A stretch of 64,000 nt of DNA from Imbricaverruca yamaguchii (taxonomy: Eukaryota > Arthropoda > Thecostraca > Neoverrucidae). The notes beneath the pieces were generated by a model. The model was not told where the DNA came from and did no database searches. It worked only from the letters and a program-made list of their open reading frames with translations. The position numbers and the translations under genes were made by a program. Shown one piece after another: positions 1 through 64,000 of the stretch (the stretch's first letter is position 1; each line of letters begins with the position of its first letter). The stretch is from the NCBI GenBank assembly GCA_034440575.1, contig JAOTOL010001507.1:1011501-1075500 (forward strand), written 5' to 3'.

Positions 1-35
1 ATAACTAACCAAAAAGACATCCACTGACCCAAAAG

Positions 36-70
36 GCGCGAGAAAATGCCCAAATAACCAACCAACTAGC
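36..70 (+). mobile_element. Remnant of LINE 3' tail next to cyclophilin exon
   Basis: A degenerate GCGC...GCCC segment is followed by AAATAACCAACCAAC, the tail that ends the LINE and its short derivatives in this window. The left part is damaged and no target duplication can be assigned because the window edge is close. It ends 38 bp before the splice acceptor at 107-108. Confidence 0.5.
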
Positions 71-108
71 ACTGTCCTGCAGTGATGTTGACGTTGCTGT
101 CCTTCCAG

Positions 109-228
109 CTACGCTCCGATGTTGTGCCCAGGACGACGGATAACTTCCGCGCGCTCTGCACCGGCGAGAAGGGCTTCGGCTTCGCCGGCTCCTCCTTCCA
201 CCGCGTCATCCCCAACTTCATGTGCCAG
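109..228 (+). CDS. CypA: Cyclophilin A-type peptidyl-prolyl isomerase, exon 2
   Basis: This is the first visible exon of a cytosolic cyclophilin (peptidyl-prolyl cis-trans isomerase, chaperone-type folding catalyst and cyclosporin-binding protein). It has 40 codons in phase 0, bounded by AG at 107-108 and GTAAGC at 229. The translation contains the family signatures [13 protein letters not shown] and [11 protein letters not shown], the latter carrying the catalytic arginine. The four visible exons total 426 nt including the stop, giving 141 residues. The family is usually about 165 residues, so a first exon of about 24 codons should lie left of the window. An ATG at 82 is intronic and is not the start. 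Introns are loaded with SINEs, LINE fragments and minisatellites, while the exons are GC-rich and intact. Confidence 0.93.
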
Positions 229-298
229 GTAAGCTGCGCGGCCGCCGGCGCCGCAGACCTGCCCCCGGTCGGGTGACTGGCGTCGATACATTTGTCGT

Positions 299-483
299 GG
301 GGCGAGGATGGCCGAGTGGTTAAGGTATCGGGCTATGCGTACCAAAGGTCCCAGGTTCGACTCTAGCGCCACTCAGGACATTTCCCAATCCCGCGGCCCA
401 CCGACGAGACAGTGTGGGCGGCGCCATTAGCCGTGGATGTGCATAAAGTGTGTCGTGAACCAACCAATAAACAAATAAACAAA
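299..483 (+). mobile_element. SINE family a (type II tRNA-like head)
   Basis: The head has a box A (GGCCGAGTGGTTAAGG) and a box B (GGTTCGACTC) resembling a serine/leucine-type tRNA. A body common to all family-a copies follows (CCCAATCCCGCGGCCCACC, GGCGGCGCCATTAGCC), with a tail of AATAAACAAA repeats. It is flanked by a 15-bp duplication with one mismatch (284-298 and 484-498). Confidence 0.85.
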
Positions 484-516
484 CGATACATTTCTCGTCC
501 ACAGAATTGTCCGCTC

Positions 517-753
517 ACAGCTCTCCCATTGTCCAGTCGGGACAACTGATTGATTTCTTATCCGAAGTGTCCCTTTTTTTTACTATATGTACCCCTCACC
601 GATAGTCATGACGTGTAAACTTTGTAGCAAGATAAAACGGTGTCCGCGTTTTGACGCTGGGTACCGCTTCTAGCGGCACCACCACGATCATATGAGTTAT
701 GGGCGCAATATGACTAGAGCAGTCAAAGCACCCGAAAGCCCAAAAACTAACTA
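517..753 (+). mobile_element. 5'-truncated LINE 3' end with hairpin tail
   Basis: A 237-bp insertion between 14-bp duplications (503-516 and 754-767, one mismatch; core AGAATTGTC). It ends with a variant of the hairpin module (GGGCGC stem, loop ending AGCAGTCAA, tail CCCAAAAACTAACTAA). The upstream part presumably corresponds to ORF2 C-terminus and 3' UTR of another LINE subfamily. Confidence 0.75.
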
Positions 754-1013
754 AGAATTGTCTGCTCCTTTTTCACCAAAGGATGGGGTGGAGCCATTTG
801 CAGTTGACTGAAAATGAATTAAAATGACTTATTGTGTGGTGAAAACTCCAAAAGCTGACGGCGAGGTACAACAAAGAGCCCCTGATGTCGGGAATACTGT
901 CTTGTGCTTGCGATGTCCGGAACTATCCGCTCATAATGCATCGTCCCTCGATTGTTGCAAATGGAATCGAATCACTTAACAAGTGTGAACTGCAGATTGA
1001 CTAACATTTCCCC

Positions 1014-1067
1014 CATGGGCACAATATGACCAGAGCAGTCGAAGCGCCCGAAAGCCCAAATAACTAA
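1014..1067 (+). mobile_element. Hairpin-tail micro-insertion (54 bp)
   Basis: A short copy of the LINE 3' module (ATATGACCAGAGCAGTCGAA, then GCGCCC and AAGCCCAAATAACTAACT). It is flanked by imperfect repeats CTAACATTTCCCC (1001-1013) and CTGACATTTCCGC (1068-1080). A more degraded tail (GCGCGCCCTGAAGCCCAAATA) lies at about 1140-1162. Confidence 0.7.
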
Positions 1068-1310
1068 CTGACATTTCCGCATGCAATCGGCCTCCAATCC
1101 TGTATGCAACGGTCATTCTGCGGCTATTCCTGGTGTTGTCGCGCGCCCTGAAGCCCAAATAGCTGAGACCGACCTGGTGTCCCCCCCCCATTCTATCGAC
1201 ACACACCCGGCCAGGCGTGCCGTGTCCAGGTGTGGTTCCCGTACGCAGTCATAGTCGCAGTCGCACTAATTAGTCACAAGCAGGGATGCGGAGCCTGGAA
1301 AATTTTGGAC

Positions 1311-1421
1311 GGCTCCGGCTCCGACTCCGGCTCCGGGGAAGTATCCCGGCTCCGGCTCTTGCTCCGGGCAAAATGTACCGGCACCGGCAGCGGCGGCTCC
1401 GGCTCCGGCTCCGCATCCCTG
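1311..1421 (+). repeat. GGCTCC hexanucleotide repeat
   Basis: Imperfect tandem GGCTCC/GACTCC units. The short open frames across it are repeat artefacts. Confidence 0.8.
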
Positions 1422-1431
1422 GTTACAAGCG

Positions 1432-1475
1432 TAAATATATGTATATATATATATATATGTATATGTATATATATA
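1432..1475. repeat. (TA)n microsatellite
   Basis: Alternating TA with a few G interruptions. Confidence 0.8.
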
Positions 1476-1899
1476 TGAAAGTCATGATTATAGCAATTAT
1501 GCTATAATATATGATATATGATTACCACTATGGTCCAAAGTAAGATTCAAAATGAAATAAAACAGCGTGTATCAAGAAATAAAACCATGTGTACCGGACA
1601 ATGTATACCAGCTAGTATAAATTGAATAGTCACATATGTATTAGGGCCAATTTCCTGACACTCCACCACCCTTCTTACCCCAGCCGGGTCCTGAAATTAT
1701 CCGATTTCGATAGAATAGAACCCCGCTTATGATACGCCTCCATCCAAGTTTGAATCTGAGACGGCAGGCGGGCGACCTGCGTCGGCCAATACGAAACGGT
1801 GCCTTTCGAACCGTGCCTGGTCTGCCGGCTTTGCACAAGACGCGGCCGCATGCTGCGTCACCCACCTGTTTTGTGTTTCGTCGCGTCGTATAAATTGTG

Positions 1900-2120
1900 G
1901 GTGATGTTGATGATGGCGGCGAGCGGGGGGGGGGGGGGCGCCCGCTGTGTGGTACCTGTGTTGATGGTGGCGGCGAGCCGAGGGTGGGCCGCCCGCAGTA
2001 TGGTACCTGTGTTGATGGTGACTGCGAGCCGGGGAGGGCCGCCGGCTGTGTGGTACCTGTGTTGACGGTGGCGGCGAGCCAGGGGGGTGGGGGACCGCCC
2101 GCAGTATGGTACCTGTGTTG
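1900..2120. repeat. Minisatellite, ~55-61 bp unit, four copies
   Basis: Repeated unit with GGTACCTGTGTTGA, GGTGGCGGCGAGCC and CCGCCCGCAGT blocks separated by G-runs of variable length. Open frames of 70-170 codons on both strands come from the repeat. Confidence 0.8.
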
Positions 2121-2609
2121 ACTGTGGCCGGTACCCACGGCACGTTTCACGGTGTCCGAAACCCGCGGTACGTGTCACGCTGGCCGTAACTCAGAAGTTA
2201 ACACCTGACGGCTTGCCACTTCAGCTGCACGGTGCGTCTTCAAGGAAGGAGTTGTGTTGCCAGGGGTGCATCGGAGAGCGGACGGGGAGGGGGGGGGGCG
2301 GAACTGGGGCGGTGCCGGCCGCACCAGCTGCCGGCCGCCGGGCCGCGTGACTCATGCCGCCGCCGCCGCCAGAGGGGCGGGGGGCGTCTGAGGAATTCGT
2401 CGGGGAGGGGTTGTGGGTCGCCATAGAAGGCGGCGATCGCGGGCAGTCACGAAGAGGAGTTGTGTGGCCGCTTGACTGATGCAGTCGACGCAGTCAAGCC
2501 CCAGGGAAGGGATTGTGGGCAGTCGTAGAATGGAGGGGCCTGGGGAAACCGTACCAGGTAGGGGGAGGGGTAATCGTCTAGTGGGGGTAGTGTCGGGAAG
2601 TCACGAATT

Positions 2610-3206
2610 TGGCTGGGCTGGGGAGTCACGGAGTGGGCGGGTCTGGGGTAGTCGCGGAGTAGGCGGGTCTGGAGAAGTCACGGAGTGGGCGGGTCTGGGG
2701 TAGTCGAGGAGAAGGCGGGTCTGGAGAAGTCACGGAGTGGGCGGGTCTGGGGTAGTCGAGGAGTAGGCGGGTCTGGGGAAGTCACGCCAGTGTCCTAAAA
2801 TTACTTCACCATTAACTGTGTGGATGAAGAAAGAAGTTGCTCGGGAATAGTGAAAGATTGGAAGAATATAAAGTATCTCCACTGAAGGATTAAAAAAGCA
2901 GAATGCTGTCACATGCATTTTTAATACACATGTTTCACTTCAGTCGCATGCATTTTACATTATTTAGCTGTCATGTGTATAATAACTCCTCACACATCAT
3001 GTGGCAAAATTGTAAAAAAAAACCTAAGACAAGGATGAAATAGCACAATTCCATTAACTGTGAAGTTTCATGCCACATTGTCAATTATTTTACACTGAGT
3101 CACGGAGTGGGCGGGTCTGGGGAAGTCACGGAGTGGGCGGGTCCGCAGGAGTCACGGAGTGGGCGGGTCTGCAGGAGTCGCGGAGTGGGCAGGTCTGGAA
3201 GTCGCT
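2610..3206. repeat. GTCACGGAGTGGGCGGGTCTG minisatellite, split by a MITE
   Basis: Short units built from AGTCACGGAGTGGGCGGGTC and GTAGTCGCGGAGTAGGCGG. The array runs from about 2610 to 2787, is interrupted by the element at 2788-3097, and resumes from 3098 to about 3206. Confidence 0.8.
2788..3097 (+). mobile_element. hAT-like MITE, family 1
   Basis: A 310-bp AT-rich element with ends CAGTGTCCTAAAAT and (reverse) CAGTGTAAAATAAT. The 8-bp flanks are AGTCACGC and AGTCACGG, although these sit in a tandem array and so carry less weight. A second copy in inverted orientation at 52027-52304 has its own 8-bp flanks. No coding capacity. CAGTG ends with 8-bp target duplications are typical of the hAT superfamily. 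Confidence 0.8.
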
Positions 3207-3466
3207 GAAGGAGGTCAGGAGGCGTTTACCTGGCCTGCATTTAGCGTTGGGCCTCGCCGGATCGTGTGCCGACCTGGACCAGCCGGTGGTGCGGACGGAC
3301 CTTGGCCAGCCGGCGGGAATGTGGACCCTGCCCAGGCGGTGTACACAGCGTCTACACTCGTCAGCTCAGAGCATTCCACACACTGCCCGGATAGTGGCAG
3401 GCCGTGTGGGCACTTCGTCAGATCACCCCGATACAATCTTTGGTTCTTTTTTTACGACGCATTCAA

Positions 3467-3521
3467 ATGGGCGCTGTATGACCGAAGCAGTCGATGCGCC
3501 CCTAAGCCCAAATAACCGACC
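3467..3521 (+). mobile_element. Hairpin-tail micro-insertion (55 bp)
   Basis: Consists only of the hairpin (GGGCGC, TATGACCGAAGCAGTCGAT, GCGCCC) and the tail CTAAGCCCAAATAACC. It is bounded by an exact 14-bp duplication, TACGACGCATTCAA, at 3453-3466 and 3522-3535. Confidence 0.9.
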
Positions 3522-3628
3522 TACGACGCATTCAACCGCTAGGTCATGTAGCGTGTCTCCGTGTACGCCGTGTCTGCAGCCTTGGGTATCTCCGGGTACG
3601 CAGTGGGCGTCTCCCGGAGATGCCGTGG

Positions 3629-3792
3629 GGGACGAGCAGCCTAAGGGTAAGTCGCTCGTCTCACAATCGAAAGGTCGTGGGTTCGAATCTCACCCGTCGC
3701 TACTCTTCGCTCGCGTCAATCGGCCTGAGAGATTGGCGACACTACATGACTCAACGGTCGATGTGTCGTAAAGCCTATAACCAACCAACCAG
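3629..3792 (+). mobile_element. SINE family b (tRNA-Glu-like head)
   Basis: tRNA-like head (GGGACGAGCAGCCTAAGGG, box B GGGTTCGAATCTCACC) with a CTC anticodon-position triplet. The body is CTACTCTTCGC...CAATCGG. The 3' end is CGACAC, a loop ending AACGGTCGAT, GTGTCG, and TATAACCAACCAACC. The target duplication CCGGAGAYGCCGTGG lies at 3614-3628 and 3793-3807. Confidence 0.88.
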
Positions 3793-4009
3793 CCGGAGAC
3801 GCCGTGGACGTCTCCGGGTACGCCGTCCGTGTCTCCGGGTACGCCATGTCTGCGGCCGTTGTGCCGAGATTACTTTCCAGCTGTGTCGCCGCCTCGTGAA
3901 CCTCATCAGCGCATCGTTCACGGGTGGATTGAGGAGAAATCCATGCGTAAATTCATTTATCGATTTATGAGATTTATCCGTAAATAGCTCGTGCATCCAC
4001 TGGCACGGC

Positions 4010-4198
4010 TGGTGCAGGGGTGAGATGCGAGTCTCCCGACCGGGAGGTCGTGGGCTGGGGTCGCGGCTGCTCGCGCTCGCGACCGGTCTCGGCCCGGCAT
4101 ATTGGCAGCTCGTCACGAGCGAACAACAGTCGCTATCAGCTGACCAGCCAGCAACATGACCATAGTTGTCGACGCGCCCTGAAGCCTAAATAACCAAC
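4010..4198 (+). mobile_element. Degenerate tRNA-headed SINE ending in the LINE tail (family e)
   Basis: A tRNA-like segment (GTCTCCCGACCGGGAGG arm followed by a weak box B) at about 4010-4075. About 80 bp later comes a hairpin-module end (CATGACCATAGTTGTCGAC, GCGCCC, AAGCCTAAATAACCAAC). The pairing of a tRNA head with the GCGCCC-type LINE tail is inference from one damaged copy. Confidence 0.45.
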
Positions 4199-4302
4199 AA
4201 AGCCGACCCGCCACGGGAGAAGTAACAATCGACCACCCGAGCGTGTCCATCAGTTTGCCTGTCCGCACCGAAGCCGGTGATGCCATGTGGTCAGCTGGTG
4301 CG

Positions 4303-4581
4303 TCTTAGGGGATGAATCTCCGTTTATACGACCGGGACAGTTATTCAGTTTCCTCTCAGAGGTTAGGTTTTCTGTAGTATATACGCCCCATTAATGCGAT
4401 TACATATATGTTGTAAGACCAGGATGGTTGAGATGTACGTCATGGCAATGGATCATATGTGTCGCATCTAGTAGCCGTACTTCGTCAGTTTCGCCTTTAA
4501 AAACTTGATGTGATTGACGCTGTTATGGGCGCTGCATGACCTCGGCAGTCGATGCGTCCCTAAACTCCAATAACTAACTAA
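4303..4581 (+). mobile_element. 5'-truncated LINE 3' end with hairpin tail (279 bp)
   Basis: Ends in GGGCGCTGCATGACC...GTCGATGCGTCCC and AATAACTAACTAA. Flanking duplication CAGCTGGTGCG at 4292-4302 and 4582-4592. The left stem GGG pairs with TCC through a G-T wobble. Confidence 0.75.
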
Positions 4582-5004
4582 CAGCTGGTGCGCCAGTGGG
4601 TGCTGGACGGGCGTCCGGATGACCAAATCCGACGTGCGTCCGCACGTGGCATGTGCTGGATGACCGCTGCAATCCAGGCGCCCCCAAACGCCGATAAACA
4701 GACACTCGGCGTGTCCGGCTCTGACCGTTCCGCCGCAAAGCGGCAACTGGGAAGATCGATGCGTCCCGAGTGAATTTATCTACTTTGATTCAGACTTTGT
4801 AGTGCCAAAAGTGACATATAAGACACACGTGATGTTATAAATGCACTCAGCATTGATGCTCCTCAGCTTGAGATATATAGCGCGGTGCACTGCCAAATTC
4901 TGTCCTTGTTCAAGTCTCTTTATTTATAAATATGTTCATGTACTCGCTTATGTATTTATTTGTTTGTATCTTTATATATCCATTTATTTTGTGACAGGCT
5001 GTCT

Positions 5005-5241
5005 GCCCCACCCCGCCCCGCCCCACCCCGCCCCGCCCCGCCCCGCCCCGCCCCGCCCCGCCCCGCCCCGCCCCACCCCGCCCCGCCCCGCCCCGCCCCG
5101 CCCTGCCCTGCCCTGCCCTGCCCTGCCCTGCCCTGCCCTGCCCCGCCCTGCCCTGCCCTGCCCTGCCCCGCCCCGCCCCTGCCCTGCCCTGCCCTGCCCT
5201 GCCCTGCCCCGCCCCGCCCCGTCCAGCCCCGCCCTGCCCCA
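5005..5241 (+). repeat. (CCCCG)n / (CCCTG)n pentanucleotide array
   Basis: About 237 bp of CCCCG units grading into CCCTG units, with CCCCA interruptions. The whole stretch is C-rich on + and G-rich on -. Open frames of up to about 220 codons here are artefacts. A ~63-bp tandem duplication (AGCCGAGTTATCTGGGAGCT) follows at about 5249-5372. Confidence 0.95.
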
Positions 5242-5791
5242 CCGGCCAGGAGCCGAGTTATCTGGGAGCTGCCAGCACCGGCCAGCCATGTGCTGCACAT
5301 GGCTCTGTGGCCCGCAGCCGAGTTATCTGGGAGCTGCCCGCACCGGCCAGCCATGTGCTGCACATGGCGGCTGCGTGGCCGGAATGGCGGCTGTGGGCCA
5401 GCAATCTCCAAGACAGCCTCCGTGGCAATCTCCAAAGCAATCTCGGTGGCCAGTTCCAGAACGATCTCCGGAACGGCCGACCCTGGCCGTGGCAACACCA
5501 CCACCTACGTGACGCCCCGGGGCGGGGCCGCGATGGCCGGCGTGAAACTGTGCTGCCGCACGGACGCTGAGTGGTGGCGTGGCGTGGCCCGCGTACCAGA
5601 GGGCTCGTGGTGAATCGGGTGATGACCTGCGTGGATCTTCCCTGGTGGACGGTTGATCATGTCTGGCTTTCCAGAGGCTGGTGCCCTTGGTGACCTGACC
5701 TGACGCGTTCCACGCTGAAACTTGACCTCATCTGACCTTTGGATAATTTTATATAATCGATACGATTTGATGCGTAATTAACTAACTTTTT

Positions 5792-5825
5792 TGGATGCTG
5801 ACCTGACCTGACCTGACCTGACTCG
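5792..5825 (+). repeat. (TGACC)n pentanucleotide tract before exon 3
   Basis: TGACC units run almost up to the cyclophilin acceptor at 5836-5837. Scattered TGACCTGACC motifs also occur at about 5690-5705 and 5980-6000. Confidence 0.8.
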
Positions 5826-5837
5826 ACCTCTTCGCAG

Positions 5838-5958
5838 GGCGGCGATTTCACTAAGCACAACGGCACCGGCGGCAAGTCCATCTACGGCAACAAGTTCGAG
5901 GACGAGAACTTCATCCTGAAGCATGCCGGCCCGGGCACCCTGTCCATGGCCAATGCCG
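5838..5958 (+). CDS. CypA: Cyclophilin A-type PPIase, exon 3
   Basis: 121 nt, entered in phase 0 after TTCGCAG and left after one base of a glycine codon at GTACGT. It encodes [31 protein letters not shown] and LSMANAG, all core cyclophilin segments that form the active-site floor and the loop before the NGSQFF motif. There are no stops or frame breaks. Codon choice is GC-biased at third positions, unlike the surrounding introns. Confidence 0.95.
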
Positions 5959-6818
5959 GTACGTCACTGACGGACCGCTGACCTGACCTGATGTGACCTG
6001 GCATGGGATGGTCCGGCCCAACCGGAGCTAGTCCGGCGCGGTCTGAATCGTTATTCCTGTTGTTGTTATCTTCCTTTGTTGTTATTTTCCTGTTGTTACC
6101 TTCCAGAAATCTTATCAACTGCCCGATCAGTTCTGTGTCTTACTCTGTTTTAACTTGACCGCCGACGTGCAGGATGGTTGGCCTAGTCTGAACTGATGTC
6201 CTTTACCGAGCTGTTGGTCCTCTACTTTTTGTCCAGCTGCCCACCCCATCCATTTTTTCCCGAAAATCGGAAATTGCACTGAGGTACGTCATTGCATAGC
6301 CGCAGCATCAGGCTAATTCTGCCACAAGTGTATCCATTGAACGGTAGAACTTACGGGTAATAGACTATGGGAAAAGGAACCTTAACTCTGGATTTACCGT
6401 GCCTTTAAATGTCTTGTATTTCTCTGAGCTCATCTTTATGCTAGCTGCTGTAGGATTTCCAACAATGGTAGTGGATTGCTGAGCATGTACGTATATCGTT
6501 GGTGAGTGAAGCATCATGTTGGTGGGAAGGAACCCAGACTCATGACTGCGTTTGATTTTTGTATGTGGTTCTGGATGTGTAGGAGCCTTTTGGGCCACTG
6601 AATTCGGAGAGGATAATCTTCCTCCTTGTGGCCTATTTTCCAACCCTGCTTGTGACTTGAGAATGTCACAAGACGTATGTGGCATCTGTGGGATGTCTGA
6701 GGACGTATGTGACCTCTGTCATATGTTGTGACGTATGTAATACTGACATATGTCTTGTGTGTGGTGCGTGGCGTGCGTGCGACCAGCGGGTGTGACCTGT
6801 GTGACCTGTGTGACCTGG

Positions 6819-7000
6819 GGGGATGGGGGAGTGGCCGAGTGGTTAGGTTGTTCGGCTCTGGGTGCCAAAGGCCCCGAGTTCGACACTAGCGCCGCTCGGG
6901 ACACTTTCCAATCCCGCGGCCCACCGGCGAAACGATGCGGGCGGCGCCATCAGTTGTGAATGTGCAGAGTGCGTCGTGAACCACCCAATGAACAAACCCG
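6819..7000 (+). mobile_element. SINE family a
   Basis: Head GTGGCCGAGTGGTTAGG, body CCCAATCCCGCGGCCCACC and GGCGGCGCCATCAG, tail CCCAATGAACAAAC. Inserted in a GTGTGACCT repeat, which also supplies the flanking duplication, so the exact left edge is uncertain by a few bases. Confidence 0.82.
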
Positions 7001-7028
7001 TGTGACCTGTATGTGTGTGTGTGTGGCG

Positions 7029-7202
7029 GAGGTAAACTTCGATTCTATATATTCTCCTGTATATATATTCTATACATTCTCCCTTGTACGTGAGCTAGTC
7101 CGCATGGTACGATAGTTTAGGATTGACACAGTTTAAATAGTTAAGTTGTTGGCGCTGTATAATCACTGCAGTTGATGCGCCCTAAAACCCAAATAACTAA
7201 CT
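7029..7202 (+). mobile_element. 5'-truncated copy of the 11.8-18.7 kb LINE
   Basis: A 174-bp insertion that begins GAGGTAAACTTC and runs through GGATTGACACAGTTTAAATA to the hairpin tail. It is nearly colinear with 18559-18715, the 3' end of the full element, so it is a direct 5'-truncated offspring. The 16-bp duplication (GT)n-TGGCG lies at 7013-7028 and 7203-7218. Its tail ends 25 bp before the exon 4 acceptor and provides AACTAACTG, with the candidate branch A 27 nt from the AG. Confidence 0.9.
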
Positions 7203-7227
7203 GTGTGTGTGTGTGGCGTCGGGGCAG

Positions 7228-7353
7228 GTCCCAACACGAACGGCTCGCAGTTCTTCCTGTGCACGGTGAAGACCACCTGGCTGGACGGCAAGCACGTGGT
7301 GTTCGGCACCGTCACCGACGGCATGGACGTCGTCAAGAAGATCGAGGGCTACG
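7228..7353 (+). CDS. CypA: Cyclophilin A-type PPIase, exon 4
   Basis: 126 nt between GGGGCAG and GTGAGC, phase 1 in and phase 1 out. It encodes [25 protein letters not shown] and [15 protein letters not shown]. The tryptophan of the cyclosporin/proline pocket (TTWLDGKH) and the following histidine are present. The last intron is phase 1, consistent with exon 5. Confidence 0.95.
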
Positions 7354-7378
7354 GTGAGCCGACGCCGGGCCGACTTGG

Positions 7379-7434
7379 CCCGGGGCTGTGCAGCCGGTGC
7401 AGCTGATGCGCCCCTAAACCCCCGGATACTTCGG
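7379..7434 (+). mobile_element. Degenerate hairpin-tail copy
   Basis: GGGCTGTGCAGCCGGTGCAG, then TGATGCGCCCCTAAACCCCC, is a diverged LINE tail just inside intron 4. Related fragments lie at about 7612-7660, 7660-7725 and 7735-7790, and a weaker one at about 8163-8205. Confidence 0.5.
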
Positions 7435-7601
7435 TCCGTTGGTTGGTTATTGGTTTTTACGACACAGACCGTTGAGTCATGTAGCGTCGACAGTCTCTCA
7501 CGCCGATTGGTTGCGGGCGAAGAGGAGCGACAGGTGAGACTCGAACCCACAACCTTTCGACTGTGAGACGAGCAACTTACCCCTAGGCTTTTCGTCCACT
7601 G
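7435..7601 (-). mobile_element. SINE family b, minus orientation
   Basis: Read on the minus strand it has the family-b head, box B (GGGTTCGAGTCTCACCTGTC) and the CGACGC/GTGTCG hairpin end. ATACTTCGG repeats at 7426-7434 and 7603-7611 are the likely target duplication. The head triplet region is diverged. Confidence 0.8.
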
Positions 7602-7877
7602 AATACTTCGGGTCGGGCCTGTACAGTTGATGCGCCCCGAAACCCCCGAAGACTTCGCCCGTGGCTGTGTAACCGGTGTTGCAATGTAATCCACATGGGT
7701 TGACGCGCCATAAAACCCCAATAATCATCGGTGTAACCTGTAGAGTTGATGCCCCCTCCCCCCCCCAATACTTCGGCCTGTGCTGTAATAAAGACATAAA
7801 AGATTAGTGCAACTATGAGCCACAAGGGCCTTTCTTGGTTGCACTCTGTACACTGAACCAGTTGCCCACCAAATATG

Positions 7878-8165
7878 TCAATCAGCCCTCCCTGTAATAC
7901 TGAAAAGCAAGCCCTCTATTCTTATAATGATTGTCTATGCTGTTTTTAAAGATGTTCATTGGGCTGCTACTGACAATGTTTTCTGGCAGCTGGTTCCAGT
8001 GTTCTACTACCCCGTTGGTGAAGAAAGTCTGCCTTAACCTTGTTCTGCTGTGGTTAATTTTAATTTTGAATTTATCACCTCTAATTGCATCATTTCTGTT
8101 CAGTTCAAACATTTCCCCAAGATATCCCCTCTCCAGACCATGGACAAATTTAAAGACCTCGACCT
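7878..8165 (-). mobile_element. CR1/L2-type LINE ORF2 C-terminal fragment
   Basis: The minus-strand frame reads VEVFKFVHGLERGYLGEMF, then NDAIRGDKFK, RTRLRQTFFTNGV and WNQLPENIVSSS, then FKNSIDNHY. This follows the C-terminal tail seen after the reverse transcriptase in CR1/L2-group LINEs (RGH.., R.RQ.FF..R, WN.LP). Only the tail remains, inside cyclophilin intron 4 and antisense to the gene. Confidence 0.75.
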
Positions 8166-8802
8166 GTGTATCCGGTGCCGTTGATGTGCCTCCAAGATCC
8201 CCAGGCTTCGACCGGGAATCAGAGCTTAATTTGTGCTCTGTACTTCCGGGTTGGGGGAGGAAGTTTATGGGAATGAGATGCGGGGAGAATGCCTTTCTTA
8301 AAACCTCTGATATCAGGAACTTCAGTTTGTATTTTCCAGTCAGTCTTGATTGATCACATAGCAGTTTATTATCAAACAGTACCTTTCAACTTCGAAATGA
8401 AAACATGTGAGTGGCAATTTTTCTGGACAGGATAACCTGGATGGTGAGCGTCCAGGAAGTCGGTTTTTCATTTCGGGTGAGAGGTGCTCGAGCTGGGAGC
8501 AGCTTCTATGCAGCTCCTCATGCTATCACATATAGGGCTATGGTCGCAAAATCCGCCACCACTACGCTACCACACATATCCGACCTACTCTACTCCGACC
8601 TCTCCATGTTAACGTACCCGAAATGATACCATGCCGATATATATTCACCGAACTGATGACCAAACTATACTCCGGGGGAATGGCTGCAATGGCTGCAATG
8701 CTCGACGGCTGCAATGCTCGACGAGCACGGATGAGTACACTAGAGCGCCCTGAGTCCGCCTCTGCCGTGCAGACGTTCCCGCTGTGTGACCTCCGTCGGC
8801 TC

Positions 8803-8980
8803 GGGGCGGGGATGGCCGAGTGGTTAAGGTGTCGGGCTATGGGTACCAAAGGTCCCGGGTTCGACTCTAGCGCCACTCAGGACATTTCCCAATCCCGCGG
8901 CCCACCGGCGAAACAGTGTGGGCGGCGCCATTAGCCGTGAATGTGCATGAAGTGTGTCGTGAACCAACCAATAAACAACA
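8803..8980 (+). mobile_element. SINE family a in the last cyclophilin intron
   Basis: A full-length family-a copy with exact 14-bp duplication ACCTCCGTCGGCTC at 8789-8802 and 8981-8994. The right duplication was itself later copied by the micro-insertion at 9002-9057. Confidence 0.9.
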
Positions 8981-9001
8981 ACCTCCGTCGGCTCTTCCAG
9001 G

Positions 9002-9057
9002 TGGGCGCTGTATGACCGAAGCAGTCGATGCGCCCCTAAGCCCAAATAACCAACCAA
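9002..9057 (+). mobile_element. Hairpin-tail micro-insertion (56 bp) at a splice acceptor
   Basis: A complete hairpin module with duplication TCGGCTCTTSCAGG at 8988-9001 and 9058-9071. The right duplication copy contains the acceptor CAG and first base of exon 5; the left copy is a duplicate acceptor-like CCAG. Confidence 0.93.
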
Positions 9058-9070
9058 TCGGCTCTTGCAG

Positions 9071-9129
9071 GCACGCAGAACGGCAAGCCGACGAAAAAGA
9101 TCGTCATCGCCAAGAGCGGCGAGCTGTGA
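9071..9129 (+). CDS. CypA: Cyclophilin A-type PPIase, terminal exon
   Basis: Encodes TQNGKPTKKIVIAKSGEL and a TGA stop at 9127-9129. Entered in phase 1 (G from exon 4 plus GC). This matches the C-terminal beta strand of cyclophilin A (NGK.SKKI.IA..G.L). No AATAAA is obvious within about 500 bp downstream, so the 3' UTR end is not assigned. Confidence 0.93.
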
Positions 9130-9407
9130 GTCGCGCCTGCGGCCACCGTCCCGCGCCCCAGTTGTATGGGGCGGCGGGAGGACGATCACGCGCGCCGCCG
9201 CCGCCGCCGCCATTCCGTCTATTCAGCGCCAACGCCTGCCCACGGCCTGCCTCCGCGCAGCGGTGACGTCACCACCGGCCTGACGTCACCGCGGCCGCCG
9301 GTCCGGCGATGCTGTTCAATGTGATGTTTAGCGAGAGTGAGAGTGCATGCTCGCGGCGCGGCTTCAGAGTGGGCGGCCCGGCCGTGACGCTGTTAATACA
9401 TATGGAT

Positions 9408-9625
9408 CTGACGATCTGACACGGGTTGATCTGATTTGATCTGATGGTCATGGAAGACGAAGCGGTCAATCTGATGTGGATTGATCCGATCTTATGTTCG
9501 TGGATGACAACACGGTCAATATGATATGGATTGATCTGATCTGATCTGATGCTCATGGAAGACGACGCGGTCAATCTGATATAGATTGATCTGATCTGAT
9601 CTGATGCTCGTGGAAGACGAAGCGG
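9408..9625. repeat. ~65-bp tandem repeat downstream of cyclophilin
   Basis: About three and a half units built from GATCTGATCTGATG, TCATGGAAGACGAMGCGGTC and AATCTGATATRGATTGATC, internally rich in the pentamer GATCT. It may lie in the 3' UTR or just beyond it. Confidence 0.85.
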
Positions 9626-10080
9626 TCAACCAGCCAGCTGCGGTTGCCAAGGCAACGCGCTTCTTGTTATTAATTTACCCGCGTGTTCGCTAGGGTGGTT
9701 TTGGAGGACATGGCCCGTGCTGAGCGGTGCTCCTCGGGTGGAACTCGAGGCCACCGCCGGGTCCGGTGGTTCCGGCCCCGGGGCATCGTGGGAAATTTTG
9801 GGTTTCACGTCCCGGCAACGCACCGACGTCGTTGCGCGTTTGCTGCGTGCCCGGACGGTACTGGCAGTTCCCGGTCGGCCCCCCTCAACTGGGGTTCAGT
9901 GCGAGTGTCTGCAGCGGCTCGAGCCCCGCCAGGCCGGGACGGGCACCGCTCACCAGCCGACGTCTGCAGGATGAGGCTCACAAGACCTACTTTCAGAAGG
10001 TCTATTTTCAGAAGATCTAATCTTGTGAGCTTCGCGCTGTCTGGACTACTGCTCTAGGCCATGCAGCCCGGCCTGGCCAG

Positions 10081-10216
10081 TTAGTTGCTCGTCTCACAAT
10101 CGATAGGTTGTGGGTTCGGGTCTCGCCTGTCGCTACTCTTCGCCCGCGACCAATCGGCGTGAAAGATTGGCGACGCTGCATGACTCAACGGTCTGTGTCA
10201 ACAACAATAACAATAA
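10081..10216 (+). mobile_element. SINE family b, 5'-truncated
   Basis: Starts inside the tRNA head at TTAGTTGCTCGTCTCAC, keeps box B, and has a shortened hairpin end (CAACGGTCTGTGTCAAC). Duplication CCCG(G)CCTGGCCAG at 10067-10080 and 10217-10229. Confidence 0.85.
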
Positions 10217-10382
10217 CCCGCCTGGCCAGGACGGCGCCCACCTCCCCCGGTTTTTAGGTACCTTAAGTTGCAATAAGCACTTTGGGATGGGCCCTGGATG
10301 GAGAGGGAGGGTCATTGGGTCGACCGTGGACCCCGAGGTGAATAGCAGGTCCGCTGAGCAGACGGAAGGCCTGTGTTGAGTG

Positions 10383-10564
10383 ATTGTTTATTGGGTGGTT
10401 CACGGTACACTTTCTGCACATTCACGGCTAATGGCGCCGCCCACGCTGTTTCGCCGGTGGGCCGCAGGATTGGGAAATGTCCCGAGCGGCGCTAGTGTCG
10501 AATCCGGGACCTTTGGTACCCAGAGCCCGACACCTTAGCCACTCGGCCATCCCCGCTCCCCTTC
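10383..10564 (-). mobile_element. SINE family a, minus orientation
   Basis: A full-length copy read on the minus strand (GGCCGAGTGGCTAAGG head, CAATAAACAATCA tail). GTTGAGTGA is duplicated at 10374-10382 and about 10566-10574. Confidence 0.85.
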
Positions 10565-11086
10565 AGTTGAGTGAGATGGCACTTGATCGGACTAAACGGT
10601 CCGACACTGGCAGCCTCTCCCGAGGTAATCGCGAACACCTGAACTGAACGGGGCGGGGACGCGTGAGTAGTTGAATTATGGGCCCTTGTAGTAAGGGAGG
10701 AGATCCCAGGACCGGTGAAAGATGCATCACCAAGAATGCCGAGAGCCGATCCGTTTGCCCAACCGTACCTAGAGGGGTCATCAACTGATCAACTGATCAT
10801 CGGGCCCCACAGGCTACCTGTCGTCACAAAGTCTCCGAGTGGTAGGTCAGCAAACGTGATAAATTTCCGATTCCTGGCCATTATTGAATGGCAGGAACCT
10901 CTTGTTTTTCCCTTGGGTGGAGGATTGTGCTTTGCGAGGCAACGAATTTGCATTATCGCAAGGCTTCATACATCGTTCCCCTGCGCATATGGCGATATAT
11001 CTTGAATAGGCTTGCCTCTGGGCCTCCTTGTATATCTTGAAGACCTTGAATGGGAGTCGTGGGCAGCCATAAGCGATTACGTCAAG

Positions 11087-11400
11087 CAGTGATAGATTAT
11101 TCGTGAAATATGGTGTAATATACCACTTGCTGAACACTGGATCGACATTCTGCCCAAAGAAGTATCGACATCGTGTTTCTTAGTACGAGTTTGTGAAGTC
11201 TTCGTTCTTCGTCTCCAGCTGTATCCCGTTTACAAGTATCGTACTGATGTAATTGTATACATATACTTATATATGTATGCAGTTGTATCAAAACTAGGCT
11301 TGCAGGACTTAGCAGGATTTTAGACAACGCTACTTTTATGGTAATTCCAACATCCCGCTGTACTCGTTTCAGCATGTCACACTTGATCATTATTTTAACA
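11087..11400 (+). mobile_element. hAT-like MITE, family 2
   Basis: Starts CAGTGATAGATTATTCGTG. The right end has decayed to TTATTTTAACA. The 8-bp flanks are ACGTCAAG and TCGTCAAG. Shared blocks with the other family-2 copies include ACCACTTGCTGAACAC and AAGAAGTATCGACAT. Confidence 0.72.
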
Positions 11401-12849
11401 TCGTCAAGTTAACGTATTCGTATTCAGCGATGAGTTCACCCGAGACGTATTTGTATTGGCATCGGCGTTCAGCGACGGGTTTATGATCGTTGGAATGAAT
11501 TACCGCAAAATGATTCTGCTTGTTCCGAACACCCTGGAAACAGCTACATAGGTCTCATGATGACTGTGACGGTCAGGGTCCAACATATACCGGCTTCTTC
11601 GGTTTATTCCTTCTTTCAGTTTTCACCCAAACCTGCCCAAATCTGGTATCAATCAGTAGCCTGTGGTGAACCATCGTGTAGCGTTTCAAACCGGTGTATG
11701 TCCAGGTCAGAGGTTAGCTTCATTTATTAGAGGGCTATATTGAAGCGATATCGACGTCAAAGACAAGGTATTAGCCGACCTCAACGACCTCGAAGTGCCC
11801 CCCCCGATGAGGAACCACCTTTACGCGGTGTGGTGGATTGAGTGCCCCAATGACCCGGCGACCATCATACCGGCGAGGGGTAAGACCAGGAGTGCCTCAC
11901 TTGTCCTTCCGTCCATATGCTCCCATTCCAATGCTTATCTCATCCCAACATCCATGTCCCTCATCTGGCCCTGTAACACCAGCTAGCCATACTATGAGCA
12001 GGCAGAGCAACTTCTCCGGTCCTGCCCACCAGCTCAGTTTTACCGGGGTAGCCGCGCCCCCTCGGCCCGACCTCCGGGGTTGATGGTGTCCTGGTGGTTG
12101 AGGTCCCCGTCGCACGGTGCTAGTTGTGACGGGGGACCAAGACACCTCATTGGTCCCGATGATATCCAGGAGGGGCGGGCGGGCCCGTGGGGCCTCAGGC
12201 GGGCCAAGTGGCTAGTCGCCTCGGGCCGGGGACCTGGGATTCCTCCCAGTGTCTGCCGGCCCGGCCGGCTGGGCTCAAGGGGTGGGCGGCGCAGTAGTGC
12301 GGTCGGGGTGGTGAGTCTCTCTCTCCCGGCCGTGCGAAGGTGCCGCCCGCCCCGTATAGCCTCGCGGACGTCTGGCGTCCTCCCGATGACGGGACAAAGG
12401 CGTCCCCCCCCCCCCAGTAGGGCCCCACGGTGGTGGGACGTCTGTGGGGCCGAACACAAAAACAACTGCATGGCAAACATTAACAAACAAAAAAACTGTT
12501 CCTGGTCCCTCTTACAGTGGCCAGAATAACCGGTCCCCTATGGGTGCCGGAGTCGTCTCAAGCCAAGAAATACATATTGTAGTAACTCGTCGAAGCCTCG
12601 AGTGTTAATTTTTCGTGGACAAGGGGATGAGCTCGCGTCACTGTCACCATTTCAAAGGCGGAACGCATGCGATAAGTTCGAAGAAAACTGAAGAAAACTT
12701 GTTCGTTGCGACAAACTGAAGGATGGCGGACTAGAAGTTGAGTTTTCGGTACCGGAGCAGCGGAAAAGGCTCTAAACAGTTCCGAACTGGTGTATAGTAT
12801 GCGCAAGGGAAAGGAAACTCGATGCGTGAGTCCCAATTACAGTTGAGCC

Positions 12850-14318
12850 CCACAAAACAAAGAACACTTCACGAGGCATCATAAGTTGCTTTGATCTCGG
12901 AGACGTGCCGAAGGATGAGATAGTGGATGGGCTATCAGAGTTTGGAGTGGCAGCGACGAAGAAAATAAGGGTTAGGAGAGGCGGATAATTAATTGCAACC
13001 AACAATATCATTCTGACTTTCGATAGAACATATTTGCCTTCTCAGATACAGGTAGGGTACATTAGTGTTAAGGTGCGCCTTTTCCTCCCGAATCCCATGC
13101 GCTGCTTCACGTTCAACGATATGGACATACAAACAAATTTTGTCGGAACCATCCCATGTGTTGCAAGTGTGCTTCTCCCGCCCACACAGGCGAGCAGTGT
13201 ACCACTGAAATACCCTTCTGTGTAAACTGTGGTAAAGAACAAAAAAAAAACACTTCTTTCGATCGCACCTGTCCTAGCTACACCAAAGAAAAGGAAATTA
13301 TTTCTACCAAATGCTCAAACAAAGTTACGTTCTGTGAAGCTCTGGATTTATATGAGAAATCTCACCCAAGGGTATCGTACGCTTCGAAAGTTAACAACAT
13401 TTCCACAATTTCACAAGTTCCAGTATGCAACACTGCACAATTGATCGCACAGCTGAGTGCTCTTTTTCGCTCCTTAGGCGTAATTTCTCCCTCTCCAACG
13501 AGACAATCTGGGCAGGAACCCCGTTCCGAGGTGTCAGAATGCGGTGCTTCTACATCACTAGCTCCCGAAGTGACTCATATCCCAGCCGTTGAACGGGCTC
13601 CGGAGGAATGGAGTCTTTCCCAGCGGACCGAGCGGACCGGCAGGCACTCCAACGTCAACCTGCAATCCTTACCCTCAACATCCACCGGCCCCAACCCCAC
13701 CCATTCCATCCGTGAACCTTCTGAAACCACTCCTACTCCCTTCGAGGGCGGGGAGTGGACACTGGTCCAACGGTCCAAGAGGCCTCCCCAGTCCTCATCC
13801 AATCCAGACCCTTCCCCATCTGCCTCAGCACCCTTGAAATCCCCATCCATCATTTCCCGCCCCCCATCAACCTTCCCTCACCTTCACACTCCACCACCCC
13901 GTCCAAATCAATCATCTCCACCTCTTCCCTACCAGAGCCTTCCTCCATTCCGGTGAGCCAGACCTCACCACCACCCTCAACTTCCACTTCCGCGCCTGCA
14001 TCCCCGTCCCGTGACACCCGTCCAATCCACTATCAGGAGGCCGAGAGGCGCGCCCGCGAGGCGAAGAGGGCGCGCCGGGCTCAAATGGAGAGGGCTCGGG
14101 CGACGAGCCGCCAAGACCCCGACAAGGCCCTGCCCCAAAGGCCGGCTACCCCATCGCCAAGAAGGCGAATTGAGGGACCGGCGGTAGACCAGGCTACCTA
14201 CGACATGGGCCCTCCCCCGCCTCCTCCCTGGCTGGGGGCACAGACACGAGGCTTGCTGTCTTCTGGTTCACCACCGGGTCAAGAATCGCCGAACACTCGG
14301 CCTAGACCTCAGCTTTAA
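12850..14318 (+). pseudogene. LINE ORF1, nucleic-acid-binding Gag-like protein, broken
   Basis: Recognisable from about 12890 (DVPKDEIVDGLSEFGV, then IILTFDRTYLP, VGYISVKVRLF, PNPMRCF). A stop at 12987-12989 and a frameshift near 13140 break the frame. The CCHC region (CASPAHTGEQC and FCVNCGKEQ) follows, then a long Pro/Ser-rich stretch and, in a third frame, a basic region (ERRAREAKRARRAQMERARA), with the stop at 14316-14318. ORF1 proteins of this group bind the element RNA. The true start is not recoverable because the N-terminus upstream of 12.9 kb contains several stops. Confidence 0.8.
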
Positions 14319-14439
14319 ACCACTTCTACCCGATTCAGCCTCGTCATACTTTCTGGTTTCACAATGGACCCCGTTAAGATGGTGATCTGCGATCAGCTGT
14401 GATGCATCTTTGGTGCTTTAAGTATTTTTTATCACTTTA

Positions 14440-17400
14440 ATGGATGCCTTAAACACAATATTACAATGGAATTGTAGGGGGATAAGATCTAGTGCCCAGG
14501 ACTTGCAGGTGATGCTAAGACAACACTGTCCGATTGCGGTGTGTCTCCAGGAAACAAAGCTTACAGGAAACTACAATTGCACGATGAAGAATTATCAAAT
14601 ATCACGCAAGGACATAGCAACCGACACCGTAGCACATGGTGGTGTGTTACTGGCGGTACACTGCAGCGTACCCGTGCAGCAGCTAGATTTAAATACAACT
14701 TTGCAGGCTATCTCCGCACGTATTCATCTTAGCCATAGATCGGTGTCAGTGTGTTCACTATATTCACACTACCTCCCGGGACTGCATTTCCGGCATCGGA
14801 AGTCAGACATCTGATATCTCAACTCCCAGAACCATTTTTGATTTTAGGAGATTTCAACTCTCATCACACCGTCTGGGGATGTGATAACGTTAACGCCCGC
14901 GGACAAGCTTTGCACTCACTACTATTAAACGAAGCTATATGCTTGTTAAACACAGGTATGCATACACATTTCACTCTACCCTCGGGTCATTCATCGGCAC
15001 TAGACCTGAGTCTTGCGAGCCCGCAACTAGTAGATTCATTTGAGTGGTCGGTGCACACCGATCCTCTTGGTAGCGACCATTTTCCTGTGTGGCTATCTTA
15101 TCGTGATGGGTCGGTTCTTGCTTCTAGACCTCCTCGTTGGAATCTCAGGAAAGCGGATTGGACACTGTTCGCAGATAAAATGGAGACCCTTGTAGATGCG
15201 GGCTGTGAACTATCTCCTCCAATTGTAGAAGAGTTCACCTCTAAGCTTCTGCAATCCGCAGCAGGAACTGTTCCGCGCACAACAGGCACTCCTCGTCGTA
15301 CCCCTGTCCCGTGGTGGACGGACGCCTGTCGCGACGCTATACGGACACGTAGGCGAGCTTTCAGGGCCTTCGACAACCGAAGCACAACTGCAAATCTTGT
15401 ATTTAGACGAGCACGTGCCCTCGCGCGTCGTACCATCCGGGAGGCCAAGCGAGTCTCCTGGAGAGAGTATGTGAGTAAACTGTCCCGTTTTTCGGCCATA
15501 TCACAAGTGTGGTCACGTGTGAAACGCATTTCAGGCCATTATGATTCGTTGCCACTCCCGGTTTTGGATGTTGCTGGATGACGGATTATGCACCCTGCCG
15601 AGGTGGCTAACGAAATTGGAGAAGTGTTGTCGGAAAGATGTCGCGTGAGCAACCTGGACGCAAAATTCCTCCGTTTCAAACGTCGCTGCGAGGAAACATC
15701 TATCGACTTATCAACCTCCGTTCCACTAAATTATAACCATTCTTTTACATTAGCCGAACTAACATCAGCCATAAACTCCCTGCAGAACGTGTCGGAAGGA
15801 CTGGACTGCGTCCATAATAGTATTCTAAAGCACCTGCCAGTGAACGCCGTCTATGAACTCTTTATGTGTATTGAATACACTTTGGCATAGCGGCAACTTT
15901 CCAGCTTCCTGACGGGAGGCCATTGTGGTGCCTCTGCTTAAACCTGGAAGGAATGCATATGATCCACATAGTTATAGGCCTATTTCACTCACATCATCAT
16001 TATGTAAGCTTTTGGGGAAGCTGGTCAATGTCAGACTGGCATGGTTCCTAGAAACAAATAACATTTTAGCTAACGCCCAGTGTGGTTTTAGGAAGTATCG
16101 CAGTACAGTGGATCACATTTTAGCTCTCGACACTACTGTACGTGTTGGCTTTAAGGAAAAAACGACATGTTGGGGCCATATTTTTCAACATAGAGAAAGC
16201 GTATGATACTACATGGCGGTACGGTGTCTTGAAGAAAATGTTTAACTATGGGATTCGTGGTGCGATGGGTATCTTTATCAACAATTTTCTAGGTGATCGG
16301 TTTTTAGGTTAGAATTAATAACTGCCTTTCTCGACGTTTTACACAAGAAAACGGTATACCACAAGGCAGCGTTCTAAGTGTCGCATTGTTTACTATCATG
16401 ATAAACGATATTTGGAATTGTCTACCACAGTCCATCGGTCGGTCCCTCTTTGTAGATGATCTTGCGATTTGGTCCTGTGGCGCTAGCACTCACTCTGTGG
16501 AGCGGCAACTGCAACTGGCGGTGAATCGGCTTGAAAGGTGGAGTTTTACAAATGGACTTATGGTTTCCAAATCGAAGACTGTAGGTGTTCATTTTTGTCG
16601 TCGTCGTCGACCATGCCCCGGTTTTTCAGTGAAAATGTTTGGCACGGAGATCCCTACCAAACCAGTTTGCAAGCTTTTGGGAGTGCACTTTGACAATCGC
16701 CTGAAATATCGGGAACACTTTAGAATTCTTACGGATAGATGTTTTAAGGCATTGAATATCTTGAAGTGTGTGGCAAGAACTTCATATGGTGCAGACCGTA
16801 AGACATTACTGCTTTTTTAGAGATCACTCATCCGCTCAACGCTTGACTATGGCTGCTTAGTTTACGAATCGGCTTGTACATCTGACAAGCGAACGTTGGA
16901 TGTTATGCACAACGCGGCCTTGCGAATTGCCACTGGTGCATTTCGAACGTCCCCTACGGCAAGCCTTCTGGTTGAAGCGCAGGAGCCATCCCTTGCCTTG
17001 CGGCGTATCATGCTTGGAATGAGATACGCATGCAAGTTCTCACAATTTCCAAACCACCCCACACATGATATGGTGTTTTCGTCACGCATTGTAAACCTAT
17101 TCCATGGATTATCTAATCAGCGTTCGTCACCTTTCTGTATCAGGCTCTATAATGCACTGTCCGAGTGGAATCGCTTTCCGTAACGTGATGAAACTGAGCG
17201 CTCTGGATGCTCCTCCCTGGGAGTTACGGGCGCCGAAAATCGATGTTACACTGAGCGAAAACTATAAACATGATACCCTACCTCAAGAGTTCCGAATTAA
17301 AGCACTGGACCTCATTGCGTCCTACGTCGGCTACAAGACAACACGGACGGTTCAAAGATCGAAGCTGATGTTGTCTCGGCGTTTGTTAGCGGCTCCGCCA

Positions 17401-18595
17401 CACGATCTTTTACGCTACCTGTGCAGGCATCCGTCTTCACATCGGAATTGGTAGCCATTGACGAAGCATTGTGCCTTATACAAGTATCTGACGAAACATT
17501 GCACCTCATCCCAACAGATACCCAACCAACTCAACCCAACAGTCTCAGTAGTCTCAGAAACCCACTGACAGCAGAACGGGACTAAATATTTCAATACAAC
17601 TTTAAATATTTCACGTTTTCGGCAGCCGACGTAGCCGACATTGATCCAAGCCAGTATAGCATAATCGGCCAAAACACCGCGTGACGACATCCATCCATGC
17701 TGTGACGTCAGAGGCTGTGGACGGCGATTTTGCTTGAGCCAATCGGTTCTGATCGATTCTGCTCCGAGCCGAGTCCTGCCCAGTCCTGTAGACGTCAGGG
17801 TCACACCGGGAGTTGCCCGGTTTCTGCCGCGTGTGGACAGACCTTTAACTATAGAGCACGCGCAATAAGTTTTCCCTGGGTGATGTAAGATAACCGCGAA
17901 ACGACGCAGCGCACGGTGACCAGGCAGAACAGATAGTCTCAGTAGCCTTATGGCACTGAGATCTTTTAATTCATCACGCTCCATTGTCCAGGAAATAGTT
18001 TTGGGGTTGACGTAACTACGTGCAGATGGTAAGACTATCGTTCTGTGCTCGATTTCGAGCCACGTCGGTATATCGGGGAATGAGGCTGCTGACGCGGCTG
18101 CAAAGCGCGCAGCACAGAAACCATGTATACGGTATATATCCAGATATATCCAGGCCATTCCTGCTAGAGATGTATATCCAATTATTAACAATTATGTTTT
18201 TCGTGAGTGACAGGTGCTTTTGGACGCGGTCGGTGAAAACAAGCTTAGGACAATTAAGCCTAGCATCGGCCAGTGGTCCTCGTGCTCGCGTAGGACTGGG
18301 CGAGACTAGATGACTGTGCCGCCTACGCATTGGCCATACGTACGCAACTCACAAATATCTTCTTTGTGGTGATGATATGCCCATGTGCCCCAGATGCTAG
18401 GGACGTCTTTCAATGCGTCATATCTTAACCTCATGTCCTCAGCTTTCTAATGTTTACAAGCACTACTTTGGTCGATCGCAGGCACTATCAATTCGTGATG
18501 TTCTTGGGGATGACTCGGTCGCGATCAATTCTGGTAAATTGTTCCACTTTCTTCCGGAGGTAAACTTCACTTATATATATTATCCTGTCTAATCC
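14440..18595 (+). pseudogene. LINE ORF2: endonuclease, reverse transcriptase, RNase H, broken
   Basis: ILQWNCRGIRS and CLQETKL at the start, then (after a frameshift near 14770) ILGDFNSHHTVWG and LGSDHFPVW mark the AP-endonuclease. RT segments are VVPLLKPGR, YRPISLTSS, FFNIEKAYDTTW, ENGIPQGSV and SLFVDDLAIW. The catalytic Asp of motif A is Asn here, while FVDD is intact. Stops lie at 15579, 16818 and elsewhere, with frameshifts near 15890, 16180 and 16310. RNase H follows with TDGSKIEADVV and SELVAIDEAL, is interrupted at 17552, and resumes with SLSSLMALRSF and SSHVGISGNEAADAAAK (the last frame-shifted). The C-terminus has MRHILTSCPQL, then LFHFLPEVNFTY. Confidence 0.92.
17552..17934 (-). mobile_element. 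383-bp element nested in LINE RNase H region
   Basis: Splits the LINE between NSLSS and SLSSLMALRSF. The 11-bp AGTCTCAGTAG is duplicated at 17541-17551 and 17935-17945; removing the element and one copy restores the frame at this point. A second copy in the opposite orientation lies at 20628-21013. No tRNA boxes, clear terminal inverted repeat or ORF was found. The class is unknown. Confidence 0.85.
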
Positions 18596-19575
18596 CTTGT
18601 ACGTGAGCAAATCCGCACGGTACGATTGTTTAGGATTGACACAGTTTAAATAGTTGAGTTATGGGCGCTGTATAACCACTGCAGTTGATGTGCCCTAAGA
18701 CCCAAATAACCAACTAACGACCTCGAAGTGCATTTTCAGCGCACGATAGCCCAACACCTAGAGCCTATCATCAGCATATAACTAACAGTGCTGATCATCG
18801 CACTCCCCACCGACCTGAATCCCTGCCGTGGAAAATAGAGGAAATCTGGTGACTGGGGTTTCCGAGTGCTGACGACATGGGCGGGACTAAAATAATGTGA
18901 CGGGGACAATATATTTCGGAGGCGCAAATCGACACCAAGTATTAAAACGTTCCTCGATTTCCATCGTTATTTTCTGGCTGTCCCCACCCCTTTACACTTT
19001 TTTCATGTGATAATTGTTCCCTCTTGCTCTCAGCCCCGGATTACTGATTTCCACTGGCGTTCGTTCCTTCTGCAGTGTGTTGAGCCGCGACCGGCACGCC
19101 CGCGCGGTTGGTATGTCCGCCGGTTGAGCCCTCGGGCTGTGCCGCGCCGTGTTTAGGCATGTTATCGACCCGTGTGCAGGCCGGGCCGCTTCCGGCGGCG
19201 GTGGCGATTTGAACGGGCCAATGGGCGCGCGGGGCGAGCGTGCCGGCGTGTGGGGGAGACTGGCGCGGCGGCGGTTGAGCCGGCGGGGGCCGAGTGCGTT
19301 GCGGCGACCTGTGAGAGTGTGAGGTGGCTGAATATACGGTCCCGGCATCGCCGTTTTTTTTCTGTCGCGTAAACTACACCTTTCATACATCGTTAGAAGA
19401 TGTAATGTTTAACTTGGTTTCAAGTGTGTGGTGCGTGCCTCCCACTCTCGGGACAGCGGAGCCGACCATGGAGATTTCTGCCACCAAATTTGTTTGATGA
19501 GAGTATAAATGCCAACCGTAATTTGATAGGGATATAAACTTCGCTCCCGATCCCAATATTCGCTATATGTTGTGA

Positions 19576-19640
19576 ATGGGCGCTACATAGCCAGTAGCAG
19601 TTGATGCGCCCTTAAGCCCAAATAATCAATCAATCAATCA
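19576..19640 (+). mobile_element. Hairpin-tail micro-insertion (65 bp)
   Basis: GGGCGC...GCGCCC hairpin with a tail extended as (AATC)n. Exact 14-bp duplication GCTATATGTTGTGA at 19562-19575 and 19641-19654. The 18730-19560 stretch before it holds a GC-rich patch (about 19080-19340) and no recognisable gene. Confidence 0.92.
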
Positions 19641-20627
19641 GCTATATGTTGTGACGTCAGCGACTGTGACCGTCGCCGACGTCCGATTCTAATCAATTCT
19701 GCCCTCCCACTCTACAAAGTAGACATACAGTGCATTTTCCACGAACACAAAACCAAATCTGGGATGTGTCAGAGCGTGGCCTTATCCTGAATGACACGTC
19801 ACCTACCATAAATTCCATGGAGACAAAATTCTTTTTTTTGTAGCGGGCGCGAACCACGGAGCTGATATACGAAGGAAAGCGACCAAGGGTAGTCCTGTTT
19901 TAGTCCATATTCCCCATCGTTGATTATCATGCATGGGTGTCACTTGCATACTTCACCGCACTGGTCTCCTGAGAGAGGTACTCAGCAACGACACAATGAC
20001 CACCGGACGATTGCATGGTCTAGTGATTGAAAGTGCGTTCGCATCATTCCAGATATGGTACTGCGTGCCATGTACGACATCAACTGTGATTTCTCTACGC
20101 TTAGATATCGCATTTGAAAATGATTCATTTCTCTTCTAAGATCAACGCTAACAACCCTTCCCCACAAAAAATGTTAAAATTACTACGGCTGTTCTATCCT
20201 ATAGGCTGTGTTGAGAATGATGTGCGCGTGGTGCCTGGCCGGCTATTTTTGACCGGCAGGCCGATGCGTACCACCATCTAGTGGTGGACCTTGCAACCAC
20301 TGCTTTCTGCTGCGATCGGTTGTGCGTGGGTGCGACGTGGTGCTCACTGCACATGCGTAACATACGTGCCATTTGCCTGAAGGGTTGAAAGAGGAGTTTT
20401 TGGTGCGGCAGGGAGAAAGCTGTTGGATCCGGCACCGTGCGGACGCGGTGACTGTACATTTGGACGTTGTGCTCCGGTGTGGCTTCCGATGGATTGTGGC
20501 CAGTGAAACGGCGGCGGCGGACTGATTGTGTTCATTTTTCTTTCGCTGGAGTGGATGGAATAGAATGAGTTAATTGCAAACACGGTGGCGTTTTCTTTCA
20601 CTTTATGCGGACAAATTTCCCGATAGG

Positions 20628-21013
20628 CTGTTCTGCCTGGTCACCGTGCGCTGCGCCGTTTCGCGGCTATCTCACATCACGCAGGGAAAACTTCTTGCGC
20701 GTGCTCTATAGTTAAAGGTCTGTCCACACGCGGCAGAAACCGGGCAACTCCCGGTGTGACCCTGACGTCTACAGGACTGGGCAGGACTCGACTCGGAGCA
20801 GAATCGATCGGAACCGATTGGCTCAAGCAGAATCGACGTCCGCATCCTCTGACGTCACAGCATGGATGGATGTCGTCACGCGGTGTTTTGGCCGTAACGA
20901 TTATCCTATACTGGCTTGGATCAATGTCGGCTACGTCGGCTGCCGAAAACGTAAAATATTTAAAGTTGTATTGAAATATTTAGTCCCGTCCCGCTGGCGG
21001 TGGGTTTCTGTGA
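20628..21013 (+). mobile_element. Second copy of the 383-bp element
   Basis: Colinear with the reverse complement of 17552-17934, from CTGTTCTGCCTGGTCACCG to GGTGGGTTTCTG. Shared internal blocks are GTCTGTCCACACGCGGCAG and ATCAATGTCGGCTACGTCGG. No target duplication is clear here, suggesting an older copy. The neighbouring DNA at 19650-20620 has no recognised gene. Confidence 0.85.
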
Positions 21014-21486
21014 ATACTTTCTGTGAATTGTTTTCTTTTTAAGTTAATACTGTGGGTGTCATGGTTAGAGATATTGGTGGGTACCTAAACTGTGTTTACC
21101 GTTGTCATGTGTAACGCACCTTGGATTACAATTGAAATAAAGACGGTATCCAGGCGTTTTTCCTTCTTACAGAGGAAGGAACAACTGTACAGACAGTTGT
21201 AGAACACATAGCAAAGTACTGCGCTTCACCCTGTCCGCAGACAAATCGATTAATCGACTTCCCGTGTCGATCTTTGGTCGCCACCTACGGGAGTATCTAC
21301 TTGACGTGCCGCCCGTGCCGGACTGATATACTGCTCGACTTGCTGTTATTTTTTATATATATATTTTTTTATAGTTTAACTTGTATTCTGTGATTTTGAC
21401 CCTCTTTTTTACCTTTTGTGCTGTGTTGTTTGATCTATTTGACGCGATGTCGTAATAGCCACAAGTCAATTGTGGATGACCTCAAT

Positions 21487-21513
21487 AAAGTCTGTCTGTC
21501 TGTCTGTCTGTCT
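21487..21513 (+). repeat. (TGTC)n tract after AATAAA
   Basis: CAATAAAG followed by six or so TGTC units, a form often seen at LINE 3' ends. The 300 bp upstream may be a decayed LINE 3' region, but no protein match is convincing. Confidence 0.6.
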
Positions 21514-21529
21514 CACTAGTCGCCTTCGC

Positions 21530-22870
21530 CCCACACCCACAACGTTTTGTTCACATCAACGGCAAAGCCATCGAGCAAGCCACTCCTAGAACTTGGATCC
21601 GCTCACGGCGGACGGTTTCAAATTCTAATTTTAGTTCTAATTAAAATTTCAAATTTTTAATTTCAAATTATAATTAGTGCATTTGGACCGAAGCCTTAGC
21701 GTCAGCGAGCACATCACTGCTATCTTGAAGACGTATGCAAAGCGCCTCAGCCTGCTCCGTGCACTTGCAGGCACAAACTTGGGCGGAGACAGGAAAACGC
21801 TAATGCGACTCTACAAGTGGACGACACACATATATAGTGCACACGAACCATCCCAGAATACATCATCTTCGCCACCATCTCACCAACACTGAGTAAAACG
21901 TTCGAAACGATTTAAAGCAACTGCATCAGAGCAGTCATGGGAATGTCGTAATGTGGTAGCTGTGCTGCCACCACATTACGACATTCCTCACCTCCACTTC
22001 GGGAAATCAGCAGGATACAGCAGCTGTACTGCTACCACAATCAAATTAAGTCCACTGAAAATCACCCAGTACAGAAATGTTTTCAACCCGACAGATACGA
22101 CGGGAGCCGGCTTGAGCGCAAACTCCCACCATTTAGTGTTCAAATTGCCACAGCTCTTTCCCGCCTTAATTTCTCAATGTCAGACGCCGCAGCTCGACCG
22201 CCCACTAGTCCATTTTGACCCACAGCCAACCAAAGGTCGAGCATTTATTCTCGGAAAAGAAATCATATATCAAGTCCGAGAAAGTTTCGGACACCTTCAA
22301 CAAATTCGCCGAATTCAACGATCACGAAACACTTGTATTCCTAATGGGTTAAAGCACGAGGTGAACAGCAGGCAACGGTATCACCGCACCGGGTCGTAAA
22401 CCTCCCAAACGCCTCACGGATAGCTTCTCAATCTGTTCCGTTGAAGCACTGATCGCTCTGCGTCACTCGCACTCTAAAGGGGTTTCTGAAGGCGATTATA
22501 AATCAGACAAGTCAACTAGCAACATACAACTGCCCACATCCTTGTCATTAATCGAATCCAACAAGCCGCGGCACGCAATGCAAACAACTTTCCCATCCTG
22601 TCGATTCCAGGCCACGTCAAAATTCCAGAAAGCGAGCGAGCAGACGGACTGGCAAAGCAAGCCTTAGCACCTACCTCAACATACCGAGTGTTCCAACATT
22701 CAAGTGTCCGATTGCAAACACTTCTAGAATGTCGCATCGGTGTGCATAAGCATCACCAGAACACATGGATACAGCACGACTCCACGCCACACCGTTCCAT
22801 CTACTCTACCGTTCCACAACATCTAAGGACATTTAAGAGAATCGAAAACATCCAAGGACGCCCCCCCCCC
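21530..22870 (+). pseudogene. Second non-LTR retrotransposon fragment (RT end and RNase H)
   Basis: FVHINGKAIEQ, then after an AT-rich stretch HLDRSLSVSEHIT and RLSLLRALAGTNLGGDRKTL, the usual end of the RT/thumb region. Further on, IPGHVKIPESERADGLAKQA is the RNase H C-terminal motif, followed by an ORF2 C-terminal region. Different from the 11.8-kb LINE in sequence. A related fragment lies at 26883-27060. Confidence 0.78.
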
Positions 22871-23209
22871 TCCTCCGAGAACGATGTGTGGGTCTGACCT
22901 GGAGGACCTATACAGTGTTAGCCCACAAGTGGCTTGAAAAAATGCGCTTCGAGCTGTCTCGATACGAACGAAGCCCACGACGGCAAACAACAGTTACAGC
23001 GGCGCGATGTATTTTGCTGTAGAGCTAAAAAACTATTAATAATACATTGCATGGCCGGGGCACTCCTAGTGTGAGTGCGGGCACAAAATCCCAGGAGCCA
23101 CCAACAGTCTGGATGATCCCTTGGTGAAATCCTGGATCCGCCACTGTCCTTGAGGGTCTGCAATGGATTCATCCTCTAAACGTTTCAGATCACATCTCAT
23201 TGAGTTGTT

Positions 23210-23444
<235 letters not shown>

Positions 23445-23445
23445 A

Positions 23446-24421
23446 CACGCGCACGTCTGGCGGTCTGCGCCAACCTCGCATGTCCCGGGGGGCAGATGTC
23501 TGCCCCCTTAAGATCTCTATAGCTATGCTAGCTAGCAACAAACGGAAGATGGCGTTGGATAGCTGGTGACAGGCTCTATCGAAAGTACTTCGGTTATTTT
23601 TTCGCTCAGGTCAATATTCAGGTCACTGGGTCATCATAGGTCAAATTCGGCCAGATCGGATGGGACTCTCAGATATTGACACTTATCTCAGGACTTGTAA
23701 CAGATAGAAACAAACGGCGAACGCTATTCGACAGTCCTTGAAATGTGCTATGGACAATAGGCGGTATGATGCAAGGTCAGGACAACCTAAACTATGACCT
23801 CAGGTCAAAGTCATGAAGTAGCCTAGGGAGGGCATGTAATGTATCAATCGACACGTATTGGCGATACATGCACAATGACGGTAATTTCAGCCTTCTAGCT
23901 CAATGCAGTGCGACATAATGCGAATAAATGTGTAGTGATCTCAGGTGACCTCAGATAACCTTGGTGAGGTCACTGAGGAAAACTCTCAGCGGTAACATTG
24001 AGCATAGCTTCAAACTACACGCCACAACCGTTGTGAGATCATTCCGAGAGCAAATATGTGACCAGGAAACATTTATGTATTTAACCATAGCCATGGCCGC
24101 GGCCTGACCTCAGGTCAATACTACGAAAAAAAGATATACATATATGGTATGGTCCCTGATGAGATCATGACGTGTTATAAGTTTGAAATCAATCACCCAA
24201 TTATTGTGGAAGTTATACCACCTAGAACTTCGGGTGTAGTTGGGTCACTTCGCTTGACGTGGTGACCTGACCTAAGATGACCCAGGGTTAAAAATGTATG
24301 AAGATATGCAGAAAAGAATAATAAGCAGCCATGCAAGGTTTGGCTTTACTAAATCGGTTAGTATGGCAGCAAATGAAGAAAACCCGCAGGGGGCAGATAT
24401 CTGCCCCCGGACGTGCGCGTG
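23446..24421. mobile_element. TTAA-flanked MITE, family A (976 bp)
   Basis: Terminal inverted repeats CACGCGCACGTCTGG and CCGGACGTGCGCGTG, each next to TTAA (23442-23445 and 24422-24425). Almost identical 20-bp palindromes of form GGGGGCAGAT-RTCTGCCCCC lie just inside each end (23488-23507, 24389-24408). The interior is AT-rich with many TGACCTCAGGTCA-like motifs and no ORF. TTAA targets suggest a piggyBac-type or other TTAA-using transposase. Confidence 0.85.
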
Positions 24422-24425
24422 TTAA

Positions 24426-25224
24426 CCCGCGCCGTCTTTCCGGTCAAATCCTCACACCCCGTCTCGGGGGTGGGGGTGGGGGGTGGGGTTGAAAACCCCT
24501 CTAAAATCAAAACTAAGCATCGCACGGAAACGAAAGAGGTGTATCGGAATGCGCTCCACGAGTAGGGTCCGGGTCCACCCTCCAAAACAATTTCCCCCAA
24601 AAGTGACGTCACCATGGGGGCTAGATTTTCACAACTTTTCAATGCCTACTTTGTGTTTTTGACTGGGGAGTTCATTCTGGGGGATATATGAAAAAACAAC
24701 ATTTATTTGGCATGAGAAAAGGACAGCGAAATCGACTAGGGCTATCCTATGTTTTGGTCCCTCCAAAAAGAAAAATTTCATTTTTTTATTTCAAAATTTT
24801 GAGTTTTCAAGTTTTCCTTAATTTTCCTTTACCAATGGGTAGCGCAGACCGAGAAGCGTTGCTGGAAGTTAACTTGCCCCAATAAAAAATGTTTATTTTC
24901 GCCAGAATCCTGTATTTTGTTGTATTCGTTGTATCCTGTATACGTTTTGTTGTATCCGTAAAGATGAGTAAGCGCTGAAAGTTTCATTAAAATATCTCTA
25001 TCCGTTAAAGCGTGACGACTGGTTGAACTCTTTTGGAGGTGACCTCACTTGACCTTGACCAACTTGTTAACCCTAAGCGACCTGACCTTAAAATTTTGAA
25101 TCAGCATATCAAACTGATGTGGAAAAAAGGTACGCCAAATTTGAACGCGCTGCCGCGCGCCGTTCGTCCGCTATCCGCGAAAAACCTGAGGGGGGTGGTT
25201 TAAGACCCCCCGAGACGGGACGGT
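24426..25224. mobile_element. TTAA-flanked MITE, family B, copy 1
   Basis: Starts CCCGCGCCGTCTTTCC after the TTAA at 24422-24425, shared with family A on its left. Ends CGAGACGGGACGG before TTAA at 25225-25228. A subterminal GGGGGGT...ACCCCCC hairpin precedes the right end. Non-coding. Other copies are at 39875-40740 and 52718-53605, with partial ones at 33355-33640 and 58292-58345. Confidence 0.85.
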
Positions 25225-25226
25225 TT

Positions 25227-25228
<2 letters not shown>

Positions 25229-25308
<80 letters not shown>
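25229..25308. repeat. (TA)n microsatellite, ~80 bp
   Basis: Begins directly after the TTAA of MITE B. Together with 23212-23441 it looks like one TA tract split by the two MITEs. Confidence 0.95.
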
Positions 25309-25309
<1 letters not shown>

Positions 25310-25596
25310 CAACACATTTTTCAGCGAGAGGCGTTCCTCCAAAGATCAAGTTCCCCTCATGCAATTTCGGAACCCGCTCCTGCCTGGTGGGGTGCCTTCT
25401 ACTTCCGAGGGGAACCTCTGGCCTAAAAATTCGAGGTGGGGTCTATTCCAGTGCACTGAAGAGGCGTCTTTTTCATCTCAGGGGGGCGGTTCGGACAAAT
25501 ATAATTATAGGTTGGTTCACTCGAGCCTTCTCGGATGAGCACCTTTCCCCGGCTGGAAGAACGGCCACCTTCCATAGAAGGGAAGCCCATGTCACC

Positions 25597-25752
25597 AGTT
25601 AACACTCTCCCTATCTGTATCTGCCCCCGACTGCTGCATCTGCAAACCAGCAGTTGGCCGTATTCGGGCTATCCAGTTAACCCTCTCCCTATCTGTATCT
25701 GCCCCCGACTCCTGCTTTTGCAAACCAGCAGTTGGCCGTATTCGGGCTATCA
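25597..25752 (+). repeat. Tandem duplication of a 78-bp unit
   Basis: Two near-identical units with CTCTCCCTATCTGTATCTGC, CAAACCAGCAGTTGGCCG and TATTCGGGCTATC. Function unknown. The following 25760-26880 stretch has a polypurine/polypyrimidine patch at 26550-26680 and no gene I recognise. Confidence 0.85.
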
Positions 25753-26882
25753 CAGTTTTCTAATTTTTACGGAGAAGACAGACCTCTAGCCGACACAGAC
25801 GAACTGTTCGTTTCGGGTGGCTTAACTTAAAGAAGACAGCACCAAGTTCGACCTGCTGGCGGCAGGCTTTTTGTGTCGATTACCGCGCAGGTGCGGATAT
25901 TATCGCGGCCAAGACGCCCGACTTCGTGACCCTTATTGACCCTTACAGCCATGAGGCGTAGGTTGGCGCAATCGCGAGCGGCTCTCCCGGAAGCCTTATT
26001 GGCCCGTCAGCAGCTTAGAGACCAGAAGCCGTTCCGACTGCTCCTGTGGATGCACTTAGAAATAGGTACAACAGGAGATGCTCCACACGCCCGTGAGCTG
26101 TCGAAGACTTTCTTCAACGGCTGCTGTAGGCGTTGGCAGCATCATCGCCGCCGTAAAAGGAAACTCCTCTGGACTAACTGGCTACCGCAGCTGAAAGATT
26201 CTTGGAATCCTCGCCTACAGTCCTGGTGTCAGCAATAGCGGCAGGATGCTCAGCAGCGCAGACGGTGTCAGTCGGCGCAGTGTCTCTGGACACCATCACG
26301 CTGGCCACACTACATGGCATAGTCACGACGCTAACGGTAGCTGTCAGTCGCCTTGAAACCATTCTGGGTGACAGGCCACCAGAGTGTACGGGCGGATGTC
26401 ACTAGTTCTAGAGGCATCGGCGGCACCATAGACGGGACCATCGGCGGGGCCATCGACAGGGCCATCAATGGAACCACCGGCGGGGCCATCGGTGCTCCCG
26501 CTTCGATGGCAACCCGCAGTTTTATGCTTTTTGCTGCATGCCCATTTTCACTTCATATTGGGGGGGGGGGGGAGCATCTTCACTATTGGAGGGGCAAAGT
26601 TCATCATTAACAGGAAACATGCCCCCCCCACAAAAATGTATACCAAACAACATCCTCTCCCCCCCGCACCAGTGCAGAAAAATCATAGGGGACTGGTGGA
26701 ACTTGGGAGGTAATTGGGGCATTTGGCCTAGCAGTTCTTCCTACCAAACAATGTACTGTTGTAAGAATTGCCATGGATATATACATACACACAATTTTTT
26801 TTTGTCCGAATCTAATATTGCAATAGGTAGTGGATTACGTTAGATCGAAGACGTTCTTGAATTAAATACGAGTTAGATTATC

Positions 26883-27060
26883 ACAGCTTGCAGATCACAT
26901 CGTCACAATGCAGAAAACTGCAGCTGAACCACCCACTGGGCCATTCCGGACCCACAGTCAACCGATGCTCGAATATTTGTTCTCAGAAAAGAATCAGGTA
27001 TCTTGTTGGCGGAAATTTTTGGCAACTTGAACACATTCGCGTATCATGAACTCAGTATAT
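26883..27060 (+). mobile_element. Small fragment of the 21.5-22.9 kb non-LTR family
   Basis: Colinear with about 22150-22330: GCCGCAGCTCGACCGCCCACT matches ACTGCAGCTGAACCACCCACT here, and the CATTCCGGACCCACAGTCAA and TTCTCAGAAAAGAA segments also align. Non-coding. Confidence 0.65.
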
Positions 27061-27772
27061 CTGTAACAGTTTACTTCAATAGACGCAAGGCTTGGTCCAC
27101 TTGGTTCTCAGAAGTTGAGAAAATAATTTGGTGTGATATATGTGGGTACTTAGTGAATAGTTCGTGCTAGCACGGAACATCATCGAATAATTGAAAAATA
27201 TTCGTAAACGACATCGACACGTCAAATGGCGTAGAGTAGAGCTGTGACATCACTTAAGGGCAAGTCGATGACATTTTTCATCCATAACAACGGGCATGAG
27301 CAAATTATGACGTCATTCATTCTGAATCGATAAACCCTGCGCTTCAAATCGTTTCTGTACACCCGTTGGCGTCGTTGCCCTCCATTGTGTGATCTCAAGT
27401 TGTGATCCGATGTCTGGCGCGTGTTGCTAGCTGTTGGCGCGCATACCTTATTTTGCAATTTTAAGGGTAAAGGTTTCATTAGCTGCATGGCAGGTACGTA
27501 TATGATCGCTGCATGTGCACATACTTAACATTTTTGACAGCTTCTACCTATTTTCATCTGTCCGCGTTGCAAGCCTAGCGTGCTTTGGTTATGCATACTC
27601 CCAGAGTAGGAAACTTAGGTAGGTACCTACTTTCATTGTTCGGAATCGGAGTGCATACCGACTGTCCGTGGTACATTTTCATAGATGCATTATTTTGTAT
27701 TCATTAGATCTGTTTACCGGTAGCTGAGGGGAAAACCCATTGTAGTCAATATGTAATATACAGAAGCAATAT

Positions 27773-28217
27773 GCATTGCCATTTTTGGTCACACCAAGTG
27801 TCATGGCATTGGAACAAAGAAGTGAATGCCGGAGAGCACTGTCTGGCAGCAACTTATGGAAATCAGTACAGCTTTGTAATGATGTGAAAAACAAACAAAA
27901 ATACTTCACTTCACCTTCAACTCAGCAGTGGGAAATTTCAGTTGCAGTGAAAACTTGCAAACTTGAGAAACTGGAGTTGGAGTGCAAGCATAATCTGTTT
28001 GCAAACATATTCCTACATTTCCATGGAAATATTCTTTTTATGAGTGGAATATATTTACTGGTAACTGAAATTAAAATCATATGCACCTCGTCAGTACCTA
28101 CCTATATGCATAAGTAATACATTGCCATTTTTGGTCACATCAAAGCATAGAAACAAAGAAGTGAACAATGGATGACACCACAAAGCAGGGAATCATGGTG
28201 ATCAGCCACAGCTTTGT
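27773..28217 (+). repeat. Direct repeat pair in AT-rich DNA
   Basis: TTGCCATTTTTGGTCACA followed by AACAAAGAAGTGAA and ACAGCTTTGT occurs at 27776-27875 and again at 28124-28217, about 350 bp apart. The 27.1-30.0 kb region is AT-rich. Open frames of up to 113 codons in it have no family signature and are not called. Confidence 0.65.
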
Positions 28218-28910
28218 CTCTTATAACTCACAGGGGCAATGTGCTTTCCTTTTACTGCTGGTCTTGGTACAAGGCTAGCTAAATGAAAAACCCAAATAAT
28301 TCACACTTCACCCACAGATCAGAGTGCATACCTACCTACCTATGCAACAAATTCCCTACATTGCATTGATCAGTGGACAGACAGTTTTCGGAACAGAAAA
28401 TACTAACTAAGCAAATGCTCATTGATGGCCACTGGGACTCCAGAAGATGTCTCTTAATACTGTCAATTTTACCCATGATAGGGTGGCTTGAAAGCAGGCT
28501 TCTAGAGACAACTCAACTAAATTTGTAGTGACTGTTGGCCACTATTCGGTATATAGGTGATCAATCTAGCATGTTGTCAGCATTTCTGGTGGTGGTTGGG
28601 TGTGGTGTGTTAGGATGTTGTCTGTGTACTAGGTGGTACAAAAAGTGGCTGGTTTATTTTGTGATAGTAAGTAGAATAACATCTTTGGTGGATGTTTTCT
28701 TCAATCTTGCATTTGTTTTAGTAGTATTTTTGTCCCTTCTTCATGTTCATGTCAGAGTGCATGTGAAGCCCATTGTATCCAGTATGAACCCAGAGTGCAA
28801 AAGTGATTTAAGAGACAAAATCTCTAAAGAAGTGCCTTAATTCCCACCCTGGCTCAGAGCAATATACCTAGGAAGGTAATTCCCTGTGAAATATGAACCC
28901 ACCTCTGCTG

Positions 28911-29330
28911 CAGGGTTAAAATAATGTTGGTTTTTGTTAGGTGTGAGATGTGGAAACAAGTACGGTAGGATGTCAAAATTTCTCACATAGGAACAATTAA
29001 TGTCACTTAAAATGCTTTTGATGTCTTTCAGACTCATGTTTTAGCCAATAGTGTAGGACTGTGCATTTTTATTATTTCCTTTGAGATTCACAATTTTAGA
29101 AAAGCTGTATTTGAGAGGGAAAATAATAAATGTGCTATAAACTGCTATTGTATACCATATTACATATAGGTAATCACTTTATCTGAGAATCCATTATGAG
29201 ATTTTCATGTATCACCATTCCTTGTTAAAAACATGCACATGCTATTTATAAACAAGATACTGTTTGAAAAGAGACAGACTTCATAAGCAAGCAAAAGGAG
29301 CAGGATGCCAATACAGGATGTTAATCAATG
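28911..29330 (-). mobile_element. hAT-like MITE, family 2 (right end uncertain)
   Basis: CAGGGTTAAAATAATG, then TTGTTAGGTGTGAGATG and TTTTGATGTCTTTCAGAC, match the copy at 54926. Later, ACTTCATAAGCA and AGCAGGATG also match. The right terminus and target duplication are not recognisable. Confidence 0.6.
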
Positions 29331-30859
29331 TGATTAACATCAAGTGACCACCTTTTTCCTCTGTGAATACATAATTTCCAGTTGGCTTGCAAAATAACAA
29401 AACAAAGGGCTAGAAGTTGGTGATATAGCATACAAATTGTAAATTTGTGCTTTGAGGTGTTTTATGAATTCTTTGAATGGACCATCACAATGCAATGTTT
29501 ATGAATGTGACAAAGATGATGGGGCCCTAACCTGATGGAATATTCTGCTTGTGAAGAAAAAAAATTCTTGAATTTTGTTAATAAAAAGAAACCAAACAGA
29601 ACTTTAACAAGACTAACCTAGCCAGGTCAAACCCCCATTTGTTTGCTTTATGGAGGAAAATGTGCATAAACTTGTCTTGTTACCAGCTTAAAGCACAATA
29701 CTACCTATACAAAATATTCAAGAATAGAAAAATGTAACATGACCTAACCTAACCTAACTAGTGTAACATTTCATGCAAGAAGAAAGTTCTTTAACAATGA
29801 AAAATTTTCAACCAATTTTTGTTATGTTCTACCCCTGAGCAGACTCATTTTGGTGGCATCACCCTTCTAAAGAAAGCACGTGAATTAGCTATACCATCTT
29901 TTGCATTTGCTTTTATTGCAGTGCAAGGCATATTACAAAGGTCAAGGGGATAGAACAATTTATTCACTAATATGTCTGACCACAACAATACAACACTCAG
30001 TATTCAGTTTGAACAACCTTAGGGTCTGTTCCCATGGCTCCATCAGAAGGAACTCAGCGGAGGATAGTTGAGGCTAGTTGAGACTTGCCCATGGGAATGG
30101 CCAGTGGAGCTTGGTGGATAAATTAGCTGACAGCAGCGTGAATTCCGCGACAAAAACGAAGCGTTTGGTGTTGTATCATAAATTGGCAAGATTGCTTTTC
30201 AAGTGTTTGTCCAGATGATCGTGCGATATATGTAGTATGCCTTGTAATACAAAGCCCCAAAATTGTCTCCGGCAATATAGGTGTCCTCAGTGACTGGGGG
30301 CACAGATGTTCTTTTCTCATATGCGATGGACCAGGCAACCTCTTCCATCTCGGTTAGCACTAGGCACCGTCTCCACGTTTTATGGTTGATTACAGCCTGC
30401 CTTCTTAATGTACAGCATGCAATCTGGTGTCTGAACCTGCCGGGCTCCCCTGGCTCTGAGGCGCTTCTCTACCCGATGCTGACTTTTCCCCGTCTCGACG
30501 CGCCCGAACTCGTCGATTGGCCTCGAGTGGAATTTTAGGCGGCGCCGCATTGCGTCACTGGTATTGCGGCGGATCCGCCGATAAAGTAATATCTTCCCAT
30601 TAGGCCGAATGATGCCAATCAAAGGCCACAAGTGTGTTTTGTGGTCTGCATCTGCCACTTCGATTATTGTTCCTGGTTATACGTTCGTATTTCCTTTGCA
30701 AAGAAAGATCCTGGTGTTCATTTGATGCACGAAGACGAGATTCACAAAAAGGCATAAAATAACCTCATGCTCATATTAAAACAAGGAAATATATCCAAAT
30801 TTTCACTGTATGTATTTCGACCACCGGGCTTCCTCCATAGTCTGTTGAGGTCAATCCAA

Positions 30860-31209
30860 ATCATTCTCCAGAAAGTATTGATATCCTGCTACTTGATGCA
30901 TGCTTATCAAGTCTTGGGAGTCTGACAGACATCAAAAGCATTTTCAAGAACACGAATCACATGGCAAATTTAGACATCCTACTGTGCCTGTCACATTTCA
31001 CACCTAGGGGGTCGCAGTATCTCAGTTGGTAGAGCGTCAGACTCTTGATCACAAAATTGTGGGTTCGAATCTCGCAACCGATGGCATTTCCGAGTCCAAC
31101 CGCGACCAACTGGTGTGAACAGGTTGGTGACATAGCAGCTGAATGTGTTGTAAAAGAACCCCAATGGACATATCACACCTAACTATAAAAATACGTTATT
31201 TTAACCCTG
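30860..31209 (+). mobile_element. hAT-like MITE, family 2, interrupted by a SINE
   Basis: Contains GACATCAAAAGCATTTTCAAG, GACATCCTACTGTG and the right end ATTTTAACCCTG at about 31209. SINE c is inserted at 31007-31168. Left end not resolved. The stretch 29340-30860 holds no gene I recognise; a GC-richer frame at 30380-30658 (minus) has no known motif. Confidence 0.6.
31007..31168 (+). mobile_element. SINE family c (tRNA-Lys-like head)
   Basis: Head TATCTCAGTTGGTAGAGCG, anticodon-loop sequence CTCTTGA (CTT, lysine) and box B GGGTTCGAATCTCGCAACC. Body CCGCGACCAACTGG; 3' end a weakened hairpin and GTTGTAAAAGAACCCC. Duplication ACATWTCACACCTA at 30993-31006 and 31169-31182. Confidence 0.87.
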
Positions 31210-31251
31210 CCCCAAAGCGTCGGCTTGCTGTGCACCAACGCAGCCAATACA

Positions 31252-31303
31252 TGGGCGCTGTATGACCGAAGCAGTCGATGCGCCCCCAAGCCCAAATAAC
31301 CAA
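31252..31303 (+). mobile_element. Hairpin-tail micro-insertion (52 bp) upstream of BTB exon
   Basis: A complete GGGCGC...GCGCCC module with duplication CCAACGCAGCCRATACA at 31235-31251 and 31304-31320. It ends 51 bp before the BTB exon acceptor. Confidence 0.9.
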
Positions 31304-31354
31304 CCAACGCAGCCGATACACCTGCTCAGCTTGCATGTACCGTGTCTCCGGCAG

Positions 31355-31540
31355 ATGATGGACAACCAGAAGTTCTGCCTGAAGTGGGACGGCTTCCAGA
31401 CGAGCGTGACGTCGCTGTTTGACTGCCTGAGGCAGGACGGCGAGCTGGTGGACATCACACTGTGCTGCGAGGGCCAGCAGGTGCAGGCGCACAGGATGAT
31501 GCTGTCGGCCTGCAGTCCCTACTTCAGGGACCTGCTCAAG
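31355..31540 (+). CDS. BTB/POZ zinc-finger regulator, BTB exon 1
   Basis: 62 codons from ATG 31355, directly after the acceptor TCCGGCAG, to the donor AAG|GTAAGG at 31541. It encodes [19 protein letters not shown], then [16 protein letters not shown] and [14 protein letters not shown]. This is the N-terminal half of the BTB dimerisation domain, in the form seen in insect lola, tramtrack and Broad-Complex proteins (FCLRWN..., [13 protein letters not shown]). Such proteins are nuclear transcription regulators that dimerise through BTB and bind DNA through alternative C-terminal fingers. The second ATG at 31358 is equally usable. Which member of the group this is cannot be decided from the BTB alone. 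Confidence 0.93.
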
Positions 31541-31865
31541 GTAAGGAGCTGGTGGACATCACGCTGTGCTGCGAGGGCCAGCAGGTGCAGGCGCACAGGA
31601 TGATGCTGTCGGCCTGCAGTCCCTACTTCAGGGACCTGCTCAAGGTAAGGAGCTGGTGGACATCACGCTGCTATGAGGGTCAGCAGGTGCAGGAACACAA
31701 AGTGATGCTGTCAGCCTGCAGCCCCTACTTCAGGGACCTGCTCAGGGTGAGTGGGTCAGGGCAGGCTGTTGGCCTGCAGCCCCTATTTCAGGGACCTGCT
31801 CGGGGTGAGTGGGTCAGGGCAGGCTCTCGACCTGCAGCCCCTAGTTCAGGGACCTGCTCAGGGTG
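31442..31865 (+). repeat. Tandem duplications of the BTB exon 3' half and its donor
   Basis: A 104-bp unit (from GAGCTGGTGGACATCAC to CTCAAGGTAAG) begins at 31442, 31546 and 31650. The first is the exon itself, the second nearly identical, the third diverged. Two shorter decayed units follow, each with CTACTTCAGGGACCTGCTC or similar and GGTGAGTGGG or similar. As 104 is not a multiple of 3, reading through into the next unit shifts the frame. Each unit keeps a plausible GT donor. Confidence 0.92.
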
Positions 31866-32497
31866 AGGTGAGATCAGATTGTGTGTGCTGTTCACCCCCT
31901 GTGTCAGGGATGTACTGGTGGTCAGGTCAGAGCAAGACTAATAAGGAAGTGTTATAATCAGCAAACAACTGAATTAGCATGCATATAGTAATGCCTGAAA
32001 CTTCAGATTTTCCTTACTCTGTTCACGGTGATTATCTCCCTCTCGCCCCCTTCTGGATATGGCCATATTTCCCTTCTGGCATGTCCCTCTCATGCTGCCA
32101 GATCCTGCAATGGCATAGAGCCTTCAAGTGAAGATCAGGTGTTAAAATTGTGTGGGGACGGAATACATGCTGACCGTAGTTCACTTTTGTAAAATGACAT
32201 GGCCCGCCAGGGCTTTTGTTTTATATCCTCTTGAGAGAACAACTGTACCATTAATGTTGACTTTGTCCCAAATAATTTCAACGTTTAGCATGGGAACTTA
32301 CAGGGTCTGCCACAAAATCCAGCTGGGTGCTGCCCATTGCTTTCATGTATTTTCCCCCAGCAATTTTCGGAATTATCACCTGTGGTGCTCACCTATTCAC
32401 CTGGACAGCACCGTTTGTTTCAAAGATGTCACTGTCCATCATGCTTCCCATATGCCTTTCTTCTTCATTCAGGCGACTATGTTGCTTCTTTTTGCAG

Positions 32498-32674
32498 AAC
32501 AACAAGTGCCAGCAGATGGTGATCTTCCTGAAGGACACGTCGGCGGCCGACCTGCACGCCATCATCGAGTTCATGTACAAGGGCAGCGTGAACGTGGCGC
32601 AGAGTCAGCTGGCCAGCTTCATCAAGACGGCCGAGATGCTGCAGATCCGCGGCCTCAGCGGCGACGATGACAAG
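32498..32674 (+). CDS. BTB/POZ zinc-finger regulator, BTB exon 2
   Basis: 59 codons, phase 0 in and out (TTTTTGCAG before, AAG|GTGGGC after). It encodes CQQMVIFLKDTSAADLHAI, EFMYKGSVNVAQSQL and FIKTAEMLQIRGLSGDDD. This completes the BTB domain: the FMYKGSVNV and FIKTAEMLQIRGL motifs are near-universal in arthropod BTB-ZF proteins. Joins in frame to 31355-31540 to give an intact BTB of about 118 residues. The intervening intron (31541-32497) contains the duplicated donor units. Confidence 0.95.
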
Positions 32675-32911
32675 GTGGGCCCCTGGCTATTTATTGTGTC
32701 GCCTAGAACAGGATATACAGCCTTGTGATGGGCATGCTCGAAACTGGCGGGAACTGACAAAAAAAAGAAGTTTTTGAAGTCAGAAGCAGAAAAACCTTAA
32801 CCTGGGATTTCCAAAATTGTTCTCTTCAAATCCAGTATTCCAATACGTGGACCAAACGCTGATCTAAAGGTGCCGTCAGAGTATAGTTTTCTGCTGTTTC
32901 GCCCATCTCTG

Positions 32912-32914
<3 letters not shown>

Positions 32915-32972
<58 letters not shown>
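32915..32972. repeat. (TA)n microsatellite
   Basis: 58 bp of alternating AT. Confidence 0.95.
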
Positions 32973-32974
<2 letters not shown>

Positions 32975-33354
32975 TCTGGATTTGCGTTCACAACACCCTA
33001 GGTAACTGAGCGCAGTGCCGTGTGATGTTCTCCACGTCGGCGCTTTTACAGGAGTCCGCAGCAGTGCCTTTCGGTTGTGTGGCATTGGGAGTAATTGGCC
33101 GTCTCCGATTATTACTGCACAATGCTACTGCTCCAGGCTTGAATTGTCTGCCACCTAGATTGGTGAACATTGCGGAATGTTAAACGCAAATTTACGAATC
33201 ACGTGGGTGGAAAGTTCAGACCGTTGACCTTCGGACCGGAAATTTAATGATATTTCTCATACAGTCAGTTTTGATTTACCTTCAAACGGGCCATTCTATT
33301 GTGCAGAAAAGCAATGCAGAACAATCGTTTCCTGTGTGATATAGCCTTCTTTCA

Positions 33355-33640
33355 TTAACCCACCCCATCTTGGGGAAGGGGTTGATTAGTGCCCTACCTA
33401 AGATTTTCCACCGATAGTGAAAGACGGCGCGCGGCAGCGCGCCGAAATTGGACGTACCTTGTCCCACATCAATTTGGCATGCTATGCGAAAACGAGGTCA
33501 GGTCATCTAGGGTCAACAAGTTAGTCGATGTCAAGTGGGGTCACCAGAAAAGTTCAGCCAATAGTCACACTTTGACTGATGAAGATATTAGAATGAAGTT
33601 TGCTTATTTAGGGATGAAGCAAAATGCACCAGAGGAATTT
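33355..33640 (-). mobile_element. TTAA MITE family B, partial copy
   Basis: TTAA then CCCACCCCATCTTGGGG at the left, followed by GCGCGCCGAAATTGG and GGTCAGGTCATCTAGGGTC, which match the right half of family B in reverse. The other half is missing. Confidence 0.65.
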
Positions 33641-33677
33641 TATATCTGGTCCGGGCTTTCGGTCCATACATTTACCA

Positions 33678-33734
33678 ATGGGCGCTGTGTGACCAACGCA
33701 GTCCATGCGCCCGAAAGCCCAAATAACCAACCAA
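33678..33734 (+). mobile_element. Hairpin-tail micro-insertion (57 bp)
   Basis: GGGCGC, loop TGTGTGACCAACGCAGTCCA, then GCGCCC, tail AAATAACCAACCAA. Exact 14-bp duplication CCATACATTTACCA at 33664-33677 and 33735-33748. This is the cleanest single example. Confidence 0.95.
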
Positions 33735-33904
33735 CCATACATTTACCACCTCTATCAGTACACTGTCGTAGGACTGCTGCTATTTGCGTGTTCCCGAGCT
33801 GGACACTGCTCCACTTGGCTGTGCATTGTGTCTTTTGGCCCTTACAATCCCCACCTCTATATGCACACTGCTGTGTAACTGCTACTGTTGGTGTGCCCCC
33901 AATT

Positions 33905-34700
33905 TGGACACTGCACCGCGCGACTGTGTATCGTGTCCGTGAACTGTACCGCGCGACTATGTATCGTGTCCGTGAACTGTACCGCGCGACTGTGTATCGT
34001 GCCTCTGAACTGTACCGCGCGACTGTGTATCGTGTCCGTGAACTGTACCGCGCGACTGTGTATCGTGTCCCTGAACTGTACCGTGCGACTGTGTATCGTG
34101 TCCCTGAACTGTACTGCGCGACTGTGTATCGTGTCCCTGAACTGTACAGCGCGACTGTGTATTGTGTCCCTGAACTGTACCGGGCGACTGTGTATTGTGT
34201 CCCTGAACTGCACCGCGCGACTGTGTATCATGTCCCTGAACTGTACCGCGCGACTGTGTATCGTGTCCCTGAACTGCACCGCGCGACTGTGTATCGTGTC
34301 TCTGAACTGTACCGCGCGACTGTGTATCGTGTCCCTGAACTGTACCGCGCGACTGTGTATCGTGTCCCTGAACTGTACCGCGCGACTGTGTATCGTGTCC
34401 CTGAACTGTACCGCGCGACTGTGTATCGTGTCCCTGAACTGTACCGCGCGACTGTGTATCGTGTCCCTGAACTGTACCGCGCGACTGTGTATCGTGTCCC
34501 TGAACTGTACCGCGCGACTGTGTATCGTGTCCCTGAACTGTACCGCGCGACTGTGTATCGTGTCCCTGAACTGTACCGCGCGACTGTGTATCGTGTCCCT
34601 GAACTGTACTGCGCGACTGTGTATCGTGTATCTGAACTGTACCGCGCGACTGTGTATCGTGTCCCTGAACTGTACCGCGCGACTGTGTATCGTGTTTTTC
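33905..34700. repeat. 33-bp minisatellite, about 24 units
   Basis: Unit ACCGCGCGACTGTGTATCGT plus GTCCCTGAACTGT. As 33 is divisible by 3 and the unit lacks stops in several frames, it yields long open frames on both strands (up to 475 codons). These are repeat artefacts: the repeat peptides are unlike any exon here and no splice context supports them. Confidence 0.95.
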
Positions 34701-34754
34701 GGCCCTTACAATCGACACCTCTCTCCGTACACTGCTGTATGACTGCTGCTGTTG

Positions 34755-34816
34755 TGGGCGCGAATGATCAACCGTGGTCGATGCGCCCTACAGCCCAAAT
34801 AACTAAACTAAACTAA
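34755..34816 (+). mobile_element. Hairpin-tail micro-insertion (62 bp)
   Basis: GGGCGC, loop with CAACCGTGGTCGAT, GCGCCC, tail AAATAACTAAACTAAACTAA. Exact 13-bp duplication ACTGCTGCTGTTG at 34742-34754 and 34817-34829. Lies about 97 bp before the likely acceptor of the proline-rich exon. Confidence 0.92.
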
Positions 34817-34913
34817 ACTGCTGCTGTTGGTGTGCTGCCAAGCTGGATACTGCACCGCACGACTGTGTATCGTGTTTCTGATCTGCACCGCGCGGTGGCG
34901 CTCGCGTCGGCAG

Positions 34914-35275
34914 GCTGCTCCGCCGCCGGCGGCGCCGATCGCGCCGCCCCGCCCACCGCCGGAGCCGCGCCTCCAGCCGCCGCAGGCGGCCACGCCCCGG
35001 CCAAGCGGCGGCGCACGTCCGGCTCGCCGGCGCCGCTGTCCGGGCCGGCCGTGTGGCCCCTGCCGCCGCCGCCGCCCCAGCCTCAGCCGCCGGCGCCGCC
35101 TCAGCAGCCGCCGCCGCCGCCCCAGCAGCCACAGCCGTCGCAGCAGCCGCCGCCGCGCCGGCCCGACACGCCCGTCCTGCTGTCCGGCTCCTCCAGCCAG
35201 TCGGCGCCGTCGCCCGCCGACGTGACGTCGCCGGCGCCCGAGGCGGTGCTGCAGCAGCCGCACGACGCCATCAAG
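34914..35275 (+). CDS. BTB-ZF regulator, proline-rich linker exon (5' end uncertain)
   Basis: An extremely GC-rich open segment ending CACGACGCCATCAAG|GTCAGG in phase 0, which matches the phase-0 start of the next exon (36824). The frame read back from that donor gives GHAPAKRRRTSGSPAP (a basic patch that could be a nuclear signal), long PPPPPQ/QPQP runs, and SSSQSAPSPADVTSPAPE. Low-complexity Pro/Gln/Ser linkers between BTB and zinc fingers are usual in this group. The acceptor CGGCAG at 34911-34913 would enter in phase 1, while exon 32498-32674 leaves in phase 0. Either a small exon is missed or the true acceptor is elsewhere, perhaps disturbed by the minisatellite and micro-insertion just upstream. 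Confidence 0.7.
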
Positions 35276-35310
35276 GTCAGGGTCGCCCGCCGCCCGGCGC
35301 CGTGACGCGG

Positions 35311-35466
35311 TAACCTAACCCAACCCAACCTAACCTAACCTAACCTAACCTAACCTAACCTAACCTAACCTAACCTAACCTAACCTAGCCTAACCTAACC
35401 TAGCCTAGCCTAACCTAACCTAACCTAGCCTAACCTAACCTAACCTAACCTAACCTAACCTAACCT
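35311..35466 (+). repeat. Interstitial telomere-type array (CCTAA)n
   Basis: About 31 pentamers TAACC with a few CAACC and TAGCC variants, equal to TTAGG on the minus strand, the ancestral arthropod telomere unit. It lies just inside the intron after the proline-rich exon. Confidence 0.95.
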
Positions 35467-35566
35467 GTGGACGCCGACCGTGCTCAAATCAACCATTCTG
35501 CCGGAGTGTGGCATCGAAACAGTTTCCCACTTGGAAAACCAGGGTGTCCCACCTGGGATCCGTGGG

Positions 35567-35722
35567 ACGAGTAGTCTATGGGTACGTTGCTCGTCTCACA
35601 ATCGAACGGTTGTGGGTTCGAGTCTCACCTGTCGCTGCTCTTCGCCCGCGGCCAATCGGCGTGAGAGATTAGCGACGCTACATGGCTCAACGGTCGATGT
35701 GTCGTAAAACCAATAACCACCA
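35567..35722 (+). mobile_element. SINE family b
   Basis: Head GGGACGAGTAGTCTATGGG, box B GGGTTCGAGTCTCACC, hairpin end CGACGC, loop ending AACGGTCGAT, GTGTCG, tail AAAACCAATAACCA. Confidence 0.85.
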
Positions 35723-35822
35723 TCGCCCGGCGGCGTGACGAGATAATGTCGACCTGTGGACGTCAACCGTGCTCAAATCAGCCTTACCGCCGGTGTGTGG
35801 CATCAGAGCGGTTTCCCATTTG

Positions 35823-36019
35823 TTTTGTTTTTTGTTGTTGTTTGTTTATTGGGTGGTTCACGACGCACTGTGTGCACATTCACGGCTAATGGCGCCGCCC
35901 ACACTGTTTAGACGGTTGGTCGCGGGATTGGGAAATGCCCTGAGCGGCGCTAGTGTCGAACCCGGGACCTCTGGTACATATAGCCGACACCTTAACCACT
36001 TGGCCATCCCTGCCCCACA
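35823..36019 (-). mobile_element. SINE family a, minus orientation
   Basis: Full-length. Duplication GTTTCCCAYTTG at 35811-35822 and 36020-36031. A stray family-c tail (CCTAGCGGTTGAATGCGTCG) follows at 36071-36090. Confidence 0.87.
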
Positions 36020-36644
36020 GTTTCCCACTTGGAAAAATCAGGCTTTCCCACCTTGAATCCTTCTATGCAACCTAGCGGTTGAATGCGTCGTAAAAGAGCC
36101 ACCTATAATCCTGCAGCTTCGTACCGTCGTAGTTACGATGACATGAGATAGCCCACGTGTGTTCTGTGTAGTGGGTGCAGTTGATGCTGCCGTAGGTCTG
36201 ACCGGCAGCAGGGAGATCAATGTCGAACTGTCGAGGGCGTCATAGTGCTTGTGCTAACGTGATATGGAGACACGCCGTTCTACCCTTGTAGCCGTCATAA
36301 AAAGAACGTTTCCTTCAAATGGGCGGCCGGAAGCACAAATAGCCACCCAAAGCTGTCAATTGGAAATTATGTGAAAAAGCTAACAAGATAAAAAGTACTA
36401 TAGCACGGATGTCAATTTCCCCTGCCCGATTGATCAATGTTTTTTTTTATCACATGTGGAACTTGGGGGTACTATTGGTATCATTGTTGTGGTTATACCG
36501 CCGTTCAGTGTAGCGTATCGCGTGCATCCGACTGCACTGCCATCTGAAGTGGTTTGAATCCAGGTATCAGCAAGGACCCTGAAACCCAATCCGAGTCGGC
36601 TTTCCCGTTGCTAATCGGGTGACCAAAAGTAAACGTTCGGTACC

Positions 36645-36758
36645 GCCACTCACGACATTTCCCAATCCCGCGGCCCACCGGCGAAACAGTGTGGTCGGCG
36701 CCATTAGCCGTGAATGTGCATAAAGTGTGTCGTGAACCACCCAATAAACAAACAAACA
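36645..36758 (+). mobile_element. SINE family a, 5'-truncated (114 bp)
   Basis: Only the body and tail are present. Duplication AACGYTCGGTACC at 36632-36644 and 36759-36771. It ends about 65 bp before the acceptor of the next BTB-ZF exon. Confidence 0.88.
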
Positions 36759-36823
36759 AACGCTCGGTACCAAACCATCTGTGCACACCATTGAGGTTCA
36801 ACCCGCCCCCTCATGTGTTACAG

Positions 36824-36956
36824 GTGGAGAAGGTCGATTTGACGGACGAAGAGGACGTCAGTTTGGACGCCACCCTGGGCCGCCTGGCCGAGTACGAGGG
36901 CGGGTACCCCGGCGAGGCGGCGCCACACAACAGCCACCACGAGCCGGACCTCAGCA
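36824..36956 (+). CDS. BTB-ZF regulator, acidic linker exon
   Basis: 133 nt between GTGTTACAG and GTAAGTG. It enters in phase 0 and leaves with one base of a codon. It encodes VEKVDLTDEEDVSLDATLGR, LAEYEGGYPGEAAPHNS and HHEPDLSS. The acidic stretch resembles the conserved linker segment before the alternative zinc-finger exons in lola-type genes (inference). The phase-1 exit fits the zinc-finger exon at 60647 exactly and no nearer exon that I can see. Confidence 0.8.
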
Positions 36957-37662
36957 GTAAGTGTGGGCGGTACCTGGGTGGGCCACGCCACCGCCTTCCC
37001 CCACACAGAACACCCACTGCAGGTCGACCCTGTTGGTAGCACTGGTATACCTGTTGTAGTGGTATCGATACCAGTGTGTACCTATCACTGGTAGCTGTGT
37101 TCTTGTCCGTGGTAGTTTTATACATATTGCTACGACACCGTTACCAGTGTGTACCTGTCGGTGACAGCTGTATAACTGTTACAATGGTACTGTTACCAGT
37201 GTGTACCTGTCGGTGACAGCTGTATAACTGTTACAATGGTACTGTTACCAGTGTGTACCTGTCGGTGACAGCTGTATAACTGTTACATTGGTACTGTTAC
37301 CAGTGTGTACCTGTCGGTGACAGCTGTATAGCTGTTACAATGGTACTGTTACCAGTGTGTACCTGTCGGTGACAGCTGTATAACTGTTACATTGATACTG
37401 TTACCAGTGTGTACCTGTCGGTGACAGCTGTATAACTGTTACAATGGTACTGTTACCAGTGTGTACCTGTCGGTGACAGCTGTATAACTGTTACATTGAT
37501 ACTGTTACCAGTGTGTACCTGTCGGTGACAGCTGTATAACTGTTACAATGGTACTGTTACCAGTGTGTACCTGTCGGTGACAGCTGTATAACTGTTACAA
37601 TGGTACTGTTACCAGTGTGTACCTGTCGGTGACAGCTGTATAACTGTTACAATGGTACTGTT

Positions 37663-37893
37663 GGACGGTTGAATACCGACTCTTCTTTACGTATGCTTAT
37701 AGGGAACGACTCCGAGGCCGTGGCGTCTGGGAATATTTTTATGTTCATCCGACAAGCTCGCTTTGACGTGATATACCCCCACCCGTGAAGATGGATAGTG
37801 AGCTATGAAAGCAGCACCATAGATTGATTGCAATTTAGTTATGGGCGCAAAATTACCCTAGATGTCGACGCGCCCCTAAACTCCAATCCAATT
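37663..37893 (+). mobile_element. 5'-truncated LINE copy, second subfamily (231 bp)
   Basis: Encodes the last ~35 residues of a LINE ORF2 (LRMLIGNDSEAVASGNIF-like), then a short UTR and the hairpin GGGCGC...GATGTCGAC-GCGCCC with tail CTAAACTCCAATCCAA. Closely similar to 51657-51891. Imperfect 13-bp flank duplication from the minisatellite (37650-37662, 37894-37906). Confidence 0.85.
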
Positions 37894-37955
37894 CAGTAGT
37901 GCTGTTACCAGTGTGTACCTGTCAGTGACGGTCGTGTACCTTTCAGTGACAGCTG

Positions 37956-38010
37956 ATGGGCGCTGTATAAGCACTGCAGATGATGCGCCCTAAAACCCTT
38001 CTAACTAACT
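37956..38010 (+). mobile_element. Hairpin-tail micro-insertion (55 bp)
   Basis: GGGCGCTGTATAAGCACTGC...GATGCGCCC with tail AAAACCCTTCTAACTAACT. Duplication CAGTGACMGCTG at 37944-37955 and 38011-38022. From 38400 to 39870 I see no gene or named repeat; this AT-rich intron stretch has only short unsupported frames. Confidence 0.87.
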
Positions 38011-39874
38011 CAGTGACCGCTGTGTACATGTTTCAGTGTTGCTGTTACCAGTGTGCAGCTGTTGGTGTCAGCTGTGTACCTTTCAGTGACAGCTGTGTAC
38101 ATGCTGCAGTGGTACTGTTGCCAGTGTGTACCTGTGTGTGTCAGTTGTGCACCTTTCAGTGACAGCTGCGTACATGTTGCAGTGGTACTGTCACTAGTGT
38201 GTACGTGTTGGTGACGGTTGTGCACCTGTTGCAATGACACTGTTACCAGTGGGTGCCTGTCTGTGACAGTTGTGCACCCGTTGCAATGACACTGTTACCA
38301 GTGGGTGCCTGTCTGTGACAGCTGTGCACCCGTTGCAGTGTTACCATTACCGGGTCCGTCGCAGCGGCTCGTCGACGACGGATCGACGCCAGGTAAGCCA
38401 GCAACGCGTCATCGCTGTGGTGTCGACGTCAGACAGACCGGGAGTCAGACGGAGCGTCAGGCATTGCGGCAGCCCCGCCGCCAGAAGCCCCGTACAGCCG
38501 CATAGTCAGGTCGGCCCCGGGCTGTCACGACGGCGTCGCGTACAATGATTCACCGATCATTCGGGGATGTTTTGTATTGTTGAGGCGGTTTTATACGGTG
38601 GATGTTTCTCATTGAAGTCGGTGCCCAGTGCGCGTGGATTGTGGTTTTCCTACTGCGAAAATGCGCCATTTGTAACATAAATTTGCGAGTATAGCGCGTG
38701 CAGCTTTGTTGGAATGTGCAGCAGAAAACTGCTAGCATGAAGAGAAACAAAACAACGATATGTTTATATCGGACCACGTGCACTAAACGAAAACCGATAA
38801 AAATCAATCGGAATATTCCAAAGAAAATTATCGAAATTGGGAATCTTCAAAATCGTCAGCAGACCTTCATGTTTTTACGTTACTCAGCAGATCTCCATAT
38901 TCTTGCGTTATTCACGGGGCTCCAGGGTTCGAGGTTGAAGGAATGGAGGTTTAGAGGTGCGCTGCCAACTCCCGGTCTGTCTGAGGTCAATCGGAGGTCA
39001 CGCACATCGAATGCTACACGTCGGGTACCATTGCAAGGTCACTTGCAATGTTACCATACCATACCATGCATATTTATACTGTGAATTGGGTTGCAGCACC
39101 ATCTTACTTCTGTCAGTTCCTGTAATTAGTGATCCGAGTTTCGATAGCATTTTTACAATTCACGATGGATAACAATACCATGGCATGTATACTAGTTCAA
39201 TCTTCACCATGAAAGAAAGAAATGGAAAAAAAGAAGGAAAGGTGAGCCTGGTAATTCGGTTGGAGTTTTAATTGCCGGTGCAAGTTTTCAAACGTCCATC
39301 AGTTTTCTTCGAAACTTAGTTGAGAATATGCAAAAACATAGTATAACGCGAAGGAGTAAATCAAGTTCCTATTTCCGTGAAACGGTTGCCTTTTAATCAT
39401 ACAGTGCTAATTCAAAGTACGAGCCATGCCTATTTTCCGCTGCAGTAGATGATCAAGACCAAGCGCCCAAAGCTTTCTCTTGGGAACGTCAGGGTATTGG
39501 CAATTCGACCAATGGATTTCCCTCTAAATCGTCACATGCTAAATTGGCGGGTGACCTGACGTGTACGCTGCGCCTGACCTCCGATTTGTGTTTCTATGCT
39601 GATGTGTGATGTTGGTCGCGTTGGCATCTTGCACCACCAGATTATTACCGTAAAACGGACGTCATCATTCTCGCCTTAGTGTTAAAGTTCGACGATTTCT
39701 GGTCGTCCTCCGTCCGTGTGTCCAAATGGGGTTTTCGTGATATTGTTCTAGTTACACAAATGTATCACGATTTTGTGCCGTCCTGTTTTTCTTTATCGTT
39801 ATCCAGACCCATGACTTGCGCCTCTTATGTGTTTATATAGTGGAACGAAATAATTCAATATTGGAATTTCCTAA

Positions 39875-40740
39875 CCCTCCGGTTTCTCCGGTCAGATCCT
39901 CACACCTTGTCTCGGCAGGGGGGGGGGGGGTCGATAGGGATCCTCTAATCCAAACTAAGCGTCGCACGGAAACGAAATGGGTGCTATTGGAAAACGCTCG
40001 ACGAGTAGGGCCAGACACCACCCCAAAATATTTTCCCACAAAAAGTGACGTCACTAGGGGGCTTAGGTTTTCACTACTTGCATCATGTGTTCATTTTGGA
40101 TCTGACATGTGTTCATCTACATCATGCGTTCACATGGCTCTGGGGAGTTAATTTTGAGAGATTTGAAGAAAAAAAATATTTGGAATCAGAAAATGAAAGC
40201 GAAATCGACGAGCACCAACAAATGTTTTTCCACCTAAAAATCCCCCCAAAATTACTCAAAATTTCAAAATTTTTATTTTTTAAAAAGTTCTCTTTAATTT
40301 TCCTTTTCTAATGGGTAGAGCGAACCGAAAATTGTTGATCGAAGTCAACTTGCTCCCATAAAAATGCTTACTTTAGCCAGAATGTGCGATTTTAACTCTA
40401 ATGGATAAATATACAACACTAATAAGTGATCAAAAACGGAAATATTGAAAAATTCCTCTGGGGCGTTTGTTGCATCCCTAATATATGCAAACGTTGGAAG
40501 TTTCGTTAAAGTATCTATCCGTTAAAGTGTGACGACTGGTTGAACTTTTTACGGTGACCTCACTTGACCGTGACTAACTCGCTGACCCTAGATGGCCTGA
40601 CTTCAAAATTTGGCACAACATGCGAAGTTAATGTGGGAAAAGGTATGCCAAATTTAGGTTCGCTGCCGCGCACCGCTCTCACTATCTGCCGAAAACCTTG
40701 GGGGGGGGTCGTCAATGACCCCCTCCCGAGACGGCACGGG
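39875..40740. mobile_element. TTAA MITE family B, copy 2
   Basis: CTAA (a mutated TTAA) at 39871-39874 and TTAA at 40741-40744. Ends CCCTCCGGTTTCTCCGG and GAGACGGCACGGG. Subterminal hairpin GGGGGTC...GACCCCC. Shared interior blocks with copy 1 include CGTCGCACGGAAACGAAA or similar and AAAGTGTGACGACTGGTTGA. Confidence 0.85.
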
Positions 40741-41872
40741 TTAACACTTCCATGCTGCACTCCCTCGTGAATTGAACATCACATAATCAGCGAGTTAATT
40801 TGTGGTATTCCGAGGGGGCTGGGTGGTCTGCGTATAGGTGTTGAAACGTTCCAACTTGTCGCCACGCAAACTTAAACTGTTTCCTCCATGTATGTGCTTC
40901 TTGCAGTCGCAGGAAATGCATGGTCGAGAAGAAGGGAACGTCCATTGTCTTCGCCTGTTCCCACACCCATCGTTCCTAGTCAGCAGCATTTGCTGAAGGA
41001 TGAAAGTACTAATCCTTGGTTTGAAGGGAAACCAGAGTTTGAAGTAGTCTCTGGTTTGAGGGGAAACCAGAGATAAGTAGTAATCCTTGTTCGTATTCGA
41101 AATATAGGATAAAGGTTAGCAAGGCTTTATTTCAGTCACCTCAATTCATCTTCATTTCGAGTAATTTGGACACACTGTCGTCGACGACCTGTTGTCGATT
41201 GTGACGTCACACCGGCGTCATCACGCGATTTCGGTGGTTGCAAGCTGCCAACGCGACGACAGCGCCGCGTATTGCCAGTCGGGCTGTACGGGCTTGTTGG
41301 TAACACTGGTCAACAGTGGGCGAGTGTAATGAAATGAAACTAGGGAATGTTTCGGAGATGAATGTGTTTCTTGATGCTTTTCGCACGCTGACTACGAAAA
41401 TTATCGCCATCCGCAAGATAAGACCTAAAAAAATTCCACAAATTGTACCACTACCACCATCACCAACATCACCACCACCCATAGTGTAGTATTACCACCA
41501 CCTATATTGCGTACGATATTGTTATCATAAGGTGCCATCAATTGTGCAACCTGACCAAATGCGACGACCACTAATCTCACTGATGCACTGGTTATAGGCT
41601 ATATTTTGCTGCCGCTAGGTAACTTCCAAGGGATACTTAGCTACAGTTATCGTTGCGAGACACATCGATGTGTTCATAGATACGCATTGTACTGAATGCC
41701 AATAAGCACCCTGAAGTTTGTCGTGGGAAAACGTTTATTTCCTTGTTGCTGGGAAAGTTGGGGAGGGTGAACTGATCTCCCCCGACCCTCGCGCTGTTAC
41801 GCTACTGCTCTGCTCGCGGCAATGCACGCCTTACGGAAGTGTTGGCCATCGTCATCTTGCACCGCGCCGCGG

Positions 41873-42043
41873 TGGCCGCGTTAGCGCAGTCGGTAGAGCG
41901 TCGGACTCTTGACCGGAAGGTTGTGGGTTCGAATCTCGCGACCGGCGGCGTTTACCGAGGCCACTCGCGACCAATCGGCGTGAAAGCTTAGCGACGTTAT
42001 ATAATCTAGCGGTTGAATGCGTCACATAATGGCCCAAGGTTCT
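41873..42043 (+). mobile_element. SINE family c
   Basis: Head GCGTTAGCGCAGTCGGTAGA, CTT anticodon position, box B GGGTTCGAATCTCGCGACC. 3' part GACGTTATATAATCTAGC, GGTTGAATGCGTC. Duplication CTTGCACCGCRCCRYGG at 41856-41872 and 42044-42060. It is a SINE, not a functional tRNA gene: the acceptor stem does not pair and the SINE body follows. A 9-bp-arm palindrome (CCGTGGCAC-ACT-GTGCCACGG) lies nearby at 42215-42235. Confidence 0.87.
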
Positions 42044-42679
42044 CTTGCACCGCACCATGGTGAGCAAAAGAGCAAATGCGAGTACAAATATGCACGAGTC
42101 GATTCTGCCAGCAGCTTTCAGCACGGTTCTCGTTGGACATTGCGATTAATTCGGCTCGTGAAAGTCCACCGGTCCACCTGGAGTTCACACAACATGCGAC
42201 TTGCAGACAAACAACCGTGGCACACTGTGCCACGGTCGCCGACAGACAACTGCCGGCGAGCCGACGCCATTCTCATGCATTTCAAAACCGTGGCACATTG
42301 TGCCATGCATTCTCGTGTGAACGCGAGACCGGCTGACATTGCCGCCAGTCACAGCTCGCCAGCTCGTGTTGGGGGCGTCGCCCGAGCCAAAACCAGTCTG
42401 AATCCTGACGGCTCGCACCCGTCCAGTCTCATATCCGTGATCAGCACCGCAAAATTAGCCAATGTGAGCTGCTTTCATCTCCGAAACATTGCCTCTGTTG
42501 ACCAGTGTGATATGCATGTCTGTGTGTGTGTGTGTGCAAAATACTGATACATTATGTAGTTATCCGTCATATTCGATATAAAGGTATGTTCAAAATTGAA
42601 GCAGTTAAAGTTGGCTACATCATAGAATAGATTTAGGAAGTGCAGTCCACCCTCTCTCGTCACGTGACTACGGGACAGG

Positions 42680-42955
42680 GCTATCCCTTGGCGTAGGGTC
42701 GCAAGGGCCGGGGATATCCATTGGCGTGTGGTCGATAGGGACAAGGCTATCCCTTGGCGTAGGGTCGCTAGGGACAAGGCTATCCCTCGGCATAGGGTCA
42801 CCAGGGCCAGAGCTATCCCTTGACGCGAGATTGCTAGGGCCAGGGCTATCCCTTGCAATGGGTCGCTAGGGCCAGGGCTATCTCTTAACGTGGGGTGGCT
42901 GGAGCCAGGCTATCCCGCGGGAAAACAACGTTCTGGCCGGAGCTATCCCTGGCAC
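42680..42955. repeat. 33-bp minisatellite, about eight units
   Basis: Unit GGCTATCCCTTGGCGTAGGG plus TCGCTAGGGACAA. Unrelated in sequence to the 33-bp array at 33.9 kb. The minus-strand frame repeating GIALALATLRQ is an artefact. Confidence 0.9.
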
Positions 42956-43635
42956 ATAGTTGCAGGCTCGGGACACATGGAAATTTAGGATGTGTCCCAG
43001 CTTTGGGACACTTTTCATGGTCGGCCAATGGTCAGCCAGTTTGACTATCGAATCTGCTGCCCACTCGACTGAGGCCGGTAGTCCGAGCTGGACGAGTTGC
43101 CAGCAGGTGACGAGTTCTCATCGTGAACCCACTGCTCCGCGAATTTCAGTCACTACAGCAGAAAGATATGATTAAATTTTCGCCACTGAATTTGCGCGCC
43201 AAGATTATCTCTGTGAAGCGACATATTCTACTAATTTATGTGGTTACAAGAGGAAAGCGTGGCTAAATTTTCCACGCGGAATTTGCGAACCAAAATCATC
43301 CAAGGAAAAAAAGCGGAAGTCCCGGGTGCATTTATCTCGATCTACGCCTCCATGCACATAGGCATATGGGTGCAATTCAAATCAGCCATGGTCCATTGAC
43401 GGTCAAAATAGTATCAGATCGGTCAGCTGTGACACATATTTTACTCACGTAAGCGGGGCATACGCTTTTCTTCCTGGGAACGGCAGCAGACCCTAGATGA
43501 ACGGCAGCAGACCTCCCTAGATTCCTGAGAATGGTAACTCACATTCCTGGGAACTTGCCTGTTGTTGAATCTTTGTGCCTCAGGTTCAAGCACCTTCCGC
43601 ATAGCAGTTTTTACGGCGAAGGCTGGTTTAAAACC

Positions 43636-43689
43636 TGGGCGCAAAATGACCCTAGATGTCGACGCGCCCCCAAACTCCAATCCACCACC
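43636..43689 (+). mobile_element. Hairpin-tail micro-insertion (54 bp)
   Basis: GGGCGCAAAATGACC, GATGTCGAC, GCGCCC and CAAACTCCAATCCACCACC. Duplication GCTGGTTTAARACC at 43622-43635 and 43690-43703. Confidence 0.93.
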
Positions 43690-44444
43690 GCTGGTTTAAG
43701 ACCAACCCTAAGCTATAGCTGCAGCTATGTTGGCTGTGACCGTTTATTCACCTCAGGTTTTTATTCCGCCACAGGCCGGAAAGTCACAATTGTCGGAGTT
43801 TTATTGACACGCAATTGCGGGATTTCCCCAGCAGAATTTTCTGTGGTTCGGCTCGCGACTGTTTAGCCACCTGGTGGTACTCACCGGACGGAGCTGCGAG
43901 AACCCGGTGGCGCGTTGTCGCCAAATCGTTGTTATGATATGTGGTACTTCGTTAAAGGAACGAATGGCTTTGAAAAGAAATTGGCATTGTTTGCTTATTT
44001 AAGACATGAATTTGTGATAAAAGTATTAAGATATTAGCAAATCGTGATGTAATGTTGAACCTTATTATGTTCGGATTATTTTACTTCAGTTTGATCTTCA
44101 TCAATTATATCGTACTTATCATTGGTCCTTGTAATAGTTAATATTATTACATTTATATATGTTGGTAAATATTAAACTGGTAACCAGCAAATCACTTCCA
44201 AGTGATTATTAGCAAATGACATTGGGTGCCTGGGCCTGTTGCAGCCAGGGCCACGGTGCATATTTCGTTCAAAAGGTGCACATCTTCGGTCAAGTAGTTT
44301 TGGAACTCAAGCTCCCCAGGAATTTACTTTAACGATGTGCGAACGCTTCACTGCTGGCAAGTCGTGCACCTCGTAGCTGTTGATTTCAGCAGGTCGCCGC
44401 ATGCTGCAATGTTGCCGTGGCAGTGGCTAGCTCACGTTGCCATT

Positions 44445-44946
44445 CAATGATAAATTATTCGTGAAATAGGGTGGAATGTACCACTTTCTGAACACTCAAC
44501 CAACATCCTTATACAAGAAGAATCGACATCCTGCCACTTGATATGTGCTTTGTGATGTATTTGTGTCTTCTTTCCAACAGTAAATCGCTTAGAAGCATCA
44601 TATTCATGCTCCTAATAAGGAATGATGATGCACAAACATTTCTCAATGCAACTACATGTAAAGAGTGATATGGGATATGGGATACAATACCAGTGTATGG
44701 CATTATATAGCATTATATAATACCAGTTTAGGCACCATTTTCCCTATCTCGAATATAGCTCATCGTAAACTATGAATCCTAAAACATATGATAATATACA
44801 GTCATAAGTACCCACCATTGGCTCAAATTTTAGTGTGAAAGATGTCAAGAACATTTTAAATGGGACTAATTCCGTTGGAAATTTCGACATCCTACTGTGT
44901 CAACTTCGACATCCCACACCTAACGAAAAACCATTATTTAAACCCT
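44445..44946 (+). mobile_element. hAT-like MITE, family 2 (502 bp)
   Basis: Left end CAATGATAAATTATTCGTG, right end TTATTTAAACCCTG. The 8-bp flanks are TTGCCATT and TCGCCATT. Blocks ATGTACCACTTTCTGAACAC and CGACATCCCACACCTAACG are shared with other copies. Confidence 0.75.
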
Positions 44947-44954
44947 GTCGCCAT

Positions 44955-45096
44955 TTCTGAAGTTGATCTCTGCCGTGCCAGATGTCACCAAAAGCACTTG
45001 ATACCAGATTGCGGATGTTACCAGATGACTCAAATGACCTTCGCGGTCCGCCACGTCACTAAAAAAGCACTCCCCCCGTATCACCGATACCGATGA
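44955..45096 (+). CDS. Possible DEG/ENaC-channel exon fragment
   Basis: The frame reads SEVDLCRARCHQKHLIPDCG, then CYQMTQMTF, to a stop at 45094. The spacing C-x3-C-x8-C-x-C with a following hydrophobic stretch resembles the extracellular cysteine segment of DEG/ENaC/pickpocket channels (CR..C......L...CGC). Only about 30 residues are convincing. Splice sites are weak and no neighbouring exon was found, so it may be an exon remnant or chance. It lies directly right of a MITE in the large BTB-ZF intron. Confidence 0.25.
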
Positions 45097-45551
45097 ATTG
45101 TGTGAGTAGCTTGCTGTTGTGGCATGACACGGATTGACATTGCCATAACCGCTCCAATCCGTATCCATATGAGCCAGTCAAATCCATACCGGCATCCATG
45201 CGAGATGGAGATTTCCGTCCGTTGTTCAATCCGTCTTCGAAATTGTCTTGTAGATATAGCCTGGTCATGGTTGGAAAGTTTGGCCCAACAAGTAGTTTTA
45301 GCTGGTTTTATCCATGGTTGTCCAGCTGGACAAAACTAGTTTTGTTCATTTTTGTTGCGAAAGTTGGCAAATCTCCAATTTAGCGTACATGCAATGTTCG
45401 CAAGCTGAAGCGACCATTTATGCAAGCTGAAGCAAGGCCATTTATGAATCCATTTGCCATGATTTTATTTATTTTGTTATCTGCTTCCCTCCACTTTTGA
45501 TCTATCATCTGCGTTACCGGTGCATATAGATGCACCTTAAAGCAGTTGTGG

Positions 45552-45713
45552 AGGGAGGACGAGTAGTCTAGGGGTATGTTGCCCGTCTCACAATGGACAG
45601 ATCGTGGGTTCGAGTCTCACCTGTCGCTACTCTTCGCCCGCGACCAATCGACGCGAGAGATTAATAACGCTACGTGATTCAACGGTCGACGTGTCGTAAA
45701 ACCAACAACCAGC
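45552..45713 (+). mobile_element. SINE family b
   Basis: Head AGGACGAGTAGTCTAGGGG, box B GGGTTCGAGTCTCACC, tail GTGTCGTAAAACCAACAACC. Duplication TAARGYAGTTGTGG at 45538-45551 and 45714-45727. Confidence 0.87.
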
Positions 45714-45972
45714 TAAGGTAGTTGTGGCGTCCGACGCTAACCGCTAAGTGCGACCAAGGTGGCGCAAAATGATTAAAGAGACTAAGGATACGAACAAGAT
45801 TTGAGGTGGACGATCTCAGAGAGGATGCACTGAGGAGGAGCATATTACAATGTATTACTGCAGTGTGCTTCATTGGAGGCTGGGAACTCCCGACATAAGG
45901 AAAACGTCAGACAAAATTTTCAGTTGGTAAACCATAAAGCTGAAATGACATGTTGAACAGGGGAGCCGAGGG

Positions 45973-46129
45973 TTGGTTATTGGTTGTACGACACATCGAC
46001 CGTTGAGTCATGCAGCGTCTCCAATCTCTCACGCCGATTGGCCGCGGGCGAAGAGTAGCGACAGACCAGACTCGAACTCACAACCTTTCGATTGTGAGAC
46101 GAGCAACTTACCCCTAGACTGCTCGTCCT
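45973..46129 (-). mobile_element. SINE family b, minus orientation
   Basis: A family-b copy read on the minus strand. Duplication CAGGGGWGCCRAGGG at about 45958-45972 and 46130-46144. Confidence 0.85.
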
Positions 46130-46301
46130 CAGGGGTGCCAAGGGGAGCTCAGCGCTGGTGCCCCTTTTCGTTCTAGGTTGGCTATTCTCCCGGACAGATG
46201 AAGCGTAATCTGTGGATGAGCTGCTCTCAGTCGTGACATGTGGTGATCCGTACCTCTATGGATATGCTCTGACATCTGCAGTCGTGTAGTAGATCGCAGG
46301 A

Positions 46302-46355
46302 TGGACTCTGCATGACCGATGTAGTCGATGCGTCCCTAAACTCATTACCAACCAA
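46302..46355 (+). mobile_element. Hairpin-tail micro-insertion (54 bp)
   Basis: GGACTCTGCATGACCGATG...GTCGATGCGTCCC; the stem GGAC/GTCC replaces GGGC/GCCC. Exact duplication TAGATCGCAGGA at 46290-46301 and 46356-46367. A further AGATCGCAGGA follows at about 46389 after a short AACCAACCAA segment. Confidence 0.85.
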
Positions 46356-46440
46356 TAGATCGCAGGAACCGCTAAACAACCAACCAAGAGATCGCAGGAA
46401 AGGAGGCAGACATTGCGGGAACACCTTTGCTTTACCATTT

Positions 46441-46618
46441 GTTTATTGGGTGATTCACGACGCACTTTATGCACATTCACGGGTAATGGCGCCGCCCACA
46501 CTGTTTCGCCGTTGGGTCGCCGGATTGGGAAATGTCCCGAGCCGCGCGAGTGTCGAACCCGGGACCTTTGGCACCAAGAGCCGAACACCTTAACCACTCG
46601 GCCATCCCTGCCCCTTTA
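46441..46618 (-). mobile_element. SINE family a, minus orientation
   Basis: Full-length copy. Exact 11-bp duplication CTTTACCATTT at 46430-46440 and 46619-46629. Confidence 0.9.
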
Positions 46619-46745
46619 CTTTACCATTTGACATGAACAGGGAGAATAGTCGGGCCCCGCACCAGAATAAGATGAACGCTGCTGAGCAATTCCAAAATAA
46701 AACTCTGAGTGTTGTCACTGCTCCTTCGCCACGGACGGATGCATA

Positions 46746-46798
46746 TGGGCGCAAAGTGGCCCTTGATGTCGACGCGCCCCTAAACTCCAATCCACCAC
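46746..46798 (+). mobile_element. Hairpin-tail micro-insertion (53 bp)
   Basis: GGGCGCAAAGTGGCC, GATGTCGAC, GCGCCC and CTAAACTCCAATCCACC. 16-bp duplication CAYGGACGGATGCATA at 46730-46745 and 46799-46814. Confidence 0.93.
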
Positions 46799-46819
46799 CA
46801 TGGACGGATGCATAGGGTC

Positions 46820-46995
46820 GGGGGCCGCGGTATCCCAGTTTGTCGAGAATAGGACCATTGCTCGCAAGATTGTGGGTAGCAATCTCACAGCCGAAGGCGT
46901 TCACCGAGTCCACCCGCGACCGATCGGCGTGAGACGCTAGGTTGGCGACGCTATGTGACCTAGCGGTTAAATGCGTCGTAAAAAGAACCCAAGGG
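46820..46995 (+). mobile_element. SINE family c, diverged head
   Basis: Degraded tRNA-like head (GCAAGATTGTGGGTAGCAATC), body CCACCCGCGACCGATCGGCG, and perfect hairpin CGACGC, loop with GTGACCTAGCGGTTAAAT, GCGTCG, then AAAAAGAACCC. Confidence 0.8.
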
Positions 46996-47099
46996 TGCAG
47001 AAGGGCATTAGGAACAGGTGACCCCATCCAAGAGGAAAGGTGACGCACCTCCAGCCGGGGAAGGCACCCCTTCAGGAAGCATCGAGTGCACTCCCACCA

Positions 47100-47154
47100 A
47101 TGAGCGCTAAATGACCAACCACGGTCGATGCGCCCTAAAACCACAATCACTCAC
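47100..47154 (+). mobile_element. Hairpin-tail micro-insertion (55 bp)
   Basis: GAGCGCTAAATGACCAACC, ACGGTCGAT, GCGCCC and AAAACCACAATCACTCAC. Exact duplication GCACTCCCACCA at 47088-47099 and 47155-47166. Confidence 0.9.
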
Positions 47155-47690
47155 GCACTCCCACCACTTAACGTATTTATTGGGCGAAACTCGTCATTGC
47201 AAAGGGAAAAGGCGCCACTCGGAGACGAAAAAACGCCTCCAAACTGTTCGAGTAAGCACCCACCCCCGCAGAACTGTACTCCTTCCCATGATAATTCCTG
47301 GTTCTGCCTCTGTTATTCGCTGTCCGCATTCAAAAGGCTACTGTATTATAACTGGGATCATATCCATTAGTAGAGTTATCAGTCTAGAGCGCGAGGGTGA
47401 GAGAAGCAATTGATAGAATCATAAGAATATAGAATAATCAAATTTACTTCACAATGTGACACGGCTGCATTCGGTATATATGCATCGACTACATTAACCC
47501 AAAATATCCAGTGCTGAAATAGGTAATTTTAGTTCGATTAGCGCGCATTCTTTCTAGCGCATCGACTATATACAGAAACCTTTAGAAGTAAAATATTCTT
47601 GATTTGGGTTTGTGCAGTTCTCCCGGTTTTTAACCCGATAAAAGCAATTGTCCGGGGAGACTCTGTTTTTTTTGGTCTTTTCCCAACCCT

Positions 47691-47744
47691 TAGTTAGTTA
47701 TTTGGGTTTTAGGGCGCATCAACTGCAGAGGTTATACAGCGCCC
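47691..47744 (-). mobile_element. Hairpin-tail micro-insertion (54 bp), the only minus-strand copy
   Basis: The reverse complement has GGGCGCTGTATAACCTCTGC, AGTTGATGCGCCC and AAATAACTAACTAA. Duplication TCTTTTCCCAACCCT at 47676-47690 and 47745-47759. The following 47760-49025 is AT-rich; apart from one half of an unidentified repeat pair (about 48545-48790) I see nothing in it. Confidence 0.93.
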
Positions 47745-48544
47745 TCTTTTCCCAACCCTGTGCTTGGTTGGTGGCAGTAATAAATAGAAAGTAGACCAAC
47801 AGGTATTATCAGATATCAAGTATTATTTTAGCTAACGATAAACTAATCATAATGCTTAATTAATTGGAGTCATTCTGGATGAGGTGAAACATTTTCACAT
47901 AGAAACAATATGCACAAGTAATAATAGAAGATAGAAGGTAATAGTATAATAATTTGTATTATTCTGTGCAAAATGTGATACAAATTTGCATTCGCAGCAC
48001 CATGTTTTACAGCAGCCTAAGATATCCTCTCAGAGCTCGTTTGCAGTCCTCTAACCTACGATAGTTTATGGACAAGAACAAAACAAACCGGAAGGAAGAT
48101 TTTCAGAATAAATTGAAATATTATTGCTATCAGTTTCACAACGAAATATTAAAAATGCGTGTAGATACGATGCAAACCAAGTACGTTGCTGATCTTGGAT
48201 AATTGGGTGATCAGTGTTACCAACTTCGGTGAGTCAAGTGCAAATCGATAAGACAATACTTTTTATGCGTTACTTCCGGGTATTCCCGAGTTAAAGTAAC
48301 AAAGTCACGAAGTGTTGATGCTTAATAAGAGCCACATGGGTCATCTGGGTAAGAGCAGCATGGCCTATACATGAACGAGGCTAAAAGACGAAAAAAGATC
48401 CCGAACACCCTATTCATTATCATACGTAATATTATTACTGCATATACATATGGATCGTCTGAATTATGTCGTCCCTTAATCTCCTATGCGCGAGTGAGTA
48501 CATATCTAACTTCAGTTCAGTTTCGGAATCGTAGACCTAGTTAG

Positions 48545-48790
48545 TTGTCTCCCGAAGAATGAATACTCAAAACGTGAACCACAAAGTAAGTTTGTGTACA
48601 GTGTTATTCCTGATGAATGTAATGAGGAAAAGGTTCCCGTTCTTGTTGTTGAAGCATGTTTTGATTTGGATCTGACCTTACCACGTGTCTAATTTTACTT
48701 CAAAATATCCCTGCAGGTCCCCATATCTATCCTGACTGAGCACGCTTCAACATGTCAACGGGCGATTGTCTCCCTGTAGTGCACTTCCAT
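48545..48790 (+). repeat. Unidentified dispersed repeat, paired with ~50035-50430
   Basis: Blocks such as CCACAAA-CAAG/TAAG-TGT, GTACARTG-TATTC, GAGG-AAGGTT-CCCGT and ATATC-TATCCTGACTGAGCAC recur in order at about 50035-50430 at moderate identity. Ends not defined; no coding capacity. Confidence 0.4.
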
Positions 48791-49040
48791 CTGTCAGGCG
48801 AAGGGATGACTCGGTTATTTTCCGCACATTCACTCAGCACTAATTTTCAAGACAGATTCTCATCGCCAACAATTACTTCTCGGTCTGAACCGAGCCCGAA
48901 ATGAATTTGAGAACGTCGCGAATAGTGTGGATGCCTACCTATTACGTAGACTGGGTAGGTGTTCACCTCCTGGGCTCTAGGCACTAAACATACATTTTAT
49001 TTGCCATGTCATTGTGGTCAATTTCTCAAAAAGTTGAATA

Positions 49041-49200
49041 TGGGACGAGTAGCCTAGGGGTAAGTTGCTTGTCTCACAATCAATAGGTTGCGAGTTCGAG
49101 TCTCACCTGTCGCTACTCTTCGCCCGCGACCAATCGGCGTGAGAGATTGGCGACACTACATGATTCAGCGGTCGATGTGTCGTAAAACCAGGAACCAACC
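49041..49200 (+). mobile_element. SINE family b
   Basis: Full copy with hairpin CGACAC, loop TACATGATTCAGCGGTCGAT, GTGTCG. Duplication AAAAAGTTSAATA at 49028-49040 and 49201-49213. Confidence 0.9.
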
Positions 49201-49214
49201 AAAAAGTTCAATAG

Positions 49215-49381
49215 TGTGCACGAACCTGGGATCACCTTTCATATCGATCCAGTGCTGCTTCTCTGCATAGGTTATGCAGAAACCACCTGGGCACCGGCTC
49301 TGGCAGTAGGACATCTCCCCATTGGGAGAGGTGCAGCAGGACACATAGCACAGAGCCAATGACCGATTTTTTAATTCTAAG
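49215..49381 (-). CDS. Possible cysteine-rich exon, minus strand
   Basis: The minus-strand frame reads SLALCYVSCCTSPNGEMSYC, then QSRCPGGFCITYAEKQHW and IDMKGDPRFVHT, after a fair acceptor (TTCTATTGCTCATCTTAG). Seven cysteines in about 35 residues with a CPGGFC motif suggest a secreted or extracellular domain. I do not recognise the family and found no partner exons. Confidence 0.25.
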
Positions 49382-49714
49382 ATGAGCAATAGAAAAACTC
49401 GGTGGATGAAGCGATATTGATATAGCCGAACCACGCGTGTTACGATCAAGCGTGTGGTACACGAAATGGAATGGACGGGCTAGACATGCTGAGTTAGATA
49501 TAGTTTATTCGAAACTCTGGGTATGGTATTGATTGAGGTGTTTCGGGTAGTTTTAGCCATATGGTGTGTTAGCTTTATACACATACCCCGGATGAACGTC
49601 GGTGGCTCTTACTAAGCTTTTATACATTACTTTTAAGATATAGTACAAGCTGTAAAACATGACTAATACCAACTCATGGTTGTGCGCTTATTCTTATAAA
49701 GTACCACCTCCCGA

Positions 49715-49770
49715 ACAGTGTGATCGGCGCCAATTAGCAATTGCATAAAGTGCATCGGGAATCAAACCAA
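49715..49770 (+). mobile_element. SINE family a, 3' fragment
   Basis: ACAGTGTGATCGGCGCCAAT and TTGCATAAAGTGCATCGGGA match the body and tail of family a with several mutations. From 49780 to 50845, apart from the unidentified repeat copy at 50035-50430, nothing is recognised. Confidence 0.6.
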
Positions 49771-50859
49771 ATCATCCAATTTTTGTATGTTCATCAAATT
49801 CACATTTCGCGTCAGCTTAATGCTGCAGATGCCTTGTACGAGCGGTATTTTCTTTTTCAAAGGAGCTTCACCACAATCTGCCTTGCTGACGACTTTCGAG
49901 TGGTTGCCGACTGCGTCCAAATAGACTTCGCTGAGCTATGTGCAAATCGACACCAAAAACTACCCTTTCTAAATCACTTCCGAATCTTTTGGGTTCAGAT
50001 CAGTTTCAGAGATTTAGGCTGAGTTGTTTGTTAGCTTAAAAGTATACATAAAGCATGTGCCACAAACCAAGTGTATGTACAATGCTATTCTGGATCAATG
50101 GAACCGAGGGAAGGTTTCCCGTGTTTTTTCCTGTGGAATAATGCAGTCGTGAAATATGGCAGCATGTTTTTTAGATGTATTTTCGACACCGATAAATCTG
50201 TACAAGGCACACTGACACAAAGTTATATGAAAAACGTGTATTGAAGGAATTTACCCATTAATAATCGTTGGCATGTAAGCAAAATTGCGGGGAAATTATT
50301 TTGCATGCACCTGGATATTAAAAGTTATAATTTCGTCCCATTCTGATGAAATATTCCTGCACTGACTTTTAGGAGCCAGTGCAGTTTGTGTGCAGTTATT
50401 GTTCGATATCCTGATGGAGCACTTACTATGTTCGTTCCCCACCCGTAAAAATGCATTTTTCTCTCATCAATAAAAATGTAGTCCATTAGTCACTAAAGCT
50501 AAATCAAATTTATTGAGCATGCCCATGAACTCTCGGGCTTCCAGCTCCATAGTGATGCTTATCTAAATATATTCAATTTTGAAAGTAGAGTGAAGTGGCC
50601 TAAGCTTTTGTTTATCGCGTATGCATGCTTTTGTCAAGTGCTGAAAATGAAACCTACGCAAATCTCCGAAACCCTGTCCCGGACCTGTGCAATTTTGTAT
50701 ATGGTATAATACAATAATGTATATATTTGTATTTCGCAAATATAACCCATTATCTGTTGGTACTTCTTCAGATTAGTTTATAAATACTTAAGTTTATATA
50801 CTATAAATAAATATATTATAAATATATATTATAAATACTATAAGTTTCTGGCATCACTA

Positions 50860-51033
50860 GAGGGGCAAGGTAGCTCAGTCGGCGAGGCGTTGGACTTTTG
50901 ATCGCAATATTGTGGGTTCGAATCCCGCAACCGGCAGGATTACTGTTTCCACCCGCGACCAATCGGCGTGAGAGGTTGGCGACGCCATTTTGCCTTGCAG
51001 TTGAACCCGTCGTAAAAGAACCCAAGGTACTCC
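50860..51033 (+). mobile_element. SINE family c
   Basis: Head GGTAGCTCAGTCGGCGAGGC, box B GGGTTCGAATCCCGCAACC. Hairpin CGACG, loop with TTGCAGTTGAA, CGTCG, tail TAAAAGAACCCAAGG. Exact 14-bp duplication TTCTGGCATCACTA at 50846-50859 and 51034-51047. Confidence 0.92.
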
Positions 51034-51108
51034 TTCTGGCATCACTACACTCTCCCCTCCCACATATGTATTGTGCACTTCATGTACCACTACCATTTCT
51101 ACCCTAGG

Positions 51109-51282
51109 GCGAGGTTGGCCGAGTGGTTGACTTATTGAGCTGTGGGTACCAAGGTCCCGAATTCAACACTCGCACCACTCGGGACATTTCCCAGTCCCGC
51201 GGCCAACCGGTGAAACAGTGTGGGCGGCGTCATTAGTGTTGATTGTGCATAAAGTACGTCATGGAACATCCAAATAGCGACC
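51109..51282 (+). mobile_element. SINE family a
   Basis: Head GGTTGGCCGAGTGGTTGAC, diverged box B (AATTCAACACT), body and tail of family a. Target duplication unclear. Confidence 0.75.
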
Positions 51283-51476
51283 TCCCATTCATATACTGGG
51301 CATGAAGTATAACCGCACTTCATGCCCAGTTCTGTGCAACGCCTCTCGTTTGCGTCAGGCGGCTGCATATTGTAGAGCCTTGCAACCTCAGCGCGGCCTG
51401 GATCAGCTGGTGTTGGGGAGTTGGCCCGACCACGGCGGTCCCTGACACGTTTGTGTCGCGAGCCGTCTCAGTGCCC

Positions 51477-51891
51477 TCACCGAACCAAACGTCGGGAAGA
51501 AGTAATACTTTGTCGATTGAGAATAGGCCATACCTTTGCAACACATAGCTATATGTTGACCGGTAATGACCGCGTCCGCGCTGTTCTACCCCGCTTACCG
51601 TGTACCATGTTTTAGTTCGCTGTACACTGCTAGATCCTCTACTACGCCAGATTTTAGGACGGTTGAATGCCGACTCCTCTTTACGTATGCTTATAGGGAA
51701 CGACTCCGAGGCCGTGGCGTCTGGGAATATTTTTATGTTCATCCGACAAGTTCGCCTTGACGTGATAAACCCCCACCCGTGAAGATGGATAGTGAGCTAT
51801 GATAGCAGCATCGTAGACTGATTACAATTTAGTTATGGGCGCAAAATGACCCTTGATGTCGACGCGCCCCTAAACTCCAATCCAATCCAAT
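51477..51891 (+). mobile_element. 5'-truncated LINE copy, second subfamily (415 bp)
   Basis: Encodes the ORF2 C-terminus in pieces: TKRREEVILCRLRIGHTFAT, SYMLTGND, then (frameshifted) YHVLVRCTLL, and RLNADSSLRMLIGNDSEAVA with FIRQVRLDV, ending at a stop. A short 3' UTR and the hairpin GGGCGC...GCGCCC with tail (CCAAT)n follow. Exact 14-bp duplication CCGTCTCAGTGCCC at 51463-51476 and 51892-51905. Confidence 0.92.
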
Positions 51892-52026
51892 CCGTCTCAG
51901 TGCCCGCGGTCTCGCAGCGTGCGGAACTCCCTTCTGCTGGCTGCGCGTCAGAGACTGTCGGCTTCCCGTGTGTGCCAATCGATCGCTTCATCAATGCTTG
52001 GCCAGTTCGGTATCCATGCCGCTATG

Positions 52027-52304
52027 CAGTGCAAAATAATTGACCATGTGGCCTGGAAATTCACAGTTAATGGAATTGTGCTATTTCATCCTTGTCTTAG
52101 GTTTTTACCATTTTGCCACTTGTGTGGGCAGTCATTATACACACGACTACTAAGAAATGTCAAATGCATGTGACTGAAGTAAAAAGCATTCCGCTTTTTT
52201 AATCCTTCAGTGGCGATCCTTTATTTTCTTCCAATCTTTCACCATTCCCAAGCAACTTCTTTCTTCATCCACACAGTTAATGGCGAAATAATTTTAGGAC
52301 ACTG
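52027..52304 (-). mobile_element. hAT-like MITE, family 1, second copy
   Basis: Reverse complement of 2788-3097 along its length, with small deletions. Ends CAGTGCAAAATAATTG and (reverse) CAGTGTCCTAAAATTA. 8-bp flanks CCGCTATG and CCGCTATA. This copy lies outside any tandem repeat, so the duplication is meaningful. Confidence 0.88.
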
Positions 52305-52519
52305 CCGCTATATCGCATGGCCAAACATGGCCCGGCGCACAGAAAGCCGGTACCCCTTCTCATAGTTTTCGGCAGTGCGAGCAATTCGAGTCCCGTTGCG
52401 TTATTCTGGTCGGTTGCGAAGAGCCGGTATAGTTGCACTGCGACACGACGAGCATCTATGCCCTCTGCCCGCTATACCCATAGACATATAGATCCATAAA
52501 GCGTCTATACCTCCTTGGT

Positions 52520-52573
52520 TTGTTTGTTTATTGGGTGGTTCACGACGCACTTTATGCACATTCACGGCTAATG
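52520..52573 (-). mobile_element. SINE family a, tail only (54 bp)
   Basis: Only the last ~54 bp of SINE a are present. Duplication TATACCYCCTTGGT at 52506-52519 and 52574-52587. Its size equals the LINE-tail micro-insertions. Confidence 0.87.
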
Positions 52574-52717
52574 TATACCCCCTTGGTCACAGACCAGTGA
52601 CCCACCCGTTCCTCAGGGACAGGCCACGGACCAGTGACGTATTCGTCCTTCAGGGATAGGCTACGGGTCAGTGACCCTCCCGTTCCTCAGGGACAGGCCA
52701 CGGACAGGCCTCACTAG

Positions 52718-53605
52718 CCCGTGCCCCGTCTCGGGAGAGGGGGGTCGATACGTGCCCCTATGCCCGCTCTAATATCGAAACTAAGCGTCGCACGAAAACG
52801 AAAGGTTGTCATCGGAGAGCGCTTGACGAGCAGAGCCACAAGCCACCACATAATATTTCTCCCCCGAGCGTGACAGCACGCCAAGGTGTTTATGTGGTCA
52901 CGACCGACGTCATGGATTTGGCTCTTGGGAGTTCGTTTTGGAGAAGATTTTTAAAATAAAAATAATTTGGGATAAAAAAGGAAGGCGAAATCGACCATGG
53001 CCCCAAAATATATTCCGGCTGTGTGACCATCGCAGTCGATGCTCCCATAAGCCCATGTAACCAACCAAAATATGTTCCAAGCCAAAAATCAACTGTTTAT
53101 ATTTTACCCAGTTTTCGTAATTTCGAGTTTTCAATTTTCTTCATATTTGAATGAGTAGAGCGGACGGTAAAAGGTTATTTTAAGTCAACTTGCCTTCATA
53201 AACGTGCCTACATTAGCCGGAATCTTCAATTTTAACCCTTATGGGCGAATATGCAAAACCAAAAGCATAATACATGATAGTCAAAAACATAAGTCACCAA
53301 AAACGGAAAAAAAAATTCAGGTACGTTACGTTGCATCCCTAAAGATAACCAAACGTTGGAAGTTGTATTAATGTATCTTTATCCGCTAAAGCGTGACGAT
53401 TGGTAAACCTTTTTTGGACGTGACCTCACTATTGACCTTCACTAACACTTCGACCGTCGCTGACCTGACCTCAACATATTTATACAACATACCGAATTGG
53501 TGTGGAAAAAGAAATGTCCATTTTCGGCGCATCGCAGCGCGCCGTTCTTTCCATATTCGCGGAGAACCTTTGCGGGGGGCATATCAGCCCCCGAGACGGG
53601 AATGG
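52718..53605. mobile_element. TTAA MITE family B, copy 3
   Basis: CTAG (a mutated TTAA) at 52714-52717 and TTAA at 53606-53609. Ends CCCGTGCCCCGTCTCGGG and CGAGACGGGAATGG. Subterminal hairpin CGGGGGGC...GCCCCCG. Interrupted by a micro-insertion at 53017-53064. Confidence 0.83.
53017..53064 (+). mobile_element. Hairpin-tail micro-insertion (48 bp) inside MITE B
   Basis: GGCTGTGTGACCATCGCAGT, CGATGCTCCC, then ATGTAACCAACC; the hairpin stem is decayed. Duplication CCAAAATATRTTCC at 53003-53016 and 53065-53078. Confidence 0.85.
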
Positions 53606-53889
53606 TTAAAAGAACCAGAGAAAACACAAGGATCACATCAAGCTGCCCGGACCAAGGTATTTGTGGGTTCACAGATCACAGCGACTCACAGCGAACCACG
53701 TGTCCGCCCCCCCCCCCCTCCCGCGGCTGCTCGCGCCGCTACTCGAGCACGAGTCGTGACCAGGGATAGATTTACGTTGTGGAACCGTACATTTGTAGCG
53801 GAAAATGTATGGCTCATCAAACTTGGAGAGGATGTTTCTCGCTCTGTTTGCGGCATCAGTAACTTCTTTTGCATTTTCCGGTGAGCTTC

Positions 53890-54140
53890 TGGCACGCGAG
53901 GATGTAGCAAAGATACAGCATCAGGCTGGTTCTTCCACCGCGCGTGCGGCTCGGCGCAGAAGGCGTTAGCGCCTTCTGCTCTGACGCTGATGGACAGCGG
54001 CACCTTCAGTGGCGCTACATCCCTGGTTGTAACTTCTCCGCCTCTCATCCTGGACGGAGGGACGGGCACCCCCGGGAATCGAACCCCATACACCTAGCTC
54101 GCCATACGCTCAGCTTAACAACTGAGCTACCACGGTCCTC
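53890..54140 (-). mobile_element. Possible tRNA-headed SINE (family d), minus orientation
   Basis: The minus strand has box A (GTGGTAGCTCAGTTGTTAAG) and box B (GGGGTTCGATTCCCGGG) at about 54075-54135. The arms do not fold into a complete tRNA, so a SINE head or tRNA pseudogene is more likely than a tRNA gene. A perfect hairpin with 10-bp arms (GCAGAAGGCG-TTAG-CGCCTTCTGC) lies at 53956-53979. Extent and copy number unknown. Confidence 0.4.
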
Positions 54141-54539
54141 GAATGCACCTCCAGCACGTGCAACACGTACTCGGCAGACCCCTTATACATGGGAAATTTG
54201 GGCTATTTGTCTCTACAGCGGTTAGTATTCACAATTTAAATATTATCACGATGCCTCTTAGGGTATTCAGGGGCACCTGTGGGAGGAGAAGGCCACATTG
54301 GGCTGCATTTAGCTATTTAATTATCACATATTGTGCATCGCATCGTACATTTGGTAATATTTCGGACCCAGTTTGTCAGCATTCAGGCGTATCCCAGTCT
54401 GTCGGGAATTACTAACGCGAAGTCATGGAAAGCTCACGCGGTCTGCGCGTTGCCCATCTGATCGATCTGTTTGCGCGTTGCCCATCTATTTTGGTAAATT
54501 TACATTGTCCACCGGCGTTTTCGTACCATACGCCGTTTT

Positions 54540-54800
54540 TACTTTATAATCTATACGCTGAGCGGCGGCGACGCGGCTGCCGATCGGAACGGGGCGACTC
54601 GTCTCGGTCGCCTTGCGTCGGCGTTTTTGTTCGCTCGTTAGTTTGTTTTGTTTTCGCCCGCCGATTGTGTGCGTGTGTGTGTGCGCGAGCCGCTGTTGAA
54701 GTGGAGCGCCGCGCCTGCGCGGGACATCACCTCCGGCCGAGCACAAGGTGGGTGGCTTCTGTTCTCTCCGCCCGACGCCGCGTGCGCCTCGGTGTGTTGC
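54540..54800 (+). promoter_or_regulatory. CpG-rich patch with a splice-donor-like end
   Basis: About 260 bp unusually rich in CpG within AT-rich intron, ending GAGCACAAG|GTGGGTGG at 54746-54755. This could be an internal promoter with an untranslated first exon, as known for some BTB-ZF loci. There is no direct evidence of transcription, and an old GC-rich repeat is an alternative. Confidence 0.25.
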
Positions 54801-54925
54801 TGTGACGCTGGTCGCGGGGTTGGTCTGACGATGGTTGGGTTTTGTTCAGGTTAGGTTAGACATCGCTGCGAGAATGGGAAGATGATGCGATCGTAAACTG
54901 TAGTGTGTGTTTTTTTTGTGTGCAG

Positions 54926-55282
54926 CAGTGTTAAAATATTGGGTTTTCGTTAGGTGTGAGATGTCGAAACGAGCACAGTAGGATGACGAAATTTGTCATG
55001 GAATCAGTGTCATTTCAAGTGCCTTTGATGTCTTTCAGACATAAATTTGAACCAATGTTTGTACCGTCATCAGTTGTTTTGAAATTCAAATGTTAGGAAG
55101 AGCTATATTCGAGATAGCGATACAATTAATACTTAGCAAACGAGGTAATGTTAGAAAGGAGACTCGAAGACTTCATAAGCACACATCAAGAAGCAGGATG
55201 TCGATACCTCTTGGAGCAGGATGTCAATTGAGTGTTCAGAAAGTGGTAAATTCCACCTTATTTTACGAATAATTTAACACTG
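54926..55282 (-). mobile_element. hAT-like MITE, family 2 (357 bp), best-preserved
   Basis: Ends CAGTGTTAAAATATT and (reverse) CAGTGTTAAATTATT form an inverted repeat. Exact 8-bp duplication GTGTGCAG at 54918-54925 and 55283-55290. No ORF with a transposase motif. Confidence 0.92.
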
Positions 55283-55375
55283 GTGTGCAGAATGCGGGAA
55301 ATTGAGGCGCCAGGCGAGTGTGGTCGAAAAATGTTGTGAGCCACTAGTTATATGGAGCCTGACTATTTGAATGTA

Positions 55376-55542
55376 GCGATTTGCACACCTCGTGGACATG
55401 TGGCACTGAAGTGATTTGTCTATCTTTTAAAGTCTGGTATACTGCTGTTCGCATGAATCCTCTTAAGTTGTCCATCTAAAATTGTTATGGGCGCTGTATG
55501 GCCAACCCAGTCGATGCGCCCGAAAGCCCAAATAACCAATCA
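55376..55542 (+). mobile_element. 5'-truncated LINE copy with hairpin tail (167 bp)
   Basis: About 110 bp of unfamiliar 3' region precede GGGCGCTGTATGGCC...GCGCCC and AAATAACCAATCA. Exact 14-bp duplication ACTATTTGAATGTA at 55362-55375 and 55543-55556. Confidence 0.9.
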
Positions 55543-55858
55543 ACTATTTGAATGTACAGCCTGCGATTGTCGGTGGCCCAGGGGGAGGGGCACGTTGCTA
55601 TGTGTACTTTTGAATACACTGGAATACAATACTAAAAATACTAAATCGCGGAGACAAGGACATTCGAGCAATACTAAGCCTGCCCTCCCGATAGTGAAGT
55701 GTGACATTGGGACCGCGACACGTGGCCTATGACTCTTCCCGATGCGTTCGGTACGCCAGTTTTCACCGCAAGGAAAGGTTCGATTTGGGAAACCCGTTTG
55801 GTGTGAACGTGGGGAGTGGAGGCCCACTGAGTATATGCGGTCTCGCGCTGCGTCGGCT

Positions 55859-55887
55859 GAAGTCTTCACGTCGAACGTGAAGACTTC
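55859..55887. repeat. Perfect 13-bp inverted repeat (3-bp loop)
   Basis: GAAGTCTTCACGT, CGA, ACGTGAAGACTTC. Isolated; no terminator-like U-run and no matching copy elsewhere in the window. Confidence 0.85.
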
Positions 55888-56025
55888 ATATATTTCAACG
55901 CATGGACGTGTTTTCAAAAAGGTGTTTAGGTGTGAAAAGCAGTTGTTGAAATACAGGAAATGTGCCATTCTATTTGTAAATTGAGCGTAGTTCCCTGATA
56001 TGCAAAATGTTTCACACGCATGCTC

Positions 56026-56521
56026 ACCGATAGATTATTAATGAAATTGGGTGGAGTCCCTGAATACTGAATACTGAATATGCATCCTCTCCACCACTTA
56101 CTGAATACTGAATAGGCATCCTCCCCAAAGAAGTGCCTAAATCGTACTTCTTTATGTGTCTATGAAGTCCCCATTTCTTGCTTCTTCCAGTATCTCGTGT
56201 ACACGTATCTTGCTTATTCTCACCATTACGAGTTATGATTCATAAGTATCTCGTAACTTAATTATAGGTGAAGGGATGTGATATGTGATATGATGTGATA
56301 TGTGATACAATACCATTTGTTGATAGTATGGTGTAGCTATCATTATGGTTAAGATAAGCATCCCAATATTAGGTGCCTCCCAAAATATACGAAAAAAAAC
56401 ATTGATGAGCACCCCATTCGATAACCATTTGAGCTTCAACAACTTCATAGATATTTTAGGCATGCTTTCATGTGAGACTTCGACTTCTAACACCTAACGA
56501 AAAGTCGTCATTTTAGCACTG
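56026..56521 (+). mobile_element. hAT-like MITE, family 2 (~496 bp)
   Basis: Left ACCGATAGATTATTAATG, right CACCTAACGAAAAGTCGTC and ATTTTAGCACTG. Internal GAATACTGAATA duplications. Target duplication not clear. From 56530 to 57950 I see only short local repeats (GGGCTTTCGAGAGTATTTTA near 56895-56965) and no gene. Confidence 0.65.
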
Positions 56522-58066
56522 CATATGTTTCTGTTGTGTAGCTCGGCCGAATAAAGTTATGATGATCAGGTCTGAATTTATGGACGGTGATGTGAACCTT
56601 TCGCATGGGAAACAACTTGCAATCACTAATACAAACATCACTTCTTACGGATATATTGCAATGCATATTGCAATCCTACAAAGTGGAATAATGTAAGGAA
56701 ATATACAGCCAGCTTCGTCAAATATTGAATTTCCATTTGAATAGTGTTATATTTCCTGCGCAGGATTTGTCAGCCGCAACTAAATTCAGAACGGATACTC
56801 CGCAGCCTGCTGGAAGATGTAAGGCGAAGATTCGGGCGATTCTGGTACCATTCTAAAGCGCGATACATTTCGAGTACAATAGTGTATTTTATCAGGGCTT
56901 TCGAGATCAGGCTGCGGGCTTTCGAGAGTATTTTACACAATCAGGGCTTTCGAGAGTATTTTATTCAGGTATATATGATGTCTAGAGACGCGCCCTCGTT
57001 CCCGAGAGTAATTCGTCGTCTTAATTACTTCTGTATCGCGTTTTGTGGCAATATTAGGCATGTACTGGCGATACATTTTTCATAATTTCAAGATGCAGGA
57101 AACTGCTTTAGAGATATATGCTATAGAGAAGACAAAGATCTGAGTACGAGAGTCATGGAAGCTGACAGTATATCTATGTCTATGTATATTTCTGTCGTCC
57201 ACGGTTAACCTGGCGTATCAGTAAGACTGCCAGTCAGTAAGCAAAATGGTCGATTCCTCGCGAAAGCTTCCAGACGCGGCCGCCAGAGCGGCGATACATG
57301 CGAATAGAGCGAAAAATGCTCGCAGCATTAGTCGCCCCCATGCGTTTGCTTGTGAAAAGTGGAAGATTGGAATAGTTAGAGCTTCGTGGAGTCAATTACT
57401 TGGTGTCAGTGATTGCCAGCTGGGTTTTTTGTGTGTTGCCGATGGGTAGCCTAACGCCTGGGTTGAACACACCAGGGGCGGATCTAAGAGTTTCCATGGG
57501 AGGGGGCACTCGTCTAGATGGGCGCCATTTCCTTGGAAACGCTCCACTGCTAAAGTTCTTGAACGTGCTCGTTCGGCTGAAAACTCACAGAGCGCCATCG
57601 TTGAGCTCCATTGTCGGTGTCGAAAGCCACTCCTGCTTACATGTAAAAGCGTAACGGGAAACATAAAAAGGAAAATTATCTTGAACTTTTATCCAACAAA
57701 ACTTTAGCATATCAAAGCATGTCGCTTCGACGCCTCGGCGGGTCTCGAAGCCAGGTAGGGCCCTGGAATCAGACCATGCGATAATTATACATGAATGTAT
57801 CGTAAGTTATGACCTTATTTATGATCGTTTTCCATGTGCTGAGTATTTTTTCCTTGTCGATTGGAGGCTGGGGGTAGGGATCAGTCAATTTTGTTCTGCA
57901 CTAGTTTGTAGTGTAGCATGTACTTGACTCCTTCAATGCATTTTCACACTTTTAATGTATTTCTGGAACGGGTTTGAAATACTTCATGTCGCTCGGAAAT
58001 TCTGGCAATTCTGGGTCCTTGCTGGGTTGCGCATAAATTGCCATGGACGACATGAATAAATAATAA

Positions 58067-58069
<3 letters not shown>

Positions 58070-58122
<53 letters not shown>
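58070..58122. repeat. (TA)n microsatellite
   Basis: 53 bp alternating AT. Confidence 0.93.
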
Positions 58123-58125
<3 letters not shown>

Positions 58126-58291
58126 TTTAAACTCCACGGATTAAACATTGCGTGACCTTCATTACCCTCGTTCTTAATTGATTTCAAATTGCTTGCTGGC
58201 TTGCACCCAATATTACCAAGGAACGGATACTGCACTAATACCAAAATATTATAATCAGACTTGAGGGTCAGTCTCAATATGTCGCTTACCT

Positions 58292-58345
58292 TTAACCCGC
58301 GCCGTCTTTCCGGTCACATCATCAAGCTCCGTCTCGGGGGGGGGG
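58292..58345 (+). mobile_element. TTAA MITE family B, solo left end
   Basis: TTAA then CCCGCGCCGTCTTTCCGGTC and CCGTCTCGGGGGG, matching the left ~50 bp of copy 1. The rest is absent. Confidence 0.75.
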
Positions 58346-58639
58346 ATGTTTTAGCACGTGACATTCCCTTTTCTGCCGTCCTATTTTAGTGCAACAAGTC
58401 GACTCACTTTCAAGGTGCACAGCTACCGAGCCAAATTCACAGTGCGATGACTCGAGGAAAAAACTGGCAGAAATGCATCTCTCGACTTTTTGCCATGCGT
58501 AGTACCATTGCATCAACAAATATTTCAAGCATACCGGGCCACAGTTTGTATGACAATTTTCACAATATTGGATATAGTATGTGCAAAAATGGAAAGGATG
58601 GTGTAACAAATGCAATCAAAATAGTACTCATATCTACCA

Positions 58640-58800
58640 GAAAGAACATACGCTACCACAATAAATAACAGCACCTCTTCTTTAAGAAAGGAAGTAGGTG
58701 TACCACAAGGTTCAATTATAGACGTCTTACTCTATAACATGCACATTAATGCTCTTGTAAATCTGCGTGCAAAATGTGTGACTATATGTTAATGACAGAT
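58640..58800 (+). pseudogene. Reverse-transcriptase fragment of a non-LTR element
   Basis: The frame reads SSLRKEVGVPQGSIID, then VLLYNMHINALV, the RT motif B region (G-[IV]-PQGS-[IV]). It has stops on either side. Too short to assign to either LINE family here. From 58810 to 60400 nothing further is recognised. Confidence 0.65.
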
Positions 58801-60646
58801 TTTCAAACGCGCTGGCCGTAAAAAACTTAAAAACATGATCATTCCGTGCCAAATACCCCACAATGGCTGCATTCGAATATTTTCTTCTTGTATTTGTCCA
58901 AAACTATAACACAAAACTGATGAGACACAACATGAATGTGTTCATGTCATATATTTGTGACATATTCTCGGGAAAATTCATGCCCATGTTTCCACTGACT
59001 GCTATCAGTGGCTGTTTTCCCCAAAGCCAAACAAAGTAGTCTACTTTGTTCCGATCTATTATGTGATTTGCTGACTATGCAACTGGACAGGTGTCAATTC
59101 GTGTTCCAACATGACCGGACTATACAGCAATAGCGAGCGTCCATGTTTATTTCACGGGCACCATCGTTGCACACTATAACCGCACACAGATACCAGTCAG
59201 CTCACACCAAGTCCAGTATGACGTCAACCTGTTTGGACGTCACGGGTCAACTGGAAACTGGCCAACCGTGCAGGCCAATCAGCTGTCTCCCGCTCCGCTC
59301 CATTTCGCAGTTTTAAAGTATGTTGTTGCTGCGTCAAGTTCCCTATAGTTATTACGACGACCTAGCTGCATTTTCGATCCATTGCCTAATGTTTCGCCCC
59401 AATCTCACGATTTCAACAGCTGATATCGATTGGAACTGTGATGAATTTCTCTTACGGTTATCCCATATCATTCCAGGCAAGCGTCCTGCGATCGCGAGCT
59501 GAGAGTGGACCTGAGCCAAGTTTCCGACCTCCTAATATTCCATGATCGAGACTGGAATGGATCTGAGCTAAGCGTCCGGCCTCCTATCATTCCATTAGAA
59601 TCATAGCACCAAAATTCCAACTACTCGTTTGAGTTCAAAGTTCGTCTTTCGCTGAAGATTCCGTCAGCGAGGCAGAACGCACGCGGTTTATTTTCTGCGT
59701 CCAGTTGTCTACGACGGGAGACACGCTTGTTTCTGCAGTTTTGCAGAGTGCAAGGCTGCACCTTTCCATCGTTTCATGATCTTTTTGTGATATATTCTTC
59801 ATTTCGTAGTGCTTCATCTCGCGATCAACTTTATTGATCCGAAAGCACCAGGTCGTGTATTTTGGAGGAGTAGCGCTTGAATGGTGAGTTGATGTCAGAT
59901 GATATTTCTTCTTGAATACATGTTATAGCCAATATTGTATTTCATGGTATCGATTTATGGGCATATCGATTCTTTTTGGCATCACTGTTATTCATTTGTT
60001 ATAGGGATTTGACATATACCAGGCCTATACGATTGCGTACGTATATTGCACGCATTGTAAGGTAGTACTGGCGAAATCCACTCTTTTCATGATATCATGT
60101 AATTATCTTAAACCACGAAACTGATATGTTATTTTTGTCCTTCAAATATGAGCCTAGCGCGTTGTAAACAGTAACAAAATAAATTAATATCAGCAGAAAT
60201 TGTTTGAAGTTATTGACATACAAAGTCCAACGTGTCGGAGGAAATAGCATGTGAATATCGACGGCAAAGCATTTTTTTCAAGCAATGTCCGTGCTATATA
60301 ACCATGTCGGGTATGTCTGGTGTGCTATGCTTCCCACCAGCGTGCGCATAATTTAAACCAAGAACACCAAAATGCAAAAATCTGATTTTTAAACGAGATT
60401 ATTTGGCCTCATTTGACCGAGAGAATTTGCCTAGTGTCACCAAATTCGCAAATGAAAATGAGCTACAGTCTTGGCCTATCATGCAAATATCCAGGCATCG
60501 ATATTCCGATTGCGTTAGTCATTGGCAGACGACCGACACGGCCTCATTTCGCGTATGTCCTCACCTTTCGTATGTGTATCCTCACTTTTCGTGTGTGTGG
60601 CCTCACTTTTCGTGTGCGTGCTCACGTGGAACGCTCGCCGTTTCAG

Positions 60647-61179
60647 GTGGTCGGATGGTGTTCGTGTGCAGCGTCTGCTGTCGGCGGTATTCCAACAAGC
60701 AGGCGTTGACGCACCACATGAAGATGCACCAGGGTCTCACCACCTGCTGCATCTGCGGCAAGGTGCTCTGCATCGTGGCGCACCTGCGCCGCCACCTGGC
60801 GCAGATGCACAACCTGACGCCGGAGCAGGTGCGCCACTTCATGCCGACACTGCCGAAGGGCGGCGAAGGCTGGCCACGGACGGCGGCGGCGGCGGCGGCG
60901 CGGCCGACGGGCGTTTTCGTACCGCCTGCTGCCGCTAGACAGAGCGCCGCGCCCACTGACGCGTCGAGGGACGTGGGTCCGCTGCAGGAGCACTGCAGGC
61001 AGGCGTCGGCGGCAGAATCTGACGTGCCACAGCAAAAATACGGCGAGTGTGATGCGCGCCCAGGGTCTCGAGAACAGGTGCCACAGTCTCGAGAACAGGT
61101 GTTGCAGTCTGGGGAACAGGTGTCTCAGCAGCCTGGTGTACAGTCCGCGCCGGACGAGCGCTTCCTTGATCGAATCTGA
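60647..61179 (+). CDS. BTB-ZF regulator, C-terminal C2H2 zinc-finger exon
   Basis: Starts after the acceptor CGTTTCAG and enters with two bases that complete a codon, matching the one base left by exon 36824-36956 (phase 1 on both sides). It encodes MVFVCSVCCRRYSNKQALTH, then HMKMHQGLTTCCICGKVLCI and VAHLRRHLAQMH. These are two C2H2 fingers, C-x2-C-x12-H-x4-H in the second, in the paired form found in lola/tramtrack isoform exons. LTPEQVRHF, an Ala-rich stretch and a C-terminal 7-residue repeat (SREQVPQ x3) follow, with the stop TGA at 61177-61179. The fingers should bind DNA. The link to the BTB exons 24 kb upstream is inference from phase, strand and family architecture. Confidence 0.83.
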
Positions 61180-61351
61180 AGGTACGAATTTGTTCAGCAG
61201 TAAGTGTGATGTCAGAAGTGGGTGGCATAGAGCGGGACAAGCTACTGTTCGGAAGCGGTTTGCCTACTAGATGGGAGGTATAATTTGTCAGCTGTGGTAA
61301 TGGTGTTTCCTTGTGATCTTCATGCAATGCACACAGCCGAATGCTCCGGGG

Positions 61352-61512
61352 TTGAGGTAGCTCACTCGGTAAGACGTTCGACTCTTGGCTGCACTATCGT
61401 GGGTTGGAATCGCGCAGATGGCGGAGTTACCGAGTCCACCCGCGACAAGTCGGCGTCAGAGGTTGACGACGCTATATGAAGCAGCAGCCAAATGCGTCGT
61501 AAAATAACCCAA
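61352..61512 (+). mobile_element. SINE family c
   Basis: Head GAGGTAGCTCACTCGGTAAG, box B GGGTTGGAATCGCGCAG, perfect hairpin CGACGC, loop with AAGCAGCAGCCAAAT, GCGTCG, tail TAAAATAACCC. Target duplication unclear. From 61520 to 62960 nothing is recognised apart from a possible family-2 MITE scrap near 62690-62750. Confidence 0.82.
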
Positions 61513-62969
61513 TGTTATTATTTTTGCTGAGTGCCCCAAAGACTAGATAGCCGGCGGCCTAAAGCAACGCCTTCGGTTTGACCTGCGCCCTGAAGCAGAC
61601 TCTGGCGGAGTGCGCTCACGACGCTGCGGTGGTGGCCTCGGCTTCTGAGACGTTGTCTTATGTTGCGGTCCATCGTGTTGTAATGGCTTTGTGAGCTACA
61701 CAAATAAACACGTTACCTTCCATGACGAATGCGCGCAACTCGTGAGAACGTGTTCACCTAATGTTATTTTCAGCTAAATTCGTAAATGTGGAGCGGAACT
61801 GCCTCTGCGATTATGTATGACATGGTGTGACTATTGTAATCCGTTTTACTCGGATCGAGGTGTTTGAATAATGGCATCTGTTCTGATTTTATCAACTTAG
61901 GTTCCGGCGGCGATGTCTCCGGAATATTTCCAGTTTCATCGGACTTCTGTACAGTTGAACTGCATCACTACTGTGCGCATATTTAGCTTGTACTGCACAA
62001 TGTGTAGTCAATGAATGTCGCATAAGACTTACGTGCGTGCGAGTGGTCGTATACGGGTAGTTCCATTACGTCTCGTGTGCGTGTATTTGACTGTTGTAAC
62101 ATCGCGAATCTGCTGTCGTGATTACCTGGTGTCTCGTGGCGGCCTATGCTGAATGCATTTTAATCTACTCATCTCAAGTCAATTTACAATAAATGTCCAG
62201 TGGCCGTGTTCATTTCTATGCTTCAGCTGCCATCTCCATGGTCGAAAATAATTATCTTGGTTGTTAGTCCTGAACTTCGTGGTTCAGTGTATTCTAATCG
62301 TTCATATTTTATCTGAATAATTTAAACGTCAATTCATTCGAGACCACTAGGAGACTTCAGCTGGTAGGTTGACCCTTCCCGCAAAATTGAGGATAATTGA
62401 CAACGGTGTTCTAGCTGCAAATAGCTCACTTCGCATCCTAGTGCATTTGCCCATATGTGCCCCTTTTAAGGGATTCAATCTGTTTATAATAGCACCAAAT
62501 TTTTGGGACCAGGCCTGTGCCGACGTTGCAACGCGGAAAGTACTATACTGAACCCTGAACCGCGTATTTCATCTATTATGATGCAAGTTAATTTATGTAG
62601 TTATTTGCTACAAAATAAAGTATTATTACAAATTCATTATTAATGCAAAATAATTTTTTAAAAATTCCAGGTAGCTACTGTTGCAATGCACCCTTCATAT
62701 CCTACTGGTTTTCCTACTTCTAACACCCTATCTGGTGTTAAACCAGACTGTTAATAATTTCCACCAAGCGGTTCAACTCCCGGATTTATCAGTATATCCA
62801 ATCATCGTGTACCTACACTGTCATCCATAGCTGCATTGGGTGTAGCGCAATTAGCTTTTTTTACCCCGGCGCAATGCCAGTTCGGTTGTTAAACAGAAGC
62901 CAATTTGTTCCTGAGATTCTGCCCCCACACGCCCCAAACCCTGATAACTAACCACCCCGCTGGTAACCT

Positions 62970-63032
62970 GGGGGCGACGCCGCGTGACCTGGCAGTTGAA
63001 TACATCGTTAAAGAATCCAAGGTTGGTTCGTT
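62970..63032 (+). mobile_element. SINE family c, tail fragment
   Basis: GTGACCTGGCAGTTGAATAC, ATCGTTAAAGAATCCAAGG corresponds to the 3' end of family c. Upstream CACACGCCCCAAACCCTGAT and AACTAACCA (62927-62955) may be a worn LINE tail. Confidence 0.55.
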
Positions 63033-63067
63033 CTTGACCGGGGTAGGCGGGAGTGCATTGTTGAACA

Positions 63068-63220
63068 GGGCTCGTGGTGGCTATGTCGGTAGGTAGTTGA
63101 AGTCTTGGTCGTGAGATCGTTGGTTCGAATGTCACAACCGGCTAAATTACACAGTCCGCCCGCGACTAATTGGCCTGCGTGATTGCCTTGTGCTACGCTA
63201 TGTGGTCCAGCAGTTTAGGT
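63068..63220 (+). mobile_element. SINE family c, strongly diverged
   Basis: GCTCGTGGTGGCTATGTCGG, GAAGTCTTGGTCGTGAGATC, TTGGTTCGAATGTCACAACC (box B) and CCGCCCGCGACTAATTGG. The 3' end is degraded. From 63230 to 64000 nothing further is recognised. Confidence 0.6.
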
Positions 63221-64000
63221 CGTATGTAGTCCAGGACGCTAGGTCGCATACGATGTAGAAGAACCTGATATTTGTGTATTATTGCATAATATACATTGAA
63301 ACGTGCCGCCCTGAAAGATCAAATGGCCTGTATTCGTCTCGCCCACTGTGGCAAGACGAATACTTCCAGTCGCCGGGCACGCCCGCACGTGACCCGGGCT
63401 GAGTTGGTCAGCTGGCTCATGGTCAAGTGAAGCCTGGCACGCGACAACGGCGTGATCGTGTCGGTGCATTGGCGGCGTGGCGTTGCATTTTTGTAGGCGC
63501 CATGCCTGCGAGTTGCTAAGGCGGAATATCGGTTACTCGATATTTGCAAGACGCGTCAAGGTTTCTCATGTTTACTGTTCCTATATGTTAGCTTTTCATC
63601 TACCAATCTGGTGACACTAGGCCATCTTTCTCGGTTAAAGGAAGTAAAATATGCAAACAAATTTATCACCCATGCACTTCGGTGTCATTTAATGTGCATG
63701 TTGGTGTGAAATATACCACATAGACAAAACCGACATAGTTGGTATAGTTTACAACACAGCATAAAGACGTTGCTTTAATATATACTTCACATGCCCCCCC
63801 CCCCATTCAGTTTTCATTCACCATTATCCAAGGCACGTTCGTCTTTGTACAGCAATAACCGCAAACATTTTCTGTTTGACGGTATCGCTATGTTCACCGG
63901 TTTGCATTCTGTCGTTGAACTTATTTCCAGAGAGGGTGGAAGGGTCGGAGAAAACGCAACAAGCTCAGCATCCCATCGTACTCCGGAAAGCTTCTGAAAC

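Follow-up and report, generated by a model that had tools for sequence, protein, structure and literature searches.

The window, that is, the whole stretch of 64,000 nucleotides analysed here (1011501-1075500 of contig C1274 in the 767-Mb assembly of 1430 contigs that was surveyed), contains a degraded LINE whose frame is broken at several points and whose 3' end is a hairpin module, together with the 3' hairpins of a second LINE type.

12989..18716, plus strand: degraded LINE with Pfam-matching pieces, 5' limit approximate, 3' end formed by the hairpin module
14739-15581: endonuclease piece of the LINE (PF14529/PF03372 matches)
15913-16203 and 16308-16820: reverse transcriptase (RT) pieces of the LINE (PF00078 matches)
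18401..18589, plus strand: C-terminal piece of the LINE ORF2, used as query for LINE families in the genome
18658..18662, plus strand: GTTAT box, directly 5' of the hairpin (7/7 UTR types; exact in 14/20 genome LINE ends)
18663..18695, plus strand: LINE 3' hairpin, GGGCGC, 21 nt with inner stem TAAC/GTTG, GTGCCC
18696..18716, plus strand: LINE 3' tail, TAAGACCCAAATAACCAACTA
51837..51881, plus strand, and 37843-37887: 3' hairpins of the second LINE type (a2)

The domain matches identify an APE-type endonuclease (PF14529, E 2.7e-18) and an RT (PF00078, E 5.3e-14 and 2.8e-8); a weak RNase H match (PF00075, E 0.017) lies under the curated cut-off in this broken copy, and a CCHC-like cysteine pattern, a zinc-knuckle ORF1 feature, was recognised by eye at 13072-13956 without a Pfam match. 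The best relatives of the endonuclease are unnamed ENA-derived proteins, mostly 49-59% identical, a PDB search with the RT piece gave no match, and no TSD was found around the LINE. The preliminary description had given this element a GGGCGC/GCGCCC stem around a loop that it quoted; the module is present, but the terminus at 18655-18715 reads GTTAT and then GGGCGC-TGTATAACCACTGCAGTTGAT-GTGCCC, with a different loop and one G.U pair in the stem, followed by a tail with AAATAACCAACT.

Profile matches delimit three SINE families, the third of which was absent from the preliminary description.

3630..3788, plus strand: SINE b, full or near full length
49043-49202, 45557-45716, 35565-35722 and 10065-10223, plus strand, 46128-45970 and 7597-7439, minus strand: further SINE b
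46821..46997, plus strand: SINE c, full or near full length
41872-42044, 50861-51033, 61348-61520 and 31008-31164, all plus strand: further SINE c
8805..8976, plus strand: SINE d
301-472, 6825-6993 and 51108-51274, plus strand, 10557-10386, 46612-46441 and 36014-35844, minus strand: further SINE d

SINEs b, c and d have a common body (CCCGCGACCAATCGGCG and similar, by eye) with different heads and ends. An Rfam tRNA match points to a tRNA-like head in one SINE c copy (41875-41947), ARAGORN returned none, and in b and d the head was judged by eye only. The stems earlier ascribed to these SINEs occur where they had been placed, CGACAC/GTGTCG at 3629-3792 and 49041-49200 in SINE b and CGACGC/GCGTCG at 46820-46995 and 61352-61512 in SINE c, but the former is a minority form (2/7 window copies, 2/20 genome loci), the commonest SINE b stem being CGACGC/GTGTCG with a G.U pair, and SINE c is missing the AAATAACCAACC tail and ends in GTCGTAAAAGAACCCAAGG or similar. 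Set against the LINE end, the SINE ends have the same fold and a related loop, and in b the same tail, but the outer stem differs and in c the tail differs as well. SINE d, considered as a fourth carrier of the fold, was rejected, as its end does not adopt it (z -0.04). By eye, the bodies of SINEs b, c and d show a possible second hairpin immediately 5' of the terminal hairpin (in b CCAATC/GATTGG, in d CCCAC/GTGGG).

Elsewhere in the window, 60352-61179 corresponds to a zinc-finger protein (Amphibalanus amphitrite broad-complex protein, 61% over 31% of the query; Pollicipes pollicipes ZF131-like protein, 70% over 25%), on which a barnacle host is most likely and a tick, considered at first, was rejected. 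In addition, telomere-like CCTAA repeats lie contig-internally at 35300-35460, and GC-rich fragments at 168-220 and 7280-7323 resemble cyclophilin coding sequence by eye and are perhaps processed copies.

Occurrence of the module across the genome

The presence of the module far above chance is confirmed: loop TATGACCGAAGCAGTCGAT has 5 matches in the window with up to 3 mismatches against 0.01 expected, and 6197 in the host genome with up to 2 mismatches against 5 for the reversed pattern. The exact loop quoted earlier occurs in the window only at 3477, 9011 and 31261, in all three cases within an insertion consisting of the hairpin and its tail, referred to below as hairpin-only. Searches of the window by nhmmer with window seeds recovered about 20 LINE-type copies, 7 of SINE b, about 7 of SINE c and 10 of SINE d, and pattern scans of a viral contig collection and a separate genome contig collection gave no matches. 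LINE-type hairpins are denser in the window than elsewhere (26 profile matches at E<0.01 in 64 kb vs 6 in 200 kb) and lie nearly all on the plus strand (22/23, p 5.7e-6); the adjoining 5 kb contain 3 strong matches on the left and 1 on the right, all on the plus strand.

To find LINE families, the C-terminal ORF2 piece (63 residues) was searched against the genome, which gave 151 matches, 150 of the 4476 first-look candidates having been scored; these fall into groups with identities of about 80-94%, 57% and 51%. Around the matched piece, open ORF2 frames of about 1242-1246 aa are found on contigs C1256, C1328, C1135, C767, C583, C1067, C1240 and C880, and those LINE families may therefore still be active. 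From the 151 matches, 20 were picked for diversity, and the short stretch 3' of the ORF2 C-terminus contains the hairpin in sense in 20/20, with E <1e-4 in 19 (0.23 in the remaining one, L107). The 3' UTRs vary between the LINE groups in length and sequence, and all 20 ends share a single outer-stem type, GGGCGC/GCGCCC, decayed in some. GTTAT forms the five bases before the stem in all seven 3' UTR types compared, with conservation falling at -6, although at most six of the seven are independent since types a4 and B are 69% alike upstream. The LINE families thus retain the GTTAT box, the bipartite hairpin and the AACC/AACT tail while other parts of the 3' UTR diverge.

Fold and covariation of the hairpin

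LINE ends, SINE b and SINE c share a bipartite hairpin with a 6-bp outer stem, a 4x2 internal loop and a 4-bp inner stem. Folded singly, LINE types a1, a2 and a3 and SINE b adopt the same architecture (outer stem 6 bp, 7 in b; 4x2 loop; inner stem 4-5 bp; terminal loop 4-7 nt), SINE c forms a close variant, and the energies of all five are modestly better than those of shuffles (z -1.9 to -3.3). RNAalifold recovered the bipartite hairpin unprompted from 25 window copies, in which 93.2% of cells pair in the named structure vs 27-53% in slid versions. The same copies contain 24 doubly changed cells vs 9.9 in shuffles (0/500) and have a covariation score of 0.369 vs 0.233 (0/500), while neither the count of doubly changed pairs (4; 343/500) nor that of further pair types (12; 251/500) rises above the shuffles.

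As a phylogenetic null, the copies were placed on a tree by FastTree, and the changes in each column, counted by Fitch parsimony, were redistributed along it; the resulting figures are a guide, since the tree was itself built from these short columns. With 25 copies the covariation score again exceeds the null (0.369 vs 0.181, 0/1000; G 3/1000), as it does with 13 representatives, one or two per family (score 2/1000, G 2/1000, doubly changed cells 14/1000), and with 20 representatives including genome LINE families (score and G both 0/1000). For 16 LINE-lineage representatives the signal is weaker than for LINEs and SINEs together (score 13/1000, G 16/1000), and without L006, a hairpin-only copy, the values are 9/1000 and 78/1000. 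Covariation above this null is therefore seen in the score but not in the count of doubly changed pairs, which stays within the null for the 25 copies (240/1000) and the 13 representatives (65/1000).

The double changes in the outer stem separate LINE from SINE (pairs 5-39 and 7-37), apart from one SINE b pair (9-35), and in the 20 LINE ends, which make up 14 distinct rows, none of the six outer-stem pairs is doubly changed. As b and c share a body and the LINE ends have one outer type, the outer-stem covariation is essentially LINE vs SINE plus the one SINE b pair. The stem classes are thus two lineages, LINE GGGCGC/GCGCCC and SINE CGACGC/GYGTCG, and the earlier view of covarying stems in at least three families, right in that the fold is kept, overstated their independence. 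The covariation could on these grounds be an artefact of relatedness, as independent lineages are few, the outer-stem changes mainly divide LINE from SINE and some measures stay within the nulls. We regard this as improbable: the score lies above the tree-based nulls, one inner-stem pair swaps between A-U and G-C within the LINEs (the covariation score of these 20 ends, taken by themselves, is reached by 14/500 shuffles), and L006 has both sides of its stem changed, to GAGCGC/GCGCTC. Together with the unprompted fold and the excess of doubly changed cells over shuffles, this supports the proposal of the preliminary description that the hairpin is a selected RNA structure.

Insertions of the hairpin alone

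The short insertions had been described as ending in the LINE module. The module is present in them, but many consist of hairpin and tail alone between TSDs, and the description missed that most short copies are such hairpin-only insertions. Those of the window are as follows.

3467..3521, plus strand: hairpin-only, 55 bp, TSD TACGACGCATTCAA, inside an antisense SINE c fragment
9002..9057, plus strand: hairpin-only, 56 bp, TSD TCGGCTCTTSCAGG
31252..31302, plus strand: hairpin-only, 51 bp, TSD ACCAACGCAGCCRATACA
33678..33734, plus strand: hairpin-only, 57 bp, TSD CCATACATTTACCA
19576..19640, plus strand: hairpin-only, 65 bp, TSD GCTATATGTTGTGA
47691..47744, minus strand: hairpin-only, 54 bp, TSD AGGGTTGGGAAAAGA
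34755..34816, plus strand: hairpin-only, 62 bp, TSD ACTGCTGCTGTTG
43636..43689, plus strand: hairpin-only, 54 bp, TSD GCTGGTTTAARACC
46746..46797, plus strand: hairpin-only, 52 bp, TSD CCAYGGACGGATGCATA
46302..46355, plus strand: hairpin-only, 54 bp, TSD TAGATCGCAGGA
47100..47154, plus strand: hairpin-only, 55 bp, TSD GCACTCCCACCA
1012..1066, plus strand: hairpin-only, 5' boundary placed to within a few bases, TSD ACTRACATTTCC
53017..53064, plus strand: hairpin-only, start about 3 nt within the stem, TSD CCAAAATATRTTCC
37956..38009, plus strand: hairpin-only, within a tandem repeat, where the TSD is weaker evidence because of the repeat

The last of these belongs to an array of about 52-bp tandem repeats (37150-38100) that holds a LINE end and a hairpin-only copy.

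To quantify this, TSDs were scored within a few bases of the stem in 75 copies: 22 from the window (4652, degenerate, left out; 47102 included; a few starts shifted), 28 a3-loop loci and 20 a1-hairpin loci from the genome, both chosen by loop or hairpin sequence alone and taken first in contig order, mostly from small contigs, and 5 chosen by place (200 kb with 6 HMM matches at E<0.01, the partial one at 6836 of L022 being left out). A TSD score of at least 9, which mispaired flanks reach in about 0.4% of 2952 trials, was obtained for 55/75 copies. After merging of copies that represent one insertion in a larger repeat (L002, L029, L033, L036 and L041) and of the two units of one dimer (L007 and L008), 51 of the 70 deduplicated LINE-type copies are hairpin-only with a TSD of this score abutting the hairpin base, distributed as 14/22 in the window, 18/23 a3 events, 15/20 a1 loci and 4/5 of the place-chosen copies. 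Among the genome events, 33/43 are hairpin-only by score and 37/43 when copies read by eye are included; the dimer and L049 also qualify by eye. Most LINE-type module copies examined are thus neither LINE nor SINE but hairpin and tail alone. They occur for several LINE types (a1, a2, a3 and others), measure about 55 bp (most 50-65 bp) and have TSDs of 11-20 nt with a median of 14. With 2369 genome matches to the a1 hairpin (up to 1 mismatch) and 6197 to the a3 loop (up to 2 mismatches), the sampled fractions extrapolate to several thousand hairpin-only copies.

The 5' ends of the 51 insertions are tightly placed with respect to the stem: 17 lie at offset -2, 16 at -1, 6 at 0, 7 at -3 to -5 and 5 at +2 to +4, so that 39/51 begin within -2 to 0 and most start inside the GTTAT box, at AT or T. 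Hairpin-only copies carry a TSD and the LINE tail as ordinary 5'-truncated LINE copies do, and truncated copies are normal for LINEs, with ends at varied positions, 100 to 1000 bp (PMC3747384). Nevertheless, it is highly improbable that they are random truncations that are short by chance, a reading contradicted by the spike of 5' ends; longer copies are moreover a minority among the loci read, and no such stop is seen in the SINEs surveyed in the same way. Even more remote is the idea that they are MITEs, very small DNA transposons whose terminal inverted repeats would be GGGCGC/GCGCCC. An inverted repeat and TSDs are indeed present, but a variable AACC/AACT repeat tail extends beyond the 3' arm, and this one-sided tail contradicts the idea; the TSD length varies from 11 to 20 nt, and LINEs end in the same module.

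The SINE survey comprised 20 loci each of SINE b and SINE c, chosen as the LINE-type loci were from 8606 and 817 matches and reduced to about 15 b and 17 c events by merging copies inside larger repeats. In all of these the SINE body lies upstream of the hairpin, with a few copies truncated within the body, and inspection found 0/32 hairpin-only events, compared with 33/43 for the LINE type (Fisher p 1e-12). The TSD score at the hairpin base was reached by 1/20 b loci (L085, counted as chance because the SINE body continues upstream) and 0/20 c loci, while TSDs scoring at least 9 flank the SINEs' own 5' ends in 13/20 b and 6/20 c loci. Starts near the hairpin do exist in SINEs, since window fragments of SINE c begin in or near it (36063, with a TSD, 62973 and 3554) and one fragment of SINE d starts within its loop (52573), but these starts form no visible spike. 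Copying of SINEs that have this fold thus runs past the hairpin-base point.

Proposed template ends, possible partner elements and known systems

The fold, its covariation, the TSDs, the near-fixed 5' end at GTTAT and the reading of SINEs past this point are all shown by these comparisons, and as a whole they are likely to reflect the recognition hairpin of a stringent-type LINE that is inserted alone by target-primed reverse transcription from templates ending between GUU and AU. In stringent LINEs the RT recognises a 3' fold and a repeat tail (PMC4176376), and from these the natural reading of the barnacle hairpin is that it would serve as the reverse-transcriptase recognition signal, as the preliminary description had proposed. 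The module, to which the ORF2 protein is presumed to bind, would accordingly be the recognition hairpin at the 3' end of LINEs that belong to a stringent-type clade with endonuclease and RT. Hairpin-only copies would arise by target-primed reverse transcription, each with its own TSD, and their fixed end would be explained if the template RNA ended between GUU and AU, either through cleavage or through trimming as far as the hairpin with its bound protein.

It seems that the enzyme is not halted by the hairpin as such, because in SINEs copying continues through this fold. The stop sits at the box found in LINEs, which leaves either a template end there or a bound protein that blocks copying. 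For the second case, the full LINE RNA would be the template, and the ORF2 protein or another factor on box and hairpin would stop copying at GUUAU, with box-less SINEs being read through. The 5' ends lie mainly within the conserved box, the bases before the SINE hairpins are mostly ATTGG or GTTGG and these elements are copied further, and no RNA cutting would be needed. We nevertheless lean against such a block, which we consider possible, since LINE copies passing the box exist and the junctions fit run-off better. At offset -2 the last TSD base equals the next LINE base (T) in 1/17 only; microhomology is thus not apparent there, which is what run-off from the end of a template should give, and 7/51 insertions (offset -3 or lower) have extra bases between TSD and element, some of which may be decayed TSDs. 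In 9/16 insertions at offset -1 the TSD finishes with A, identical to the LINE base that would follow, which means either that the element starts at AT or that there is one base of microhomology. Furthermore, L007/L008 on contig C146 is, by eye, a tandem hairpin dimer within one TSD pair whose first unit is without a tail, which suggests a template switch at the 5' end of the hairpin. Little microhomology at -2, the extra junction bases and this dimer favour the model of a template end. We tentatively go one step further, in a proposal that may well fail: GUU/AU could be a processing signal that yields an RNA of about 55 nt as the main LINE template, making the bare RT signal the clade's most frequent retroposon, one without head, gene or promoter that by extrapolation would number thousands of copies.

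SINE b, and less clearly SINE c, are probably mobilised through the same fold. The partnership of these SINEs with the LINEs described here is a putative one, because the sampled LINEs have GGGCGC/GCGCCC and the SINEs CGACGC/GYGTCG; no LINE was found within the 40 loci read for SINE b and SINE c. A separate LINE whose hairpin has the stem CGACGC/GCGTCG could mobilise them, in which case the likeness would stem from common descent of two systems. In line with this, the SINE outer stem occurs in 0/20 of the LINE ends sampled, the SINE c tail differs, and whole stem-loops were not swappable between two zebrafish LINEs in the experiments described in PMC4176376. We think a separate partner rather unlikely, as SINE b agrees with the GGGCGC LINEs in its loop pattern (ATGAC..GTCGATG) and in its AACCAACC tail, and ZfL2-1 was still about half active when its own loop was combined with the stem of the other element (PMC4176376). 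If the SINEs do use another LINE enzyme, the contrast between LINE and SINE insertions drawn above is weaker.

Several known systems resemble the barnacle module in part. UnaL2 and its SINE in eel and ZfL2-1/ZfL2-2 in zebrafish likewise have a 3' stem-loop and a short tandem-repeat tail in common with SINEs, and ZfL2-1 stays partly active after changes to its stem provided that the loop is kept (PMC4176376); the barnacle differs from what is described there in that the hairpin alone is the commonest product in the sampled loci and has a near-fixed 5' end. A plant L1-clade LINE/SINE pair shows compensatory stem changes around a conserved loop and flank, but belongs to another LINE clade, and its account in PMC3747384 is without hairpin-only insertions. 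Avian CR1 has a 3' hairpin and a microsatellite tail as proposed RT recognition site, but the account in PMC8665684 presents its copies as full length or truncated, without a hairpin-only spike. These reports (PMC4176376, PMC3747384, PMC8665684) thus already document the tails of stringent LINE/SINE pairs, 3' hairpins and stems with compensating changes.

By its domains the barnacle LINE may also be like the Drosophila I element. The tail of that element consists of TAA repeats (PMC3747384), whereas that of the barnacle LINE is AACC/AACT.

The I element and other RNase H-bearing LINEs have an endonuclease, an RT, an RNase H and a short repeat tail; the barnacle LINE has an endonuclease, an RT and such a tail, and its weak RNase H match may be a further likeness. 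What appears to be new here are the hairpin-only insertions with a near-fixed 5' end: literature searches with narrow phrases found no account of a hairpin-only or minimal retroposon with a fixed end.

These observations touch on two long-standing questions, the choice of template by LINE enzymes and the incompleteness of most LINE insertions. For annotation, insertions of 55 bp are easy to miss, and a barnacle genome paper of 2022 stated that a comprehensive repeat library for barnacles was unavailable (PMC8917513). Probably thousands of insertions, by extrapolation, contain hardly anything besides the recognition signal and have a near-fixed 5' end at a conserved five-base box, and such hairpin-only copies, beside SINEs of the same fold that escape the stop, offer a minimal substrate and a defined box for the study of template choice, processing and 5' truncation.
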